Shown here: positions 1 to 64,000 of the stretch, in pieces
Numbering within the stretch: position 1 is the first letter of the stretch
Layout: each line of letters starts with the position of its first letter
From: Corallococcus coralloides DSM 2259
GTDB lineage: Bacteria; Myxococcota; Myxococcia; Myxococcales; Myxococcaceae
Length of the DNA stretch: 64,000 nt
Assembly: GCF_000255295.1 (NCBI RefSeq)
Contig: NC_017030.1
Span: 4,154,001-4,218,000 of the forward strand
Reading direction: 5' to 3'
The notes under the pieces: model-generated
What the model was told of the DNA's origin: nothing
The model's input: the letters and a program-made list of their open reading frames with translations, nothing else
The model's database searches: none
Made by a program: the position numbers and the translations under genes

Positions 1-1
1 C

Positions 2-37
2 GAGTCTACCGCCGTGATCTCCGGAGTAGACTCTTTC
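2..37. terminator. Hairpin ahead of the first gene, likely terminator
   Basis: An 8-bp perfect inverted repeat, GAGTCTAC (2-9) with GTAGACTC (26-33), is followed by a short run TTTCC. It lies before the methyltransferase start at 72 and probably ends a gene lying left of the window. The T-run is short, so an attenuator or plain hairpin is also possible. Confidence 0.45.
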
Positions 38-71
38 CGTGGAAGGTGGATGACAGGAAAGGTCGTGCGGA

Positions 72-809
72 ATGGCGGCTCAATACGATGACATCGCCGT
101 GAAGCTGTCGGACTGGGATGTCCTACCCGTGCGCTCGGAGTACCTCGAAGGCCACACGTTCTTCAAAGCGCTCGGCTCCGTGAAGGGACAGTCCGTCCTG
201 GACCTGGCCTGTGGTGACGGGCTGTACACGCGGCAACTCCAGGCGCGGGGCGCGCACCGGGTGGCCGGCGTGGACATCTCCGAGGAGATGATCCGCGTCG
301 CCCGGCAGCACGAAGCAGCCCAGCCCCTGGGAATCGAGTACCACGTGTCGGACGTGGCCGACATGGCGCCGCTGGGCGTCTTCGATTGCGTGACGGCCGT
401 CTATCTCCTGCACTACGCGAGCTCGCCCGAGCACCTGCTGCGCATGTGCCGGAGCATCCACGCCCACCTGAAGCCCGGGGGCCGCTTCGTCACGTACACC
501 TTCAACCCCGGGTTCAGCGCGAAGGGGCCCAACAGCACCCGCTACGGCATCACGATGTTGGACTTCCCGGAGTCGCCCCGGGAAGGGCAGGGCATCTCCG
601 CGGAGCTGCACGCGAAGACGCCCTTCACCATCCACTTCTCCCACTGGAGCCGTGACACGTACGAGCGCGCCCTGCGTGAGGCGGGCTTCCACCGCCTCAC
701 CTGGATGCGCCCGGAATGCTCCCCCGAAGGCATCGCCCGGTACGGCCAGGAGTTCTGGCAGGACTATCTCGACAACCCGCACGCGGTCGCGCTGCGCTGC
801 GAGCGGTGA
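72..809 (+). CDS. Class I SAM-dependent methyltransferase
   Basis: A 245-residue soluble protein with a class I Rossmann methyltransferase core. Motif I, VLDLACGDG, lies at residues 42-50 and binds S-adenosylmethionine. The acidic end of strand 2 follows at VAGVDIS (64-70). Length fits the small-molecule methyltransferase group (Methyltransf_11/25-like). The ATG at 72 is preceded by AGGAAAGG about ten bases upstream. It stands alone: a hairpin precedes it and a mobile-element graveyard follows. The substrate cannot be read from the sequence. The base composition is typical of the host chromosome, so it probably predates the insertion of the low-GC island downstream. Confidence 0.85.
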   Translation: MAAQYDDIAVKLSDWDVLPVRSEYLEGHTFFKALGSVKGQSVLDLACGDGLYTRQLQARGAHRVAGVDISEEMIRVARQHEAAQPLGIEYHVSDVADMAPLGVFDCVTAVYLLHYASSPEHLLRMCRSIHAHLKPGGRFVTYTFNPGFSAKGPNSTRYGITMLDFPESPREGQGISAELHAKTPFTIHFSHWSRDTYERALREAGFHRLTWMRPECSPEGIARYGQEFWQDYLDNPHAVALRCER

Positions 810-840
810 GCTGCCTCTGTCCGTGTGGCGCCTAAAGGGC

Positions 841-867
841 GGAGCCGGCGGGAATCGAAGCCTCGTA
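841..867 (-). other. tRNA/tmRNA 3'-end-like fragment, possible att remnant
   Basis: Read on the minus strand this contains TTCGATTCCCGCCGGCTCC, which looks like the T-loop, 3' T-stem and acceptor strand of a tmRNA or tRNA. The expected 5' half of the T-stem is absent (GAGGC does not pair with CCCGC), so it is not a functional RNA gene. Only the 3' half of such a gene is kept at many integrase attachment sites. Its position beside a broken transposase and a low-GC island makes an att remnant plausible. I did not find a second copy in the window. Confidence 0.3.
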
Positions 868-994
868 GGGGAAATTGCCCCCGCCTTGGCGGACAGTCAT
901 CTACCTGTCCGCCCCTCTGAAAAGCGGTGCACCCTACAGTCCGGGAGCGTTCGGGTGCGTCCAGTCAACTTGGTCCATTCTTGGTCCCAACTGC

Positions 995-1575
995 TCACTT
1001 GGAACCGCACGACAGCGGTAAGTACCCTCGCCGCTCCGAATCCGTGGGGCCCGCGCCGTGCGCAGTAGTAGTCAGCGCCTCGAAGGCCTGCGTCTCATGG
1101 CGCTGGCCCGCCGTCAGCTCGAAAACGAGCGGCCTGCCCTGGCCCTCTGCCCGGACGTGCAGCTTGGTGGAAAAGCCTCCCTGGCTGCGGCTCAGCGCTT
1201 CGGCCTCCCCCTCTGACCGGCGTGCCTCGTGCGCCGATCGCATGCTGGTGGTGGCGGATGACGCTGGCGTCTATGAAGTGCAGCGTCCAGTCCAAGTGCT
1301 CAGCTGCGTGCGCTTCAGCATGTAACTGCCGCAGCACGCGCGCCCAGATGACTGCCTCCTGCCACCGGCAGAAGCGGCGGCTGAGCGTCTTCCGACTGCC
1401 GAACTGCTCCCGGGGTACGTCGCGCCACGGCGCCCCACCGTGTGCAGCACGCAGAGGATTCTAACAAGCACGTTGCGCTGGTCATTGTTGGGACAACGTG
1501 GTCCGGCTTCTGGGGCAGCAGCAGCCCGGGCAGCCGCTCACATTAGCATCCGTCAGTTCTCCTCGACTCATGCCA
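995..1575 (-). pseudogene. IS5-family transposase remnant
   Basis: Three minus-strand reading frames together spell a decayed IS5-type DDE transposase. From high to low coordinates the pieces include GAPWRDVPREQFGSRKTLSR (near 1440-1380), LDWTLHFIDASVIRHHQHA (near 1290-1240), then GGFSTKLHVRAEGQGRPL and FELTAGQRHETQAFEAL (near 1180-1080). The middle block carries the DASVIRHHQH stretch where the first catalytic Asp is expected. The frame changes at about 1430 and 1240 and the C-terminal third is missing, so it is not functional. No clear terminal inverted repeats are visible. It borders the low-GC operon and is consistent with past mobile-element activity here. Confidence 0.75.
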
Positions 1576-1616
1576 TCCCAACACCCGACCCTGCTCGAAC
1601 TATTTGCGGACACGGC

Positions 1617-2858
1617 CTAGAAGCGAACCACCTGAATAATGCCCTCAGCATTACTCTTGCCTACGATGGAAGTCGTTCCGTCTTGCGAAACAATGATCGC
1701 AAGTGCTGGGCCCGACTGTCCCTTGCAGAATCGCACGGCTGACTGATGTCTGGCTCCACCCACCTTGCTTAGCTCAATCTCCGTCCAGCGAGAGACGTCT
1801 GCATTTCTTTGCATGATCTTGGTTTCGCTATCAAGCCCTGGGTCAAAATCAATGAACGCTCCAAATCCAGCTATATTCAGATGCTCATCAACCAGGACGG
1901 CGCCGTCGACTGCTGACAAGCGGGCTACAAAGGCCACTGCCTTCTGATACCTTGTCTGCGCCCACTCACTATTGAGCAACTGATAGTAGGAATTGGCATG
2001 CCTAGGGTCGTCCCCTATGAGAGGAAATTCAAACATAGCTTCATTTGGAAGGGGCAGCGCATGTTCAGCGTGCAGCCCTAACGCATCCGAAAGACGGTTG
2101 CAGATCAGTCCCTTGGACTTAAATTTAATCGTAATTCCTCTTGAGATATTCTTGCGCTCCTGTAAGAGAACCGCCCCTCCGTGGTGCAGATCGGTTATTG
2201 CCGAAGCGATATCATACAGCATCCTGCTCTTATGATTGATGGCCTTTTCGGTCGAGCCAAAGCAACCAATAAATCTTCTGACAATTTGCAAGAAATGCGT
2301 AGATGCCAGTACGGGAGAAGATCCCTCAAAAAGGAGAGCATCTCCTTTGTTGAACCGGAGGAGCGGCCGGCCCTTAAGTTGTAGCTTGACTGCGCCGATT
2401 CCACTTGTTTCGGCAAGCACGCCTGATGCAACTCTGGTTGTATTGGTGTTGATTTGCTTATTCCCGTAATGAATAACCCCCCAGACTTCTAGCTCATCCT
2501 GGCCCACCGGTCTTACCCCAAGGTGTGTCGTCGCCGCCTCGACAGCGGGTGCGAGTTTTGCAAGTTCGCGAGGATTAAATGAAATTGGCTTGTCGAACTC
2601 ATAGGAATCGCGCCTGTCGCTGAGGTTCTTTGGTACATCGGTGAATTCGACAGACAGGGCGGTTTGTCTTCCTTCGTCCATGTACTGGGATGCAAAAAAT
2701 GGCACATCCAATAACAGCCCGATTTGCTGCGTGCTCGGGAGAAGCCAAAGGTTTTGGGCAGTAGAGGTGTCGGATGATTCGCTAGAGTATGCCGTTTCCA
2801 GAAGCGACCGTATCCGCGGAGCAAAATGGCTTGGGATTCTAAATTGAGATTGAGACAT
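1617..2858 (-). CDS. DisA/DAC-fold protein, DACNV-like putative nucleotide enzyme or sensor
   Basis: A 413-residue protein (from ATG 2858) and the last gene of a three-gene operon. The C-terminal part resembles the diadenylate cyclase fold. A block LHHGGAVLL (225-232) leads to DGAVLVDEHLNIAGFGAF (318-335), then GGARHQSA (367-374) and LAIIVSQDG (386-394). In DisA/CdaA enzymes the DGA and GTRHRxA motifs make cyclic di-AMP; here the third residue of RHR is Gln372, so activity may be altered or lost. The N-terminal half, with LAKLAPAVEA (99-108) and VWGVIHYGN (125-133), resembles the Pfam DACNV 'probable sensor' type; that family call is from memory. A GTG at 2984 has a good GAAGG site six bases upstream and would add 42 residues. 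Low GC compared with neighbours outside the operon. Role is inferred only. Confidence 0.65.
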   Translation of the reverse strand: MSQSQFRIPSHFAPRIRSLLETAYSSESSDTSTAQNLWLLPSTQQIGLLLDVPFFASQYMDEGRQTALSVEFTDVPKNLSDRRDSYEFDKPISFNPRELAKLAPAVEAATTHLGVRPVGQDELEVWGVIHYGNKQINTNTTRVASGVLAETSGIGAVKLQLKGRPLLRFNKGDALLFEGSSPVLASTHFLQIVRRFIGCFGSTEKAINHKSRMLYDIASAITDLHHGGAVLLQERKNISRGITIKFKSKGLICNRLSDALGLHAEHALPLPNEAMFEFPLIGDDPRHANSYYQLLNSEWAQTRYQKAVAFVARLSAVDGAVLVDEHLNIAGFGAFIDFDPGLDSETKIMQRNADVSRWTEIELSKVGGARHQSAVRFCKGQSGPALAIIVSQDGTTSIVGKSNAEGIIQVVRF

Positions 2859-3029
2859 GTGGCTTGCGGTCAACCTGGGTGAGTGTTGATTGAAGATGAG
2901 CTCCCAATAAGAAGAAGCGCATTCTAAACGCGCTGGCATGAGGCAGTGACGTGCACCAGCGAAGCCTCCTTGCAAGTTGGTCACTCCTAGCCTTCACGGT
3001 TCGGAAATGATTTGGCAACACAAGCTAGG

Positions 3030-4022
3030 CTACCGGCTCTTCTTCCTAGGTCTTGCGGCCTTTTTTGCTTCATCTTCGGCGCGCCGAGCTGCTGCACGGT
3101 TCCTTGCGTCTGTCCCGCCCATTGGAATAAACAAAGACGTTACACCGCCAAGCCATTCAAACTGATCCAGTGCCAAACACGAATTGCCAATGCGCTCGTA
3201 GTGATTTTGATCAACAAACGAATGTGGATCAGCCAAGCGATGCTGTCGGTAGATGTCGGGATAGCAAGTCGCCATGACAAAATCTACAAACTGTCTCGGA
3301 GAGGGCACTGCCGTCACTGGAATACGCATGTGCGGGAAACCAGCTACGTGGAGGTGACAGTCGTGATGCAAGACCCCTTTTCTCTTGGCTGCGGGGTCGA
3401 AATCAATCCGAATCCAAGAAACCAGTTCATCATCAGATGGGCCCTGTAGCTCAAGGCTCAAATCATGTTCTGGTTCCACGATATCTGGAGTAATTCCCGC
3501 AAGTTCCGCAGGATGCGAATCTGACGGAGACTCACTCGTAGTCTCCTCGGGAATAATTCCCAAGGCATCTGCGAAATCTATTTCTGGAGTGCCTGTCGCG
3601 TGTTCAATTTCGGAGACTGGCTCTGCAACGGCATCCTGCTCTGGGAAAACTCCCGCCTTCTCCTCGTCACTAGGTGAAAGTTTCTCAGCGCTTTTGCTTC
3701 CGCCCTCCGTCGCTCCCTCCACAACCGAAGCAGAGCGCGTCGCGTAATACCCCAAGGAAGCGCTAAGGATATTTTGCTTTGACTTGTCGAAAACATAGTA
3801 AAGGCAAATCAAGGCTTCGTCTTCGGCAATCTGAATGGAATACTGCCCATTCATATCCATCATCAATACGTCGCCGCGACAAACCGGCCTGTTGGACTTC
3901 ACGATCTGTCTATTGTCCCAGCTCAGGAAATTGTTAATGCGCTTCCCTCGCAGGTTGATGAAAATGTCGCCCCAGTCTTGATATACCGACAGAAGATCCG
4001 AGGCCAGATCATTTAGGTTCAT
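3030..4022 (-). CDS. DUF2290-like protein of the low-GC operon
   Basis: A 330-residue protein with two parts. Residues 1-100 form a compact start domain. An acidic, Ser/Glu/Pro-rich linker (about 105-200) joins it to a C-terminal domain containing WIRIDFDP, LHHDCHLHVAGFPHMRIPV and PSPRQFVDFVMATCYPD. The pattern of an Asp-Pro step, paired histidines, RIPV and a P-x-x-F-x-x-F segment is what I recall of DUF2290. No biochemical function is known to me. The tail is very basic (KKAARPRKKSR). The ATG at 4022 overlaps the helicase stop by 14 bases and has GAGG six bases upstream, so translation is probably coupled to the helicase. Longer upstream starts in the same frame would lie inside the helicase gene and are less likely. 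Confidence 0.65.
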   Translation of the reverse strand: MNLNDLASDLLSVYQDWGDIFINLRGKRINNFLSWDNRQIVKSNRPVCRGDVLMMDMNGQYSIQIAEDEALICLYYVFDKSKQNILSASLGYYATRSASVVEGATEGGSKSAEKLSPSDEEKAGVFPEQDAVAEPVSEIEHATGTPEIDFADALGIIPEETTSESPSDSHPAELAGITPDIVEPEHDLSLELQGPSDDELVSWIRIDFDPAAKRKGVLHHDCHLHVAGFPHMRIPVTAVPSPRQFVDFVMATCYPDIYRQHRLADPHSFVDQNHYERIGNSCLALDQFEWLGGVTSLFIPMGGTDARNRAAARRAEDEAKKAARPRKKSR

Positions 4023-6177
4023 CCATCGCCTCGCCAAGCTTTCTGTACAGCTCTCGCAGCGCCTCCGGATCCGTCTGGCTAAGCGCGTCTGCGTCGACAT
4101 CAAGAAGTTCCTTCACCGACCGTTTGACTCTCGTCACATGTGCACGCCTGCGACTCGTTTCGAGGTCAAGCTGCCTGATTTTTCGAGGGTCTGGGAACGC
4201 GAATCTGAATCGTGGGATATCGTTCACCAACTTGTGAATTTCAGCCAGAACGGCATCCATTCGCGTGCCACTGCCTGTTACCCGAACCCAGCCCTTCGCC
4301 CTGGAGACGCTCGTAAAGAACCGATTGCGCGCCTCGATCTCCCCTTGGTACGTGGCAATATGCTCCGCATTGATTACATAAACGACGGGAGCCTCGTTGC
4401 CCTTTGCCCTATGCACAGTGGCAAGTGTCACATAGCCTGGTTCTGCAAAAGATGCAGCGTCATGGACAATGCCCGGAATCAACGAGTTAATTCCACGAGC
4501 AAAAAGGAACTGCTGGAGTCGCGCGAGGTCTCGCTTGGCCTCAATCGAGTTCAGCGTGATCACCACAATCTGCTCAGATGGAACTCCCTCCTCTTTGATA
4601 TCCTTCTCAATTGACTCCGCAACCCATCCAAGCTCCGAGGTTCGATCGTCGAACTTCTTCGCTGTAATTAAATCCTGGCTGCCCTTGTATATTCTCTCGA
4701 TTGGGTTGGGGCTATTCTCGTCTGGCCTCGCAATCACGACATTATTGCCTGGAACAAGCTCACCACTTTCGAGTTCGTATCCCACGGCTTTCCAGGATTC
4801 AGTACTGCCTAGCATCTGTACGCATCCTCGTGGCGCATACAGGCCAAGTCCAATGGCATGCGCAAGCATCAGCACGCTCCGCGGACAGCGGTAAGACTTC
4901 TGAAGCACGAGATCCTTCTCTATCCCGCCAGGATACTCGCCCTCCAATGAAACAACAGGGCTACCATCCGGATGACTTCCGAAGAGTTCTTCCAGTTTAG
5001 GCATCTCCAGGGCAGTAAGATTCTGCAATTCATCGTAGGCCCAGTAGACCGAGTGGGGAGGATGTGAGAGTTGATAGGCAACTCTGAAGAACTCTGCAGG
5101 GAAGTCTTGCGCCTCATCAATTAAAATAAAATCATACTCAGGCTCAATGGGCATTTGGAGTGCTGACTGAAGACACGCAGCGAATGGGCTTTCGCCGTTC
5201 ATTCTTCGAGCAGCATTGAAGTCTAATGGGGGGCGATTCTGTCGCTGCGCAAGTTCTGAGTAGACACCAGGACGGCTTCTTCCACCCCAGGCATGTCGAA
5301 TATGCAGCCTGTCCCAATTTGGCCCACTCTCTCCGTTGACCTCATAGAACTCCTGAATCAAACGTTGCGCTTGGCGGTAAAGGCTATGAGTTGAAAATGT
5401 AAAAAGAATCTTCTTCTCAGGATACCGCATGTGGATATTTGCGGCTTTCATAGCCAAGAGCACCGTCTTGCCTGTTCCCGCGAGCCCTCGAATTCGTTGC
5501 GGTCCTTCAGGAACTTGGACGGCAACCTTCTGCTGTTCCAAATCGAGCAAAGAAATCTCTCGATTAAGAGCCTTGATTGCAGCCCCCAGCTTAGTAGGCG
5601 GCTCTTCCACAAGAGGAGCTGGGATGCCTTTCTGCATCAGCGGAGTAACCGACTGAAACACAGACATACACAGCTTCCACTGCTCCTCTGTGAGTTCGGG
5701 CGTTTGAGTGAGGGCTGAGCTGAGATCGCCGTCTTGCCAGACCACTGACTGTCCAGCGCCTATAGGACCGAACTTAGTCTCAAATTCCCTGCGCGAAATG
5801 TTCGGAAATGCGACGGCAGCCTGCGTCTTTAACAGGTGCCGCAAGGCGCGTTGCGCCTTGAACTTGGAATTCAGCGCCTCTGAGAAGTCTTCAGCTTGCA
5901 GAAATGGAGAGTCGATGCTTCCTGCTCCAATACCCCAAACTTCAGACGTTACGACAGTCAAGTCGTCGATTTGGTATGGTAAGCACTTGACTGCGACCGG
6001 ATTGTATCCGCGAGCCAGCACCAGCAAGTCAGGCGGAGCGCCTGCGGAGCGAATGATTGGGTGCTGATAATAGGCAACGCCTTCTGTGTTTTGGAGTGCG
6101 CCGGATAGCCACCCCCAAACAGTCTTGCTTGCTGCGTCGTTTGAGAATGACTGCGAAGGGACAATAAGGTTGATCAT
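4009..6177 (-). CDS. Nuclease-like N-terminus plus UvrD/SF1 helicase
   Basis: A 722-residue protein and the first gene of the operon. SF1 helicase motifs are clear: Walker A GLAGTGKT (231-238), Walker B DEAQD (354-358), a motif III-like AYDELQ (380-385), KSYRCP (427-432), TVHRAKGNEAPVV (587-599) and FTSVSRAKG (621-629). The first 110 residues look like a NERD/PD-(D/E)xK nuclease, with PDLLVL (Asp50) and VAVK (Lys64). The Glu of the ExK motif is replaced by Ala62, so cleavage may be lost. ATG 6177 is chosen because AAGGAG stands eight bases upstream. Such helicases occur in DNA repair and in phage-defence operons; Gabija GajB is one relative by fold, but GajA is absent here. GC is much lower than in flanking genes. 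Confidence 0.8.
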   Translation of the reverse strand: MINLIVPSQSFSNDAASKTVWGWLSGALQNTEGVAYYQHPIIRSAGAPPDLLVLARGYNPVAVKCLPYQIDDLTVVTSEVWGIGAGSIDSPFLQAEDFSEALNSKFKAQRALRHLLKTQAAVAFPNISRREFETKFGPIGAGQSVVWQDGDLSSALTQTPELTEEQWKLCMSVFQSVTPLMQKGIPAPLVEEPPTKLGAAIKALNREISLLDLEQQKVAVQVPEGPQRIRGLAGTGKTVLLAMKAANIHMRYPEKKILFTFSTHSLYRQAQRLIQEFYEVNGESGPNWDRLHIRHAWGGRSRPGVYSELAQRQNRPPLDFNAARRMNGESPFAACLQSALQMPIEPEYDFILIDEAQDFPAEFFRVAYQLSHPPHSVYWAYDELQNLTALEMPKLEELFGSHPDGSPVVSLEGEYPGGIEKDLVLQKSYRCPRSVLMLAHAIGLGLYAPRGCVQMLGSTESWKAVGYELESGELVPGNNVVIARPDENSPNPIERIYKGSQDLITAKKFDDRTSELGWVAESIEKDIKEEGVPSEQIVVITLNSIEAKRDLARLQQFLFARGINSLIPGIVHDAASFAEPGYVTLATVHRAKGNEAPVVYVINAEHIATYQGEIEARNRFFTSVSRAKGWVRVTGSGTRMDAVLAEIHKLVNDIPRFRFAFPDPRKIRQLDLETSRRRAHVTRVKRSVKELLDVDADALSQTDPEALRELYRKLGEAMDEPK

Positions 6178-6695
6178 TGGATTCGCTCCTTGCCTGTGCG
6201 TGCCAATGTGCTCTCGCAATTCAATTTAATCATAAGTAGCCCGCAGCGAGCAGGAACTGCGCCTCCCCCCAGCAGGGATTCTCTTGGCTGCTGCCGGAAG
6301 GGTCGAGCGCGGGCGTGCGTCATTCGAGGCGGGGGCGCGTGCCACGTAATATTTTCGCACGGTCCAGCACGGAGGAATGCAAAGGGGACGCTACTTGTCC
6401 CGCTTCGGGCGCTTCGGCTAGCAATGCCAGGGGCACGTCCTCCGGCTATTGGCGCACCGCGCAGCAGTATCGTAGTAGCTCTCATGCGCAGAGCTTAGAA
6501 TGAAGAGCGGTAACTTTCGAGGGTTCGATGAGTTGCCGTCCCCACTACGGGCATCCCCTGTTGGGGGATGGCGGACTGGGCAGCAAATGCACCACGGGCG
6601 AGACAGCCTCTTGCCGCCCATACGCGCACCGAGTGGGCTCCATGGACTCAAACAATGCGGCGTCCACTCCGTGGCACTGACCATTGAGCGGCGGC
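6178..6695. other. Gene-free junction with one hairpin
   Basis: About 520 bases between the helicase start and the end of the pseudokinase gene. It holds the helicase promoter region, AT-rich around 6215-6240, and a perfect hairpin CATCCCC (6552-6558) with GGGGATG (6564-6570) that could terminate transcription of one side. GC content rises back to the genomic level around 6250, so this probably marks the right edge of the low-GC island. I saw no convincing gene, att repeat or transposase here. Confidence 0.4.
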
Positions 6696-7847
6696 TCATG
6701 CCGGGCTTGGCTCCGTCGTGATGAAATCCTGATGCCTCAGATTCTTTGGGCCCTCCTCCTCGGCCATCGCTTGCCCGGCCCTTCGCAGTGCCGCCTGAAT
6801 CTCCTGCGCCGCCATCCTGGGTGTGTAGCTCCCTCGCGCTCGCAGTACCTTCGCCAAATCATCTTGCAGCGTCAGTGCGGACATATGCCGCTCTGTCGGG
6901 TTGCGCCGCAGCAGCTTGCGGAAGACAGCCCGCGTGGGCTCAGACAGCGCATGCGTTGCCGCTTCTACATCCGCCTGGGTGAAGGTGGCCGCTCGTAATA
7001 TCGTTTCCTCCGGATCCACTCCGCCCCATGCGTTACTCATGCGTGTGATGATGTTGCGCAATAGCTCCGTTTCCCCTTCCGGGACAAGCGCCCATAAATC
7101 CTTTGTCAGCCGGTTGTAAGCACTGAGCAGGTGTTTGCCGGTGGCGAACTCCAGAAGCACCATTCCAAGCGTGAACAAGTCCGAGCGTGCGTCCTCGTGC
7201 TGGCCTAGCAAGGCCTCTGGAGAAGCCCAAAAGACATCTCCCCGGGTGCCGGGGCGGCGCGTGGTGCGCTGGCCGGGAAGTCGTGCGGACGCCACGCCAA
7301 AGTCCGTCAATTTGACCTGTCCATCAAAGGTCACTCGGATGCGTGTCGGGTCAATCGCCCGGTGGACGATTTTCAGTGGATCCCCCTGCGCACTCCGGCA
7401 GGTGTGTGCGTGCGCCAGGGCCCCCGCTATTTTGGCCCCGACATACAGCATGAAGGATTCGGGGAAGTAGCTCTTCTGCTCTGCCGCGACGTCAAGGAGT
7501 GTATTCAGCGAGAAGCCGGAGACTGCTTCCGTAATGACAAACAGAGTGCCCTTGGCTTTGTGCGCTCCATGGACGCAGGCGATGTTCGGGTGTCGGAGGA
7601 AGGTGGCCAACTGGATCTCTTCCTCCAGCCGTTTGCGTGCCTCCTTAGTCACTGCCGCAGAGTCAGACAGCGGCAGCGCTTTGAGGATGACTCGGCGGAC
7701 CACCTTGTTCTTGACGCGCTGGAGAGCCGACAGGACGCGCTCACCATGATGGCCGGGGCCCAGGTCTTCCAGCATTTCGTAAGTGGCACCCTTGAGCGAA
7801 AAGAGCACCAGTCCTTCGGGAAACAGGGAAGTACTAGAGTCCGGCAT
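6696..7847 (-). CDS. Ser/Thr protein kinase-like protein, probable pseudokinase
   Basis: A 383-residue soluble protein with a Hanks-type kinase fold. It keeps the ATP-site lysine (VILK, Lys56) and the DFG motif (Asp182). The catalytic loop is broken: HRDxKxxN reads HRAIDPTR at 162-169, so catalytic Asp is Ala164, the loop Lys is Asp and the magnesium-binding Asn is Arg169. The glycine loop is also poor (GPGHHG, 30-35). It therefore probably acts as a scaffold or regulator, not an enzyme. ATG 7847 is chosen for its AAGGAG eight bases upstream. An out-of-frame ATG sits directly after that site. It lies 194 bases downstream of the kinase at 8042-9835 on the same strand, which suggests a shared signalling function. 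Confidence 0.85.
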   Translation of the reverse strand: MPDSSTSLFPEGLVLFSLKGATYEMLEDLGPGHHGERVLSALQRVKNKVVRRVILKALPLSDSAAVTKEARKRLEEEIQLATFLRHPNIACVHGAHKAKGTLFVITEAVSGFSLNTLLDVAAEQKSYFPESFMLYVGAKIAGALAHAHTCRSAQGDPLKIVHRAIDPTRIRVTFDGQVKLTDFGVASARLPGQRTTRRPGTRGDVFWASPEALLGQHEDARSDLFTLGMVLLEFATGKHLLSAYNRLTKDLWALVPEGETELLRNIITRMSNAWGGVDPEETILRAATFTQADVEAATHALSEPTRAVFRKLLRRNPTERHMSALTLQDDLAKVLRARGSYTPRMAAQEIQAALRRAGQAMAEEEGPKNLRHQDFITTEPSPA

Positions 7848-8041
7848 AGGGCCATCTCCTTGTGAGCGAGCGGGAGCGGGCGCCGCGCCCATGTAGGAAG
7901 GAAGCTAGCGCCAGGTAGGCCCGAAAGAGAAGGACGCCATGGGTTGAAGATTCGGCATTATTGCAACACCGTGGCTGAAGCCATTTGGGGCGTTTTTCAG
8001 GCGCCTTTCTGTAACGCGCCTTTACGCCCCGCGCTCAAAGC

Positions 8042-9835
8042 TTATTGCGCCCCTCCGAGGATGATCGCACCGTCTGTCGGACGCACTAGCGCGGCACCGG
8101 GCTTGGAGCCGGGCAGCTTGTCCAGGCCCCCATTGAGAGAGAGTGACACGCAGACTTCGTGTTCAGCGCCATTGGGTAGACGGGCCCGGGTGTAGCGACC
8201 CACCACCGTCGCCCCTTCCGTCCACACTCTGCCGTAGAGCCGCGAGCCCTCGGGCAACCTGCCGATTGTTTCCCGAATTTCGGATTCGAGATTCCCATCG
8301 CCCAGAAGGGTAAAGCACTCAGCGAAATCGTCGCCCCCCCACATGCGGCCAGCGGCCTCGCATTCGCCGCGTGAACGAAAGGCGGGCTGCTTCGCATCAA
8401 CGAGGATGTTGGGACTCATGCCGTCAGTTAGGCCGAGCCTCTTCATGCTTCGCACTGACTCCGTGGTGCAACTCTGCTGCGTGGGCTGTACCTGCTGCGC
8501 GGGACAGCCCAACAGCGCGGCGGACAAAGCCCCTGCTTCCGCGCACTTCTTGAGGAATCCACGGCTGAAAGCGGGCGCGGACTTCATTGGCGGATTCGAG
8601 GACGGATTCTTGGGGGCAGGCACAGAGGGACTTTCCTTCACGGCGGGGGGCATCTCGGACGGGGACGGTACTGCACTGGCGGACGGTGCGGGCGGTGAAG
8701 GGAGCGCCTGGGGGGGCTGTGCACGCGGGCCGCTGGAGGATTCCGGCACGACTGGGACGGGAGGCGCTTCCCTCGTGGGAGCTTCGCGCAGCAAGGCGAA
8801 GGCGAAGGCGCCGAGCACGACGGCGGCCACGGCCCCCGCCAGCACGCGCCGCCGTGCCTTCGCCGGAGGGCGGCCCGGGGCCTCTGGGCCAACGGAGCCC
8901 GCTTCCGGAGGTGCCTGCACGGGGGCTAGCCACTCCGCGCCCTCCTGGGCCCCCAGCGCTTCCAGCACCTCCCGCATAGAGGCCAGCGAGGGAAGCCGCT
9001 TCTCGAAGTCGCGCGCCATCCACTTTTCCACCCACTCGCTCAACGCCTCGGGCACGCGCGGGTTGGCGGTGCGTGCGGAAGGTGGAGCCCACGTGGGGCT
9101 GTTCACGTCAATGCGGGGTGCCTTGCGCGCCTCCCACCCGCCGCGCGCGGGCTCCACGTCGGTCAGCGCGTCATAGAGGCACACTGCCAGCGAGTAGAAG
9201 TCATCCTCTGGTGGGAAAGGGTAACGCGCGTCGGGGTTGTTCTTGTTCTCCTTGAAGAAGCGTGCCGCTTCCGGAGAGCGGTAGCGATTGGTGCCTGGGG
9301 GCAGGGGCGCATCCGTCAACTCCTGCGCTCCCGAGTATTCCCCCGCGCCCAGGTCGATGAGGACGGGCTCTCCGTCCACCTTGCGCACCATGACGTTGGA
9401 GAGCGAGAGGTCCCGATGGCGAACCCTCCGGCCGTGCATGTGCTCCAGGGCATGGGCCAGCTTCGCGAAGAGGCGCGCTACCTGCTGGAAGGTGGGGCGT
9501 GCGTTCTGGAGCCAGTGCGCCAACGTCCAGCCGTCCACGTACTCCAGCACCAGATACCCGCGTCCCTGGGGCGTGCGCGCCCAGCCCTGCACCTTGGCGA
9601 TATGGGGGTGGTCTACGTGAACGAGGCACACCAATTCGCGCAGCAGGCGTTCATCCGTCTTCCCCGGGTCCGCGCTGTGCTGCCGGTGCTTGGAGAGCTT
9701 GAGGGCTACGGGCTTGCCGTCCTTCACGCCCCGGTAGACGTCGCCATAGGCGCCCCCGCCCTTCCACTCGCGGACGCGGTAGGCCCCCAGGCGGGAGCCG
9801 GGCTTGAGGTAGCTGAAGACTTCCGCCGTCGTCAT
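8042..9835 (-). CDS. Membrane-anchored Ser/Thr protein kinase
   Basis: A 597-residue protein. The N-terminal kinase domain (about 15-290) has a glycine loop GGGAYGDVY, ATP lysine Lys46 (VALK), catalytic HRDLSLSN with Asp142 and Asn147, and IDLG in place of DFG (Asp161). A basic stretch and one transmembrane helix (VLAGAVAAVVLGAFAFALL, near 325-345) follow, then a Pro/Ser/Ala-rich linker and an extracytoplasmic domain with several cysteines (about 425-597). This is the usual myxobacterial receptor-kinase plan: the outer part senses and the kinase phosphorylates Ser/Thr inside the cell. The start ATG overlaps the stop of the DUF2381 gene by four bases (ATGA), so the two are co-translated. Substrate and signal are unknown. 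Confidence 0.93.
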   Translation of the reverse strand: MTTAEVFSYLKPGSRLGAYRVREWKGGGAYGDVYRGVKDGKPVALKLSKHRQHSADPGKTDERLLRELVCLVHVDHPHIAKVQGWARTPQGRGYLVLEYVDGWTLAHWLQNARPTFQQVARLFAKLAHALEHMHGRRVRHRDLSLSNVMVRKVDGEPVLIDLGAGEYSGAQELTDAPLPPGTNRYRSPEAARFFKENKNNPDARYPFPPEDDFYSLAVCLYDALTDVEPARGGWEARKAPRIDVNSPTWAPPSARTANPRVPEALSEWVEKWMARDFEKRLPSLASMREVLEALGAQEGAEWLAPVQAPPEAGSVGPEAPGRPPAKARRRVLAGAVAAVVLGAFAFALLREAPTREAPPVPVVPESSSGPRAQPPQALPSPPAPSASAVPSPSEMPPAVKESPSVPAPKNPSSNPPMKSAPAFSRGFLKKCAEAGALSAALLGCPAQQVQPTQQSCTTESVRSMKRLGLTDGMSPNILVDAKQPAFRSRGECEAAGRMWGGDDFAECFTLLGDGNLESEIRETIGRLPEGSRLYGRVWTEGATVVGRYTRARLPNGAEHEVCVSLSLNGGLDKLPGSKPGAALVRPTDGAIILGGAQ

Positions 9836-10782
9836 GGTCCGCTCTTCTCCTTCGCTGGAGTCCCGTCCTCAAGCACCACGCCCGGAATGGTCAGGGGCCG
9901 GGCGCTGTCCGCCGCCTCCTGTATCACCAACCGGAAGTCTTCCCCGTCCGGCCCGGACTCCCCCTTCTTCCAATCCAACTCCACCGCCACGCGGCCCGTG
10001 CCATTGGGTGGCAGCACGTCCGGCGCCATGGCCACCGTGCGAGCCTCCACGCGGCGGCCAGTGGACGGATTCTCCAACCATGCCTTGCCCGGCCTCCATG
10101 GTTGCCCGGAGAGGTTCGCCACCTTCACGGCGAGCACCACCCACGCATCCGCCTTGAAGCGGTAGACGGACACTACCGCCATGCCTGCCGTCGCACTGCC
10201 GGGCGGCGTGCGGAGTTGTTTGACCATGAGGCCGGATTGGCTCACCTGCCCCGAGAGAATCCATCCGGAGGGGGTCATGGCATTGCCGCGATCGCGCTGC
10301 GCGGTGAGTGCCGCCTCACAGGCGGAGCAGCGGGCCTCCAACGCGGCCAACCGGGCCTGCATCAACTCCGGCGCGCTGGCGTCGCGGAACACCATGACTT
10401 GCGCGTCCACCACGTCCGCCGCCGTGGTGAGCTTGAAGACGGGCGCCGTCAGGATGGATTCGTTGAGAAACGGCACGCGCAATGTCACCGCTTCGCTCAA
10501 TTCCTCCAGCGCCCGTAGGGTGAGGGAGCGCCCTCCCACGGCCAGGATTTCCACGGGGGCCTTTTCACCCAGTTTCACGGCCTGCGCGTCGATCGGCGCG
10601 TCGAACGTAAGCGTGGTGGGAATGCTGATGGAGACGCGCACCCCTCCGGCTTTCTCCGCGAGAGCAATGCTCCTCACCTGGGCTTTGGGTAGGGAGGAGT
10701 CCTCCGCTGCCGCTGCCCACGCTGTGGAGGACAAGAGCGCTAGCAAGAGCCCGGGGAGTCGTGGCAAGGGGCGAAACCTCAT
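9832..10782 (-). CDS. DUF2381 family secreted protein
   Basis: A 316-residue protein with a cleavable signal peptide (LLLALLSSTAWAAAAE) and the features of the myxobacterial paralogous family DUF2381/TIGR02268. These include an N-terminal beta-rich domain (VRVSISIPTTLTFDAPID, LRVPFLNES), a short helical hairpin with LEARCSACEAAL, and a C-terminal beta domain. It is probably periplasmic. The gene overlaps the downstream membrane kinase by four bases. Members of this family are often found beside such kinases, so it may present or modulate the signal sensed by the kinase periplasmic domain; that role is inference. Its promoter would lie in the repeat-bearing gap to its right. Confidence 0.85.
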   Translation of the reverse strand: MRFRPLPRLPGLLLALLSSTAWAAAAEDSSLPKAQVRSIALAEKAGGVRVSISIPTTLTFDAPIDAQAVKLGEKAPVEILAVGGRSLTLRALEELSEAVTLRVPFLNESILTAPVFKLTTAADVVDAQVMVFRDASAPELMQARLAALEARCSACEAALTAQRDRGNAMTPSGWILSGQVSQSGLMVKQLRTPPGSATAGMAVVSVYRFKADAWVVLAVKVANLSGQPWRPGKAWLENPSTGRRVEARTVAMAPDVLPPNGTGRVAVELDWKKGESGPDGEDFRLVIQEAADSARPLTIPGVVLEDGTPAKEKSGP

Positions 10783-10919
10783 GCGTTGACCCTAACAGAC
10801 GACGATCCTGCCCGAGCGTGCTTCCGCCTCTGGCAACGTGCGAGTGCGAGGGCCAAGCCTGAAGGTGTGCCGAATAGGTGCGAGCCATTGGGTGCACTCG
10901 CACGGTTGCCCGAGGTGAC

Positions 10920-11160
10920 GTGCGGAGGGTGATGACTGCTGCAACTTGGCTGGGCTCCACCGCCGCCGCGGTGGTGCTCGGCAGGGCAACCGTCCGTCGC
11001 GCACCGGCTGCGCTCCACGGCCTCTGAGTGGATGCTCGGTGCGGATATTCGCTGCTCCGCAGCGGCCGTGCTCCGCGAGCCGCGAGCGGGTGCTCGGCTT
11101 GGGGCTGGCCGCTGCTCACCGTCCGCGCTCGACGCTCCCCGAGGTAGTGCTTGGCGCGAA
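10920..11160. repeat. Degenerate 58-bp tandem repeats, about four units
   Basis: In the gene-free stretch 10783-11239 the word TGCTCG recurs at 10975, 11033 and 11091, with a variant TGCTTG at 11148. The spacings are 58, 58 and 57 bases. Each is preceded by a CTCCAC- or CTCCGC-like word and a short self-complementary segment; in the first unit CCACCGCC pairs with the following GCGGTGG. The units differ at many positions and the period is not a multiple of three, so a coding repeat is unlikely. A weaker fifth unit may start near 10917. The block lies upstream of the DUF2381/kinase operon and downstream of the gene ending at 11240. Confidence 0.6.
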
Positions 11161-11239
11161 ACGGATCCACGTTCACCGAGGTGGCAAGCCCAGGATGTGA
11201 AGGGGAGGCAGACGCATGAAGAGACTCCTTGACGCCGGC

Positions 11240-12118
11240 CTACTTCGTCTTGATGAAGAACCGGTGTTCCGACCACCAGTCGAAGTGACCGCGGCTGCGT
11301 GAGAAGGAGATGCCGCGGTCGGCGTCGAGGACCTTCTCCCAGACATCGCCGCCGTCCTTCTTCTTGAGCTTGCCCGTCGGCTTTCCCAGGAGCTTCGACG
11401 CCGTGAAGTCGTTCACGCCCGAGGGCAGCTTGAACGCGAGCGGACCGTCGTAGTTCTTGCCGAGATGCACCTCGTGGATCACGCCGTTGCGCCCGACACT
11501 GACGGTGATGCCGCGCTTCGTGTCCTTCAGCTTCCCCTGGGTCTTGGGCAGCTTCGCCGGCAGCTTCAGCTTCTTCAAATCCGCCGCCAGCTTCGCGTCG
11601 CTCACATGCCTGCCGAGCAGCGACACCAGCCCGCGGGGAAGGGGCGCGAGCTTCTTCACGCCCTCGCTCACGACGGGCGCGGGCGTGGCTTCGCGCTGGT
11701 AGGTCCGCACGTTGAACTTCGCGGGCTTCGGCGCCTGGACCTCCTCCTTCTCAAGCCACGCGCGCAGGGCCTCGCGCTCGTCGCCCTCATCGAGATCGTC
11801 CAGGCGTGTCTTCCCCTTGCCCAGCGCGAGCAGGAACGCTTCGAGGCTGGGCGCGACGAGCTTCAGCGCGTCCGACTCCGAATCGAACAGCACCACGGGC
11901 GCCGGCTTCACCGTCGAGACGAGCGCGAGCAGCGAACCGTCCGGCAGCGAGAGGAAGCACCACGCGTCGCGCAGCCCGCCCGGCATCTTCGGTGAAACGA
12001 GCTCGAAGGTTCCGAACGCGCCGTGCTCCTGCTTCGCAACCCACTTCGCGAAGCGCGCGAGCAACGGCGGAACGGTCTGTCCCTTGGGGGCCTTCAGCTT
12101 GACGAAATACCGGCTCAT
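11240..12118 (-). CDS. Conserved hypothetical protein, 292 residues
   Basis: A soluble protein without signal peptide or membrane segment. I do not recognise the family. The N-terminal 100 residues have an alternating hydrophobic pattern (FGTFELVSP, WCFLSLPDGSLLALV, PVVLFDSESDALKLVA) resembling small SMI1/KNR4-like regulators. The middle is Lys/Pro-rich. The C-terminus has a repeated beta pattern (GITVSVGRNGVIHEVHLGKNYDG, then DRGISFSRSRGHFDWWSEHRFF). It starts at ATG 12118, only 14 bases after the stop of the crotonase gene, so the two probably share a transcript. An upstream start within the same frame would run into the crotonase gene. No function is proposed. Confidence 0.75.
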   Translation of the reverse strand: MSRYFVKLKAPKGQTVPPLLARFAKWVAKQEHGAFGTFELVSPKMPGGLRDAWCFLSLPDGSLLALVSTVKPAPVVLFDSESDALKLVAPSLEAFLLALGKGKTRLDDLDEGDEREALRAWLEKEEVQAPKPAKFNVRTYQREATPAPVVSEGVKKLAPLPRGLVSLLGRHVSDAKLAADLKKLKLPAKLPKTQGKLKDTKRGITVSVGRNGVIHEVHLGKNYDGPLAFKLPSGVNDFTASKLLGKPTGKLKKKDGGDVWEKVLDADRGISFSRSRGHFDWWSEHRFFIKTK

Positions 12119-12132
12119 GGAATGCCCCTGAC

Positions 12133-12960
12133 TCAGCGGCCCTGGAACTTGGGCGGACGGCGCTCGGCGAAGGCGGAGAAGGCCTCCGTCAAATCCAGGG
12201 ACTGGAGGAACGCCGAGTTCCACACCGCCACGTAGCGCAGCCCGTCCGCGATGGACTTGTCCGCGCAGTACTCCATCACCTGCTTGGCGCCCTGGACCAC
12301 CAGCGGCGGGTTGTCCGCGATGCGCCGCGCCGTCGCCCGCGCCTCCGTGAGCAGGGCCTCGGGGGAGGGGAAGACCTCATTGACCAGCCCCATGCGCAGC
12401 GCACGCACCGCGTCCACGTCGCCGCCGGTGTAGGCCAGCTCTCGCGTGTTCCCCTCGCCGATGATGCGCGGCAACCGCTGGAGCGCGCCCAGGTCCGCGA
12501 CGATGCCGACCTTCACCTCGCGCAGGGAGAACTTCGCCTCCTGCGAGCAGTACCGGAAGTCACACGCGGCGATGAGGTCCATGCCCCCGCCAATGCACCA
12601 GCCATGCACCGCGGCGATGACGGGCTTCTTGCACCGGGCCATCCCTTCCGTGGCCTGCTGCATCTCCCCAATCAGCTTGAGCAGCCGGCTGCGCTCCAGC
12701 GCCAGGTTGCTCTCGCCGGTGAGCAGCGGCCCCAGCGACTCCATCATCCCCATCAGGTCCAGGCCGTAGGTGAAGTTCTGGCCTTCACCTCGCACCAGCA
12801 GCACACGCACCTCGTCGTCGGCGTCCAGCGCGCGGAGCGCCTCGGGCATCTCTCGCCAGAAGTCGGGGCCCATGGCGTTGCCCTTGCCCGGGCCGGTGAG
12901 CACCAGCTCGGCGATGCCGTCGGCCTTCTCGATGCGCAATGACTTGTACGTGCCGTCCAT
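12133..12960 (-). CDS. Enoyl-CoA hydratase/isomerase family protein (crotonase)
   Basis: A 275-residue crotonase-fold enzyme. The family acts on acyl-CoA thioesters, stabilising an enolate in an oxyanion hole. Visible signatures are the N-terminal IAELVLTGPGKGNAMG, the first oxyanion strand region FTYGLDLMGM, and the classic KPVIAAVHGWCIGGGMDLIAACDFRYCS block. A C-terminal helical trimerisation region ends in AFAERRPPKFQGR, as in many members. Length is normal. ATG 12960 follows GGGAGG by six bases. Candidate roles are fatty-acid beta-oxidation or delta3,5-delta2,4-dienoyl-CoA isomerase activity; the latter is suggested by the long insert after LMGM but I cannot decide. It is probably co-transcribed with the gene at 11240-12118. 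Confidence 0.9.
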   Translation of the reverse strand: MDGTYKSLRIEKADGIAELVLTGPGKGNAMGPDFWREMPEALRALDADDEVRVLLVRGEGQNFTYGLDLMGMMESLGPLLTGESNLALERSRLLKLIGEMQQATEGMARCKKPVIAAVHGWCIGGGMDLIAACDFRYCSQEAKFSLREVKVGIVADLGALQRLPRIIGEGNTRELAYTGGDVDAVRALRMGLVNEVFPSPEALLTEARATARRIADNPPLVVQGAKQVMEYCADKSIADGLRYVAVWNSAFLQSLDLTEAFSAFAERRPPKFQGR

Positions 12961-13008
12961 CCGTTGCCTCCCAGGGAAGTGAGCGGATGGCACTTGAGCA
13001 GATGCCGC

Positions 13009-13956
13009 TCATGCGGGCCAGAACCGGTGGCACTCCGCGCTCCATTCGGAGTGGCGGGTGCGGCCGGACGTCCAGGTCTTGTAGCGGTAGTCGTGGCGGC
13101 TGCGCTTCTGGAAGTAGAACGACCAGCGCCCCGACTCCCGCACCCCGAACACGGTGCCGAACTGGATCAGCTCGTCCTGGTCCACCTTCCAGAACGACCG
13201 GAAGGCATGGGTGCCCACGTGGTACCAGGAGGCGCCGCTCACGCCGCGCTCGTATTCGAGCTGGGCGGTGCCCGCCGCGCTCAGCATGCCGGGCATGTAG
13301 TCATGCATCGACGCGGAGGCCGACGACTGCTGGCTGCCGCCCATGACCTTCCGGGCGGCGTTGAAGCGGGCCTCCATGACCTGGACCTTCGCCTGGTACC
13401 TGGCCGCGTCGTTGGGCGCGTTCGCTCCCGCCGAGTTCGCGTTCAGGTGGTACACCGTCGGCGAGGCAGGGTCGCCGGTGACGAAGATGGAGCACCCCTG
13501 AAGCGCGGCGGTGACGAAGTAGTTCGCGTGCGAGCCCAGCCGCACGCAGTGGGTGCTGTCGAAGCCCCAGTGCAGGTAGTAGATGTCGAAGGACTGCGCC
13601 ACCACGGGGCCACCCACCTCCAGGGACAGCAGGTTGTGGTCCCCGTTGAAGAGGATGCCGGTGCCCGGTTCGGTGATGGGGTTCGTGTTCTCCGACAGGT
13701 CGACGGCCTCGTGCAGCGCCCCGCTGAGCACACAGCCCTGCGTGTCGTAGACCGTGGCCTCCAGTCCGTGCGGGTCCAGGTTGCGCTCGTGCATCAGGCG
13801 CTTCAACCCGACGAGCGACTTCTGCTGGGACGGCGGTGGCGCGACCCTGAGGGCCGGGAAGACGGCCTGCTTCGAGGCCTTCTTCACCAGGTCCTGCGGC
13901 TTGTAGAGGGGAACGAGCGCCAGGGGCCATCTCCGGGTTGGGGGCCCCGGGAGCAT
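13009..13956 (-). CDS. Hypothetical protein with Cys/His-containing beta core
   Basis: A 315-residue protein that I cannot place in a family. The central part contains FNGDHNLLSLEVGG, FDIYYLHWGF, GSHANYFVTAALQGCSIFVTGD and PTVYHLNAN. The conserved-looking order Cys-Ser-x-Phe-Val then Tyr-His-x-Asn could mark a papain-like or deamidase-type active site, but this is only a pattern guess. The last 60 residues are Trp/Tyr/Arg-rich. No clear signal peptide is seen. It starts 14 bases after the stop of the DUF1444-like gene and so probably belongs to that operon. No good ribosome site precedes ATG 13956, so the true start may lie slightly downstream. Confidence 0.7.
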   Translation of the reverse strand: MLPGPPTRRWPLALVPLYKPQDLVKKASKQAVFPALRVAPPPSQQKSLVGLKRLMHERNLDPHGLEATVYDTQGCVLSGALHEAVDLSENTNPITEPGTGILFNGDHNLLSLEVGGPVVAQSFDIYYLHWGFDSTHCVRLGSHANYFVTAALQGCSIFVTGDPASPTVYHLNANSAGANAPNDAARYQAKVQVMEARFNAARKVMGGSQQSSASASMHDYMPGMLSAAGTAQLEYERGVSGASWYHVGTHAFRSFWKVDQDELIQFGTVFGVRESGRWSFYFQKRSRHDYRYKTWTSGRTRHSEWSAECHRFWPA

Positions 13957-13969
13957 AGCGCCAACGGCG

Positions 13970-15286
13970 TCAGGGCACGTCCATGGCCGTGGGATCGGCC
14001 TTCCAGCGCTGGAGCTGTTCCTTGGAGGGAAAGCCCGTCACGCGGTAGCGCTCCGGGTACACGCCCAGCTCGGGCATCAGCAGCGTTCCGGCGTCGCGCA
14101 CCACCAGGTCCCAGCGGACCGCAGCCACCGGGGGCGCGTCCGGCCCCAGCGCCGCGTCCACGAAGAGGATGACGTCCGCTCGCGGGAGCAGCGACTCGCC
14201 CTCATTGGACCAGACGGTCTGACCGAAGAAGCGTCCCTGGTCGTCCTTTGTTGGAATCAGGCTGGCGACGAAGACCTCGCCGTGCTCCTGCTCCTGTTGT
14301 TGCCGGAGCCGCTCGGTCTGGTCCTGGTAGCCGCGCACCCGGCTGGTGAACGCGAGCTTCTCCAGGATGCTCCGCGCCGGGCTCTTGGGCCCGGGGAGGA
14401 AGGGCTTCCAGCCGTCGGCGGTGAGGCGCAGTGCGCTCCCGTCCACGGGGCGCGGTGCCTGGACGCCCTCCAGTGCGGCCTCCGCCAGCGTGAGCAGGCC
14501 CGTGGCGTCGTCAGCGCCGGTGATGAGCACCGTGTCCCGGTTGGGGACGACCACCACCGGATCGCCCTTCACCTCGCAGCCGCGCACCACGTCGTCCAGC
14601 AGCAGCCGTGAGGCACCGTAGCTGTCGTTCGTGAAGAGGGCGCAGACGCCCAGGGTCAGGTGCCGCAGCGGCACGGCCTCCAGCCGCCGCAGGTTGGTCA
14701 TCGCGTCGGCGCGGGCCTGCTCGTAGGTGATGCCCCAGCGCGCCAGCTCCTCCGTGGGCACGTAGCGCATGGCGTCCGGGGTGTCCTGGACGAGCGCCTC
14801 CGCCAGCACCTCGCCCACCGGACGCCAGGACACCGGCGCGGACTCACCGGCCTGCTGGGAGAACGCCTCGAAGGTGTCGCGGGCACGCACCACGAGCCTC
14901 AGCAGGGGACGCGCCTGTTCGTAGGTGGCCGGGGCCTCCGGGAGCACGCCCGCCCGCCCCAACCGCGCGAGCACCTCACCGCGCCGCTCGGGCGGGGTGT
15001 CCTGGTACTCGCGGTAGAAGTTCGCGAGGAAGAGGGTCATCCCCAGACCGCCGTCCGGGGCGATGCGCTGGATGAGGAACTGCTCCGGGTCGTACCTCAG
15101 CTCGCCCGTGGGGTCCGCGGCGCGGAGGGCCGCCAGGGCCTGCTGGACGTATGCATCCCGGTCGCTCGCCTCCAGGGACAGCGTTTCATGAACCGCGGGC
15201 GTTCCATTGGCGAAGACCAGCGCGGCGACGAGCACCAGGGCCGACACACCGAAGCCGGCCACCTTCCACTGCGTGTTGCGTGACAT
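13970..15286 (-). CDS. DUF1444 (YtpQ)-like protein with N-terminal membrane anchor
   Basis: A 438-residue protein with one N-terminal hydrophobic segment (FGVSALVLVAALVFANG, about 12-28), acting as an uncleaved anchor or signal peptide. The middle resembles DUF1444/YtpQ: an ARWGITYEQARADAMTNL segment, then CALFTNDSYGASRLLLDD and DPVVVVPNRDTVLITGADD. The original YtpQ proteins are cytosolic and shorter, so this is an extracytoplasmic version with an extra C-terminal region (about 290-438). Function is unknown. Codon use is typical of the host. It is followed 14 bases later by the 315-residue hypothetical gene, forming a likely two-gene operon. Confidence 0.8.
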   Translation of the reverse strand: MSRNTQWKVAGFGVSALVLVAALVFANGTPAVHETLSLEASDRDAYVQQALAALRAADPTGELRYDPEQFLIQRIAPDGGLGMTLFLANFYREYQDTPPERRGEVLARLGRAGVLPEAPATYEQARPLLRLVVRARDTFEAFSQQAGESAPVSWRPVGEVLAEALVQDTPDAMRYVPTEELARWGITYEQARADAMTNLRRLEAVPLRHLTLGVCALFTNDSYGASRLLLDDVVRGCEVKGDPVVVVPNRDTVLITGADDATGLLTLAEAALEGVQAPRPVDGSALRLTADGWKPFLPGPKSPARSILEKLAFTSRVRGYQDQTERLRQQQEQEHGEVFVASLIPTKDDQGRFFGQTVWSNEGESLLPRADVILFVDAALGPDAPPVAAVRWDLVVRDAGTLLMPELGVYPERYRVTGFPSKEQLQRWKADPTAMDVP

Positions 15287-15323
15287 GGGCCCGACACACT
15301 AGCACCGGCCTCGAAGCGCCATC

Positions 15324-16961
15324 TCAGAGCTCGTTGAAGATGAGCAGGCCCCGTGCGGTGTCCACGACGTACACGTGGCCGTCTCCGGGAACGCGGATGC
15401 CAATGGCGCCTTCGAGCAGGTCATCGCCCCGGTGGAGGTCGGACTCGCGGAACGTGTTGAAGTAAGCGACTTCGCGCGGCTGAGGGGGAACGGAGACGTC
15501 CAGCACGCGCAGTCCTTCCTGGTAGTAAGCGATGTAGAGCCGCTGGCCCTTGAGGATCATGTTGTGGATGGAGGTCTGCGGGCGAAGCTTGTAGCGCCCC
15601 ATGAGCTGGATGTTGGTGGGGTCCGTGACGTCCAGCACGCGCAGGTGGGCGCCCTGGTACTCGCCGCCCTCGAACGCGACGGTCTTCCCCGCGAAGGTGC
15701 CCACCGCGCTCGCGTGACTGGTCGCATAGCTGTTGTCGGTCTCGAACGTGTAATGGCCCAACTCCTGTGGGCTCATCGGGTCCTTCACGTCGTAGACGAC
15801 GTAGCCCGCGCTGAAGTGGTTGACGTAGAGCCGGTCCTGATAGGCGAAGGAGTCATGCGCCGAGGGAAACATGGACGTCGTGTCCGCGGCGGTGAAGCGA
15901 TTGAGCAGGACGGGCTCGAGCGGCGTGGAGATGTCGAAGACCAGCGTCTCGCCAGTGGGGGCGGGACCCGGTGACACGGCGTAGAGCCGGTGGCCCTCCA
16001 CGAACATCGTGTGGACATCGATGGGGCCGCGGCCGGGCACGCTGCGCACGAAGGCCGGGTCCGCGGGGTCGGTGATGTCGAAGACGATGACGCCCGAGCT
16101 CTTGCTGGCGATGTAGAGCGCGTCGTCCTTGGCCCAGGCCGCGTTCCAGTACGAGTCTCCCGGCAGGGTGAGCCGCTTCGTGATGACGGGATGGCTCGGG
16201 TCCCGGACATCGACCACCGCGAGCCCTCCCGGGGCCTGCGTGAGCGGGTCGTCAATGGAGACGACGTAGGCGTGGCCCCGGTGGACATACACATCCACCG
16301 GGCGCACCGTCTGGACATGGGTCTCGGAGAGGAGCCGCAACCCTCCCGAGGATTCGGACTCGCCCCGCGCCCAGGTCATCCGCGCGGCTTCGAAGGTGCC
16401 CGAGGTGGTGACCTTGCCATCGGTGCAGCGGGCGAAGCACCCCGTCACCAGCCCGGGCCCGGTGACGCCGCAGCCCGCGAAGACCAGGTTCCGGACGGTA
16501 TTCCGGAAGGTGTACTGCGCGGAGACGCGGAAGCCTCCCTGGAGCTGCTGCCGAGTGATCGGAGCGCTCCGCATCGTCGGGAGGGAGTTCATGGTCGCGG
16601 TGCCGCCATCCGCGGGGACCCGGATGCCAGCGAAGTCCGCGAGGCCCGAAGCGTGGCGCATGTCCACCTGGTAGATGCCGTGCGGCTCCAGGGTGGCGAG
16701 CGGGGCGGTGTCACACTTCGACAGGTCGAAGAGGGAAGGGTCGTCGCAGTCGACGACGGTCCCCGGTGGCGGTGTGAAAGCGCAGGGGGCGTACTCGCCC
16801 CGGTCGACCCAGTCCGTCGGGTCGACCAGGGGCGTATAGGTCCCGTCCCAGGGCTCCACGGGAGGAGGTGGCCGCGGGGGCTCGGACGTGTCCGAGCAGG
16901 AGGAGGACAGCAGGGCACAACCGAGGATGACTGCACGCAGGGCAGGGGACTCGAGGGCCAT
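15324..16961 (-). CDS. LVIVD-repeat lipoprotein (beta-propeller)
   Basis: A 545-residue lipoprotein. The signal peptide ends in ALLSSSC, with the lipidated Cys at 22, followed by a Pro-rich spacer. From about residue 190 on, repeats of the LVIVD type are visible, each with a hydrophobic strand, 'DV(R/T/K)DP' and a Pro-x-x-hydrophobic tail. Examples are LAVVDVRDPSHPVI, VIVFDITDPADPAF, YVVYDVKDPMSPQEL, LRVLDVTDPTNIQL and LRVLDVSVPPQPRE. Such repeats form a surface beta-propeller used for binding, often of choice-of-anchor or adhesion type. The ligand is unknown. The N-terminal 170 residues, with several cysteines, form a separate domain that I do not recognise. Confidence 0.88.
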   Translation of the reverse strand: MALESPALRAVILGCALLSSSCSDTSEPPRPPPPVEPWDGTYTPLVDPTDWVDRGEYAPCAFTPPPGTVVDCDDPSLFDLSKCDTAPLATLEPHGIYQVDMRHASGLADFAGIRVPADGGTATMNSLPTMRSAPITRQQLQGGFRVSAQYTFRNTVRNLVFAGCGVTGPGLVTGCFARCTDGKVTTSGTFEAARMTWARGESESSGGLRLLSETHVQTVRPVDVYVHRGHAYVVSIDDPLTQAPGGLAVVDVRDPSHPVITKRLTLPGDSYWNAAWAKDDALYIASKSSGVIVFDITDPADPAFVRSVPGRGPIDVHTMFVEGHRLYAVSPGPAPTGETLVFDISTPLEPVLLNRFTAADTTSMFPSAHDSFAYQDRLYVNHFSAGYVVYDVKDPMSPQELGHYTFETDNSYATSHASAVGTFAGKTVAFEGGEYQGAHLRVLDVTDPTNIQLMGRYKLRPQTSIHNMILKGQRLYIAYYQEGLRVLDVSVPPQPREVAYFNTFRESDLHRGDDLLEGAIGIRVPGDGHVYVVDTARGLLIFNEL

Positions 16962-17045
16962 GCCCGGGAGTGTATAGCATTGCGCCGGGTGAGAGGGATT
17001 CGCTCCCTGCTTTCGTGGCCCGAACGTTCAGTGGGCACTCCGGCG

Positions 17046-17639
17046 TCAGTCCGTCATCAGCACCATCAGCACCTGCGTCAGGGACTGTGCCTCGGCGTGG
17101 TTCGGGTTCAGCCGCAATGCCTCGTCGACCATCGCCTGGGATTCTCCCAGCCGCCCCTCCTCCTTGAGGTGCGCGGCGTAGGCGTAGAAGGCGTCCGCCG
17201 AAGTCGGCTCCTTCGCGATGCGGTCCAGCAGGGGCTTCTCTTCTTCATCGGGCGGCAGGAAGGCCGAATCGGGAGGGCAGGGGTCGCCGTACTGGCCCTT
17301 GATGGTCTTGGAGTACGCCCCCGGCGCGTAGGCTTTCACCGCCTTCATGAGCTTCTTGATGTCCGTGTCGCCGCCCTTGGGGCACAGGCCGAGGACGGCG
17401 ATGTAGAGCCCCTTGTTGAGGCCGGGATACTCATCCGACTTCGACACGCCCGGGAAGCCGGTGGTCGACAGCCGGACCCAGAGCACCTGGGGCTTCAGCT
17501 TGTCGAGCGCGGCCTGGGCCTCGGCCTCGGTCTTCCCACCGCCGACGATGACGATGTCATAGGTCCGCGGCTTGGGCTCCTTGGCCAAAGCCGTGAAGGG
17601 AAGACAGACGCCGAGGAGGAGCAGGAGTCGTGCGGTCAT
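17046..17639 (-). CDS. Secreted TPR-containing protein
   Basis: A 197-residue protein with a signal peptide (LLLLLGVCLPFTALAKE). The mature N-terminal part (YDIVIVGGGKTEAEAQAALD, then LWVRLSTTGFPGV and GLYIAVLGLCPKG) resembles a SPOR-like or small alpha/beta domain that reports amino-acid-binding in other secreted proteins. Its GGG motif is not part of a nucleotide-binding Rossmann fold. The C-terminus has one to two TPR-like helices (AFYAYAAHLKEEGRLGESQAMVDEALRLNPNHAEA, about 145-180). It is probably periplasmic or surface-exposed. It is transcribed alone or with the methyltransferase gene that ends 23 bases upstream on the same strand. Function unknown. Confidence 0.75.
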   Translation of the reverse strand: MTARLLLLLGVCLPFTALAKEPKPRTYDIVIVGGGKTEAEAQAALDKLKPQVLWVRLSTTGFPGVSKSDEYPGLNKGLYIAVLGLCPKGGDTDIKKLMKAVKAYAPGAYSKTIKGQYGDPCPPDSAFLPPDEEEKPLLDRIAKEPTSADAFYAYAAHLKEEGRLGESQAMVDEALRLNPNHAEAQSLTQVLMVLMTD

Positions 17640-17661
17640 CCCACGACTCTAGTTCAAACGC

Positions 17662-18687
17662 TCAGGCCTTCACCGTCTCGATGATGCTGGCCCCGCTCCG
17701 GGTGGGGATCATGCGCTCCACCTTCCAGGAGGTCGCGGTGAACAGCGCCTGGAACTCGTCCCGGGTGCGCTCGCGCCCGTCAGCGAGCACCAGCATGTTG
17801 AGGTCCATGAGGTGGGTGGGGTCTGGGGTCCGGTTGTCCGGAATCACCATCTCCAGCACGAAGAGCCGTGCCCCGGAGGGAGCCGCCTCATGGAGCCTGC
17901 GCAGGATGTTGAGGGAGGCGTCATCCTCCCAGTCATGGAGGATGTGTTTGAGCAGATAGGCATCGGCCGCGGGAATGCCGGGCTCGAAGAAGCTCCCGGC
18001 TACCACCTCCACCCGGCTGGCGAGTCCCCGGGACTCCAGCGCCGTCTTCGCGCCCTCAGTGACCCTGGGCAGGTCGAAGAGGATGCCCCGGCAGGAGGGA
18101 TGGGCGCGCAGCACCTGCGAGAGCAGGTCGCCGTGGCTGCCTCCAATGTCCGCCACCCGGGCGAAGGGGGAGAAGTCGATATGGTGAGTCAGTTCGCTGG
18201 CCACCAGGCCGGAGAGGTTGCCCATGGCCCGGGCGAAGTGCTCCCCCTCGTCGGGATGCCGGGCGAAGTGCTCCCAGATGTCGGAGCCAAGCGCGGCCTG
18301 CACGGGAGCCCTGCCGGTGCGAACCGCCTCCGAAAGGAGCCCCCAGGGCAACCAGTGGGACTTGTCGCTCTGCATGATGGCCACCGCCCTCAGCGAGCCC
18401 GGGATGTCCGAACGCAGCCCTTCGCCCATCGGTGTCAGGGCAAAAGTCCGCTCGGAGGGGGAGGTGAAGAGGCCGGCGGTGATGCCGCCGCGCATCAGCC
18501 GGAACAAGGCGCCCGGGTGGACGCCCAGCTCCGCCGCCAGCGAGTCACTGTCGCGCGGGCCTCCCACGAGCAGGTCCGCGATCCCCAGGCGGGCCACCGT
18601 GCCGATGACCTGGGTGATCCAATGGCCATTGATTGCCGCGAATAGCTGCTGAGTGGGAGACGGAGTCTCGCTGGGCATGGTTTTCAT
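17662..18687 (-). CDS. O-methyltransferase, acetylserotonin/hydroxyneurosporene type
   Basis: A 341-residue enzyme of the Methyltransf_2 family (PF00891). An N-terminal winged-helix dimerisation domain (about 10-95, with VIGTVARLGIADLLVGG) precedes the SAM-binding domain. Motif I is VADIGGSHGDLLSQVL, and the catalytic-base region reads LLKHILHDWEDD, where the His of LHDW deprotonates the acceptor hydroxyl. Such enzymes methylate phenolic or enolic oxygens of natural products. The gene is divergent from a paralogue (18749-19759) with only about 60 bases between starts, so they probably share a control region. No biosynthetic cluster adjoins them, so the substrate is open. Confidence 0.92.
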   Translation of the reverse strand: MKTMPSETPSPTQQLFAAINGHWITQVIGTVARLGIADLLVGGPRDSDSLAAELGVHPGALFRLMRGGITAGLFTSPSERTFALTPMGEGLRSDIPGSLRAVAIMQSDKSHWLPWGLLSEAVRTGRAPVQAALGSDIWEHFARHPDEGEHFARAMGNLSGLVASELTHHIDFSPFARVADIGGSHGDLLSQVLRAHPSCRGILFDLPRVTEGAKTALESRGLASRVEVVAGSFFEPGIPAADAYLLKHILHDWEDDASLNILRRLHEAAPSGARLFVLEMVIPDNRTPDPTHLMDLNMLVLADGRERTRDEFQALFTATSWKVERMIPTRSGASIIETVKA

Positions 18688-18748
18688 GCCGCGATCCTAT
18701 CCCTCCCGTGGATTGACGTCTGCATTTGACCGGGAGTACGACCCGAGG

Positions 18749-19759
18749 ATGACCTCACCGACCGTCCATCCCGCGCAGCTCATCGTCGACCTGGGTTTTG
18801 GTTTCATCGTCTCTGGCGCGCTGGCGACGGCCGCGGAGCTGGGAGTCGCGGACCACCTGGAGCAGGGGCCCAAGAGCGCGGCCCGGCTCGCGGAGGACGT
18901 GGGCGCGGATGCGGCGTCGCTGTACCGGGTGCTGCGGCTGCTCGCGAGCGCTGGCGTGTTCTCCGAGGATGGCGACGGCAACTTCGCCCTCACCCCCGCC
19001 TCCGAGCTGCTGCGCACCCAGGCCCCCGGCTCCCTGCGCAGCGCGGTGTTGATGCTCACGCAGGACATCTTCTGGGCACCGACCGGCGCGCTCACGCAGA
19101 CGGTGCGGACGGGGACGAACGCCTTCGAGCGCATCTTCGGCAAGCCCTTCTTCGACCACCTCGCGAGCAACGCCGCGGCGGGCGCCACCTTCCACCGGGG
19201 CATGTCCAGCCTGTCGGACCTGGAGAACGGCCCCATCGCCCGCAGCTATGACTTCAGCGGCTGCCGGCAGGTCGTGGACGTGGGCGGAGGCCATGGCGGC
19301 TTCCTCATTGAAGTGCTCCGCTCCACACCGTCGGTCCGGGGCGTGCTCTTCGACCACCCGCACGTCCTGGACGAGGCCCGCATCGCCGCGGAGGGGCTCT
19401 CCGAGCGTTGCGAGCTGGTGGCAGGGGACTTCTTCCAGACGGTGCCTTCCGGCGCGGACGCGTATGTCCTCAAGCGCATCCTCCACGACTGGAGTGATGC
19501 GGTGTGCGTGGACATCCTCCGCCACTGCCGCCGCGCGATGGCGGAGGGCGGCCGGGTGCTGGTGGTGGACACCGTCATTCCACCCGGGAGCGCGCCGCAC
19601 GGGGGCAAGGTGCTCGACGTGATGATGCTGGCCTCGCTCCCGGGCCGGGAGCGCACCGAGGAGGACTTCCGCAAGCTCTTCGCCCAGGCGGGTCTGCGGC
19701 TGTCGCGCGTCATCCCCACGCCGGCCGCGCTCAGCATCACGGAGGCCGTGGCGGTGTAG
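18749..19759 (+). CDS. O-methyltransferase, paralogue of its divergent neighbour
   Basis: A 336-residue Methyltransf_2-family enzyme. The dimerisation half contains IVSGALATAAELGVADHL. Motif I is VVDVGGGHGGFLIEVL, and the catalytic region is LKRILHDWSDA. It has the same architecture and length as the enzyme at 17662-18687 but is clearly diverged, consistent with an old duplication or separate recruitment. ATG 18749 is chosen because the homologous N-terminus begins there; longer frames upstream overlap the divergent gene. GGGAG lies about twelve bases upstream, a weak site. The two starts are 61 bases apart, so one regulator could control both. Confidence 0.9.
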   Translation: MTSPTVHPAQLIVDLGFGFIVSGALATAAELGVADHLEQGPKSAARLAEDVGADAASLYRVLRLLASAGVFSEDGDGNFALTPASELLRTQAPGSLRSAVLMLTQDIFWAPTGALTQTVRTGTNAFERIFGKPFFDHLASNAAAGATFHRGMSSLSDLENGPIARSYDFSGCRQVVDVGGGHGGFLIEVLRSTPSVRGVLFDHPHVLDEARIAAEGLSERCELVAGDFFQTVPSGADAYVLKRILHDWSDAVCVDILRHCRRAMAEGGRVLVVDTVIPPGSAPHGGKVLDVMMLASLPGRERTEEDFRKLFAQAGLRLSRVIPTPAALSITEAVAV

Positions 19760-19894
19760 GGCGCCGGGCCTGCAAGCCTGTCTGTTGATGCGCTTCAGCG
19801 GGCCTACTGCGGGTGTGAGTTTTGTTGCCGATATTGCAAGTCATTCTCGATATCCTCTGGTTCAAAGACAATCCGGTCTTGGGAGGACATCGCC

Positions 19895-20242
19895 ATGCGC
19901 AGAAACGCTCTTCGTGCCGTTCTTGCTGTCGCCACCGTCGCGGGCATCGCCATCTCATCCACTGCCGCGTTCGCCGAGCCCGCCGAGCCCGCCGAGTTCG
20001 CGATCGACTGGGAGTCAGGCCTGACGTTCTACAGCAGCGATTACGTGACGCCCCTGGCGAACTTCCCGGCTCCTGACGGCGAGTGCCATGCGTTCCCGGC
20101 CACCGCCGGCCTCCTGGTCGGGTGGAGCCACTTCGAGCACGTGGTCGCCTACCGGACGGCGGACTGCAGCGGCTATGCGTTCGGGCTCGGCACGCTGCGG
20201 TCGTTCCAGCCGGGCGAGTTCGCGAGCTTCACCGCCTACTGA
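19895..20242 (+). CDS. Small secreted beta/gamma-crystallin-like or inhibitor-I36-like protein
   Basis: A 115-residue protein with a clear signal peptide ending after the SSTAAFA region. The mature part is about 90 residues. It has two cysteines (ECHAF and ADCSG) and the pattern LLVGWSHFEHVVAYRTADCSG ... FGLGTLRSFQPGEFASF. This is the layout of beta/gamma-crystallin-like small proteins and peptidase-inhibitor-I36-like proteins that I associate mainly with Actinobacteria. It is probably a small extracellular protein stabilised by one disulfide. GGAGG lies eight bases upstream of the ATG. The leader region (19800-19890) is AT-richer than the surroundings and may hold the promoter. Transfer from an actinomycete is an inference that needs a tree. 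Confidence 0.75.
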   Translation: MRRNALRAVLAVATVAGIAISSTAAFAEPAEPAEFAIDWESGLTFYSSDYVTPLANFPAPDGECHAFPATAGLLVGWSHFEHVVAYRTADCSGYAFGLGTLRSFQPGEFASFTAY

Positions 20243-20257
20243 GGTTCCACGGCGGCT

Positions 20258-20280
20258 GGGCGCCTCTTTCCGGGGCGCCC
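20258..20280. terminator. Convergent-junction hairpin
   Basis: GGGCGCC (20258-20264) pairs with GGCGCCC (20274-20280) around a nine-base loop. It lies between the stop of the crystallin-like gene and the stop of the convergent EEP gene, so it can serve both strands. There is no long T-run. Confidence 0.5.
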
Positions 20281-20295
20281 GTCTTCCCCAGCACG

Positions 20296-21087
20296 TCAAC
20301 GCAGCAGCCGCGCGCAGATGGGCAGGTGGTCGGAGGGCTCCTGCTCCGAGGGCAGGGGCGTTCGCTCGTCCAGCGCTGACAAGGGGTCCGGCCGGGCTCG
20401 CAGCGCGGCGGAGTGGAAGAGGAAGTCGATGGTCTTGGGGATGCCGTTCGCGTTGCAGGTCGGCTGATGCTGCCCCGCGTAGGCATCCCGCAGTCCGGCC
20501 GCTTCGAACGCCTGGACCAGCGGCTCTCCGGGCCGGGCATTGAAGTCGCCGCACACGATCCACAGTGCCTCCGGATCCTTGCGGACCAACTCGTCGATCA
20601 GCTCGGTGGCCTGCTGCATGCCCTGGTGCTGCTCCACCGGCCGGTCGGGCCGGTCCCAGCGCAGGTGGGTGCATGCCACGCGAAGCCGCGCTCCGCCGAC
20701 GTCGAAGTCCACGACCAGCGCCAGATGCCCGGAGATGCGTCCGTCCTCCAGTCGGTCCTTGAAGTAGTGGGTCCGGTGGCCGGGACTCCGCTCCCATCGG
20801 TGGAAGACGGCGCAGCCATCGAGGCGGCCTTGCCCCTTCTGGGCCATCACCCCCGTGTAGCCGTGCGGCGCGAGGCCCTCCTGGAGCGCGGTGAAGCTGT
20901 CGGGCTCCACCTCCTGGAGGCAGACGATGTCCGCGTCCAGGCCCACGATTCGTTGAACCAACGGTGCGTGTCGCCTTCGCGGCTGGAGCAGGTCCGCGGG
21001 CGTGTGCGGGAACCACTCGGGCTTGACGTAGGCATCCGCCAGGATGTTGTACGAGGCGATTCGCAGGTCCACCGTCATGCCGTTCAT
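20296..21087 (-). CDS. Endonuclease/exonuclease/phosphatase family protein
   Basis: A 263-residue cytoplasmic protein of the EEP superfamily, close in style to CCR4/nocturnin-type phosphodiesterases. Signatures in order are LRIASYNILADAYVKP (1st strand, Asn), IVCLQEVE (metal-binding Glu), RVACTHLRWDRP (His), WIVCGDFNARPGEP (Asp/Asn) and SDHLPICARLL (Asp-His catalytic pair). All metal and catalytic residues expected for the fold are present. The family hydrolyses phosphodiester or phosphate-ester bonds in nucleic acids, lipids or sugars; the substrate cannot be told. There is no signal peptide, unlike the second EEP gene of this window. A second ATG (codon 4) may be the true start. Confidence 0.9.
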   Translation of the reverse strand: MNGMTVDLRIASYNILADAYVKPEWFPHTPADLLQPRRRHAPLVQRIVGLDADIVCLQEVEPDSFTALQEGLAPHGYTGVMAQKGQGRLDGCAVFHRWERSPGHRTHYFKDRLEDGRISGHLALVVDFDVGGARLRVACTHLRWDRPDRPVEQHQGMQQATELIDELVRKDPEALWIVCGDFNARPGEPLVQAFEAAGLRDAYAGQHQPTCNANGIPKTIDFLFHSAALRARPDPLSALDERTPLPSEQEPSDHLPICARLLR

Positions 21088-21164
21088 GCTGCCACGAGCG
21101 GCGGACGCTCGCGCTTGGACGTGAATCTTGCGAGGCTCGGGGAGCCCCCTAGGCTTCGCCGACC

Positions 21165-22067
21165 ATGTCCACCCTGTCCCCGCTGCTGGAGCAGTTCAAG
21201 GTCCACCTCGAAGGTGAGAAGGGCGCGTCGCCGCACACGGTGCGCAACTACCTCATCGACCTGAAGGACTATGAGCGCTACCTCGTGGAGCGGATGAAGC
21301 TGTCGCTGCTCGCGGGCACGCACGCGGCCATCCGTGGCTACCTGGGCACGCTCGCGGTGGACCACGCGCCCACGAGCCGCGCGCGGCGGCTGGCGAGCAT
21401 CAAGTCCTTCTACAAGTACCTGGTGCGCCAGAAGCTCTTGTCCGCCAGTCCAGCCAAGCTGGTGAAGAGCCCCAAGCTGCCGAAGTCGCTGCCCAAGGTG
21501 CTGCCGGTGGAGGAGGTGTTCGCCATCCTCGACATGCCGGACGTGGACACGGTGCTGGGGCTTCGCGACAAGGCCATCCTGGAGATGCTCTACGGCGGCG
21601 GCCTGCGCATCAGCGAGCTGTGCGGCCTGGACCTCTTGGGCGTGGACCGGAGCAGCCGCATCGTCCGGGTGATGGGCAAGGGCAGCAAGGAGCGGCTCGT
21701 GCCGCTCAACGTGAAGGCCATCCGCGCGCTGGAGGCCTACCTGGCCAGGCGCGGCGAGCTGCTGGCCGAGCTTCGCGAGGGCCAGGACCCGGACGCGCTC
21801 TTCCTCAACTTCAAGGGCGGCCGGCTGACGGCCCGGAGCATCGCGCGGCACCTGGACGCGTACGTGCTGAAGCTGGCCCTGGCGCGCAAGGTGAGCCCGC
21901 ACGCGATGCGCCACTCGTTCGCCACGCACCTGTTGGGCGGCGGCGCGGACATCCGCAGCATCCAGGAGCTGCTGGGCCACGCGAGCCTCTCCACCACCCA
22001 GAAGTACACCCACGTGACTTTCGAACAGTTGCAGGAAGTCTATGACTCCGCCCACCCGCGGGCGTGA
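21165..22067 (+). CDS. xerC: Tyrosine recombinase XerC/XerD
   Basis: A 300-residue site-specific recombinase of the length and plan of chromosomal XerC/XerD, which resolve chromosome dimers at dif. The N-terminal SAM-like core-binding domain (about 5-90) begins LLEQFKVHLEGEKGASPHTV. Catalytic residues are Arg148 (GGLRISEL), a Lys in GKGSKER, His246 and Arg249 (HAMRHSF), His272 (GHASLST) and Tyr281 (QKYTHV), all present. It is probably a housekeeping gene and not an integrase, because it lacks the arm-binding domain of phage integrases. XerC versus XerD cannot be separated by eye. An orphan katG 3' end lies directly downstream. Confidence 0.92.
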   Translation: MSTLSPLLEQFKVHLEGEKGASPHTVRNYLIDLKDYERYLVERMKLSLLAGTHAAIRGYLGTLAVDHAPTSRARRLASIKSFYKYLVRQKLLSASPAKLVKSPKLPKSLPKVLPVEEVFAILDMPDVDTVLGLRDKAILEMLYGGGLRISELCGLDLLGVDRSSRIVRVMGKGSKERLVPLNVKAIRALEAYLARRGELLAELREGQDPDALFLNFKGGRLTARSIARHLDAYVLKLALARKVSPHAMRHSFATHLLGGGADIRSIQELLGHASLSTTQKYTHVTFEQLQEVYDSAHPRA

Positions 22068-22112
22068 GCAGGTGGGTTCGATAGCAAACGGCCGTTGAAC
22101 CCATCCGAATGA

Positions 22113-22292
<180 letters not shown>

Positions 22293-22490
22293 GCGGCGGG
22301 GGGATGCATTGGGGCGCTGCCGGCCTGCTCGCCCTGTTTCACGGGGCCAGGCCGGGGGCGTGACGTCGGCGTGTCCGTCGGATTCCGGGTGACGTAGAGT
22401 GCCCGCGCGATGGACACCCCCTTCGACGGGGACTCCGCGAACCCCCCGCGGCCCCCGGTCTGAAAGGGGGCGCGCCTGAAGGACTGAGAC

Positions 22491-24890
22491 ATGAGCGACA
22501 CCGCCCCGACCGCGGGCCTGGACCGGAGTGCCTCCTCTCGCGCGTCGTCGGTAGCACGGTGGGTGACCGCGGTGCTCGGCCTGGGCGTGATCCTGCTGGT
22601 GCTGCGCGGAGGCTCCCTGCCAGCGCCGGTGCCCGCCTCCGCGCCCGGGGAGCGGTTCTCCGCCGAGCGCGCCCGGGAACACCTGCGCTTCATTGGCGCC
22701 GAACCCCACGCCCTCGGAACGCCCAGGCACGCGGAGGTGCGCGACTACCTGCAAGCGCGCCTGCGCGACGTGGGTGCGGAGGTCCAGGTCCAACGCGCGC
22801 CCGTCTTCGCGCCCGCCCAGGGCATCCCCCGGCCCGCCGCGAACGTGGAGAACGTCGTGGGCCGGCTTCGCGCGAGGGACGGCGCGAAGGGCACCACCGT
22901 GATGCTGGTGGCCCACTACGACTCCGTGCCCACGGGGCCGGGCGCGTCCGACAATGGCGCCGCCGTCGCCTCCATCCTGGAGGTCGCGCGGGCGCTCCAG
23001 CAGGGGCCGGCGCTCGCGGGCGATGTGCTGCTCCTGTTCACGGACGCGGAGGAGCAGCACCTGCTGGGCAGCACGGCCTTCGCGGCCTCCCACCCCTGGG
23101 CCCGCGAATCGGGCGTGGTCCTCAACGTGGACGCTCGCGGCAACGCGGGGCCGCTCCTGATGTTCGAGGTCTCCCCCGGCGGCGGCTGGCTCGTGCGCAG
23201 GCTCGCCGAGGAGGCCCCCGACGTCGGCGCCGGTTCGCTCTTCACGGCCGTGTATCAGCGGATGAAGAACGCGACGGACTTCACGGCGCTGCGGCAGGGC
23301 GGCTGGCAGGGGCTGAACTTCGCCAACGTGGAGGGCACGCAGGCCTACCATTCGCGCAAGGAGACCGTGGACGCGGTCTCCGATGGGCTCCTCCAGCAGC
23401 AGGGCGACACGCTGCTCGCGCTCACCCGGCGCATCTCCCGCGAGCCGTCCGTGCCGGAGGGCGAGGAGCTCATCTACTTCAACGCAGGCCCGCTGCGCGT
23501 CCACTACCCCCGGTCCTGGGCCGCCCCGCTGGCGGTCCTCTGGGGCGGCCTGTTCGTGTTCGCCATCTTCCGGGCACGCCAGCGCAAGCAATTGCGCCTG
23601 TGGGCCGTGCTGCGGGAGTCGGTGGTGCTGTTGCTCGTGGGCTTCCTGGCCAGCAGCCTCGCGCGGCTCGCGTGGCCGCTGCTGAAGGCCCTCCAGCCCG
23701 GCTTCCGCGCCCTCAGCCGCTCGGAGACGCAGGACAACGCGCGCTTCATCCTCGCGGTGGTGCTGTGGGTGATGGCGGCGATGGGCGTCGGGCTGTACCT
23801 GCGCCGGCGCGCGCCGGTGATGGAGCTGGCGGCGGGCGGCTGCGTGCCGTGGGCGGTGATCTGCATCGCGGTGAGCATCGTGTTGCCGGGCGCGAGCGCG
23901 CTGTTCCTCTGGCCCTTCGCGGGCATGGTCCTGCTGCTCTTGTGGCTGGGACGCCGGGGGACGGAGCCGCTCCCCCAATGGCACGTGCCGCTGTGGGGAC
24001 TGGCGGCGCTGCCGCTCCTGCTGTTGCTGCCCGGCGTGCTGGCCACGTTCTACACGGTGCTGCCGCTGGAGCGGGCCGCGGTGCCTTCCGACCTGCTGAT
24101 GCTCGGCATCTGCCTGCTCGCGCCCGGCTGGCTGTGGTTGGCGGGCCGGGGACTGCCGTGGGCGTCGGGCGGGGCCGCGCTGCTGGGCCTGGGGCTGCTG
24201 GTGTCGCTCGCCGTGGGTCAGCGCTTCGACGCGCGAAACCCGCGCCCCACGGGCCTGCTGTACCTGGTGGACGCGGACGCGAAGACGGCGCGCTGGGTGT
24301 CCTCGGATCCCGTGCTCAACGACTGGACGCGCGCGTACCTGGGCGGCGACCCGAAGCGGGAGGCCGTGGACGCGCTGCCGGAGGTGAAGGGGCCGTTCTG
24401 GAACGCGCCGGCACCGGCGCCCGGGGAGGACGTGCGGGGGCCCGCGGTCGAGACGCGGCTGGAGGCAGGGGAGGGCGGGCGCCGGAAGGTGTCGCTCCAC
24501 ATCACCCCGTCCCGCCCGGACGCGGCCTTCGTGGACGTGCAGGTGCTGCCCGGGGACGCGGTGGTGTCGGCACGGCTCGCGGGCCAGCAGGCCCCGGGCG
24601 ACACGCTGCGGACTCGCAACGCGGCCCAGGGCGTGCTGTTTCGCTACTGGGTGCCGTCCTCCGGGGGCTTCGACCTGGAGCTGGAGCTGACGGCCAGCGG
24701 CAGCCCCACGGTGAGGGTGGGCGAGCACACCTACGCGGTGCCTGCGTCGGTGACGCAGGGGCTGCCCGCGCGCCCGGAGGACAGCATGCCGGTGCCCTTC
24801 GGAGAGGGTCTGGACGAGGGCACGCGAGTGACGCGGACGCTCCGGCTGGAGGCCGCGGCGATGGAGGTCTCTCCCGGCCCCACGCCCTGA
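22491..24890 (+). CDS. M28 family membrane-anchored zinc peptidase
   Basis: A 799-residue protein. One transmembrane helix near residues 23-41 anchors an M28 peptidase domain (about 50-310). Zinc ligands are visible: His142 (AHYD), Asp154 (SDNGAA), Glu187/Glu188 (DAEE), Asp214 (VDARG) and His287 (YHSRKE). Seven or more hydrophobic segments follow (about 335-590), then a C-terminal soluble domain of about 200 residues. This order matches the Fxna/ER-metallopeptidase-1 type of M28 proteins known from bacteria and eukaryotes. It probably trims peptides at the cytoplasmic membrane, with the catalytic domain outside. It appears monocistronic. A hydrophobic profile would settle the exact helix count. 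Confidence 0.88.
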   Translation: MSDTAPTAGLDRSASSRASSVARWVTAVLGLGVILLVLRGGSLPAPVPASAPGERFSAERAREHLRFIGAEPHALGTPRHAEVRDYLQARLRDVGAEVQVQRAPVFAPAQGIPRPAANVENVVGRLRARDGAKGTTVMLVAHYDSVPTGPGASDNGAAVASILEVARALQQGPALAGDVLLLFTDAEEQHLLGSTAFAASHPWARESGVVLNVDARGNAGPLLMFEVSPGGGWLVRRLAEEAPDVGAGSLFTAVYQRMKNATDFTALRQGGWQGLNFANVEGTQAYHSRKETVDAVSDGLLQQQGDTLLALTRRISREPSVPEGEELIYFNAGPLRVHYPRSWAAPLAVLWGGLFVFAIFRARQRKQLRLWAVLRESVVLLLVGFLASSLARLAWPLLKALQPGFRALSRSETQDNARFILAVVLWVMAAMGVGLYLRRRAPVMELAAGGCVPWAVICIAVSIVLPGASALFLWPFAGMVLLLLWLGRRGTEPLPQWHVPLWGLAALPLLLLLPGVLATFYTVLPLERAAVPSDLLMLGICLLAPGWLWLAGRGLPWASGGAALLGLGLLVSLAVGQRFDARNPRPTGLLYLVDADAKTARWVSSDPVLNDWTRAYLGGDPKREAVDALPEVKGPFWNAPAPAPGEDVRGPAVETRLEAGEGGRRKVSLHITPSRPDAAFVDVQVLPGDAVVSARLAGQQAPGDTLRTRNAAQGVLFRYWVPSSGGFDLELELTASGSPTVRVGEHTYAVPASVTQGLPARPEDSMPVPFGEGLDEGTRVTRTLRLEAAAMEVSPGPTP

Positions 24891-25034
24891 CGGCCCTGGA
24901 ACAATTTCGTGTCTCCGTAATGACTGACACGCTCCGGGTGTGATGGGTGTAACACGGCACGTATTGATTCATCCCGCGGCCCCATGTCACTCTTCTCTGG
25001 CCTCACGGCGACACCCCTCACATCTGGAGAGTCA

Positions 25035-25319
25035 ATGCGAGTACAGGGAGTCCTTGGACTGCTGTCGATGGGTCTGTTTGCGCTGGGCTGCGGCGGAGTG
25101 GACACGGAAGTGCCCGTGGATGAAACCGTGGCGACCCAGGACCAGGCGCTCTACGACTGTGAGCCGGGTGATGAGGGATACCCCGTCTGGGAATGCACGC
25201 AGATCGATGAGTGTGGCGGCCGCTGGGGCAATCTCATGCGGTACTACTGCTACAGCCCTTCAACGGGGGGCTACTACCCCGGCGGCGTCATCACCTACAA
25301 CTGTGGTGACTGCTACTGA
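25035..25319 (+). CDS. Small cysteine-rich lipoprotein
   Basis: A 94-residue lipoprotein. The signal peptide ends at LFALGC, with the lipidated Cys at 19. The mature part starts acidic (VDTEVPVDETVATQD) and then carries six further cysteines in a Tyr/Gly-rich module, including YDCEPGDEG, WECTQIDECGG, YYCYSPSTGG and YNCGDCY, enough for three disulfides. This looks like the small secreted cysteine-rich proteins common in myxobacteria. No function is known. GGAG stands six bases before ATG 25035. A longer frame from 24984 has no comparable ribosome site. Confidence 0.75.
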   Translation: MRVQGVLGLLSMGLFALGCGGVDTEVPVDETVATQDQALYDCEPGDEGYPVWECTQIDECGGRWGNLMRYYCYSPSTGGYYPGGVITYNCGDCY

Positions 25320-25342
25320 CAAGGGCTCACGCTGCGAGCACT

Positions 25343-25366
25343 GCGGCCCGGTGGGTGCCGGGCCGC
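25343..25366. terminator. Convergent-junction hairpin
   Basis: GCGGCCCG (25343-25350) pairs perfectly with CGGGCCGC (25359-25366) around an eight-base loop, between the small lipoprotein gene and the convergent LysR gene. A bidirectional terminator is the simplest reading. Confidence 0.55.
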
Positions 25367-25393
25367 CGGGGTCTCAATGGCAGACACCTCCCG

Positions 25394-26320
25394 CTAACCC
25401 GCCATGAGTCCCCGGGGCACCGTGGACTCGAGCGCGGCGAGGAGGCGGAGCGCGGCGTCTCCCACCTCCTTCCTCCAGGCCATCCGCCAGGGCCTTCGCA
25501 AGGGCCCGGACGCGAGCCGCTTCACGACGAGGTCTCCCTTGCCCAGGTGCGGGGTGGAGATCCACTCGGAGAGCACCGCGACGCCCAGGCCCGCGCGCGC
25601 CACGTCGAGGAGGGCCTCCGTGAGCGGCAGCCGCTCCACGCGGAGCCGGGGCCGCTCGCGGCCGAAGACCTGCGTCATGAACCAGTGTGACTCCGCCGCG
25701 GGCGTCTGCCCTGTGAGGAGTGTGTGCTCGCGGAGGTCCTCGCGGGTGAGCGCCCGGCGGGACGCCAGGGGGTGCGACGCGGCCACCACGAAGATGATCT
25801 CGTCCGAGAAGAGCGGCCGTGTCTCCAGGCCGGCGCGGGGGACGGTGGACGTCGTGAGGAGCGCCACGTCCAGCTCTCCGGCCACCAGGGCGGGGACGGG
25901 GTCCTGGGTGTGCTCCACCGCCAGGGACAGGTGAAGGCCCGGCAGGCTCTTGCGCAGCGTCACCAGCGCGGACGGCAGCCAGTGGTAGGCGGTGTAGCAC
26001 TCGCACACGAGCCGCAGGCGGATGGACGGGGCCACCGGCGCGCGCACGCGGTGCTCCAGGTCGCCCAGCTCCACCAGGATTCGCGTGGCGCCCGCGACGA
26101 GCTCCTGCCCCGCTGGGGTGGGGACAAGCCCGCGCGGAGTCCGGTCGAAGAGTTGCGTGCCCAGCCGCTCCTCCGCCGCGAGCAGCGCGCGGCTCACCGC
26201 CGGCTGCGTGAGGTGCAGCGCGGCCGCGGCCCGGGCGGTGGTTCCGGCGGCGGCCAGGGCCAGCACCACGCGCAGGTCGCGCACGTCGAGGCGAGGGGTG
26301 GGCAGGGCGATGTCATCCAT
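25394..26320 (-). CDS. LysR-family transcriptional regulator
   Basis: A 308-residue LysR regulator. The N-terminal winged helix-turn-helix (about 10-70) reads LDVRDLRVVLALAAAGTTA, ALHLTQPAVSRALLAAEERLG and LFDRTPRGLVPT. It is followed by the two-lobed effector domain (about 95-300; RLRLVCECYTAYHWLPSAL). LysR proteins usually sense a small ligand and control a divergent gene, here the glutathione transferase that starts 107 bases away. A perfect palindrome lies in between and is a candidate binding site. The effector domain begins like that of MetR-type regulators (CYTAYHW), but MetR function is not proven. Confidence 0.92.
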   Translation of the reverse strand: MDDIALPTPRLDVRDLRVVLALAAAGTTARAAAALHLTQPAVSRALLAAEERLGTQLFDRTPRGLVPTPAGQELVAGATRILVELGDLEHRVRAPVAPSIRLRLVCECYTAYHWLPSALVTLRKSLPGLHLSLAVEHTQDPVPALVAGELDVALLTTSTVPRAGLETRPLFSDEIIFVVAASHPLASRRALTREDLREHTLLTGQTPAAESHWFMTQVFGRERPRLRVERLPLTEALLDVARAGLGVAVLSEWISTPHLGKGDLVVKRLASGPLRRPWRMAWRKEVGDAALRLLAALESTVPRGLMAG

Positions 26321-26334
26321 GCATCGAGCCTATG

Positions 26335-26349
26335 CCAACGATGCGTTGG
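26335..26349. promoter_or_regulatory. Palindromic operator candidate between lysR and gst
   Basis: CCAACG-ATG-CGTTGG is a perfect 6-bp inverted repeat with a 3-base spacer. It lies 15 bases from the LysR start codon and 78 bases before the glutathione transferase start. Its size and place suit LysR-type binding and autoregulation. An ATGC/GCAT-like outer extension is also visible. Confidence 0.45.
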
Positions 26350-26426
26350 ACGCATCCCGTCCGGATGCGGAGAGTGGCGCTCGCCTTCTCGCGAAGGCCC
26401 ACGTTCGACGTCCTGGAGGACACCCC

Positions 26427-27065
26427 ATGCAGCTCTACTTCTCCCCCCTGTCTTGTTCGGTCGCGACCCGCGTCTGCCTGTACGAGGCGGGCACGGAGGC
26501 GACGTACATCGAAGTCGACTCGAAGACGAAGCGCACGCTCGATGGGAGCAACTACCTGGACGTGCATCCGCTCGGGCTCGTCCCCGCGCTGCGCACCGAT
26601 GACGGAGACGTGCTCACGGAGAACGCCGCCATCCTGCAATACCTGGCCGGGGCGCTGCCTCGGGCGGAGCTCGCGCCGACCGACAGCCGGGGGCGCGTGC
26701 GGCTCCAGCAGTGGCTGTCCTTCATCGGGACCGAGCTGCACAAGGCGACCTTCTCCCCGCTCCTCGACGCGTCGTCGACCGAGGGCGTCAGGAGTTATGC
26801 CCTGGAGAAGGGGACCCACCGGCTCGCCTACCTGGAGAAGCACCTCACCGGACGCGAGTTCCTGCTGGAGCGCTTCAGCGTCGCGGACGCGTACCTGGTG
26901 ACGGTGCTCGGCTGGAGCGCGGCGACGCCCATCGACCTGAAGAAGTGGCCCGCGCTCAGCGACTACTTCGCGCGCCTGCAGAAGCGGCCCAGCGTCGCGA
27001 AGGCCTTCTCCGAGGAGCGGAAGCTCTACATGGCCCAGCTCGAGAAGCGCAAGCCGGTGCCGTGA
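26427..27065 (+). CDS. Glutathione S-transferase
   Basis: A 212-residue protein with the two GST domains. The N-terminal thioredoxin-like domain starts MQLYFSPLSCSVATRVCLYE, holding the Ser/Cys activation site, and contains the cis-Pro at GLVPAL and the glutathione-binding LTENAAILQYL. The all-helical C-terminal domain has the N-capping motif FSVADAYLVTVLGW. It belongs with the beta-class/GstA-like bacterial transferases that have Cys10 near the active site. It detoxifies electrophiles or repairs oxidised thiols. GGAGG is eight bases upstream of ATG. It diverges from a LysR gene that probably controls it. Confidence 0.92.
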   Translation: MQLYFSPLSCSVATRVCLYEAGTEATYIEVDSKTKRTLDGSNYLDVHPLGLVPALRTDDGDVLTENAAILQYLAGALPRAELAPTDSRGRVRLQQWLSFIGTELHKATFSPLLDASSTEGVRSYALEKGTHRLAYLEKHLTGREFLLERFSVADAYLVTVLGWSAATPIDLKKWPALSDYFARLQKRPSVAKAFSEERKLYMAQLEKRKPVP

Positions 27066-27086
27066 CGGCGGCGGCGAGGACAGCAA

Positions 27087-27128
27087 CTCCCTCCGCCTCC
27101 TCCCGAGGCAATGGAGGAGGGGAGGGAG
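27087..27128. terminator. Long convergent-junction hairpin
   Basis: A 17-base arm (27087-27103, CTCCCTCCGCCTCCTCC) pairs almost perfectly with 27113-27128 (GGAGGAGGGGAGGGAG). It lies between the glutathione transferase and the convergent octad-repeat gene, and CTTTGG-type pyrimidine bases follow on the + strand. Likely a bidirectional terminator. Confidence 0.6.
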
Positions 27129-27154
27129 CCTTCAACCTTTGGCTGGAGAGTCCA

Positions 27155-28453
27155 TCAGGCCAGCGGCTGGGTGCCGCCGCCGACGCCGTTCTTCAGCTCC
27201 TTGCGCACCGCCTCGGCGACGCGCTCGCGGACCATGCTCGCCATGCGCTCGCGGAGGTCCTCGCCCACGCGCTCGCGGATGGCGGACACGAGGGTCTCCG
27301 TGTCGACCGGGCCGGGGCCCTGCGCCGGGTAGCCGCCCATGTGATGCTCACCGAACCCGCCCCGCATCGTGTGGCCCATCCCGCCGCCCATGGCGCCCAT
27401 CGACTCGCGGAGGGCGTCCCCCAGCCGGTCGCGCAGCGCCTCCTGCAGGTGCTCGCGGAGGTTGCTGGACAGCCGCTCGTGGAGCGCGTCGACCAGGCGC
27501 CCGCGGAGCGCCTCGGCGATGCGCTCGGGGTCCATCATCCCCACGCCCTGCGGCTGGAAGCCCATCGCGCCCTGGGTGCGCTCGGCCATCCGGGTGCGCA
27601 GCTCGTCGCCCAGCCGCTCGCGCAGCGCGTCGCGCACGCGCTCCCGCAGGCCGCTCTGGACGCGCTCGCGGAGGGTGTCCGCCACGCGGTCGCGGAGGGT
27701 GTCCGCGAGGCGCTCCGGGTCGATCTGCCCCATCTGCATCCGGCGCTCGGACAGCGCGGAGCGCAGCATGTCCGTCAGCCGCTCCTTCAGCGCCTCGCGG
27801 ATGCGCTCACGCACGACGGTGTGGATGCGCTCGGACACGTTGTCGGCGAGCCGGCTGCGGAGGGTGTCGGCGATGCGCTCGGGGTCCATCCCGAAGCCCT
27901 CCATGCCCATCCTCCGCTCCATCATCGCGGAGCGCAGCGCCTCGCCCAGCCGCTCGCGCATGGCGTCGCGAACGCGCTCGCGCACGACGTTGCCCAGCCG
28001 GTCGCGCAGGGCGTCCTCCAGCTTGATGCGCACGCGCTCGGCGATGCGCTGCGGGTCGAAGTGCCCGTGCCCCTGCTGCATGCTCATCCAGTTCTCGGCC
28101 AGGGCGGTGCGCAGCGCCTCGCCCAGCCGCTCGCGGAGCACCTCACGGGCGCGCTCGTGCACGCCGCTCACGATGCGCTCATGGATGACGTCGGCGAGGC
28201 GGTGGTGGATCGCCTCTGCGATCGGCTCCGTGTCGAACGACATCCCGCCCCCCATCCCTTCCCCCTGCGGCATGTTCATCATCCGCTCACGCAACGCACC
28301 GCGAATCGCGTCGCTGACACGCTCGCGGATCTCCGAGCCGATCCGCTCCTCCAGGCCGGACACGACGCGCTCATGCACAGCGTCGACGATCCGAGCCTTC
28401 AGGGCTTCGGCGAACATCTGCTGCCCCTGCATGGAGAACTGTTCCTGGTTCAT
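27155..28453 (-). CDS. Octad-repeat helical protein, seven tandem units
   Basis: A 432-residue protein built of seven units of about 50-70 residues. Four clear units begin with a D-P-[EQ]-R-[IL]-A step (for example FDPQRIAERV, MDPERIADTL, IDPERLADTL). Within each unit an 8-residue pattern [LV]-x-[ED]-R-[LIV]-x-x-x repeats four or five times: LRSRLADN, VSERIHTV, VRERIREA, LKERLTDM. Units are separated by Met/Gly/Gln-rich linkers. There is no signal peptide or membrane segment. The whole protein is highly charged with interleaved Arg and Glu/Asp and must be mostly helix. I know no family with this design. It may form filaments or bundles, but that is inference. It is divergent from an EEP lipoprotein gene. 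Confidence 0.85.
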   Translation of the reverse strand: MNQEQFSMQGQQMFAEALKARIVDAVHERVVSGLEERIGSEIRERVSDAIRGALRERMMNMPQGEGMGGGMSFDTEPIAEAIHHRLADVIHERIVSGVHERAREVLRERLGEALRTALAENWMSMQQGHGHFDPQRIAERVRIKLEDALRDRLGNVVRERVRDAMRERLGEALRSAMMERRMGMEGFGMDPERIADTLRSRLADNVSERIHTVVRERIREALKERLTDMLRSALSERRMQMGQIDPERLADTLRDRVADTLRERVQSGLRERVRDALRERLGDELRTRMAERTQGAMGFQPQGVGMMDPERIAEALRGRLVDALHERLSSNLREHLQEALRDRLGDALRESMGAMGGGMGHTMRGGFGEHHMGGYPAQGPGPVDTETLVSAIRERVGEDLRERMASMVRERVAEAVRKELKNGVGGGTQPLA

Positions 28454-28718
28454 TCAGCTGCCTCGTGGGTACCGCGGGTAGTACGGCGGGCGCGGAAGGT
28501 TCGGCCCGCCGCGCGAGGCGAATGGATAGGGCCAGAGGCCCGGCGCGAATACGGGGCCCGGGTCTTGCGCGAGCGTTGGCTCATGCGCTCCAGGCCGTGC
28601 TCGCGGGGAGGGCAGGCGTGCGCATCAGCCACTGGTGAACTGTGCGGCCTCCCGACCATGCAGGCATTGGCTTCATGCCCGTGGAAGTCCCGGGGGTTGC
28701 GCGGCGTTCGTTGCCGGA

Positions 28719-29576
28719 ATGAGTAAGTCCTCGCGGTGCGATAAGGCACGCCCGGCCGTGTGGCTGGGGGCGCTCCTGATGAGCGGGCTCCTGACCGGTT
28801 GCCCGATCATGGCGAGCTATTCCGACGCGGAGGGGCCTCGCTACAGCGGGGACTACCGGCCCGTGCAACCCACCGCCGTGGAGCCCCCCTCCTCGGTCAC
28901 CGTGGTGACGTACAACCTCGCGTTCGCCGAGCAGGTGGGCGAGGCGGTCGCGTCCCTGTCGAGCCCTCCGCTCTCCAACGCGGACGTCATCGCGATGCAG
29001 GAGATGGACGCCCCCGCGGTGGAGCGGATCGCCCGGGAGCTGGGGCTGTCCTACGTCTACTACCCCGCCTCCGTGGCCAAGGACGGTGACGACTTCGGCA
29101 ACGCCGTGCTGAGCCGGTGGCCCATCACCGCGGACCAGAAGATCAACCTTCCCCACGACGACCCGTATCACCAGCAACACCGCATCGGGGTGGCCGCGAC
29201 GCTGGACGTCCAGGGGACCCCCCTCCAGGTGGTTTCGGTGCACGGCGCGACCCCCATCGTCGGGCTGGGCGCGCGGCTGGACCAGGCGGAGACCGTCATC
29301 CACGCGGTCGAAGGCGCGGCGCCTTCGCAGGTCATCGCCGGTGACTTCAACACCTCCGACCCGGGGAGCCTGACGCAGACCGTGAAGCTGTTCTCGCAGT
29401 GGGGCTTCCAGTGGGCCTCCGAAGGGGTGGGGGACACCGTGGACTCCGTCATCGGCGGCCTGCCGCTGGACTCCGTCTTCGCCCGGGGACTCACTCCGGT
29501 GGAGCGCGGCGTGGACAAGCGCCCCTCCGGGAGCGACCACCAGCCCGTCTGGGTGCGCTTCGCATGGCCGCGATGA
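28719..29576 (+). CDS. EEP-family lipoprotein (DNase I-like fold)
   Basis: A 285-residue lipoprotein with the lipobox LLTGC (Cys28). The mature protein is an endonuclease/exonuclease/phosphatase fold: VTVVTYNLAFAEQVG, VIAMQEMDAPA (metal Glu), VVSVHGATPIV (His), QVIAGDFNTSDPGSL (Asp/Asn) and GSDHQPVWVRFAW (Asp-His). All catalytic positions are kept. Being outside the cytoplasm, it may degrade extracellular DNA or act on phospholipids, as secreted EEP proteins do. ATG 28719 gives an ideal lipoprotein signal; the ribosome site is weak. The stop overlaps the next gene start (ATGA), so the two are translated together. Confidence 0.88.
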   Translation: MSKSSRCDKARPAVWLGALLMSGLLTGCPIMASYSDAEGPRYSGDYRPVQPTAVEPPSSVTVVTYNLAFAEQVGEAVASLSSPPLSNADVIAMQEMDAPAVERIARELGLSYVYYPASVAKDGDDFGNAVLSRWPITADQKINLPHDDPYHQQHRIGVAATLDVQGTPLQVVSVHGATPIVGLGARLDQAETVIHAVEGAAPSQVIAGDFNTSDPGSLTQTVKLFSQWGFQWASEGVGDTVDSVIGGLPLDSVFARGLTPVERGVDKRPSGSDHQPVWVRFAWPR

Positions 29577-30244
29577 TGCCCAGGCCCTTCATGCGGACCC
29601 TGTGGATGGGGGCGCTGCTCCTGTGTGCTCCCGGCTGTCTGAGCGGCGCGCGGAACCTGGGCGCGGCGACGACGCCGGTGGGGACGACCGAGGTGGGCGT
29701 CTCCGTGAACACGATTGCCTTCGAGCGCGGCCGGGAGCGGGCCTATCTGCCCAACCCCGAGCTCACCTTCCGCAAGGGGGCTGGCGATAACTGGGACTGG
29801 GGCGGCCGCCTCACCTTGCTGGGCCTGGAGCTCGGGACCCGGCATCGGCTGATGGAGCGCTCACCCTGGACCGTGTCGGTCGCCCCGAGCGCGGGCGTCT
29901 GGTACGTGCCCGTCACCAACAACTCCACGGAGCCCGTCAACCTCCGCCTGGGAGCCCAGACGCTGGTCGACTATCGGCTCAATTCAAGGTGGACCCTGAC
30001 CGGGGGCGCGTCGCTGATGGGGGCCTTCGCAGGCCCGCTCACCGTCTTCCAGGGGAGGCTCGCCGGCTCGCACCTGATGGTCGCGCCGGGCGGGTCGCTG
30101 GGCGTGGCGTACCGGCTCAATCCCTCGCTCGAGCTGCGGGCGGAGGGCGGCATCGAGCTCCCGTTCGACGTGAGGGACGGCCGCCGTCAGCCGACCGGTT
30201 ACGCCGGACTGACGCTCCGCTGGGGACGCACCTCCCGTCGCTGA
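29573..30244 (+). CDS. Outer-membrane beta-barrel-like lipoprotein
   Basis: A 223-residue protein. Its signal peptide (MRTLWMGALLLCAPGC) has a lipobox with Cys22. The mature part consists of alternating strands rich in Gly, aromatic and Arg residues (GTTEVGVSVNTIAF, WGGRLTLLGLELGTRHRL, WTVSVAPSAGVWYVPV, LGVAYRLNPSLELRAEGGIELPF). It ends in a beta-signal-like GLTLRWGRTSRR. I read it as a small outer-membrane barrel or barrel-like lipoprotein. It overlaps the upstream EEP lipoprotein gene by four bases, so the two may act together at the outer membrane. Three ATGs lie close together (29564, 29573, 29576); 29573 is chosen for the ATGA overlap. Confidence 0.72.
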   Translation: MMPRPFMRTLWMGALLLCAPGCLSGARNLGAATTPVGTTEVGVSVNTIAFERGRERAYLPNPELTFRKGAGDNWDWGGRLTLLGLELGTRHRLMERSPWTVSVAPSAGVWYVPVTNNSTEPVNLRLGAQTLVDYRLNSRWTLTGGASLMGAFAGPLTVFQGRLAGSHLMVAPGGSLGVAYRLNPSLELRAEGGIELPFDVRDGRRQPTGYAGLTLRWGRTSRR

Positions 30245-30391
30245 CGTGGAAGTCCGCGCGCTCGCTCGGCCCTCTTCGGCTGGGGTGCAGCGCGCAAGGT
30301 GACAGCGGTCCATGGCCCCGGGACGGGTGGCTGGAGGGAGTGGAGGCACCAGCTTGCGCCCACTCTTTTCGCACCCGTTGGAGGGGGCCCC

Positions 30392-32863
30392 ATGTCCTTG
30401 CCGCGCCGCTGGCCGGATCCATTCGCCATCTGTCTTTGCCTCGGGCTGGGCTGGGTGTTGCTGGCGGGGGCCAGGGCTCCGGAGCCCGCCTCGCGGGCCC
30501 TGCCCGGGGGCTTCACGTCCGAGCTCGTGGTGGGCGGCCTGCACTACCCCACGACGTTCGCGCACCTGCCGGATGGGCGCATCCTCGTCGCGGAGAAGGC
30601 GGGAGTGGTCCGGCTGGTCAAGGACGGCGTCCTGTTGCCCACGCCCTTCCTCGACCTCAGCGCGCGGGTGAACAATCACCATGACCGGGGCCTGCTGGGG
30701 CTCGCGGTGGACCCGGCCTTCGCGCAGAACGGCTACGTCTACCTGCTCTACACCTACGACGACGATGCCACGGACGACGGCGGGCCCAAGACGTCGCGCC
30801 TGGCGCGCTACACGGCGGTAGGGGACACGGCCTCGCCCGCCAGCGAGTCGGTGCTGGTGGGCACCGTGGTGGCTGGCTCCTGCAAGGACCATCCTCCCGG
30901 CTCCGACTGCATCCCCTCGGACAGCGCCTCCCACTCCGTGGGCAACATCCGGTTCGCGCCGGATGGCACCCTCTTCGTGTCGCTGGGGGATGCGTCCCGC
31001 TTCGACGCGGTGGATGACGACGCGCTGCGGGCGCAGGACCTGGACTCGCTGGCGGGCAAGCTGCTGCGCGTGACGCGCACCGGCGAGGGCGTGCCGTCCA
31101 ATCCGTTCTGGAATGGGAATGGCCAGGCCAACCGCTCGAAGGTGTGGGCGCTGGGGCTGCGCAATCCGTACCGCTTCAACCTGCGGCCGGGCACTGCCAC
31201 GCCCTACGTGGGCGACGTCGGCTGGAACGACCACGAAGAGATCAACGTCGCGACCCCGGGCGCGAACTTCGGCTGGCCCTGCTACGAGGGCCCGGGTCGC
31301 CAGCGCGGCTACGAGCCCAAGGCCGTGTGCCAGGCGCTGTATGCCCGGGGGCCGAGCGCGGTGCGGCCGCCGCTGTACTCCTGGCCGCACACCGAGGGCC
31401 AGACGGTCACGGGCGGCGCCTTCATCCAGGACCCGGCGTTCCCGGCACAGTGGCGGGGCGCCTACTTCTTCGCGGACTACACCCAGCAGTGGATCCGCGC
31501 GCTGCGGGTGGATGCCAATGATCAGCTCGTGCCGGACAGCGTGATGCTCTTCTCCACGGAGGCGGGCGGCGTCGTCGACCTGAGCAGCGGGCCGGGCTCC
31601 CAGCTCCATGTCGTGGACATCCTCGCGGGAGAGTTGCGCCGCATCCGCCACCCGGGCACCAACACGCCGCCGGTCGCGGTGGCCTCGGCGACGCCGCGCG
31701 AAGGTGGGCCGCCCCTGCGGGTGTTCTTCTCCAGCGCCGGCTCCCGCGACATGGATGGCGACACGCTCCAGTACGTGTGGGATTTCGGTGATGGCAACTC
31801 CGTGTCGGGCGTGGCGAACCCGGAGCACCTGTACGAGGTGCCCGGCCTCCACGTGGCCCGGCTGACCGTCAGTGACGGACATGGCGGCAGCCACACGGCC
31901 TCCGTGCGCATCTCCGTGGGGAACCTGTCGCCAGTGGTGTCCATCCATTCGCCGTCGGAGGCGTTCCGCTTCAAGGTGGGGGACGTGGTGACGTTCGCGG
32001 GCTCGGCGAGCGACCCGGAGGACGGCGCCATCCCCGCCGACCGGATGGCGTGGACCCTCACGCTGGTGCACTGCACGCCGGGCGCGTGCCATTCCCATCC
32101 CTACGGCGAGGGCCAGGGCCCCAGCGGGTCCTTCACCGTCCCGGACCACGGCGACGACGTGCGCTTCGCACTGACGCTGACCGCGACGGACTCCGCGGGG
32201 CTGACGGGCAGCCGGATGGTGACGCTGCTGCCCTTGAAGGTGCAGGTGACGCTGGAGACGTCGCCTCCCGGGCTGGAGCTGGTGTTCGACGGGACGGCCA
32301 GCCCGTCACCGCTGGTGCGCTCCGTGGTCGCGGGCTCCTCGCACGCGCTCTTCGCGCCGTCACCCCAGGGGCCCTATGGCTTCGTCGGCTGGTCCGACGG
32401 CGGGCCCGCGGAGCACACCCTCCAGGTGGGCACGGAAAACGTGGGCCTCACGGCCACCTTCGAACCCGTCGCGCCCGCCGAGTGCCCGTCGGGGCAGTAC
32501 CGCGCGGAGTACTTCACCAACCGCGAGCTGGCGGGCGTCCCGGTGCTGGTGCGCTGCGAGGGGGCACCGCTCATGAACTACTGGTGGGCGGGCAACCCCG
32601 TGGAGGGCGTGGGCGCGGATGACTTCTCCGTGCGCTGGACGGGGCGGTTCTACTTCGCGACGGGCCTGTACTTCTTCATGGCCCAGGCGGATGACGGCAT
32701 CCGGGTCTTCGTGGATGGCAGCCGCATCATCGATGGCTGGAAGGACCAGTCCCCCACCAACTACGCGCAGGCGCGCTGGATGCGCGCCGGGGAGCACTCC
32801 GTCGTCGTCGAGTACTACGAGCACGGCGGTGACGCCGTGGCCGGGCTCAGGTGGTTCCGGTAG
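30392..32863 (+). CDS. Secreted sugar-dehydrogenase-like protein with PKD and PA14 domains
   Basis: An 823-residue exported protein. After the signal peptide, residues about 45-420 form a PQQ-dependent glucose/sorbosone dehydrogenase-like beta-propeller. Visible motifs include LPDGRILVAEKAGVVRLV, HDRGLLGLAVDPAF, GNIRFAPDGTLFVSLGDAS and WALGLRNPYRFNLRP. A PKD domain follows (about 430-515; DGDTLQYVWDFGDGN, YEVPGLHVARLTVSDGHGG), then a second Ig-like region and a C-terminal PA14 domain (about 705-823; QYRAEYFTNRELAG, FFMAQADDGIRVFVDGS). PA14 and PKD bind carbohydrate, so the enzyme is probably targeted to polysaccharide. GGAGG precedes ATG 30392. The quinone cofactor is inferred from the family. 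Confidence 0.9.
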   Translation: MSLPRRWPDPFAICLCLGLGWVLLAGARAPEPASRALPGGFTSELVVGGLHYPTTFAHLPDGRILVAEKAGVVRLVKDGVLLPTPFLDLSARVNNHHDRGLLGLAVDPAFAQNGYVYLLYTYDDDATDDGGPKTSRLARYTAVGDTASPASESVLVGTVVAGSCKDHPPGSDCIPSDSASHSVGNIRFAPDGTLFVSLGDASRFDAVDDDALRAQDLDSLAGKLLRVTRTGEGVPSNPFWNGNGQANRSKVWALGLRNPYRFNLRPGTATPYVGDVGWNDHEEINVATPGANFGWPCYEGPGRQRGYEPKAVCQALYARGPSAVRPPLYSWPHTEGQTVTGGAFIQDPAFPAQWRGAYFFADYTQQWIRALRVDANDQLVPDSVMLFSTEAGGVVDLSSGPGSQLHVVDILAGELRRIRHPGTNTPPVAVASATPREGGPPLRVFFSSAGSRDMDGDTLQYVWDFGDGNSVSGVANPEHLYEVPGLHVARLTVSDGHGGSHTASVRISVGNLSPVVSIHSPSEAFRFKVGDVVTFAGSASDPEDGAIPADRMAWTLTLVHCTPGACHSHPYGEGQGPSGSFTVPDHGDDVRFALTLTATDSAGLTGSRMVTLLPLKVQVTLETSPPGLELVFDGTASPSPLVRSVVAGSSHALFAPSPQGPYGFVGWSDGGPAEHTLQVGTENVGLTATFEPVAPAECPSGQYRAEYFTNRELAGVPVLVRCEGAPLMNYWWAGNPVEGVGADDFSVRWTGRFYFATGLYFFMAQADDGIRVFVDGSRIIDGWKDQSPTNYAQARWMRAGEHSVVVEYYEHGGDAVAGLRWFR

Positions 32864-32912
32864 CCCGGCGAAAGCGCTCGTGATTGCGCCGCCGCCGGAA
32901 TAGAGGAGGCGC

Positions 32913-33431
32913 ATGCCCGAGAAGAACGACGTCATCCGGACCGCCACCTGTGCCTGTGGACAGGTGGAGCTCGAGGGGCGGGGGCCGCCCATCATCCACG
33001 TCGAGTGCTTCTGCGACGACTGCCAGGAGGGAGGGCGCCGGATCGAGGCCCTTCCGAACGCGCCGTCGCCTCGCGGCCCCCTGGGCGGCACGGATTTCCT
33101 CCTCTACCGGAAGGATCGCCTCCGCGTCTCCCGAGGTGAGTCGCTCCTGTCGGGCTTCAAGCTCAAGGACGCTTCAGAGACAAGGCGGCTCGTCGCGACG
33201 TGCTGCAACTCGGGGATGTTCATGGACATGGGCCCGGGGCCGCACTGGTACTCGGTCTATGGGAACCGGTTCACCGGTGAGCTGCCCCCGTTGGAGCTGC
33301 GCACCTGCACCCGGTTCAAGCCCGCGGGCGTGGAACTCCCCAAGGATGTTCCGAACCATCCGAGCTTCCTGTCGGTCAGGTTCATGACGAAGCTCTTCCT
33401 CGCGTGGATCCCCATGCTGCTGAAGCGCTGA
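32913..33431 (+). CDS. GFA/CENP-V-like zinc-binding protein
   Basis: A 172-residue protein with the small GFA (glutathione-dependent formaldehyde-activating) fold. Zinc-binding cysteines appear as CACGQVEL near the N-terminus, CFCDDCQ and the CCNSG pair in the middle. The family binds one or two zincs in a Mss4-like beta tent. In a few members this activates glutathione adducts, while most have unknown substrates. The C-terminal part, with a hydrophobic LFLAWIPMLLKR end, is less typical and may contact the membrane. It stands alone between the large secreted protein and a convergent membrane gene. Confidence 0.85.
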   Translation: MPEKNDVIRTATCACGQVELEGRGPPIIHVECFCDDCQEGGRRIEALPNAPSPRGPLGGTDFLLYRKDRLRVSRGESLLSGFKLKDASETRRLVATCCNSGMFMDMGPGPHWYSVYGNRFTGELPPLELRTCTRFKPAGVELPKDVPNHPSFLSVRFMTKLFLAWIPMLLKR

Positions 33432-33492
33432 GCAGGCGGCCCCCTTCAACCCAGGTACGCGGCGATCTCGAACCATCCTTCGTCGATCACCT

Positions 33493-34194
33493 TCAGCGCT
33501 CCAGGGGGACGCGCTGGCGGCCCAGGCGCGCGACGAGCGCCTCATAGCCGGCGTAGGACAGGGGCAGGAGCAGGGCGAAGAGAAGGGTGAGGGAGGGCAG
33601 GGCGGGATGGGCCAGGGGATCCCTCACATGTGAGGCCATGGCGCGCAGGAGGCGGCCCGGATCCGAGAGCACGTCCCAGCTGTTCCAGCGCTCCACGCGG
33701 CCCAGGTAGATGCCATAGCCACACAGGCCGGACGTGATGGCGACGAAGGCCCACGCCGCCGTGCGGCCCCAGCGCTCTTCCAGCCACCGCTTCCAGATGT
33801 CCAATGACAGCAGGCCCAGCAGCCACCCGGTGGCGGCGAACAGGGCCAGGAGCGCGGCGTCGAACCAGAGCGGAACCACGGGCCGCTGCTTCAGGTGGAT
33901 GAAGTCGGTGACGAGATAGGGCGCGTTGGGAAACAGCGCGAGCCAGCCGAACGCCAGCGGGGCCAGCAGCCACGGACGGCCCAGGCCTCGGACCATGAGC
34001 CCGCGTGCGACGAGGGCCAGGGTGTACGGCGCCCAGGCCAGGAACAGGTTCCACGACAGGAAGGCGAAGCTGGCGCGCTCGCTCCAGTCGAGCCGCAGGG
34101 CCAGCAGGTCCACCGCGAGGATGCTGCACAGGATCGCGGGCAGCAGTCCGTGGCGGCTCGGGATGGAGGCGAAGGAGGAGTGCGGTCGGGACAT
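33493..34194 (-). CDS. DUF1361 family integral membrane protein
   Basis: A 233-residue protein with about six to seven transmembrane helices. The DUF1361 signature is visible in the second and third helices: LSWNLFLAWAPYTLAL and WLALFPNAPYLVTDFIHL, where the conserved Asn-Leu-Phe-Leu-Ala-Trp and Asn-Ala-Pro-Tyr-x-Val-Thr-Asp steps sit. The function is unknown. Start ATG 34194 is chosen over a GTG at 34239 because homology begins just after it; neither has a strong ribosome site. It is convergent with the GFA-like gene. Confidence 0.85.
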   Translation of the reverse strand: MSRPHSSFASIPSRHGLLPAILCSILAVDLLALRLDWSERASFAFLSWNLFLAWAPYTLALVARGLMVRGLGRPWLLAPLAFGWLALFPNAPYLVTDFIHLKQRPVVPLWFDAALLALFAATGWLLGLLSLDIWKRWLEERWGRTAAWAFVAITSGLCGYGIYLGRVERWNSWDVLSDPGRLLRAMASHVRDPLAHPALPSLTLLFALLLPLSYAGYEALVARLGRQRVPLER

Positions 34195-34408
34195 GGTGGC
34201 GTGTGGCGACACAGCCGCGCACCGTGGCGGAATGGCCACGGTGCAACGGCTCCGGGAAGGGCGTGGAGACCCGGAGCGCCGTCAATGGAGCCCTCGGGCC
34301 TGGCCTTGAGCAATGCGCGGGCCAGTCAATGACCGGCGGCCCCGGCTGCGGCGCGAAGCGATTCCGGGCGAGACTGGAGGCACCCGTTTCCTCCTGCCAA
34401 GGTGAGTC

Positions 34409-35815
34409 ATGGTCCACGCTCCTGTCCTGCTCGCGGCGCTCGTGCTCGCGGGCGCCGCACCCGCCCCGGATGAAGCCGCGCTGTGGAAGGCGATCTTCTC
34501 GCTGGAGCAGCCCGTCCCCGCGACCCGCGCCAGCGCGGAGGCCGCGCTGCTCACGGGAGGCGTCGCGGCCTACGGCGTCCTGTCGAAGGTCGCGCGGGTG
34601 GGAGGGATGGCGCAGGCCCTGGCCGCCACGGGCCCGGCCACGTCCTGTGGCCTCATCGCCGAGCAGCGCTTCCTGGGGAAGCGGACCGAGCACGGCTCAT
34701 TGCCCGCGCGGGCGGCGGACCTGCTGGGACGGATGCTGGCGGAGGACGCGGCCCTCCGTCAGCGGGCGCAGCGCTCCGAGGATCCCTTCGACCGGGCCCT
34801 GGCGCTGGCGGCGTCGGCGCGAGCCCCCGCGACGCAGCCCGAGGCGCTGGCGGCCATGCGGTTGGAGCCGGTGCCGAGGCTGCGGCTGTGGGCGACCTCG
34901 TTCGCGGAGTGCTTCAAGCGCCAGGCGGAGAAGCGCGAAGACGGCTCCGCGGAGGCGCTGGGCGCGGCGGCGAGCGAGCTGGCGGAGCTGGCTGATGCGG
35001 TGCGGGAGCCCTTGCGGTGCGTCGAACCCGCCGAGCTGGAGCCGGTGCTCGTGGACGAGCTGATCAAGGGCCTGGCCACGTCCGCGGGGTGGGCCGGCTC
35101 CCTGGACTCCATGACGGTCTACGTGCGACGCGAGAACGGCGAACGGGTGGAGCTGAGCCCCGCTTGCGCGATGGCGGCCTATGAAGCGGCCGCGGCGAAG
35201 GGGACGTATGACGAGGGGTTTCTGAAGCCCCTCGCCACGGACCTGCAGGGGGACTGGAAGCTGCGGCAGGCCGCGGGACAGCGCCTCGCGCGCGACCTCG
35301 ACCGGCTGAAGGAACCGCAGCGCAATCGCCTGGCCGCGGAGCTGGTGAACGCGGGCCACGACGTGTCCTGGAAGGTGACCTTCGACCGCACGAGGCTCGC
35401 CTGGAGCCGGGTCGAGCTGGAGGCCGCGGTGCGGCAGGGCAATGCGGAGGCCCGGGCCACCATCAACAAGCTCCTCCAGTGCCGCCACGACACCGATCAG
35501 CGGGATGTCGCGCTGCTGGGCTACCTGCGGACGAAGGCCGCGGCGGACAAGGCCTATGAGCTCGCGAAGCAGTGCCCCGAGGGGAAGGCGGCGGCCGTCG
35601 CGGCGCTGATACGGATGAAGGATCCCCGGGCCCTGGGGCTCCTGCCCCAGGCGATGGAGGACTGGGGCTTTGATCAAGAGGCGCTGAAGCGTGCCCTCCT
35701 GGAGGGCTACACCCCGAAGCTGGGGGAGATCCTGAAGGCGCTGGCGGCCAAGGGGAGCCCCCAGGCCCAATCCGCGGTGCAGTTGTTGACGGCCGCGAGC
35801 CTGATGAAGCCGTAG
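34409..35815 (+). CDS. Secreted helical-repeat protein (HEAT-like)
   Basis: A 468-residue protein with a short signal peptide (VLLAALVLAGAAPAPDE). The mature protein is almost entirely helical, with pairs of Ala/Leu-rich helices: LWKAIFSLEQPVPATRASAEAALL, AADLLGRMLAEDAALRQRAQ, DVALLGYLRTKAAADKAYEL and VAALIRMKDPRALGLLPQAM. The last quarter reads like four HEAT/Armadillo-type repeats. Such solenoids usually bind another protein. No catalytic motif is visible. It appears to be a single-gene unit: an inverted repeat follows it, and the upstream gene is divergent. Confidence 0.75.
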   Translation: MVHAPVLLAALVLAGAAPAPDEAALWKAIFSLEQPVPATRASAEAALLTGGVAAYGVLSKVARVGGMAQALAATGPATSCGLIAEQRFLGKRTEHGSLPARAADLLGRMLAEDAALRQRAQRSEDPFDRALALAASARAPATQPEALAAMRLEPVPRLRLWATSFAECFKRQAEKREDGSAEALGAAASELAELADAVREPLRCVEPAELEPVLVDELIKGLATSAGWAGSLDSMTVYVRRENGERVELSPACAMAAYEAAAAKGTYDEGFLKPLATDLQGDWKLRQAAGQRLARDLDRLKEPQRNRLAAELVNAGHDVSWKVTFDRTRLAWSRVELEAAVRQGNAEARATINKLLQCRHDTDQRDVALLGYLRTKAAADKAYELAKQCPEGKAAAVAALIRMKDPRALGLLPQAMEDWGFDQEALKRALLEGYTPKLGEILKALAAKGSPQAQSAVQLLTAASLMKP

Positions 35816-35849
35816 CGGCGTTCCGCCCGCGGACTTCTCCTACGGAAGT

Positions 35850-35879
35850 GACCGGGGAAGGCTTGCGCCTGCCCCGGTC
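35850..35879. terminator. Two-level hairpin at convergent junction
   Basis: GACCGGGG (35850-35857) pairs with CCCCGGTC (35872-35879), and the 14-base loop holds a second stem AGGC/GCCT. It separates the HEAT-like gene from the convergent lipoprotein gene and probably terminates both. Confidence 0.6.
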
Positions 35880-35891
35880 TCCCCCCGGCGC

Positions 35892-36686
35892 TCAGCAGTC
35901 GAGGTCGTACTCCTTGACGTCATCGTTCGGCGCGATGACCTTGACGGTGTTGGTGCCGTCGAACGTCGCGGTGAACGTCCCTTCGCTCGTCTCCACCTGC
36001 ACCATGCCCGCCGTGGGGCACTCATGGCGGCAGCGCTGGTAGCCAGACACGGTCGTCGTCGAGCTGAGACCGCCCTTCGTGCCCTGCGACGTGCTGTCCA
36101 CCGTGATGCACCCGCTGCCCGCCTCCCATGTGACCGTGCTCTGGGCCGTTCGCGAATCGAAGCGATTCGGCGAGAAGCTGTTGGAGGTGACGGTCACCTT
36201 GCGCTGGTTGCCATCAGGCGGGGAGCCGGCGATCTGCAGGGAGAGGTTGTAGGGCTCTCCGTTGATGGTGAGATTGCTGGAGTTGGCCGTGGCGGCGAGC
36301 TGCCCCTGGTTGTCGGAGAGCACCACCTCCACGTTGCCCGAGATCTGCGTGAGCGAGACCTCCGCCGTGCAGTCGTTGAAGGTGTAGTTCACCGTCCCGC
36401 CCGTCGCGGTCGCGGTGGCGCAGCCGGAGGGGGTGAAGGCGGTGGAGGCATTCGCCGCGAGCTGGGTGGCCGCGGTGCCCGGGTCGACCATGGCCTGCAC
36501 CGTGCCGATGGCGTAGTACCAATAGCTGTAGACAGGGTCGACCCAGGCGTAGCTCCAGGCCGCGTCATAAGCCCCGTAGTACGGATCGTAATAGACGTCG
36601 TCGTAGTAGTACGGGTCGTAGGTGCTGGTGCAGCCCATGCTTGCGCCCAGCGACAGGAACAACAGCGCCGCCTTCATCCGTTTCAT
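35892..36686 (-). CDS. Lipoprotein with Tyr/Asp-rich N-terminus
   Basis: A 264-residue lipoprotein with the lipobox ASMGC (Cys19). The mature N-terminus is very rich in tyrosine: YDPYYYDDVYYDPYYGAYD, followed by SYAWVDPVYSYWYYA. A beta-rich domain of about 190 residues follows (NLTINGEPYNLSLQIAGS, RKVTVTSNSFSPNRF, SGCITVDSTSQGTKGG), containing Cys residues likely to form disulfides. Start ATG 36686 has AAGGGGG six bases upstream. I do not recognise the family. The tyrosine stretch may mediate surface contact or cross-linking. The gene ends at a convergent hairpin. Confidence 0.75.
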   Translation of the reverse strand: MKRMKAALLFLSLGASMGCTSTYDPYYYDDVYYDPYYGAYDAAWSYAWVDPVYSYWYYAIGTVQAMVDPGTAATQLAANASTAFTPSGCATATATGGTVNYTFNDCTAEVSLTQISGNVEVVLSDNQGQLAATANSSNLTINGEPYNLSLQIAGSPPDGNQRKVTVTSNSFSPNRFDSRTAQSTVTWEAGSGCITVDSTSQGTKGGLSSTTTVSGYQRCRHECPTAGMVQVETSEGTFTATFDGTNTVKVIAPNDDVKEYDLDC

Positions 36687-36803
36687 CCGCCGCCCCCTTG
36701 CGTGCGTTCTTCTGACCGGACCCAAGGTGGGACCCGGTGGTGGGCGGGTGTACTGACCCGCGGACCGGCACGACTGCGAGGTACCGGTCCGCTGGCTCAC
36801 CTG

Positions 36804-38804
36804 TCAGTCCGGGCTCTGGAGCGCCCCTCCTGACTTGCGCAGGGCGTTGAACAGCCTTTCGCGGTCCAGTCGCGCCCGGGCGAAAGCCTTTGGCACGAAG
36901 AGCTCCTGGAGGGATGCGTCCGTGGCGTCGAAGTCCCCCGAGGCGAAGTGATGCCTTGCCTTCACCCGGGCCTGCACGTCGTGGTCATCCGCGATGAGCG
37001 CCTCGGCCTTCAGCACGCCGCCGACCCGGAGCGCCGCGTCGTTGCCGTGCCCCCAGACGACCTGGGCCTCCAGGTCCTGGCCCACGATCAGCTCCCCATC
37101 CGTGTCCACGCCACTGGCGCGCAGCGAGCCGCCCACCACGAGCAGGCCTTCAGGCCCTGCGTTGCTCAGCACGCCCTCCACCGTGAGGTTCCCTGTCACC
37201 AATAGGGGCCTGTCCACGTGGACGTCGCCCTTCACCACCAGGTCTCCACGCACGAAGCGCGGCCGCTTGGAGAGGGCAGGCGCCTTCGCTTCGCCCGGGA
37301 GCACCTCCCGGGCGAGCTCCACCAGGGCCATGGCCGTCCACGGATGCATGCCTTGCATCGCCGCCGCGAGCGCGTCCCATGACGTGGCACCCTCCAGCGC
37401 GAGCTGATCCAGGACCTGCTCGACGGCGTCCACGTCCTGGTCTTCGTAGTACCAGGCCTTGAGCAATGCCTTCCGCTTGCGAGCCAGCGCGTCCAGCATC
37501 GGCTGCACGTCCAGCGCCCCTCTCTTTCCCGAGGGCGCCCTGGCCCCCATGAGCCGGGCGAGGTGCGGGTTGCCGTGCTCCAGCGCCTCCTTCACGGGCG
37601 TCTGTCCCGCCGCGTTCTTGCGAGCCACATCCGCTCCTGCCTGGAGCAGGACCTCGATGACGGGCCCGCGCTCCTTGACGCGTGCGTGCTGGTGCAGCGG
37701 CGTCCAGTCCTTGCCCGCGTTGGGGTTGGCGCCCGCGTCGATGAGCGCTCGCGCCACGTCCGCCCGCCGCGCGTTGCAGAGCGCCGTGCGCCCCGCGTTG
37801 TCGAGCGCGTCCACGGGAACGCCGCCCTTCGCCAGCAGGGCGATGCAGGCCGTGCTGCCGTGCTCGGCCGCCGCGTGCAGGGGCGTGGCCTTCGCGGCAT
37901 CGGTCGCGTCCACGGGAGCGCCCAGCCGCAGGAGTTCCTTCACCAGCGATGCGTCGTCCACCATCGCGGCCAGGTGGAGGACCCCGCGCTTGTTCTTGTC
38001 CCGGACCTCCAGGTCGGCGCCCAGTGCAACCAGGGCCAGCACCCGGCCCGTGCGCCAGTCCCCTTCGAAGCCAGGGCCGAAGAAGGGAGACGCGTCGAGC
38101 CCCGCCGCCTGCAGGAGCCCCTCGTCCAGGGCCTTGGCCTTTCGCGCCGGAGGACGCGACGCGGGCTTCTGCTTCCGGAGCCACGCGTGGAAGCCTTCGT
38201 CGGAGAAGACACCCTCCAGCCCCTGGAAGGCGAACGGATCCTCGTTGCCCTCGTCGTCGAGGGCGCGCGGATCGGGAGCCGCTTCCACCCGGGCGAGCAG
38301 CTTCCGGTAGCCCTGTGCCGGGGGGCCCCGCCGCAGCGCGTGCCACGCTTCCAGCCCCCGGCGTGCGGAGGCGTGGTCCGCGAGGTCGCGCAGGGCTTCG
38401 GCCTCCACCAGCGCGGCCTCCGCCTGTTCGAGCTGCGCGTCCGTCGGCTTGCGCCGCACCAGGTCATCGGCCCACTGGCTCAGCGCCAGCGCGCGCGCCT
38501 TCTGCCCGGTCGACAGCTCTCCGCCGGGCTTCGTCCCGCGGGTCAGCTCGAGGACGCGGTCGCGAACCCGCCAATGCTCGGCCTTCACCTCGCGCTCCCA
38601 GCGGTGGGGCTCCCCGCGCCGCGTCGGATCCAGGGCCCAGTTGAGCGAGTGCAGCGCCAGCAGGTGCGCTGGATCCGCCTCCACGATTTCACGCAGGAGC
38701 GGGATGGCCTGGTCCAACTGGGGCGGCATCTCGTCCAGCAACGCGTCCGCCTTCTTCATCAGCGCGGCGGTGTCGGGCTTCCTGGGCGTCTTGGCGCGTG
38801 GCAT
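36804..38804 (-). CDS. Ankyrin-repeat protein with C-terminal beta-helix
   Basis: A 666-residue cytoplasmic protein. Residues about 1-250 are helical (LLREIVEADPAHLLALHSLNWAL). Ankyrin repeats occupy about 270-420, with GVLHLAAMVDDASLVKELLRLGA, TPLHAAAEHGSTACIALLAKGG and TPLHQHARVKERGPVIEVLLQAGA. Residues about 524-615 form a right-handed beta-helix of short turns, with LVVKGDVHVDRPLLVTGNL, LLVVGGSLRASGV, LIVGQDLEAQVVW and LRVGGVLKAEALIADDHD. That part is related in style to bactofilin-like or polymer-forming repeats. ATG 38804 is preceded by AAGG, and a longer frame to 38945 lacks support. Partners unknown. A role in protein-protein contacts is likely. Confidence 0.82.
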   Translation of the reverse strand: MPRAKTPRKPDTAALMKKADALLDEMPPQLDQAIPLLREIVEADPAHLLALHSLNWALDPTRRGEPHRWEREVKAEHWRVRDRVLELTRGTKPGGELSTGQKARALALSQWADDLVRRKPTDAQLEQAEAALVEAEALRDLADHASARRGLEAWHALRRGPPAQGYRKLLARVEAAPDPRALDDEGNEDPFAFQGLEGVFSDEGFHAWLRKQKPASRPPARKAKALDEGLLQAAGLDASPFFGPGFEGDWRTGRVLALVALGADLEVRDKNKRGVLHLAAMVDDASLVKELLRLGAPVDATDAAKATPLHAAAEHGSTACIALLAKGGVPVDALDNAGRTALCNARRADVARALIDAGANPNAGKDWTPLHQHARVKERGPVIEVLLQAGADVARKNAAGQTPVKEALEHGNPHLARLMGARAPSGKRGALDVQPMLDALARKRKALLKAWYYEDQDVDAVEQVLDQLALEGATSWDALAAAMQGMHPWTAMALVELAREVLPGEAKAPALSKRPRFVRGDLVVKGDVHVDRPLLVTGNLTVEGVLSNAGPEGLLVVGGSLRASGVDTDGELIVGQDLEAQVVWGHGNDAALRVGGVLKAEALIADDHDVQARVKARHHFASGDFDATDASLQELFVPKAFARARLDRERLFNALRKSGGALQSPD

Positions 38805-39108
38805 GGCAGGGGACCTTGCCAGGAGGCACGTGGGGTTGCCCGGGCAAACAGCGGCGCCGCACGACAAGGCCCCGGTAGTCCCTGCCGCCACCAGCTCCAG
38901 CGTCTCGGGCGGAAGGTTGCGGCCCAGCTTCTCCGTACCGGCCATTCATCCTCCAGAAGGCCGGGGCCACGCGCGGCGTGTTCAACTACCTCAGCGCGGC
39001 GCCGCGCTGAGCGTGGCGGACGGATGACTGGCGGGGGGCCATGCAGGCACTCCGGTCCAGGTGGATGACGGCCGCCGCCGGCCACACCCTCCGTGCATGG
39101 GGAACTCC

Positions 39109-39993
39109 ATGCACGTCATCCTTGGCGCCACCGGCCATATCGGATCCGAACTGTCCCGGCTCCTCCTGGCGCGGGGGGAGTCCGTCACGGTCGTGTCCCG
39201 GAGCGAGGACAAGCTCCAGCCGTTCAAGAGGGCGGGGGCGGACGTGGCGCCGGTCGACGTGCGGGACGTCAAGGCGCTGCGGGCCGTGCTCAAGCGGGGC
39301 CAGCGGCTCTTCCTGCTCAACCCGCCCGCGCCGCCCACGTCCGATACGGACCGCGAGGAGCGGGCCAGCCTGGGGGCCATCCTCGAGGCGCTCGAAGGCG
39401 TGGAGCTGGAGCGCATCGTCGCGGCCTCCACGTTCGGTGCTCAGGCGGGCGAGCACCTCGGGGACCTGGGCGTGCTTCACGAAATGGAGCAGGCCCTGGC
39501 GCGCCAGGAGGTGCCGGTGAGCATCGTCCGCGGCGCCTACTACTTCACCAACTGGGACATGGCGCTCCAGTCCGCGGCGGAAGAGGGCGTGGTGCAGACG
39601 TTCTTCCCGCCCGACTTCCGCCTGCCCATGGTGGCGCCCCGGGACCTGGCGGTGGTCGCCGCGGCCCTGTTGACCGTGCCGGAGGCACGCCCAGGCCTCT
39701 TCCAGGTGGAGGGGCCGCGGCGCTATTCCCCGGCCGACGTGGCCACGGCCTGCGCCGAGGCGTTGGGCCGGCCCGTCACGGTGGAGTCCGTGCCGCGTGC
39801 GCGGTGGGTGGAGACCTTCCGCGGCCTGGGCTTCTCACCCATGGCCGCGGAGTCCTACGCGCGCATGACGGCGGCCACCGTCGACGGCACCTTCCCGGAG
39901 CCGGGCAGTACGCTGCACGGCAGGACGGCGCTTGAGGACTACGTCGCCGAACGGTGCTCAGGGGCTCCAGCGAGCCCGGCGCACCAGCCATGA
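39109..39993 (+). CDS. NmrA-like NAD(P)-binding protein
   Basis: A 294-residue atypical short-chain dehydrogenase of the NmrA/HSCARG type. The N-terminal Rossmann motif is MHVILGATGHIGSELSRLLL, equivalent to GxxGxxG. Further landmarks are VTVVSRSEDKL, VDVRDVKALRAVL, RIVAASTFGAQ and the Trp-rich YYFTNWDM segment. The family senses NAD(P) redox state or reduces quinones and lipids; many members lack catalytic Tyr/Lys, as appears here. The start at 39109 is chosen because it places the Rossmann strand at residue 1. The stop overlaps the convergent lipoprotein gene by 36 bases. Confidence 0.85.
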   Translation: MHVILGATGHIGSELSRLLLARGESVTVVSRSEDKLQPFKRAGADVAPVDVRDVKALRAVLKRGQRLFLLNPPAPPTSDTDREERASLGAILEALEGVELERIVAASTFGAQAGEHLGDLGVLHEMEQALARQEVPVSIVRGAYYFTNWDMALQSAAEEGVVQTFFPPDFRLPMVAPRDLAVVAAALLTVPEARPGLFQVEGPRRYSPADVATACAEALGRPVTVESVPRARWVETFRGLGFSPMAAESYARMTAATVDGTFPEPGSTLHGRTALEDYVAERCSGAPASPAHQP

Positions 39994-40881
39994 GCTGCCG
40001 CCGCGCCCATCCCGCACCACGGCCCAGAACGTCACCTCCTGGGCCGCCGCGCCTTCCGCCGGCTCCCACTCCACGCGGTGGCGCCCCTGCTGGCCACCGA
40101 AGTCCGCGCCGCCCGTCTCCGACAGGTTGAACTCCCCCAGCGTGGTGTACCAGGCGATCTCCCACGCCTCCTTGAGGTTCACGGCCTGCAACCGCAGGCC
40201 CGGGACCACGTAGGCCTCCTCCCGGTCCGACACGTCCTCGGACGTCATCACGAAGGGCCCGGGGCCGCTCAGCTCCAGGGGCTCACCCTCCGGCCAGGGC
40301 ACGTCGTCCACCCGCAGGCCCGGAAGCACGGGCTGCACGTTGGCCGTCATGCCCTCCACCACGGGGCACCAGAAGACCATCAGCTTCTGCGCGTAGACCT
40401 CTTCATCGCCCGCGGACACCCTCAGGACGAGCGGCATGCGGATGCCTCCCAGCCCCTTGTAGGCGTCCTCCGCCAGCACGCGCTCCAGGAGGAGCTTGTC
40501 CTGCGAGACCCGGGCCGCGCCGGGACGGATGGGGAGCGTCAGCTCGCCCGCGACGGTGGTGCCCTCCGCGAGCAGGGCGCGGTCCGCCTCGTTCGCGCAG
40601 ATGCGGTCGTCCTGATCCGCGCAGGCCCACAGCTGGTACTGGATGGGGCGTCCCCCGCCGGCGGGGTCCACCAGCAGCGCGCGGTACGTCACCTCCGCGG
40701 CCAGCTCGTCGAAGGCCTCCGGCGTCTGTTCGCAGGTGGAGGCGATCAGCTCGGGCTGTTCCGTGGACACGCCGAGCACGCGCAGGTCGTGCACGCTCGA
40801 CGGCTTGTCCTCGGGTTCGACGCAGGCGAGCGCCGTCAGCGCCAGCAGCAGCAGGCTTCCGGTGTTGAGCAGGGCTTTCAT
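39958..40881 (-). CDS. Lipoprotein partner of the TonB-dependent receptor
   Basis: A 307-residue lipoprotein with the lipobox ALAC (Cys20). The mature part is beta-rich with several cysteines (ASTCEQTPEAF, WACADQDDRICANEA, VFWCPV). It starts directly after the stop of the TonB-dependent receptor gene (one base between), so both are made from one transcript. In other bacteria a surface lipoprotein often helps the receptor capture its substrate. That role fits the position but is inference, as I do not recognise the family. Its end overlaps the convergent NmrA gene by 36 bases. Confidence 0.8.
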   Translation of the reverse strand: MKALLNTGSLLLLALTALACVEPEDKPSSVHDLRVLGVSTEQPELIASTCEQTPEAFDELAAEVTYRALLVDPAGGGRPIQYQLWACADQDDRICANEADRALLAEGTTVAGELTLPIRPGAARVSQDKLLLERVLAEDAYKGLGGIRMPLVLRVSAGDEEVYAQKLMVFWCPVVEGMTANVQPVLPGLRVDDVPWPEGEPLELSGPGPFVMTSEDVSDREEAYVVPGLRLQAVNLKEAWEIAWYTTLGEFNLSETGGADFGGQQGRHRVEWEPAEGAAAQEVTFWAVVRDGRGGSSWLVRRARWSP

Positions 40882-40882
40882 G

Positions 40883-43621
40883 TCAGAAGCTTCCTTTCAC
40901 GCCCACCACGGGGAGGATGGGGATGCCGGGCACCTCGTACTCGCGGCGCTGCCGGTAGTCGTTGAAGGTGAACTCGACGTTCTCCGCGTTGTAGAGGTTC
41001 TGCACGTCGATGTAGGCCCCCAGCGTCCAGCTCTGGAACTGCCAGCTCTTGTCCAGCCGCACGTCGAGCTGGTGGAACCCCCCCATGCGCGCCGAGGCGT
41101 AGGGACCGTACATGCCGGTGAAGCGGTTTCTGTCCACCTGGTACTGGTCGAACGTGTGGTTGAGCGGCGTCGTGGGGCGGCCGGTGGTGTAGCGGAAGCG
41201 CCCGCCCAGCTCCCAGCCGTTGCCCAGCACGTAGCTGCTCACCAGCGTGAGGATGTGCGTCTGGTCGAAGGGGCTGAGGCCATACGCCGTATCGTCGCCG
41301 GTGGGACCGAAGCCTCCACTGCCTTCGGGGATGGGGCCCGCGCGCCCGTCGAGCGACTTGCTGAAGGTGTACGACAACCAGCCGGACCACTTGTCCGTCG
41401 CGGACGCGCGCTGCTTCTTCACCATCACCTCCACGCCCAGCGCGCGGCCGATGCCGTCATTGGAGTACGGCACCTGGAACACGCTTCCGCCCGGCAGCGA
41501 GACGAGCTGTCCGGGCGCCACGATGTTGCTGAAGCGGCGGTTGAAGAAGCCCGTCACGTCGACGTTGAACACGTCGGTCAGCCGGTGCTCCACGCCGAGG
41601 CTGCTCTGGAACGCGCGCTGGTAGGCGAGGTCCGGGTTGCCGTACGGCAGGGGGATGAAGCGGAACGTCTCACCCGGCTGGCTGTAGAGGCCGAGCGAGC
41701 CCTTGAGCTGGGTGCGCTCGGTGGCGTTGAAGGCCACCCACAGGCGGGGATCCAACGCCACGTTCCGGGCGTCGCCCGCGCGCTGGTAGTTGGCGCGCAC
41801 GCCGGGCGTGAAGGTGAACCTGCCCACCTTCAGGTCCGCCTCCACGAAGAGTGCGCCGTCGAAGGAGCCAAGGCCGATGTGCTCCACCAGCAGCTCGCCC
41901 ACGGACTCGGCGCCGGGGAAGGCCACGTACTCGAAGTTCTCCGGCGCGGGGAACTCCACGTCGAAGGACTGGTGCTCGTAGACGAGGTCCAGGCCGGTGC
42001 GCACGGTGACGTTGGAGGACAGCTCCAGGCCCAGCACCTCGCGCGCGCCCACCGTGTAGCCCACGCCGTCCTGCTTCGCGGCGCCGAAGCTGAAGCTGGT
42101 GCCGTCGTAGCCCACGTACGGCGTGAAGACGGACGTGAGCGCGCCCTTGCGGTACGTCCAGTCGCCCTTGATGCGGTGGAAGAGGGTGTGCGTGTCCACC
42201 GTCAGGTCGCGCTCGGTCTCCGGGCCTCCCGTCACCAGGCGCAGCTGGTCATCACTGCCGAAGGCCATGACGTAGCCGGTGCTGCGCGCGCCGCCCGCCA
42301 GGGCCTGGGCCTCCTCCTCCGAACGGGCCCCGCGCTTCGCACCGAAGTCCACGCGCAGCTGGTAGTCCCAGTACTTGGGGACCACGGACAGGGTGCTGCC
42401 CTCGCTCTTGGGGAGGACGGCGGGGAGGATCGTGTCGATGTACGAGCGCCGCGCGGCGGCGGCCACGCTGATGCCGTCCGTCACGGGCGCTTCCAGGAAG
42501 AAGCCCGCGTCCAGCAGGTCCACCTTCACCGAGCCATGGAACGTGTCGGCGGCGCCCTTGCGCGTGCCGACCTCCACGATGCCGCCCACCGCGCGGCCGT
42601 ACTGGCTGCCATAGCCGCCCGGGAAGAAGTCGAGCTGGTCGATGAACTCGGCGTTCACCACCGAAGGGCCGCCGAGCAGGTGGAAGAGGAGGGGGATGCC
42701 GACCCCGTCCATCATCGTCGCCGTCTGGCCGGGGTTGGAGCCGCGCACCAGCAGCTGGCCGGAGATGAAGGGCGCACGCGCCACGCCCGGCAGGGTCTGG
42801 ATGACGCGGATGGGGTCGCCGAAGGTGCCCGGCGTGCGCTGCGCCTCCTGGCGCGTGATGGTCCGGCGCACGACCTCCTTCTTCGGCCGGTCGGAGCGCA
42901 CGACGGTCTCCAGCGCGCCGCCGGTGGGGGCGAGGAAGAAGTTCACCTCCGTCGTCTCGTCCTCCTGGAGCTGCTCCTTCGTCTGGTAGAGCTGGTAGCC
43001 GGACGCCACCACGCGCACCGCGCACTCGCCAGGGACCACATCGAGGGAGAAGCGGCCGTCCTCGTCGGAGATGGCCTCGGGCGCCTCCGGGTCGTCACCG
43101 CAGCGCACGGTGGCGCCGGCCACGCGCGACCGGCTGCCGCGCGAAATCAGCTGGCCCTTGAGCGTGGCCTTCCGCGCCACCGGGGCCTGCTCCGGTCCGG
43201 GGGCCTCCTCCGGAGGGGCGTTGAGGGTGAAGTGGTAGATGTATTCCACCTGCACCGGCGCGGGCACGCCGTCCACCTCCGCGGGCGAGAAGCGGAACTG
43301 GCGCACCGCCGCGATGGCCGCCTCGTCGAAGCCATGGCCCGCGGGCTCCGTGGGCAACACGTCCGACACGGAGCCGTCCGCGGCGATGGTGATGATGAGG
43401 CGCACGGAGGCGGTGATGCCCTCGGCGAGCGCTTCGGGAGGGTAGGGGGCCTCCACCTGCTGCAACAGCTCCGGAGGCTTGGTGATGACCGGCTGGGCCT
43501 GCGCGGGCGGGGCCGCTTCCGCGGGCGGCGCGCCGTCCTGCGGTGCCTGTGCCAGCGCCGGGGGCGTCAGCAGGAGCGAGGCCGCGGCGAGCGCGCTTCG
43601 GGCGTTCAGGTTGGGGAACAT
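40883..43621 (-). CDS. TonB-dependent receptor with N-terminal TonB C-terminal domain
   Basis: A 912-residue outer-membrane protein. A signal peptide (LAAASLLLTPPALAQA) precedes a Pro/Ala-rich stretch and a TonB C-terminal domain (about 47-137; PPELLQQVEAPYPPEAL, VSDVLPTEPAGHGFDEA). A carboxypeptidase regulatory-like beta-sandwich (about 150-220) follows, then the plug (about 250-355; GTFGDPIRVIQTLPGV, QLLVRGSNPGQT). The barrel runs to the C-terminal Phe needed for outer-membrane insertion. Fusing a TonB domain onto the receptor is unusual outside myxobacteria; it could let the protein contact its neighbours or self-regulate. The substrate is unknown. It is the first gene of an operon with the lipoprotein at 39958-40881. 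Confidence 0.92.
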   Translation of the reverse strand: MFPNLNARSALAAASLLLTPPALAQAPQDGAPPAEAAPPAQAQPVITKPPELLQQVEAPYPPEALAEGITASVRLIITIAADGSVSDVLPTEPAGHGFDEAAIAAVRQFRFSPAEVDGVPAPVQVEYIYHFTLNAPPEEAPGPEQAPVARKATLKGQLISRGSRSRVAGATVRCGDDPEAPEAISDEDGRFSLDVVPGECAVRVVASGYQLYQTKEQLQEDETTEVNFFLAPTGGALETVVRSDRPKKEVVRRTITRQEAQRTPGTFGDPIRVIQTLPGVARAPFISGQLLVRGSNPGQTATMMDGVGIPLLFHLLGGPSVVNAEFIDQLDFFPGGYGSQYGRAVGGIVEVGTRKGAADTFHGSVKVDLLDAGFFLEAPVTDGISVAAAARRSYIDTILPAVLPKSEGSTLSVVPKYWDYQLRVDFGAKRGARSEEEAQALAGGARSTGYVMAFGSDDQLRLVTGGPETERDLTVDTHTLFHRIKGDWTYRKGALTSVFTPYVGYDGTSFSFGAAKQDGVGYTVGAREVLGLELSSNVTVRTGLDLVYEHQSFDVEFPAPENFEYVAFPGAESVGELLVEHIGLGSFDGALFVEADLKVGRFTFTPGVRANYQRAGDARNVALDPRLWVAFNATERTQLKGSLGLYSQPGETFRFIPLPYGNPDLAYQRAFQSSLGVEHRLTDVFNVDVTGFFNRRFSNIVAPGQLVSLPGGSVFQVPYSNDGIGRALGVEVMVKKQRASATDKWSGWLSYTFSKSLDGRAGPIPEGSGGFGPTGDDTAYGLSPFDQTHILTLVSSYVLGNGWELGGRFRYTTGRPTTPLNHTFDQYQVDRNRFTGMYGPYASARMGGFHQLDVRLDKSWQFQSWTLGAYIDVQNLYNAENVEFTFNDYRQRREYEVPGIPILPVVGVKGSF

Positions 43622-43737
43622 GGGGCGCGGAGCATACGGGGATGCGGTCCCGGGTTCGACGTCCCATTGCAATCTTCCGGACGGAGGGTCTCTGTCCCGT
43701 TTGACTGGAGGTCCGACAAAGGGGGCAACACCAATCA

Positions 43738-44075
43738 ATGACCCTGCACGCTCCAATCCACTCTCGCGCAAGGCGGCTGGCTGCCCTCGTTGCGTTGACG
43801 CCATTGATTGCCTTCGGGGCGGGCGGCATCAAGAGCGCCCGGGACCGGGGAGCGATCGTGATTGTCTCCGCGGGCAACGACAACGTGGACGCAGCCAATA
43901 CCATGCCGGCCAACTGCCCGGGTGTGGTCGCCGTTGCCTCCGTGAACGCATCGGGCACCCGGTCCTCGTTCTCGAACCACGGTCCGGTGGTGGCGCTCGC
44001 GGCGCCCGGAGAGCAGATCCTGTCGACGTACAACACGGGAACCACCACTCCGGCGAGCGACGCGTATGCCTGGGG
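43738..44075 (+). pseudogene. Deletion remnant of a subtilisin-like (S8) protease
   Basis: The frame begins with a signal peptide (RRLAALVALTPLIAFGAGG). It then jumps directly into the middle of an S8 protease: IKSARDRGAIVIVSAGNDN, then CPGVVAVASVNASGTRSSFS, HGPVVALAAPGEQIL. The oxyanion Asn of AGND is present. The catalytic Asp and His blocks that should come before it are missing, and so is the GTSMA serine block after it. Beyond about 44075 the reading becomes unrelated. It is therefore a double deletion product, and it cannot be an active enzyme. It diverges from the receptor gene. The intact protease may exist elsewhere in the genome. Confidence 0.75.
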
Positions 44076-44122
44076 ACGCGGACCGCGTAGAGATCAGACA
44101 TCCCACGAGGAGACCGCGTGCA

Positions 44123-44144
44123 CCGGGGGCCGCGTCGCCCCCGG
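44123..44144. terminator. Strong GC hairpin between two decayed genes
   Basis: CCGGGGGC (44123-44130) pairs perfectly with GCCCCCGG (44137-44144) around a six-base loop. It lies between the subtilase remnant (+) and the frameshifted gene (-). It may be an old terminator of either. Confidence 0.5.
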
Positions 44145-44168
44145 CGTGTGGAGAGGAGGCGGGGCGCT

Positions 44169-44640
44169 CTATTCGAGGTCCATGTCCTCGGCCATGGAGG
44201 GCCGCTCGGGGGGCTGCGGCTTTGACGGACGGCCCCGGGCCGGCTGGCGGTCGCTGTCGACTTCATCGGCGTCGCCTTCGAGCAGCGCCTGCACCTGCTC
44301 CTTCTCCGAGCCGTGGGTGAAGTGCTTCATCAGGTCAACGCCGTTGTTCGGGTCCGCCCATCTTGAGCACCGACATCTTGGAGGACGTCATGCGCTCCTT
44401 CTCCACGGCCGTGCGCAGCTTCTGGATCTGGGCGGCGTCCATGCCCAGGGGCCTGGAGGGCGCCGGTGCGGACGGCGTCGGCGCGTTCGCGGTGGCCGGA
44501 GGAGCGGACGGAGCGGGGCGCGCCGGAGCGGACGCGTTCAATCACTGCCGTGAGCAGACGCCGCACCTTGATCTCGGCGAAGTACATGAGGAACCCCTGG
44601 GCGGTGATGAACACATCCCCATGCTTGAATTGTAAAGCGT
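44169..44640 (-). pseudogene. Gene broken by two frameshifts, family unknown
   Basis: Three consecutive minus-strand segments in three different frames all show host-like codon use and protein-like sequence. The first is VFITAQGFLMYFAEIKVRRL into LLTAVIERV (about 44625-44530). The second is a Pro/Ala-rich linker followed by MDAAQIQKLRTAVEKERMTS (about 44540-44355). The third is DLMKHFTHGSEKEQVQALLE to a stop at 44169. The second join can be repaired by deleting one G in a GGGCGG run near 44355. The repaired product would be about 155 residues. I do not recognise it. Sequencing error is an alternative to true decay, though the neighbouring subtilase remnant favours decay. Confidence 0.55.
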
Positions 44641-44725
44641 GTCTCCGCATTCTCGCCGGGATCGACTTGCATTCCAGGTGGCCAGGGGAGCAACGTGAAC
44701 GCCTCACCCCGATGGGAGGCATCAG

Positions 44726-45037
44726 ATGCGCAAGCTTTTGCGGTTCCTGCTGGCCACCTCCGCCGTCCTCACACTCGCCCCAATCGCCTCAGCCCGTGCG
44801 GAATCATGTGAGACCGCATGTACCTGTGCGACTCCCTGCGGCACGTCCTGCACCCATGATCAGGGCGGGTGGATCACGTGTGACCGGTGGGGAGGAGATT
44901 GCATCGGCCGCTGCTTCAAGCCTGAACCCACACCTTCGGTGGCCACCCGCGACGAAGAGCCGCGGGACGAAGCATCCGGCCAGGTCTGCAGTGAGGAACA
45001 CCCGGAGCAGGAAGGCTCCGCCTCCATCAAGAGCTGA
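44726..45037 (+). CDS. Secreted cysteine-rich small protein
   Basis: A 103-residue protein with a signal peptide ending near ASARAES. Eight cysteines are packed into the next 40 residues (SCETACTCATPCGTSC, ITCDRWGGDCIGRCF), and one more lies near the end, so disulfides are expected. The C-terminal third is acidic and probably unstructured (TRDEEPRDEASGQ, EEHPEQEGSAS). GGGAGG is six bases before the ATG, an excellent ribosome site. It may be a small toxin, inhibitor or structural protein; nothing in the sequence decides this. An inverted repeat follows directly. Confidence 0.75.
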   Translation: MRKLLRFLLATSAVLTLAPIASARAESCETACTCATPCGTSCTHDQGGWITCDRWGGDCIGRCFKPEPTPSVATRDEEPRDEASGQVCSEEHPEQEGSASIKS

Positions 45038-45056
45038 GCCCCGCAGCGCCTCAACG

Positions 45057-45080
45057 CCCGGTGCAAGGCCTTGCGCCGGG
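45057..45080. terminator. Near-perfect 24-bp palindrome at convergent junction
   Basis: CCCGGTGCAAGG (45057-45068) is followed at once by CCTTGCGCCGGG (45069-45080), a 12-bp inverted repeat with one G-T wobble. It separates two convergent genes (44726-45037 and 45094-45567). It may terminate both, or act as a REP-like element. Confidence 0.55.
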
Positions 45081-45093
45081 CCGCGAGCGCGCC

Positions 45094-45567
45094 TCAATTC
45101 CGCTGGGAGACAGGCCGTGCCCAGAGCACATCCCAGGTCCATTCCGGGAAGGTCTGCCTGGGCGTGGTGAGCCGCGCCCGCACCTGGGAGGCGGCGACCT
45201 GGGCGCCCTGTCGTCGCGCCTCGTCGAACAGCTGGGTGCGCAGGCCGTGCCCATCCACGTCGCTCGCGAACAGCAGGCCTGACTCCCCCACGGGCTCGGG
45301 TGGGGAGAGGGCGGGCTCGGCAGGCTGGAGCCCCCAGGCCTCCAGGACGTCCGGATACACCTCGTCCAGGTCCACCAGTTCGACACGGACGCCCCGGGCC
45401 CCACACGGACAATCCCAGCCAATGCCGCCCTCCAGCAGGCCCGATGCAAGCGTCCGTCCTCGCGCGGGTGCGCCGCACAGGCCACACGTCACCGGCGCCA
45501 CGTCGCCCACCCGCTGGCCCTGTTCATCGAAGAGGAGGTGGAGCACTTCCGTGGGTTCGGTCTTCAT
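45094..45567 (-). CDS. Hypothetical zinc-ribbon-like protein
   Basis: A 157-residue cytoplasmic protein. The N-terminal 70 residues hold a CGLCGAP pair and a CPCGARG pair separated by about 24 residues, consistent with a zinc ribbon. After it come a Pro-rich spacer and a helix with DVDGHGLRTQLFDEARRQGA. The family is unknown to me. Zinc binding is inferred from the four cysteines. No regulator or enzyme motif is visible. It is convergent with the cysteine-rich gene and lies ten bases after a minus-strand gene (45578-46078), so it may be co-transcribed with it. Confidence 0.7.
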   Translation of the reverse strand: MKTEPTEVLHLLFDEQGQRVGDVAPVTCGLCGAPARGRTLASGLLEGGIGWDCPCGARGVRVELVDLDEVYPDVLEAWGLQPAEPALSPPEPVGESGLLFASDVDGHGLRTQLFDEARRQGAQVAASQVRARLTTPRQTFPEWTWDVLWARPVSQRN

Positions 45568-45577
45568 GGGGGCACGA

Positions 45578-46078
45578 TCAGAGCATGGGGGAGGAAGGCT
45601 TCTTGAGGGTCAGCGTGAGACCGATTTCCCGGCCATACGGGAGGCGGCCCGACAGGTCCCGCCCGTCCTGGAAGGGGAGGCTGAAGCGGACGCCCACGGA
45701 GCCGTAGACGAAGCCGAGGAAGGGCGCCAGGTGGAGCGACGTCGTGGGCCGGTGGGCCGCCGTCCCTGTCTCGTGGGCCACGCCGGTCTCCAGCCCGAAG
45801 ATCAGGAAGGTGCCCTGGACTCCACCACACAGCCGCGCGTGGTCGCCGTCCATCCACTGCCCCTGCCCGAAGACGCCCACGGCGCCCGACCTGAAGGAGC
45901 GTGTGCTGTTGTTGTGCATCGCCACGTTGATCGTGGACTCCAGGCCCACGCCCCAGGCGGTGTCCTCCTGGCGGCGGCTCACGCTCAGCAGGGGGCCCAC
46001 CGTGAACCAGGGTTGCGGCGAGCCGTCGTCAGTCGACGCGGCTGGGACAGCCAGGGCGAGCAGGGCAAGGGCGTTCAT
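45578..46078 (-). CDS. Small secreted, beta-barrel-like protein
   Basis: A 166-residue protein with a signal peptide (LALLALAVPAASTDD). The mature part is a series of short strands rich in Gly and aromatic residues (WFTVGPLLSVSRR, WGVGLESTINVAMH, SGAVGVFGQGQWMDG, GTFLIFGLETGVAHE, LHLAPFLGFVYGSVGVRFSLPF, IGLTLTLKK). This suits a small outer-membrane barrel of about eight strands. No family name can be given. ATG 46078 is chosen because it gives a proper signal peptide; the longer frame to 46177 overlaps the divergent gene. Confidence 0.68.
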   Translation of the reverse strand: MNALALLALAVPAASTDDGSPQPWFTVGPLLSVSRRQEDTAWGVGLESTINVAMHNNSTRSFRSGAVGVFGQGQWMDGDHARLCGGVQGTFLIFGLETGVAHETGTAAHRPTTSLHLAPFLGFVYGSVGVRFSLPFQDGRDLSGRLPYGREIGLTLTLKKPSSPML

Positions 46079-46164
46079 CGCGCCAGGATACGCGGGAGGC
46101 GCCCCATCGCCGGGGTTCCCTCCAGACACTGTCCATGCAGGGGGATGCGTTACGCTCCTTCCCC

Positions 46165-46743
46165 ATGGCTCCCTCACCCTTCCAGGCGGAGTTCCGCGTC
46201 CTCATCGGTCCGGACTGGGTGCCGCTTCCGTTCCTGGAAGGGCTGGAGGCCGAAGCGGTGGACATGTACCTCCGTCGCGCGCCCGTGACCTGTTGCAGCT
46301 TCCAGGGCGGATTCTTCATCGACGTGGGCGGCCAGCCCTTCAGTGATGACGGCTCGGTGGACGAGCTCTGGATGACCTGGAGCTGGTTCTTCGCGCTGAA
46401 GGCGCTGCTCGATGGCGCGGCGGAGACGGGCGTCCACCCGTGGGAGGAGTCGCACATGCGGCTCTGGCGCCAGGGGGACGTCCTGAGCATGGAGGACCGG
46501 AGCGCCTCGGAGAAACCCATCACGCCCCGGGTCGAAGTGGCGTTTCTTCACTTTGCTCAATCCCTGGCGAGGCAGGGGCTTGCCTTCCTCGCGTGGGCGG
46601 AGCGCGTGCTCGCGGCGCTCGAAGCGCGGGAGCCTCCGGTGCCGGAGGCCCTCAAGACGGAGTTCAGCCGGGCCCTGAGGCTTCCCCGTGGCGTCCTGGA
46701 AGAGGTCGCCTCCCGGGTGGGCGTGACGGCTAGCGGGGGATGA
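46165..46743 (+). CDS. Hypothetical protein, 192 residues
   Basis: A cytoplasmic protein that I do not recognise. The N-terminal part (VLIGPDWVPLPFLEGLEAE, VTCCSFQGGFFIDVGG) suggests a small alpha/beta fold with aromatic residues. The middle is helix and Trp-rich (ELWMTWSWFFALKALLDG), and the C-terminus is helical (AFLAWAERVLAALEA). It overlaps the convergent methyltransferase gene by 14 bases at their stops, so the two transcripts are antisense at their ends. Start ATG 46165 lies after a C-rich leader and has no clear ribosome site. Its neighbour on the left is divergent. Confidence 0.68.
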   Translation: MAPSPFQAEFRVLIGPDWVPLPFLEGLEAEAVDMYLRRAPVTCCSFQGGFFIDVGGQPFSDDGSVDELWMTWSWFFALKALLDGAAETGVHPWEESHMRLWRQGDVLSMEDRSASEKPITPRVEVAFLHFAQSLARQGLAFLAWAERVLAALEAREPPVPEALKTEFSRALRLPRGVLEEVASRVGVTASGG

Positions 46744-47482
46744 GGATCACGTCCTCATCCTGTTCCAGCCGGTACGTTCCGTCAGGCTGCTGGCAGCGCT
46801 CGGCATGCGCGCGGATTCGCGCATCGAGCCTCGCCGCCTCGTCCGGGTTCAGGGCCGCCAGCTGCGCGGCCGTGTAACAACCCTCCAGCACGAGGAAGCG
46901 GCAGAGCGTGTACATCTCCTCGAAGGTCTGCGCGGCGAACCCGCTCATCGTCGCGAGGGTCTCGTGGGGCAGGTGCTTCCGCTGGATTTCGGCGACGACC
47001 TCCTCGCTGAAATGCAGGGTGTCGGAGAACTCCCGGCACATCGCATGGGTCGGCCCTCGGGCCGCGGCCATCACAATCAGACAGCTCCCGCCGGGCCGAA
47101 CGAAGCCGAGCAGTCTGTCAATGAAGCCGCCCCATTCGGAGACAGGCACGTGGTACAGGACGTGCGAGCAGACGACCAGGTCATATCTGTCATTGGAGGC
47201 GAACCGCTCCAGGGAGACCGGGAGGACCTTCGCCTTCTCATGATGGAAGCCGGAGCTCTGCTCGGGATGGGGTTCGAGCAGGGTGAGCGAGTCGAAATGC
47301 GGAGCGAGCCGTTCCGCGACCTTGCCCGCCCCCGCTCCGACATCCAGCAGGGTGGGGTGCTCGGGGAGGCCTGGGAACAGCCGCTCCGTGACGATCTGGT
47401 GGATGTTCGTCGGATGCCTTGCGGACGCCGCGAGAATGCGGAACGCCGTGGCGTACTCCTGCGGTGACATCGTGATGGCCAT
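46730..47482 (-). CDS. Class I SAM-dependent methyltransferase
   Basis: A 250-residue methyltransferase with motif I LLDVGAGAGKVAERL at about 45-59, the acidic strand-2 end LTLLEPHPEQ, and LVVCSHVLYHVP, which is typical of Methyltransf_25-like enzymes. The N-terminal cap (SPQEYATAFRILAASARH) carries the substrate-binding helices. The acceptor is unknown. It lies some 54 bases downstream of the UvrA-like gene and in the same direction, so it could share its transcript. The stop overlaps the convergent hypothetical gene by 14 bases. A link to the NRPS-PKS product is possible but unproven. Confidence 0.88.
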   Translation of the reverse strand: MAITMSPQEYATAFRILAASARHPTNIHQIVTERLFPGLPEHPTLLDVGAGAGKVAERLAPHFDSLTLLEPHPEQSSGFHHEKAKVLPVSLERFASNDRYDLVVCSHVLYHVPVSEWGGFIDRLLGFVRPGGSCLIVMAAARGPTHAMCREFSDTLHFSEEVVAEIQRKHLPHETLATMSGFAAQTFEEMYTLCRFLVLEGCYTAAQLAALNPDEAARLDARIRAHAERCQQPDGTYRLEQDEDVILIPR

Positions 47483-47536
47483 GATTCTCCCCGGTGTCGG
47501 GATGACTGCCGGGGAGAGGCTACCATTCCGTCGCGG

Positions 47537-49942
<2,406 letters not shown>

Positions 49943-50005
49943 GGGTCCATTTTCTCCAGCAGTTGTTCGAGGCGGTCGTGCGGGGAGACCGTAGTCGAGC
50001 CGACC

Positions 50006-50542
50006 CTATCTGTCCGCCACTGCCAGGACGAAGCGCGCGTAGCCCAGCTCCGCTGCGTTCTTCATCAGCTCCAGGTTCACCCACGCGACGATGTCCGCGA
50101 AGGGCCTTCCTTCCAGGGGCCAGCGGGTGCGCATCGACGCGTGCAGCTCGGAGTCGTCCAGGCCCATGACGGCGCTCCGCCACTGATCGTGCAGGCGCGC
50201 GATCCATGCCTGCACGCCCTCGGCGGTTCCGGGCCAGTGCACGTCCTCGCGCTTCAGTGAGCCGGTGCCGAACGAGTGGTCATGCACCATCGACCACCAG
50301 AAGCCCATGTGCCAGGTCAGCCAGGCGATGGACGCGGGGCCGATGTCATAGCCCTCGGACTCCGGCCACTCCGCGCGCCAGACGCCGTCCGGGCCTTGCT
50401 CCACGTGGAGGCCCTTCCGCGCAGGCCGCAGGAGGCACTCCTGCGTGGTGAGTCCATTGAGATGGTATTGGGTGAGCGCCCAGGCCGTGTCGAGCTGCGT
50501 CAGCAACACGCTTCGAAGGCTGCCGTTCTCCTGGGTTTCCAT
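50006..50542 (-). CDS. DinB-family protein
   Basis: A 178-residue four-helix-bundle protein of the DinB/YfiT type. The metal-binding histidines are expected in the bundle: LTQYHLNGL (helix 1), AWLTWHMGFWWSMVHDHSF (helix 2) and the DIVAWVNLELMKNAAELGY helix near the C-terminus. These proteins are metal-binding, and several are thiol-dependent transferases that use bacillithiol or mycothiol; most have unknown substrates. The gene lies 63 bases before the UvrA-like gene in the same direction. Its start faces the giant NRPS-PKS gene with a 129-base shared promoter region. Confidence 0.85.
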   Translation of the reverse strand: METQENGSLRSVLLTQLDTAWALTQYHLNGLTTQECLLRPARKGLHVEQGPDGVWRAEWPESEGYDIGPASIAWLTWHMGFWWSMVHDHSFGTGSLKREDVHWPGTAEGVQAWIARLHDQWRSAVMGLDDSELHASMRTRWPLEGRPFADIVAWVNLELMKNAAELGYARFVLAVADR

Positions 50543-50671
50543 TCAGCGAGCCTTCCATGGCGGAGCATGTGCCAGGAGCTTTCGTGACCCTCCTGGTTCT
50601 TGTGTTCACTTTCTAGCATTGCTAAGCCGGGCCCGCTTTTCGCTCTGCTGTTTGGGGATGGGGACCCGGAA

Positions 50672-53600
50672 ATGACGCAGCCGTCGCGCACGCTCACGCC
50701 CGTTGAAACTCTTGCTTCCTTGATGGGCGTCGCGCCCGCTGAACTCGAACGCAAATCAGGGGTCCTGCTCGGAAACCTGGGCATGGATTCGCTCACGGCG
50801 ACTCGCGTGCGCGGCTCGCTTTCGCCCATGCCGTCGTATCAGGTGCTCTATGGCCTGACCGTGGCGCAGGCGGCGGCGCTCATTCCCAGGCTTGAAGAGT
50901 CCGCGTCTTCGACTCTGAGAAATGGGAGCAGGCCTTCCGGCGCGGATGAGGCCTTCGAGCTCACGCCGATGCAGGTGTCCTATGTGATTGGCGCCAGCCA
51001 GGACTGTCCCTGTCAGGTCTATTCCGAGTTCGACATCACCGACCTGGACGTCGCCTGCTTCCAGGAGGCGGTCCGCCGTGTCGTGGCGCGGCATCCCATG
51101 CTGCACGCGGTCATCGTGGAGGGCACCCGGCAGCGCGTCCTCCCGGAAGCCGAGCGACGCGAGCCCGTGCGGCTGGAGGCGCTCCCGGTGGTGGACCTGG
51201 AGCAGCGACGCCAGGAGTGCATGACGGCGTTCCGTTCCCGGACGAACCTGCACTGGGACCTCCAGTTGAGCCGCGTGGACGCGCGCACCGTCCGCGTCCA
51301 CCTGCTGCTCGACATGCTCTTCATGGACGCCACCAGCGCCATGATCCTCTGCCGCGAGGTCTCCCGGCGCTATGGCGAGCTCCTGCGGCAGGATGTCCCG
51401 TCAGTGCCCGAGCCGGACGCGCTCGCGTTCCGGGACTACTGCGACCAGTTGGGGACGAAGCAGGTCTCCGCGGCGTCGCTCGACTACTGGACGGCGCGGC
51501 TGGACGCGATTCCCCCTCCGCCGCAGCTGCCGCGCCGCAAGGGTGGGAGTGGGCAGGGCGTGGACTTCCAGCGTGAATCCATCGCGCTGGGCACCGACCG
51601 CTGGAACGCGCTCAAGGCCCACGCGAGCGCGCTGCAGGTGACCTCCAACGCGCTCCTGCTGGCCGTCTTCTCGGAGGTGCTGGGGCTCTACGCCGAGGAG
51701 CCGGACTTCACGGTCACCGTCACCATGTCGGAGCGGCCGGTGTCGCTCGGCAACGACTTCACCGGCACCGTCGGCGAGTTCACCAACGTCCTGCTGTGTC
51801 CCATCACGGGCCGGTACACGGGCCTCGCGGAGCGGGCGCTCGCCATCCACCGCGAGCTGAGCCAGGGGCTCGAGCACGGCGACCTCAGCGGGTTGGAGGG
51901 CGTCCGCATGCTGCGCAAGCACCGCGCGGATCCGCACCTGAGCTTCCCCATCGTCTTCACGTCCTTCCTCGGCATCATCGACTCGCCCGTGGACTTCGCG
52001 GGCTGCCAGACGGGCCTCCACTTCCAGCAGACACAGACGCCGCAGATCACCCTGGACCACCAGGTCTACGAGCTGGACGGCGAGCTGCGCATCAACTGGG
52101 ACTACGACAGCCAGGTCCATGACCGCGAGCAGATGCGCGACATGCTGGCCTGCTTCCGGCACCAGCTGGAGCGCGTGGCCCAGGGCGACCTGAGCCCGTC
52201 GGTGCTGCCCCCCGAGGTGCTGGCGCTGCGCGTGGGCGCGAACCAGACGCACGTGGAGTTCGACGCCCGGCTGCCGCGCCTGCTGCACGGCCAGGTGCTG
52301 CGCGCCGCGGAGGCGACGCCCGGGGCCCTGGCGGTCATCGACCAGGACGTCCGGCTGACGTACGCGGAGCTGATGGCGCTGGTGCGCGCCGCAGCCGTGC
52401 GCTTGCAGGACGCGGGCGTGGGCCGGGGCTCCTGCGTGGCCGTGGTGATGGAGAAGGGGTGGGAGCAGGTCGTCGCGACGACGGCCATCCTGCTGACCGG
52501 CGCGTACTACCTGCCGCTCAACCCCAGCCACCCCGACGATCGCCTGCGGAGCATCCTCACCGTGGCGGACTGTGGCATCGCGCTGGTGCAGGACAAGTGC
52601 GTGTCGGAGGACCGCCACTGGCATCGCGCTCAGGGCGGCTCGAATGCCATCCTCACGCTGGGCGTGGACCTGACGCTGGCGGCCCGGGAGGCCGGGCGTG
52701 TGCCTACGCCCGTGTCGGTGGATCCGGAGGACCTGGCCTACGTCATCTTCACGTCCGGTTCGACGGGGGCTCCCAAGGGCGTGGAGATTTCGCACGGCCC
52801 CGCCGTCAACACGTGCCTGGACATCAACGCGCGCTTCGGGCTGGGGGCGCGGACGGTCACCTTCGCCATCTCCTCGCTCAGCTTCGACCTGTCCGTCTGG
52901 GACATCTTCGGGACGCTGGGGGCCGGGGGCACGGTGGTGGTCTGCAAGCCGGACGGGACGCGGGATCCGGACTACTGGTGGCAGCAGCTGCACCAGCACC
53001 AGGTGACGGTCTGGAACACCGTCCCCACCTCCTTCGAGATGCTGATCGCCGCGCGTCCGCCGGGCGCGGCGCTGCCCTTGAAGGTCGCGATGCTCAGCGG
53101 CGACGCCATCAGCATGACGATGGCGGACCACGCGCTGTCCCAGTTCCCGGACCTCCACCTCGTGGCCCTGGGCGGCGCGACGGAGGCCTCCATCTGGTCC
53201 AACTTCCACGTCATCACCCGGCAGTCGCGCGAGCTGGGGACGGAGCTGGTTCCCTACGGACGGCCCCTGTCGAACCAGACGATGCACGTGCTGGACGCGC
53301 GGTTCGGCTACCGGCCGGCGGGCGTCGTCGGAGACATCTACATCGGCGGTGTGGGCCTGGCGCGCGGCTACTTCCGCGACCCGGAGCTCACGGCCAGCAA
53401 GTTCCTCGCCGCGACCCCGTTCGGGAGGCTCTACGCGACGGGCGACCTGGGCCGCTACCTGCCCAACGGCGAGATTGAGATCGTCGGCCGCAAGGACTCG
53501 CAGGTGAAGGTGGGCGGCCACCGCGTCGAGCTGGCCGAGATCGAGCACTGCGCGGAGCGGCTGCCGTCGGTGCAGCGTGCCGCCGTCGTGCACCTGCCTG

Positions 53601-56600
53601 GAGAGGGCGGCCGGCTCGTCGGCTTCGTGACGGTGCGGGAGCCGGGGACGGATGCGCAGGCGCTGGAGGAAGCGCTGCGGCAGCACGCGGAGAAGTACCT
53701 TCCGGACTACATGGTCCCGCAGCGCTGGCGCGTCCTCGAGACGCTCCCGCTGACGGCCAACAGCAAGGTGGACACGCGCACGCTGCGGCAGCTGGCGATG
53801 GCCTCGCAGGCGCGCACCCAGGACAGCGAGCCGGTCGAGGGCAACAGCGAGGTCGCGCTCATCCTGCAACTCGCAGCGCAGGTGCTGGGCGTGCCGGCCA
53901 ATGTGCTCTCCGCCACGCAGAACCTGGCGGAGCAGGGCCTGTCATCGCTGTTCGCCGTGCGGCTCGTGAACCTGCTGTCGGCGGCCTGGAACACGCGCCT
54001 CTCCTACACGCTGGTCTTCAACCACCCGAGCGCGGTGAAGCTGGCGGCGTACCGGGCCGGGCGCGTGGCGCCGCGAACCTCCGTGCGGCGCGAGGCTTCG
54101 GCGGTGGACGCGGCGGAGCCCATCGCCATCGTGGGCCGTGCGTGCCGTCTGCCCGGGGACGTGCTGTCTCCGGATGACCTGTGGGAGATGTTGCTGGGCG
54201 GGACGGACTGCGTGACGGAGGTCCCCGCGTCGCGCTTCGACATCGACGAAATCTACGACGCCAACCCGGAGGCGGTGGGCCGCAGCTACACGCGGCGCGG
54301 CGCCTTCATGAGCGAGGTGGAGAGCTTCGACCACGACTTCTTCGGCATCCCGGTCGCCGAGGCGCGCGCCATGGATCCGCAGCAGCGCATGCTGCTGGAG
54401 GTCACCTACGAGGCCTTCCACGCCGCCGGCTACGACAAGGACCGCCTGCGCGGCTCCTCCACAGGCGTGTTCATCGGGCAGATGAACTACGACTGGATGA
54501 CGGACTTCGGCCACGTCACCGACTACGCGGGGACGGGCTCCGCGCCGTCCATCTCCTCCAACCGCATCTCCTTCGCGCTGGACCTCGCCGGCCCGAGCAT
54601 GACCGTGGACACGGCCTGTTCGTCGTCGCTGGTCGCGGTGGATGCGGCCATCACCAAGCTGCGCTCGGGTGCGTGTCGCATGGCCGTGGCCGGCGGCGCC
54701 AACATGATCCTGAGCGCCACGCCCTACGTGATGACCTGTCAGGCGCGCATGCTGTCCGTGGACAGCCGCTGCGCGACCTTCGACAGCGCCGCCAACGGCA
54801 TCGCACGCGGTGAAGGTGTGGGCGCCGTCGTGCTCAAGCGCCTGAGCGACGCGCTGGCGGATGGGGACCCGGTGCTGGCGGTCATCCGCGGCTCGGCGGT
54901 GAACCAGGACGGGCGGAGTGCTTCGCTGACGGCGCCCAATGGCCTGGCGCAGGAAGCGGTCATCCGCCAGGCGCTGGACGTGGCGGGGCTGGAGGGGCGC
55001 GACGTGGACTACGTCGAGTGCCACGGCACCGGCACGTCGCTGGGCGACCCGATCGAAGTCGAAGCGCTGAAGAACGTCCTCGGTGAGCGGCGTGAGAAGC
55101 CGGTGGTGCTGGGGGCCATCAAGAGCAACATCGGCCACCTGGAGGGCGCCGCTGGTGTGGTGGGCCTCATCAAGGCGGTGGAGGTGGTGCGCCGCCGGGA
55201 AGCGCCCGGCAACGTGCACTTCAAGTCGCTGAACCCGAAGATCGACCTGGAGGGCTTCGCGGCCGTCATCCCCACCCGGCCCACGGCGTTGGGTGCGGCA
55301 GGGGCCCCCCTGGTGGCGAGCGTCTCCTCGTTCGGCTACGGAGGCACCAACGCCCACGTGGTGCTCGAGTCCTATGTGGCGCCCTCGCTGAGCCAGGAGC
55401 CGCCGCCCGCGGACGCACTCTGGCTGTTCACGGGGCAGGGCTCACTGGTGCCGGGAGCGGCGAAGGTTCTGTACGGAGCCAACGCTGTCTTCAAGGAAGC
55501 GTTGGACCGCTACGCGGCACTCCTGGAGTCGAAGGTGGAGGTGCCGCTGCTGAAGCTGCTGCTCTCCGACGACAAGGAGATGGCGGCGCAGGTGCAGGAG
55601 ACGCAGTACGCGCAGCCGGCCATCGTGGCGCTCCAACTGGCGCAGGCGGCGATGTGGCGGGCGCGAGGCATGCGTCCTGCGACGGTGCTGGGCCACTCGG
55701 TCGGCGAGTTCGCGGCGGCGGCAGTGGCCGGGGTGATGAGCGCGGAGCAGGCGCTGGAGCTGGCCGTGCTGCGGGGCCGACTCATGGCGGAGTGCCCGCG
55801 CGGAGGCATGGCGGCGGTGCGGGCCCCGGTGGATCAGGTCCAGCCGTTGCTGCCGCCGGAGCTGGTGGTGGCGGCGGAGAACGAGCGGGCGACGACGGTG
55901 GTGGCGGGCCCGAAGGACGCGCTGCACCGGTTCGTCACGGAGGTGCTGGGCGTCGGGCACACGATGCTGGCGGTGTCGCACGCGTTCCACTCGCCGATGA
56001 TGACACCTGCGGCGGAAGCCTTCCGCCAGCGGCTGGAAGGGGTGGAGCTGCGCGAGCCGCAAGGCGTGCGGTTCATCTCCACGCTGACGGGCGCGGTGGA
56101 GACTTCGCGGCTGTGCACGGCGGAGTACTGGGCGGAGCAGCTGCTGAAGCCGGTGCTGTTCCTGCGGGCGGTGGAGACGGCGTGGGCGCAAGGGCCGGCG
56201 AAGACGGTCGTGGAGCTGGGGCCGGGCTCTACGCTGCTCCAGTTGGCGAAGCGGAGCATGGGCGAAGCGGGGCCGCGCTGGGTGGCATCGAGTCAGGCGA
56301 CCCGTTGGCGCCCGGGGCCTCGGCTGTTCCGGAACGTGCCGCTGGGCTGGAACAAGCCGGTGTCGAAGTTCGCCTCGCACAAGGCCGCTCCCGCCGTGGA
56401 GCAGGTCACCCCCGCGACCTGCGTCTACGAAACCACGTGGATGCCCCTGCCTCCCTCGGCGGAGGTCGCCCCGAAGGCCGGCGCGCACCTGCTGCTGACG
56501 CGTGAGACATTGGCTGAGGCGCTCCCCGAGGGATGGCAGTCGGTGGTGGTGAAGGACGAGGCGGAGTGGCTGCCTCGGGTGTCGGGCCAGCGCTGGGCGA

Positions 56601-59600
56601 CGGTGGCCCTCTGGGGGCATGGCACCGAGGAGGATGTGGCGCTGGGGCTTCGGCTGCTCCAGACGGCCCAGGCCGATCGGTGGGCGTTCGTGACCGGCGC
56701 GGGCAGTGAGGACGACGCGGGCCTGTGGGGCCTGGCGCGGGTGTCCCGGCTGGAGCGGCCGGACCTGCGGGTGCGCTGCATCGAGCAGGCGGATGGCCCG
56801 CTGGCGAAGGTGCTCTCGCTGGCTTCGAGCGATGACGCGGAGGACGAGCTGTCGGTGGACGCGGCCGGCGTGGTGCGGGTCCCCCGGCTGCGTCGCTGCG
56901 CGGGTTTGGAAGGCACCGGGAAGCTGCCGGTGCGTCCGGACGCGACGTACGTCATCAGCGGAGGGCAGGGGGCGCTGGGCAAGGTGGTGGCCCGGCTGCT
57001 GGTGGATCGCGGGGCGACGCACGTGCTGCTGCTGTCGCGCGCGGCGGGAGCAACGCTTTCGCCAGAGTTGGAAGCGCTGCGGGCAAAGGCTCGGGTGGAG
57101 AGCGTGGCGTGCGACGTGTCTCGCGCGGAGAGCGTGCGCGAGGCGCAGGCCTGGTTGGAGACGGCGGGCTGGCCCTCCGTGGGCGGAGTCGTCCACGCGG
57201 CGGGTGTGCTGAGTGACGGGACGCTGCCGAACCAGTCCGCGGAGAAGCTGCGGCTGGCCTACGGAGCGAAGGTGCACGGGGCGCGGAACCTGCGGGACGC
57301 GTTCAGCCCGCCGGACTTCCTGGTGCTCTTCTCCTCGACGGCAGCGGCCCTGGGCTCCGCGGGACAGGGCAGCTACGCGGCGGCGAACGCGGCGCTGGAC
57401 GCGCTGGCGCGCAAGTGGTCGTCAGCGGGCGAGCCCGTGCTGTCGGTGCAGTGGGGCGCGTGGTCCGACGGTGGCATGGCGGCGCGGCATGAGGCCTTCA
57501 AGCGCGCGGAAGCCGAGGGACTGGGCAGCATCCGCGACTCGCTGGGCACGGCGGTGCTGGAGCGGTTGCTGGCCACGGGCAAGCGGGGAACGGTGTGCGT
57601 CTCTCCCATCGACTGGAGCCGGCTCACCCTGAAGGGCCCTCGCTTCGAGCTGCTGGCGGGACCTGGTGGAACGACGAAGCGGCAGACCTGGAGCCGTCTG
57701 GCGTTGCAGCAGCTCGTTCGCGACTGCGTCCTCCAGTTCATTCCGTCCAGTTCGGTGGAGGTCAACCGCTCCTTCATGGAGGCGGGCTTCTCCTCGCTGG
57801 ACCTGGTGCAGTTCCGCCGTCAGCTGCTGGCGCGTCTCCCGGACACGGTGGAGCTGCCGGTCCACTTCGCCTTCAACTACCCCACCGAGGAGGACGTCAC
57901 CCAACACCTGTTCGAACAGCTCCAGGCCCGGTCCGCTCCCTTGGCGGACTCCGCGGGCATGTGGACGCTGTTGAACGGCCGCACCCAGGGCCCGCCGCTC
58001 TTCCTCGTCGGCGGCGTCATGGGCACGGCGGAGAAGACCTTCGGGGCCCTGGCCGCCGCGCTGTCGGTGCCGGTCTACGCCGCCATGCCGGGCATCCCGG
58101 CGGTCATCGACCCGGCGGTGACGAACCTGGAAGGGATCGCCGCGGAGCTGCGCCTGTCCATGGAGCGCACCGCGCCGGGTGAGGCCTACTCCGTCGGAGG
58201 CCTGTCCTTCGGCGCGGCCGTCGCGTTCGAGATGGGCCTGCAGCTGGAGCGCGAAGGCAAGCTCGCCCGGGTCGTGATGCTGGACCCCCGGCACATGCCG
58301 CCGTTCGTCGCGCCGGAAGGCCCCGCGCCCTTCGAGCTGCTCGTGCAGCACTACACGCCGTCAGACGTGGTCCGCTCGCCGGTGCTCGTCTTCCAGTGCG
58401 CGATTCCGCCGTGGGAGCGCCAGTCGGAGATGATGCGTGAGGCGTCGCGCTCCTTCCAGGATGACGCGGGCGCGCTGGAGCGCTGCCGCGCGATGTGCCC
58501 GGGGATGGAGCTCATCCGGAGCGACGGGCACCACTTCAACCTCCTCAACAAGCACGTCGAACCCATCGCCGCCCGCATCGAGCGCGACCTCCTGGCCCCG
58601 CCCGCCAGGGAGCAGGGGACGGAGGCCATCGCCATCGTGGGCCGTGCGTGCCGCCTGCCCGGGGGCGTCCGTTCGCCGGACGACCTGTGGGCCATGCTGC
58701 TCGCCGGCAAGGACTGCGTCACCGACATCCCGGCGTCGCGCTTCGACATCGACGAGGTGTTCGACGCCAACCCGGACGTGGCGGGCCGCAGCTACACCCG
58801 GCGCGGCGCCTTCATGAACGAGGTGGAGGGCTTCGACCACGACTTCTTCGGCATCTCCGTGTCCGAAGCGCGGGCCATGGACCCGCAGCAGCGCCTGCTG
58901 CTGGAGGTCGCCTACGAGGCCTTCCACGACGCGGGCTACGACAAGAAGCGGCTGAAGGGCTCACCCACGAGCGTGCACATCGGTCTGGCGAACGACGACT
59001 GGACCACGATGGGGCGCGACCATGAGGCCCACAGCCCGCACTTCGGCGCGGGCGTCTCCGGATCCATTGCCTCCAATCGCATCTCGTACCTGCTGGGCCT
59101 CACGGGGCCCAGCATGACGCTGGACACCGCCTGCTCGTCGTCGCTGGTGGCGGTGGACCTGGCGGTGGAGAAGCTGCGCAACGGCATCAGCTCCCTGGCG
59201 CTGGTCGGCGGCGTCAACGTGATGCTGCACCACCGCATGTTCGTGAGCGCCTGTGCCACCAAGGCCCTGTCGCCCGCGGGCCGCTGCGCGACCTTCGACG
59301 CGGCCGCGGATGGCTACTGCCGCGGTGAGGGCGTGGGCGCCATCGTCCTCAAGCGCCTGAGCGATGCCGTGGCGGACGGCGATGAGGTGCTGGCCGTCAT
59401 TCGCGGCACGGCGGTCAACCAGGACGGACGCAGCGCCTCGCTGACGGCGCCAAACGGCCTGGCGCAGGAGGCGGTCATCCGGCAGGCGCTGAAGGTCGCG
59501 GGCCTGGAGGGGCGTGACGTGGACTATGTCGAATGCCACGGCACCGGCACGTCGCTGGGCGACCCCATCGAGGTCGGCGCGCTCAAGAGTGTGCTGGGAG

Positions 59601-62600
59601 ACCGGCGCGAGAAGCCGGTGGTGCTGGGCGCCATCAAGAGCAACATCGGCCACCTGGAAGGCGCGGCCGGCGTGGTGGGCCTCATCAAGGCGATGGAGGT
59701 GGTGCGCCGCCGGGAAGCGCCCGGCAACGTGCACTTCCAGTCGCTGAATCCGAAGATCGACCTGAACGGCTTCCCCGCCGTGATTCCGACGGGCGCGACT
59801 CCGCTGGCGACCGTGGAGGACACGCGGCCGCTCGTGGCGGGTGTGTCGTCGTTCGGCTTCGGCGGAACGAATGCCCACGTGGTGCTGGCGTCGTACGGGA
59901 AGTCCGGCGCGGTGGCGGAGCGGCGTGCGCGCGTGGAGTACGCGCCGCGCTTCCTGCCGTGGCGGCGGCTGCCGCATCCGTTCCTGAGCCGCAAGGAGGA
60001 AGACGGCTTCGTGGCGGTGCTCGCGGGAGAGCAGGCGGAGCGCTGGAAGGACCACCGCATCACGGAGCAGGTGCTGGTGCCCGCCGCGAGCCACCTGACG
60101 CTGCTGGGCGGCGCCGCGCTGATGAAGCAGGGGCGCGATGCCTCCCGGTCCGTGGGCGTGGAGGTCCAGGACGTGGTGATGCCCCGTCCGCTGGTGGTGG
60201 GCGGAGCGAGCATCGTCCGCTGTGTCGCCAATGGCAGCCAGTGGAGCGTGCAGGAGGAGCGGGCCGGGAGCCGTGAGCTCGTGGCGAGCTGCAGGGCCAC
60301 GCGCCTCCTGGGAAGTGCCGAGGTCGCTCGGGCGGACGTGGAGGTCGAAGCCGTACGGAGCCGGTGTGCTCCGGCGGACGTGGAGGCGCTGTATGGCCTG
60401 CTGCTTCGCCAGGGCGTGCAGTTCGGACGCGGCTACCGCAACCTGACGCAGCTGCACCTGGGCGAGGCAGAGGCCCTCGCGCGGGTCGAGGTGGAGCACG
60501 CGTCCGTGATGGACCGGGGCCTGACGCTGGTCCACCCGGCGACGCTGGACGCGGGCATCCAACTGCTGGGCCTGTGGGGAATGAAGACCTGCGGGGTCTG
60601 CCTGCCCTTCAACGTCCAGAGCGCACGGCTGTTCGTCGTGGAGGAGCAGCCGCGCGAGCTGTGGGCCTACGCCCGTGTGACGGCGAGCAGCGCGAGGAGC
60701 GTCGAAGGAACGGTGACGCTCTTCAGTGACACCGGCGAGGTGTACGCGGTCCTGGAGGGCCTGACGTGCCGGCAGGCCAGCGTGGACACGCGAGTCCAGG
60801 AGAGTGTCTTCGAGACGGAGTGGGTGCCGTCGGCCGCGACGCCACGGCTGCTTCCGGAACAGAACGGCGCGCACCTGCTGCTGATGCGTGAGGCGGTCGA
60901 GGGACCGCTGCCCTCCGGCTGGCAGGCCCTGGTGGTGAAGGACGAGGCGCAATGGCTGCCGGTGGTGTCGGGCCAGCGCTGGACGACGGTGGCGCTCTGG
61001 AGCCATGGCGCGGAGGAGGACGTAGCGCTGGGGCTGCGGCTGCTCCAGACGGCCCAGACCGAGCGCTGGGCGTTCCTGACGGAAGCAGGCAGCGACGGCG
61101 ACGCCGGGCTGTGGGGCCTGGCCAGGACGGTGCGCCTGGAACGCCCGGAGGTGCGGCTGCGCTGCATCGAGCACGCGGGGAGCACCCTGGCGAAGGTGCT
61201 CGCGCTCGCGACGAGCGATGACGTGGAGGACGAGCTGTCGGTGGATGGGGCGGGAGCGGTGCGAGTCCCCCGCCTGCGGCGCTGCACGGATGTCGGGAGT
61301 GCCGAGAAGCTGTCGGTGCGCCCGGACGCGACGTACGTCATCAGCGGAGGGCAGGGGGCACTGGGCAAGGTGGTGTCCCGGCTGTTGGTGGAGCGCGGAG
61401 CCACGCACGTGCTGCTGTTGTCACGCACGGCGGGAGCAACGCTATCGCCGGAGCTGGAAGCGCTGCTCGCGAAGGCACGAGTGGCGAGCGTGGCGTGTGA
61501 CGTGTCCCGTGCGGAGAGCGTGCGCGAGGCAAAGGCCTGGCTGGAGGCCTCGGGTTGGCCCACGGTGGGCGGAGTCGTCCACGCAGCGGGAGTGCTGAGC
61601 GACGCGACGTTGCCGAACCAGTCAGCGGAGAAGCTGCGTCAGGCCTACGGGGCCAAGGTGCACGGAGCAAGGAACCTGCGCGAAGTCTTCACCCCGCCAG
61701 ACTTCCTGGTGCTCTTCTCGTCGGCTGCATCGGTCTTCGGCTCCGTGGGGCAGGGTAGCTACGCGGCGGCGAACGCGACACTGGACGCGTTGGCGCAGAA
61801 GTGGTCCTCGGCGGGCGAGCCGGTGCTGTCGGTGCAGTGGGGTGCATGGTCCGACGGCGGCATGGCGGCCCGGCACGAGGCCTACAAGCGCGCGGAGGCC
61901 GGAGGCTTTGGCAGCATCAGCGACACGCTGGGTACGGCCGTGCTGGAGCAGCTGCTGGCCGCCGGCAAGCGGGGCGCAGTGTGCGTCTCGCCCATCGACT
62001 GGAATCGGCTACGGCTGGAGCAGCCGCTGGTGTCCCGCTTCCGGACCAGGCGCGTCGAGACGCAGGCCCCGAAGCGCGTGGAGGCCAAGGGCGGTCCGAC
62101 GATGGCGGAACTGGTCGCGCTGGTGCGTCGCGCGGCGGCGGAGTCGATGGGTCTGCCCGCGGGCGGACAGGTCATCGACGACGAACCGCTGATGGCCCAG
62201 GGGCTGGATTCGCTGGGCGCGGTCGGACTGGCGCAGAGCCTCAGCCGCGAGCTGGGCCTGACGCTGGGCGCGGTGTTCGTGCTCAACCATCCGACGCTCG
62301 AAGAGATGGCCGCGGCGCTCGCCGCACGGCTGGAGAACACGACGTCGACCCCGCCGGCTCCGCGTCCGCGGATGCAGCGCTCCGAGGAGCCCATCGCCAT
62401 CGTGGGCACCGCCTGCCGTCTGCCCGGCAACGTCCGCTCCCCGGACGAGCTGTGGGAGATGCTGCTCGCGGGGCGGGACTGCGTGACGGAGATCCCCTCG
62501 TCCCGCTTCGACATCGATGAGGTGTTCGACGCCAACCCGGACGTGGCGGGCTGCAGCTACACCCGGCGCGGCGCCTTCATGAGCGGGGTGGAGAGCTTCG

Positions 62601-64000
62601 ACCTCGACTTCTTCGGCATCCCGGTCGCGGAGGCGCGGGCCATGGACCCGCATCAGCGCCTGTTGCTCGAAGTGGCCTACGAGGCCTTCCACGACGCGGG
62701 CTACGACAAGAAGCGCCTGCGAGGCTCCGCCACGGGCGTCTTCGTCGGGGTCGCCAACCAGGACTGGATGATCGTCTGCGGGGAGACCGAGGCGAAGAAC
62801 CCCTTCTTCGGGGCCGGCGTGTCGTCCTCCATCATGTCCAACCGCATCTCGTACCTGCTGGGACTCACGGGGCCCAGCATGACGCTGGACACCGCCTGTT
62901 CGTCATCCCTGGTCGCGGTGGACCTGGCGGTGGAGAAGCTGCGCGGCGGCGTGTGTTCGACGGCGCTCGTGGGCGGCGTCAACGTGATGCTGCACCACCG
63001 CACCTTCGTCGGCTGTTGCTCCGCCAAGATGCTGTCCTCCGAGGGCCGCTGCGCGACCTTCGACGCCTCCGCAGACGGCTACTGCCGGGGCGAAGGCGTG
63101 GGCGCGGTCGTCCTCAAGCGGCTCAGTGATGCGCTGGCGGACGGCGATGAGGTGCTGGCCGTCATTCGCGGCACGGCGGTCAACCAGGATGGCCGTAGCA
63201 CGTCCCTGACCGCACCTAATGGCCTGGCGCAGGAGGCGGTCATCCGGCAGGCGCTGGACGTCGCGGGGCTGGAGGGACGCGACGTGGACTACGTCGAATG
63301 CCACGGCACCGGCACGTCGCTGGGCGACCCGATTGAAGTCGAGGCGCTCAAGACCGTCCTGGGGGAACGCCGCGAGAAGCCGGTGGTGCTGGGCGCCATC
63401 AAGAGCAACATCGGCCACCTGGAAGGGGCCGCCGGTGTGGCCGGTCTCATCAAGGCGGTGGAGGTGGTGCGCCGCCGGGAAGCACCCGGCAACGTGCACT
63501 TCCAGTCGCTGAATCCGAAGATCGACCTGAACGGCTTCCCCGCGGTGATCCCGACGGCGCCGACGGCGCTGGGCAAGAAGGGGGACACGCGACCGCTCGT
63601 GGCGGGTGTGTCGTCCTTCGGCTTCGGCGGAACCAACGCCCACGTGGTGCTGGAGTCGTACGCTGGCGCGGTGGCGGAGCGGCGTGCGCGCATGGAGTAC
63701 GCGCCGCGCTTCCTGCCGTGGCGGCGGCTGCCGCATCCGTTCCTGAGCCGCAAGGAGGACGGTGGCTTCGTGGCGGTGCTCGCGGGGGAGCAGGCGGAGC
63801 GCTGGAAGGACCACCGCATCGCGGAGCAGGTGCTGGTGCCCGCCGCGAGCCACCTGACGCTGCTGGGCGGCGCCACGCTGTTGAAGCAGGGCGCGGACGG
63901 CATCAAGGCCCCTGGCGTCCTGGTGGAAGACGTCATCATGCCGCGTCCGCTCGTGGTGAGCGCTGAAGGCACCCGGGTTCGTTGTGTCGAAAGCGGCGGC
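50672..64000 (+). CDS. Hybrid NRPS-PKS megasynthase, 3' end outside window
   Basis: One open frame from ATG 50672 past the right edge: 4443 residues visible. Domains by residue: (1) N-terminal carrier-like domain 8-75 with GMDSL (Ser40). (2) Heterocyclisation domain (Cy) 90-510, with ELTPMQVSYVIG and Asp214-x4-Asp219-x2-Ser222, the cyclisation signature. (3) Adenylation domain 533-1035; the ten specificity positions read D739, L740, W743, N782, M807, S809, L833, I841, W842, K1032, close to the known Cys code. (4) PCP, Ser1092. (5) KS1, Cys1316. (6) AT with GHSVGE (Ser1676) and HAFH (1770-1773), so malonyl-type. (7) KR, SGGQGALG at 2096-2103. (8) ACP, Ser2375. (9) Thioesterase-like domain 2423-2650 with GLSFG (Ser2512) and His2620/2621. 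(10) KS2, Cys2821. (11) DH, His3128 and Asp3293. (12) KR2. (13) ACP, Ser3847. (14) KS3, Cys4076. (15) DH start, His4381, cut by the edge. There is no AT in the second and third modules. Weak GGGGA site before the ATG. Expected product: a thiazoline extended by malonate units. Confidence 0.93.
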   Translation, partial: MTQPSRTLTPVETLASLMGVAPAELERKSGVLLGNLGMDSLTATRVRGSLSPMPSYQVLYGLTVAQAAALIPRLEESASSTLRNGSRPSGADEAFELTPMQVSYVIGASQDCPCQVYSEFDITDLDVACFQEAVRRVVARHPMLHAVIVEGTRQRVLPEAERREPVRLEALPVVDLEQRRQECMTAFRSRTNLHWDLQLSRVDARTVRVHLLLDMLFMDATSAMILCREVSRRYGELLRQDVPSVPEPDALAFRDYCDQLGTKQVSAASLDYWTARLDAIPPPPQLPRRKGGSGQGVDFQRESIALGTDRWNALKAHASALQVTSNALLLAVFSEVLGLYAEEPDFTVTVTMSERPVSLGNDFTGTVGEFTNVLLCPITGRYTGLAERALAIHRELSQGLEHGDLSGLEGVRMLRKHRADPHLSFPIVFTSFLGIIDSPVDFAGCQTGLHFQQTQTPQITLDHQVYELDGELRINWDYDSQVHDREQMRDMLACFRHQLERVAQGDLSPSVLPPEVLALRVGANQTHVEFDARLPRLLHGQVLRAAEATPGALAVIDQDVRLTYAELMALVRAAAVRLQDAGVGRGSCVAVVMEKGWEQVVATTAILLTGAYYLPLNPSHPDDRLRSILTVADCGIALVQDKCVSEDRHWHRAQGGSNAILTLGVDLTLAAREAGRVPTPVSVDPEDLAYVIFTSGSTGAPKGVEISHGPAVNTCLDINARFGLGARTVTFAISSLSFDLSVWDIFGTLGAGGTVVVCKPDGTRDPDYWWQQLHQHQVTVWNTVPTSFEMLIAARPPGAALPLKVAMLSGDAISMTMADHALSQFPDLHLVALGGATEASIWSNFHVITRQSRELGTELVPYGRPLSNQTMHVLDARFGYRPAGVVGDIYIGGVGLARGYFRDPELTASKFLAATPFGRLYATGDLGRYLPNGEIEIVGRKDSQVKVGGHRVELAEIEHCAERLPSVQRAAVVHLPGEGGRLVGFVTVREPGTDAQALEEALRQHAEKYLPDYMVPQRWRVLETLPLTANSKVDTRTLRQLAMASQARTQDSEPVEGNSEVALILQLAAQVLGVPANVLSATQNLAEQGLSSLFAVRLVNLLSAAWNTRLSYTLVFNHPSAVKLAAYRAGRVAPRTSVRREASAVDAAEPIAIVGRACRLPGDVLSPDDLWEMLLGGTDCVTEVPASRFDIDEIYDANPEAVGRSYTRRGAFMSEVESFDHDFFGIPVAEARAMDPQQRMLLEVTYEAFHAAGYDKDRLRGSSTGVFIGQMNYDWMTDFGHVTDYAGTGSAPSISSNRISFALDLAGPSMTVDTACSSSLVAVDAAITKLRSGACRMAVAGGANMILSATPYVMTCQARMLSVDSRCATFDSAANGIARGEGVGAVVLKRLSDALADGDPVLAVIRGSAVNQDGRSASLTAPNGLAQEAVIRQALDVAGLEGRDVDYVECHGTGTSLGDPIEVEALKNVLGERREKPVVLGAIKSNIGHLEGAAGVVGLIKAVEVVRRREAPGNVHFKSLNPKIDLEGFAAVIPTRPTALGAAGAPLVASVSSFGYGGTNAHVVLESYVAPSLSQEPPPADALWLFTGQGSLVPGAAKVLYGANAVFKEALDRYAALLESKVEVPLLKLLLSDDKEMAAQVQETQYAQPAIVALQLAQAAMWRARGMRPATVLGHSVGEFAAAAVAGVMSAEQALELAVLRGRLMAECPRGGMAAVRAPVDQVQPLLPPELVVAAENERATTVVAGPKDALHRFVTEVLGVGHTMLAVSHAFHSPMMTPAAEAFRQRLEGVELREPQGVRFISTLTGAVETSRLCTAEYWAEQLLKPVLFLRAVETAWAQGPAKTVVELGPGSTLLQLAKRSMGEAGPRWVASSQATRWRPGPRLFRNVPLGWNKPVSKFASHKAAPAVEQVTPATCVYETTWMPLPPSAEVAPKAGAHLLLTRETLAEALPEGWQSVVVKDEAEWLPRVSGQRWATVALWGHGTEEDVALGLRLLQTAQADRWAFVTGAGSEDDAGLWGLARVSRLERPDLRVRCIEQADGPLAKVLSLASSDDAEDELSVDAAGVVRVPRLRRCAGLEGTGKLPVRPDATYVISGGQGALGKVVARLLVDRGATHVLLLSRAAGATLSPELEALRAKARVESVACDVSRAESVREAQAWLETAGWPSVGGVVHAAGVLSDGTLPNQSAEKLRLAYGAKVHGARNLRDAFSPPDFLVLFSSTAAALGSAGQGSYAAANAALDALARKWSSAGEPVLSVQWGAWSDGGMAARHEAFKRAEAEGLGSIRDSLGTAVLERLLATGKRGTVCVSPIDWSRLTLKGPRFELLAGPGGTTKRQTWSRLALQQLVRDCVLQFIPSSSVEVNRSFMEAGFSSLDLVQFRRQLLARLPDTVELPVHFAFNYPTEEDVTQHLFEQLQARSAPLADSAGMWTLLNGRTQGPPLFLVGGVMGTAEKTFGALAAALSVPVYAAMPGIPAVIDPAVTNLEGIAAELRLSMERTAPGEAYSVGGLSFGAAVAFEMGLQLEREGKLARVVMLDPRHMPPFVAPEGPAPFELLVQHYTPSDVVRSPVLVFQCAIPPWERQSEMMREASRSFQDDAGALERCRAMCPGMELIRSDGHHFNLLNKHVEPIAARIERDLLAPPAREQGTEAIAIVGRACRLPGGVRSPDDLWAMLLAGKDCVTDIPASRFDIDEVFDANPDVAGRSYTRRGAFMNEVEGFDHDFFGISVSEARAMDPQQRLLLEVAYEAFHDAGYDKKRLKGSPTSVHIGLANDDWTTMGRDHEAHSPHFGAGVSGSIASNRISYLLGLTGPSMTLDTACSSSLVAVDLAVEKLRNGISSLALVGGVNVMLHHRMFVSACATKALSPAGRCATFDAAADGYCRGEGVGAIVLKRLSDAVADGDEVLAVIRGTAVNQDGRSASLTAPNGLAQEAVIRQALKVAGLEGRDVDYVECHGTGTSLGDPIEVGALKSVLGDRREKPVVLGAIKSNIGHLEGAAGVVGLIKAMEVVRRREAPGNVHFQSLNPKIDLNGFPAVIPTGATPLATVEDTRPLVAGVSSFGFGGTNAHVVLASYGKSGAVAERRARVEYAPRFLPWRRLPHPFLSRKEEDGFVAVLAGEQAERWKDHRITEQVLVPAASHLTLLGGAALMKQGRDASRSVGVEVQDVVMPRPLVVGGASIVRCVANGSQWSVQEERAGSRELVASCRATRLLGSAEVARADVEVEAVRSRCAPADVEALYGLLLRQGVQFGRGYRNLTQLHLGEAEALARVEVEHASVMDRGLTLVHPATLDAGIQLLGLWGMKTCGVCLPFNVQSARLFVVEEQPRELWAYARVTASSARSVEGTVTLFSDTGEVYAVLEGLTCRQASVDTRVQESVFETEWVPSAATPRLLPEQNGAHLLLMREAVEGPLPSGWQALVVKDEAQWLPVVSGQRWTTVALWSHGAEEDVALGLRLLQTAQTERWAFLTEAGSDGDAGLWGLARTVRLERPEVRLRCIEHAGSTLAKVLALATSDDVEDELSVDGAGAVRVPRLRRCTDVGSAEKLSVRPDATYVISGGQGALGKVVSRLLVERGATHVLLLSRTAGATLSPELEALLAKARVASVACDVSRAESVREAKAWLEASGWPTVGGVVHAAGVLSDATLPNQSAEKLRQAYGAKVHGARNLREVFTPPDFLVLFSSAASVFGSVGQGSYAAANATLDALAQKWSSAGEPVLSVQWGAWSDGGMAARHEAYKRAEAGGFGSISDTLGTAVLEQLLAAGKRGAVCVSPIDWNRLRLEQPLVSRFRTRRVETQAPKRVEAKGGPTMAELVALVRRAAAESMGLPAGGQVIDDEPLMAQGLDSLGAVGLAQSLSRELGLTLGAVFVLNHPTLEEMAAALAARLENTTSTPPAPRPRMQRSEEPIAIVGTACRLPGNVRSPDELWEMLLAGRDCVTEIPSSRFDIDEVFDANPDVAGCSYTRRGAFMSGVESFDLDFFGIPVAEARAMDPHQRLLLEVAYEAFHDAGYDKKRLRGSATGVFVGVANQDWMIVCGETEAKNPFFGAGVSSSIMSNRISYLLGLTGPSMTLDTACSSSLVAVDLAVEKLRGGVCSTALVGGVNVMLHHRTFVGCCSAKMLSSEGRCATFDASADGYCRGEGVGAVVLKRLSDALADGDEVLAVIRGTAVNQDGRSTSLTAPNGLAQEAVIRQALDVAGLEGRDVDYVECHGTGTSLGDPIEVEALKTVLGERREKPVVLGAIKSNIGHLEGAAGVAGLIKAVEVVRRREAPGNVHFQSLNPKIDLNGFPAVIPTAPTALGKKGDTRPLVAGVSSFGFGGTNAHVVLESYAGAVAERRARMEYAPRFLPWRRLPHPFLSRKEDGGFVAVLAGEQAERWKDHRIAEQVLVPAASHLTLLGGATLLKQGADGIKAPGVLVEDVIMPRPLVVSAEGTRVRCVESGG
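54900..55255 (+). repeat. Near-identical KS repeat, copy 1 of 3
   Basis: The KS region from the NQDGRSxSLTAPNG to the NVHFxSLNPKID motif recurs in all three modules at nearly the same DNA sequence. The other copies are near 59410-59765 and 63170-63530. Runs of more than 60 bases look identical apart from scattered synonymous changes, pointing to duplication or gene conversion. Confidence 0.8.
56929..57300 (+). repeat. Near-identical KR repeat, copy 1 of 2
   Basis: The KR Rossmann and catalytic region (VISGGQGALGKVV through YGAKVHGARNL) closely matches 61317-61690 at the DNA level, with a few substitutions per hundred bases. Both KRs therefore come from a recent duplication or have been homogenised. 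Confidence 0.75.
57940..58620 (+). other. Internal thioesterase-like domain of the megasynthase
   Basis: After ACP1 the protein enters an alpha/beta-hydrolase domain: PLFLVGGVMGTAEKTF, then YSVGGLSFGAAVAFEMGL with nucleophile Ser2512 in GxSxG. RVVMLDPRH follows, with an Asp in the acid position, and then DGHHFNLL with His2620/2621. All triad positions can be filled. It is the size and motif order of a type I/II thioesterase. It lies inside the open frame and is followed by two further PKS modules, which is atypical. Confidence 0.85.
59410..59765 (+). repeat. Near-identical KS repeat, copy 2 of 3
   Basis: Second copy of the KS segment described at 54900-55255. It is more similar to copy 3 (63170-63530) than to copy 1, for example sharing NVHFQSLNPKIDLNGFPAVI. 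Confidence 0.8.
59909..60110 (+). repeat. Near-identical KS-DH linker and DH start, copy 1 of 2
   Basis: The stretch from AVAERRAR through LPHPFLSRKE to VLVPAASHLTLLGG is almost base-for-base the same as 63668-63870. In the first 92 bases I see one difference. It lies just after the KS where an AT would normally be, so both modules lost or never had an AT in the same way. Confidence 0.8.
61317..61690 (+). repeat. Near-identical KR repeat, copy 2 of 2
   Basis: Second copy of the KR segment described at 56929-57300. Confidence 0.75.
63170..63530 (+). repeat. Near-identical KS repeat, copy 3 of 3
   Basis: Third copy of the KS segment described at 54900-55255. Confidence 0.8.
63668..63870 (+). 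repeat. Near-identical KS-DH linker and DH start, copy 2 of 2
   Basis: Second copy of the linker/DH segment described at 59909-60110. Confidence 0.8.

Follow-up and report, generated by a model that had tools for sequence, protein, structure and literature searches.

The genome of Corallococcus coralloides DSM 2259, a single contig of 10.08 Mb, carries three adjacent genes of unusual base composition, and the question they raise is whether they form one defence or signalling system. We analyzed the 64,000-nucleotide stretch of DNA that contains them (the window). A first-pass annotation of this DNA had taken the three genes, encoding a UvrD-type helicase with a nuclease-like N terminus, a DUF2290-like protein, and a protein with a diadenylate cyclase (DAC)-like fold, for a candidate undescribed trio without a named counterpart. 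That reading is wrong for genes 1 and 2, which belong to the Helicase+DUF2290 system (PMC9122126), and gene 3 is probably a co-resident of the same GC-matched insert and not a component of the pair.

Composition and genomic site of the three genes

The open reading frames as called (6177..4009, 4022..3030, and 2984..1617) are all intact and all lie on the minus strand. The G+C contents of genes 1, 2, and 3 are 0.527, 0.510, and 0.509, respectively, compared with 0.68 for the whole window, and their GC3 of 0.53 to 0.55 contrasts with 0.69 to 0.91 in the neighboring genes (0.91 in the methyltransferase gene). The earlier description of three low-G+C, minus-strand genes is thus correct, as is the 14-base overlap of genes 1 and 2 (4009–4022), in which the DUF2290 start overlaps the helicase stop; the UvrD-type helicase, DUF2290, and DAC assignments likewise hold up in a Pfam scan. 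The genes had also been called tightly spaced, which is true of genes 1 and 2 only, because a gap of probably about 171 bases with a terminator-like hairpin precedes gene 3. The broken transposase reported beside them was recovered as well; its DDE matches are weak (E = 0.13–0.23), but the remnant shares 74 to 87% identity with elements that congeners carry in up to three copies.

Table 1 Features at the locus, in window positions
Feature	Position	Strand	Basis
Gene 1, UvrD/Rep-type SF1 helicase, 722 aa, degenerate NERD-like N-terminal domain	4009..6177	minus	Pfam, PADLOC, motifs
Gene 2, DUF2290 protein, 330 aa	3030..4022	minus	PF10053, PADLOC DUF2290, invariant residues
Gene 3, DACNV-DAC protein, 413 aa (likely start)	1617..2858	minus	PF21751, PF02457, kept motifs; start from comparison with relatives
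Terminator-like hairpin (T-rich tail) in the gap from gene 2 to the likely gene 3 start	2916..2934	minus	Consensus scan, weak
IS5-like transposase gene, broken remnant	1072..1494	minus	Weak DDE frames; repeats in congeners

A related complete genome (G006) is about 93% identical to the flanks of this region (-2736..810 and 11208 onward). There, the flanks are parted by a different, unrelated insert of about 1.9 kb (L132, 5089–6984), compared with 10.4 kb in the window, and the kinase–DUF2381 block found upstream of the three genes (window 6653–11142) sits about 87 kb away. Because the site differs in this way, we regard the three genes as accessory DNA in a variable region. A tRNA-associated insertion was looked for, and no tRNA was found. 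According to the Pfam scan, the flanking genes (72–809 and 6696–24728) encode methyltransferases, kinases, other enzymes, or unassigned products, and therefore no defence island, the proximity of which had been proposed as a check, is seen among the flanking genes examined.

The kinase–DUF2381 block itself, which encodes two Ser/Thr kinases and one DUF2381 protein, is 82 to 90% conserved in several congeners (L131, L133, L134, L135, and L140). The DNA past its kinase end is different each time and of low G+C (about 0.54) in four of the five, and this end is possibly an insertion site for accessory genes.

Genes 1 and 2 match a known anti-phage pair

The gene 1 product matches the Pfam families UvrD_C_2 (6e-11) and UvrD-helicase (1.7e-5), and its helicase motifs GLAGTGKT, DEAQDF, and RAKGNEA are all intact. 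Moreover, residues 96 to 693 match the PADLOC Helicase model PDLC03002 (E = 1.5e-133, 445 bits), a model that also matches helicases without DUF2290. The protein encoded by gene 2 matches PF10053 (5.6e-9, 36.1 bits, cutoff 25) and PADLOC DUF2290 (3.5e-11). Both elements of Helicase+DUF2290, namely a helicase of the PADLOC family and a directly adjoining DUF2290 gene, are therefore present. In the study of Rousset et al. 2022, a helicase–DUF2290 pair from P4-like satellites specifically inhibited phage T7 (PMC9122126).

Comparing the window pair with this system, it becomes clear that both have a UvrD-type helicase gene followed by an overlapping DUF2290 gene, with matches to both PADLOC models and a location in foreign DNA. 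The degenerate NERD-like (nuclease-related) N terminus is likewise shared with the plasmid and prophage members. However, the window helicase belongs to a separate Chloroflexota/Atribacteria-like clade that is 30 to 33% identical to the plasmid members, the window DUF2290 protein has a long acidic, low-complexity insert of about 100 residues in its middle, and the pair is adjoined by a DACNV-DAC gene, an arrangement unseen elsewhere.

Gabija (GajAB) also includes a UvrD-type helicase, and PADLOC GajB gave weak matches (1e-10). However, the window holds no GajA-type TOPRIM/OLD nuclease, the partners being DUF2290 and DACNV-DAC. Gabija was rejected, as the Helicase model scored 445 bits against 39 bits for GajB, the third-best PADLOC model.

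Distribution and origin of the helicase–DUF2290 pair

The closest helicases, 48 to 52% identical over nearly the full length, come from outside the host's phylum, namely from two Ktedonobacteria, one Chloroheliaceae MAG, and one Atribacteria MAG. In three of these four relatives, a DUF2290 gene overlaps directly downstream of the helicase gene; the fourth (L018) has no DUF2290 within the 18 kb examined. Altogether, DUF2290 directly adjoins the helicase at 21 other loci on plasmids, prophage contigs, and chromosomes, and the pair is present in 7 of 10 plasmid regions and 8 of 10 prophage or viral contigs inspected. Only 4 of 96 genomes of the host's family contain DUF2290, in every case next to the helicase. 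Helicase relatives within the family are only 34 to 39% identical to the window protein. In the tree, the window helicase groups with the Chloroflexota/Atribacteria set (support 100/99), apart from the clade of the E. coli plasmid homologue. This placement, together with the base composition, indicates that the pair was acquired horizontally from outside the host's family.

Two of these loci have neighbors of their own. On a Thioflavicoccus plasmid (L096, 3473–6326), the pair lies between BREX genes, with BrxC and a methyltransferase upstream and a PglZ-domain gene downstream. At the Ktedonobacteria locus L018 (7965–13254), the helicase, a member of the window's clade, is followed by two genes that resemble McrB/McrC on visual inspection.

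A degenerate nuclease site points to DUF2290 as a putative effector

The helicase N terminus aligns with the NERD domains of relatives so annotated, although Pfam NERD itself gave no match in the window helicase. The D ... E-x-K active site of NERD is absent: the window reads PPDLLVLARGYNPVAVKC, with no acid two residues before the lysine. The nuclease-like N terminus of the first-pass annotation is thus a NERD-like domain, but a degenerate one in which E-x-K is missing.

This loss is widespread among the DUF2290-partnered helicases. Among those with a readable N terminus, 19 of 20 have no acid-x-K triplet; only L146 has one, DLK, and its near-twin (L145) has DLT. E-x-K is kept in five helicases without DUF2290 (L089, L091, L093, L077, and L078), of which the last two are near-copies of each other, and two further helicases (L018 and L080) have neither DUF2290 nor E-x-K. 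The helicases with E-x-K form one clade (support 100/100), and a single event could therefore explain the pattern, which is not statistical proof. The loss of the NERD site where DUF2290 is present and its retention in a clade without DUF2290 suggest that the effector role may have passed to DUF2290. The simplest reading of these sequences is that an ancestral nuclease–helicase became a sensor helicase with a separate effector, DUF2290.

The two near-copies with an intact NERD motif and no DUF2290 partner, UvrD helicases of the family from two congeners (L077, 7791–10370; L078, 8315–10894), appear to have a LexA-like S24 peptidase domain at the C terminus; one member of the alignment matched PF00717 (2.9e-13).

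PF10053 was found in all 13 DUF2290 partners scanned, and residues D68, R205, H219, H223, R233, F245, and Y254 are invariant among 13 relatives, while identity to the more distant partners is 14 to 23%. An AlphaFold model built from 12 aligned sequences was for the most part confident over about residues 1 to 95 and 200 to 260 only. With this model, Foldseek returned no match at E below 3, and no VIA-align match exceeded Z 4.1; a profile search of the PDB, for which the DUF2290 alignment was used, yielded only chance matches. DUF2290 is the best candidate for the effector, because the NERD site is dead beside it and intact in the clade without it; since its model matched no fold, we keep the term putative effector. 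A resemblance of the DUF2290 motif to TumE/DUF6516-type toxins was considered and dropped, because the Pfam scan showed none of these families.

The DACNV-DAC protein

Gene 3 encodes a DACNV sensor domain (PF21751, 5.3e-22, 78 bits, cutoff 27) and a DAC domain scoring below its cutoff (PF02457, 7.2e-4, 19.6 bits, cutoff 27). The DGA, G-x-RH, and SxDG motifs are present and invariant across twelve relatives. The last residue of RHR is Q in gene 3 and varies among the relatives too. The protein is thus a plausible candidate cyclase. A single-sequence AlphaFold model of the protein was uninformative (pLDDT 31).

The gene most likely starts at ATG 2858 (M43 of the called frame) and not at GTG 2984, since the 54 residues that would then precede the conserved FxAS fit the 42 to 62 of the relatives, compared with 96 from the GTG. 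The product would have 413 residues instead of 455, and the gap behind gene 2 would be about 171 bases instead of 45. The consensus scan found at least as many terminator-like hairpins in shuffles as in the region, and the hairpin at 2934–2916 gives weak support; the predicted RNA folding of the gap shows nothing out of the ordinary (z -0.68).

DS-2 is a CBASS-type system with a diadenylate cyclase (DefensePredictor), and its DAC is needed for defence (PMC13092281). A C-terminal DAC region is common to gene 3 and the DS-2 protein. However, the window has no CD-NTase or phospholipase gene beside gene 3, where the neighbors are the helicase, DUF2290, the IS remnant, a methyltransferase, and kinases, and the helicase–DUF2290 pair is unrelated to CBASS. 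Membership of gene 3 in DS-2/CBASS was rejected on this ground and because it scored 22.9 bits against a cutoff of 630 on the DS2_3 model NF053872, in the C-terminal DAC region only.

Of the 195 genomes of the host's phylum, 34 have DACNV domains, at 43 places in total. One of these places is conserved across the genus, and the neighbors of the DACNV genes outside the window are diverse. A helicase of the family or DUF2290 was near none of the 42 other DACNV places in these genomes, and the two stay apart even in the five other genomes that have both. Likewise, none of the 21 other helicase–DUF2290 loci has a DACNV-DAC gene nearby, and no DACNV relatives were found in plasmids or viral contigs. 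The search covered the 195 phylum genomes, 10 plasmid regions, 4 genome_contigs loci, and 10 viral or prophage contigs; genomes outside the phylum entered only through close relatives of the helicase, and rare trios could exist there. Co-occurrence of the three genes across genomes, the check proposed earlier, was thus seen in the window alone, and a conserved trio was rejected. A lack of such co-occurrence and a match to a named system, both observed here, are two of the outcomes that the first-pass annotation had listed as refuting its reading. Gene 3 is linked to the pair by shared insert, strand, and composition alone, and is probably a separate nucleotide-sensing or cyclase gene that the pair does not need.

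Other DACNV genes have surroundings worth recording. In the host genome (L071, 3600–8326, at about 1.92 Mb) and at L072, the genus-wide DACNV gene adjoins genes of the AHH-nuclease and Imm11 types, which may point to a toxin/immunity setting. In another family member (L057, 7216–13288), a run of DUF2381, Ser/Thr kinase, and M24 peptidase genes precedes a DACNV-DAC gene and is reminiscent of the DUF2381–kinase block upstream of the window genes.

Discussion

Taken together, genes 1 and 2 very likely represent a divergent copy of the Helicase+DUF2290 anti-phage system that arrived by horizontal transfer in a low-G+C insert beside an IS remnant, with gene 3 as a separate gene. The defence role proposed in the first-pass annotation is well supported for genes 1 and 2, because they match a named two-gene system that was phage-tested in a homologue, although the window helicase branches apart from the plasmid/prophage clade that includes the E. 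coli homologue; gene 3 is tied to the pair only by adjacency and matching G+C.

The unusual composition common to all three genes speaks against a two-gene reading, as it would also fit a three-gene unit in which a cyclic dinucleotide, produced or sensed by the DACNV-DAC protein, turns the helicase–DUF2290 pair on or off. All genes lie on the same strand with matching G+C and GC3, gene 3 keeps the DGA and RH motifs, and in DS-2 the DAC is essential for defence (PMC13092281). Nevertheless, we consider this variant unlikely, given that the combination is missing from every other pair locus (0/21) and every other DACNV place (0/42) surveyed, that the probable 171-base gap contains a terminator-like hairpin, and that the score on the DS-2 DAC model falls far below the cutoff. 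If true, the three genes would make up a composite immune operon of a new type, with Helicase+DUF2290 under the control of nucleotide signalling. Less likely still is that the pair serves DNA repair or plasmid and replicon maintenance on mobile DNA rather than defence. UvrD-type helicases work in repair and replication, and several relatives lie on plasmids near replication or partition genes. However, the patchy spread within the family, the BREX locus, and the prophage contigs are unlike housekeeping, and the homologous pair inhibits T7 (PMC9122126).

For the two-gene defence system, a mechanism can be outlined. By analogy with helicase-based defence systems in general, the SF1 helicase would bind and translocate on phage DNA intermediates as a sensor or motor, and its N-terminal NERD-like domain, a presumed dead nuclease, would probably serve for docking or DNA binding. 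The DUF2290 protein, which is translationally coupled to the helicase, may then act as the effector through its conserved D, R-x-D, H-x3-H, and R residues once the helicase has engaged phage DNA.

Gene 3 is a caution that adjacency in one genome need not mean a system. With the pair, a two-gene anti-phage system of which little is understood gains a divergent clade common to the host, Chloroflexota, and Atribacteria. The pair also offers a mechanistic lead in DUF2290, an effector candidate in which the conserved residues (D, R, D, H, H, and R) can be mutated.
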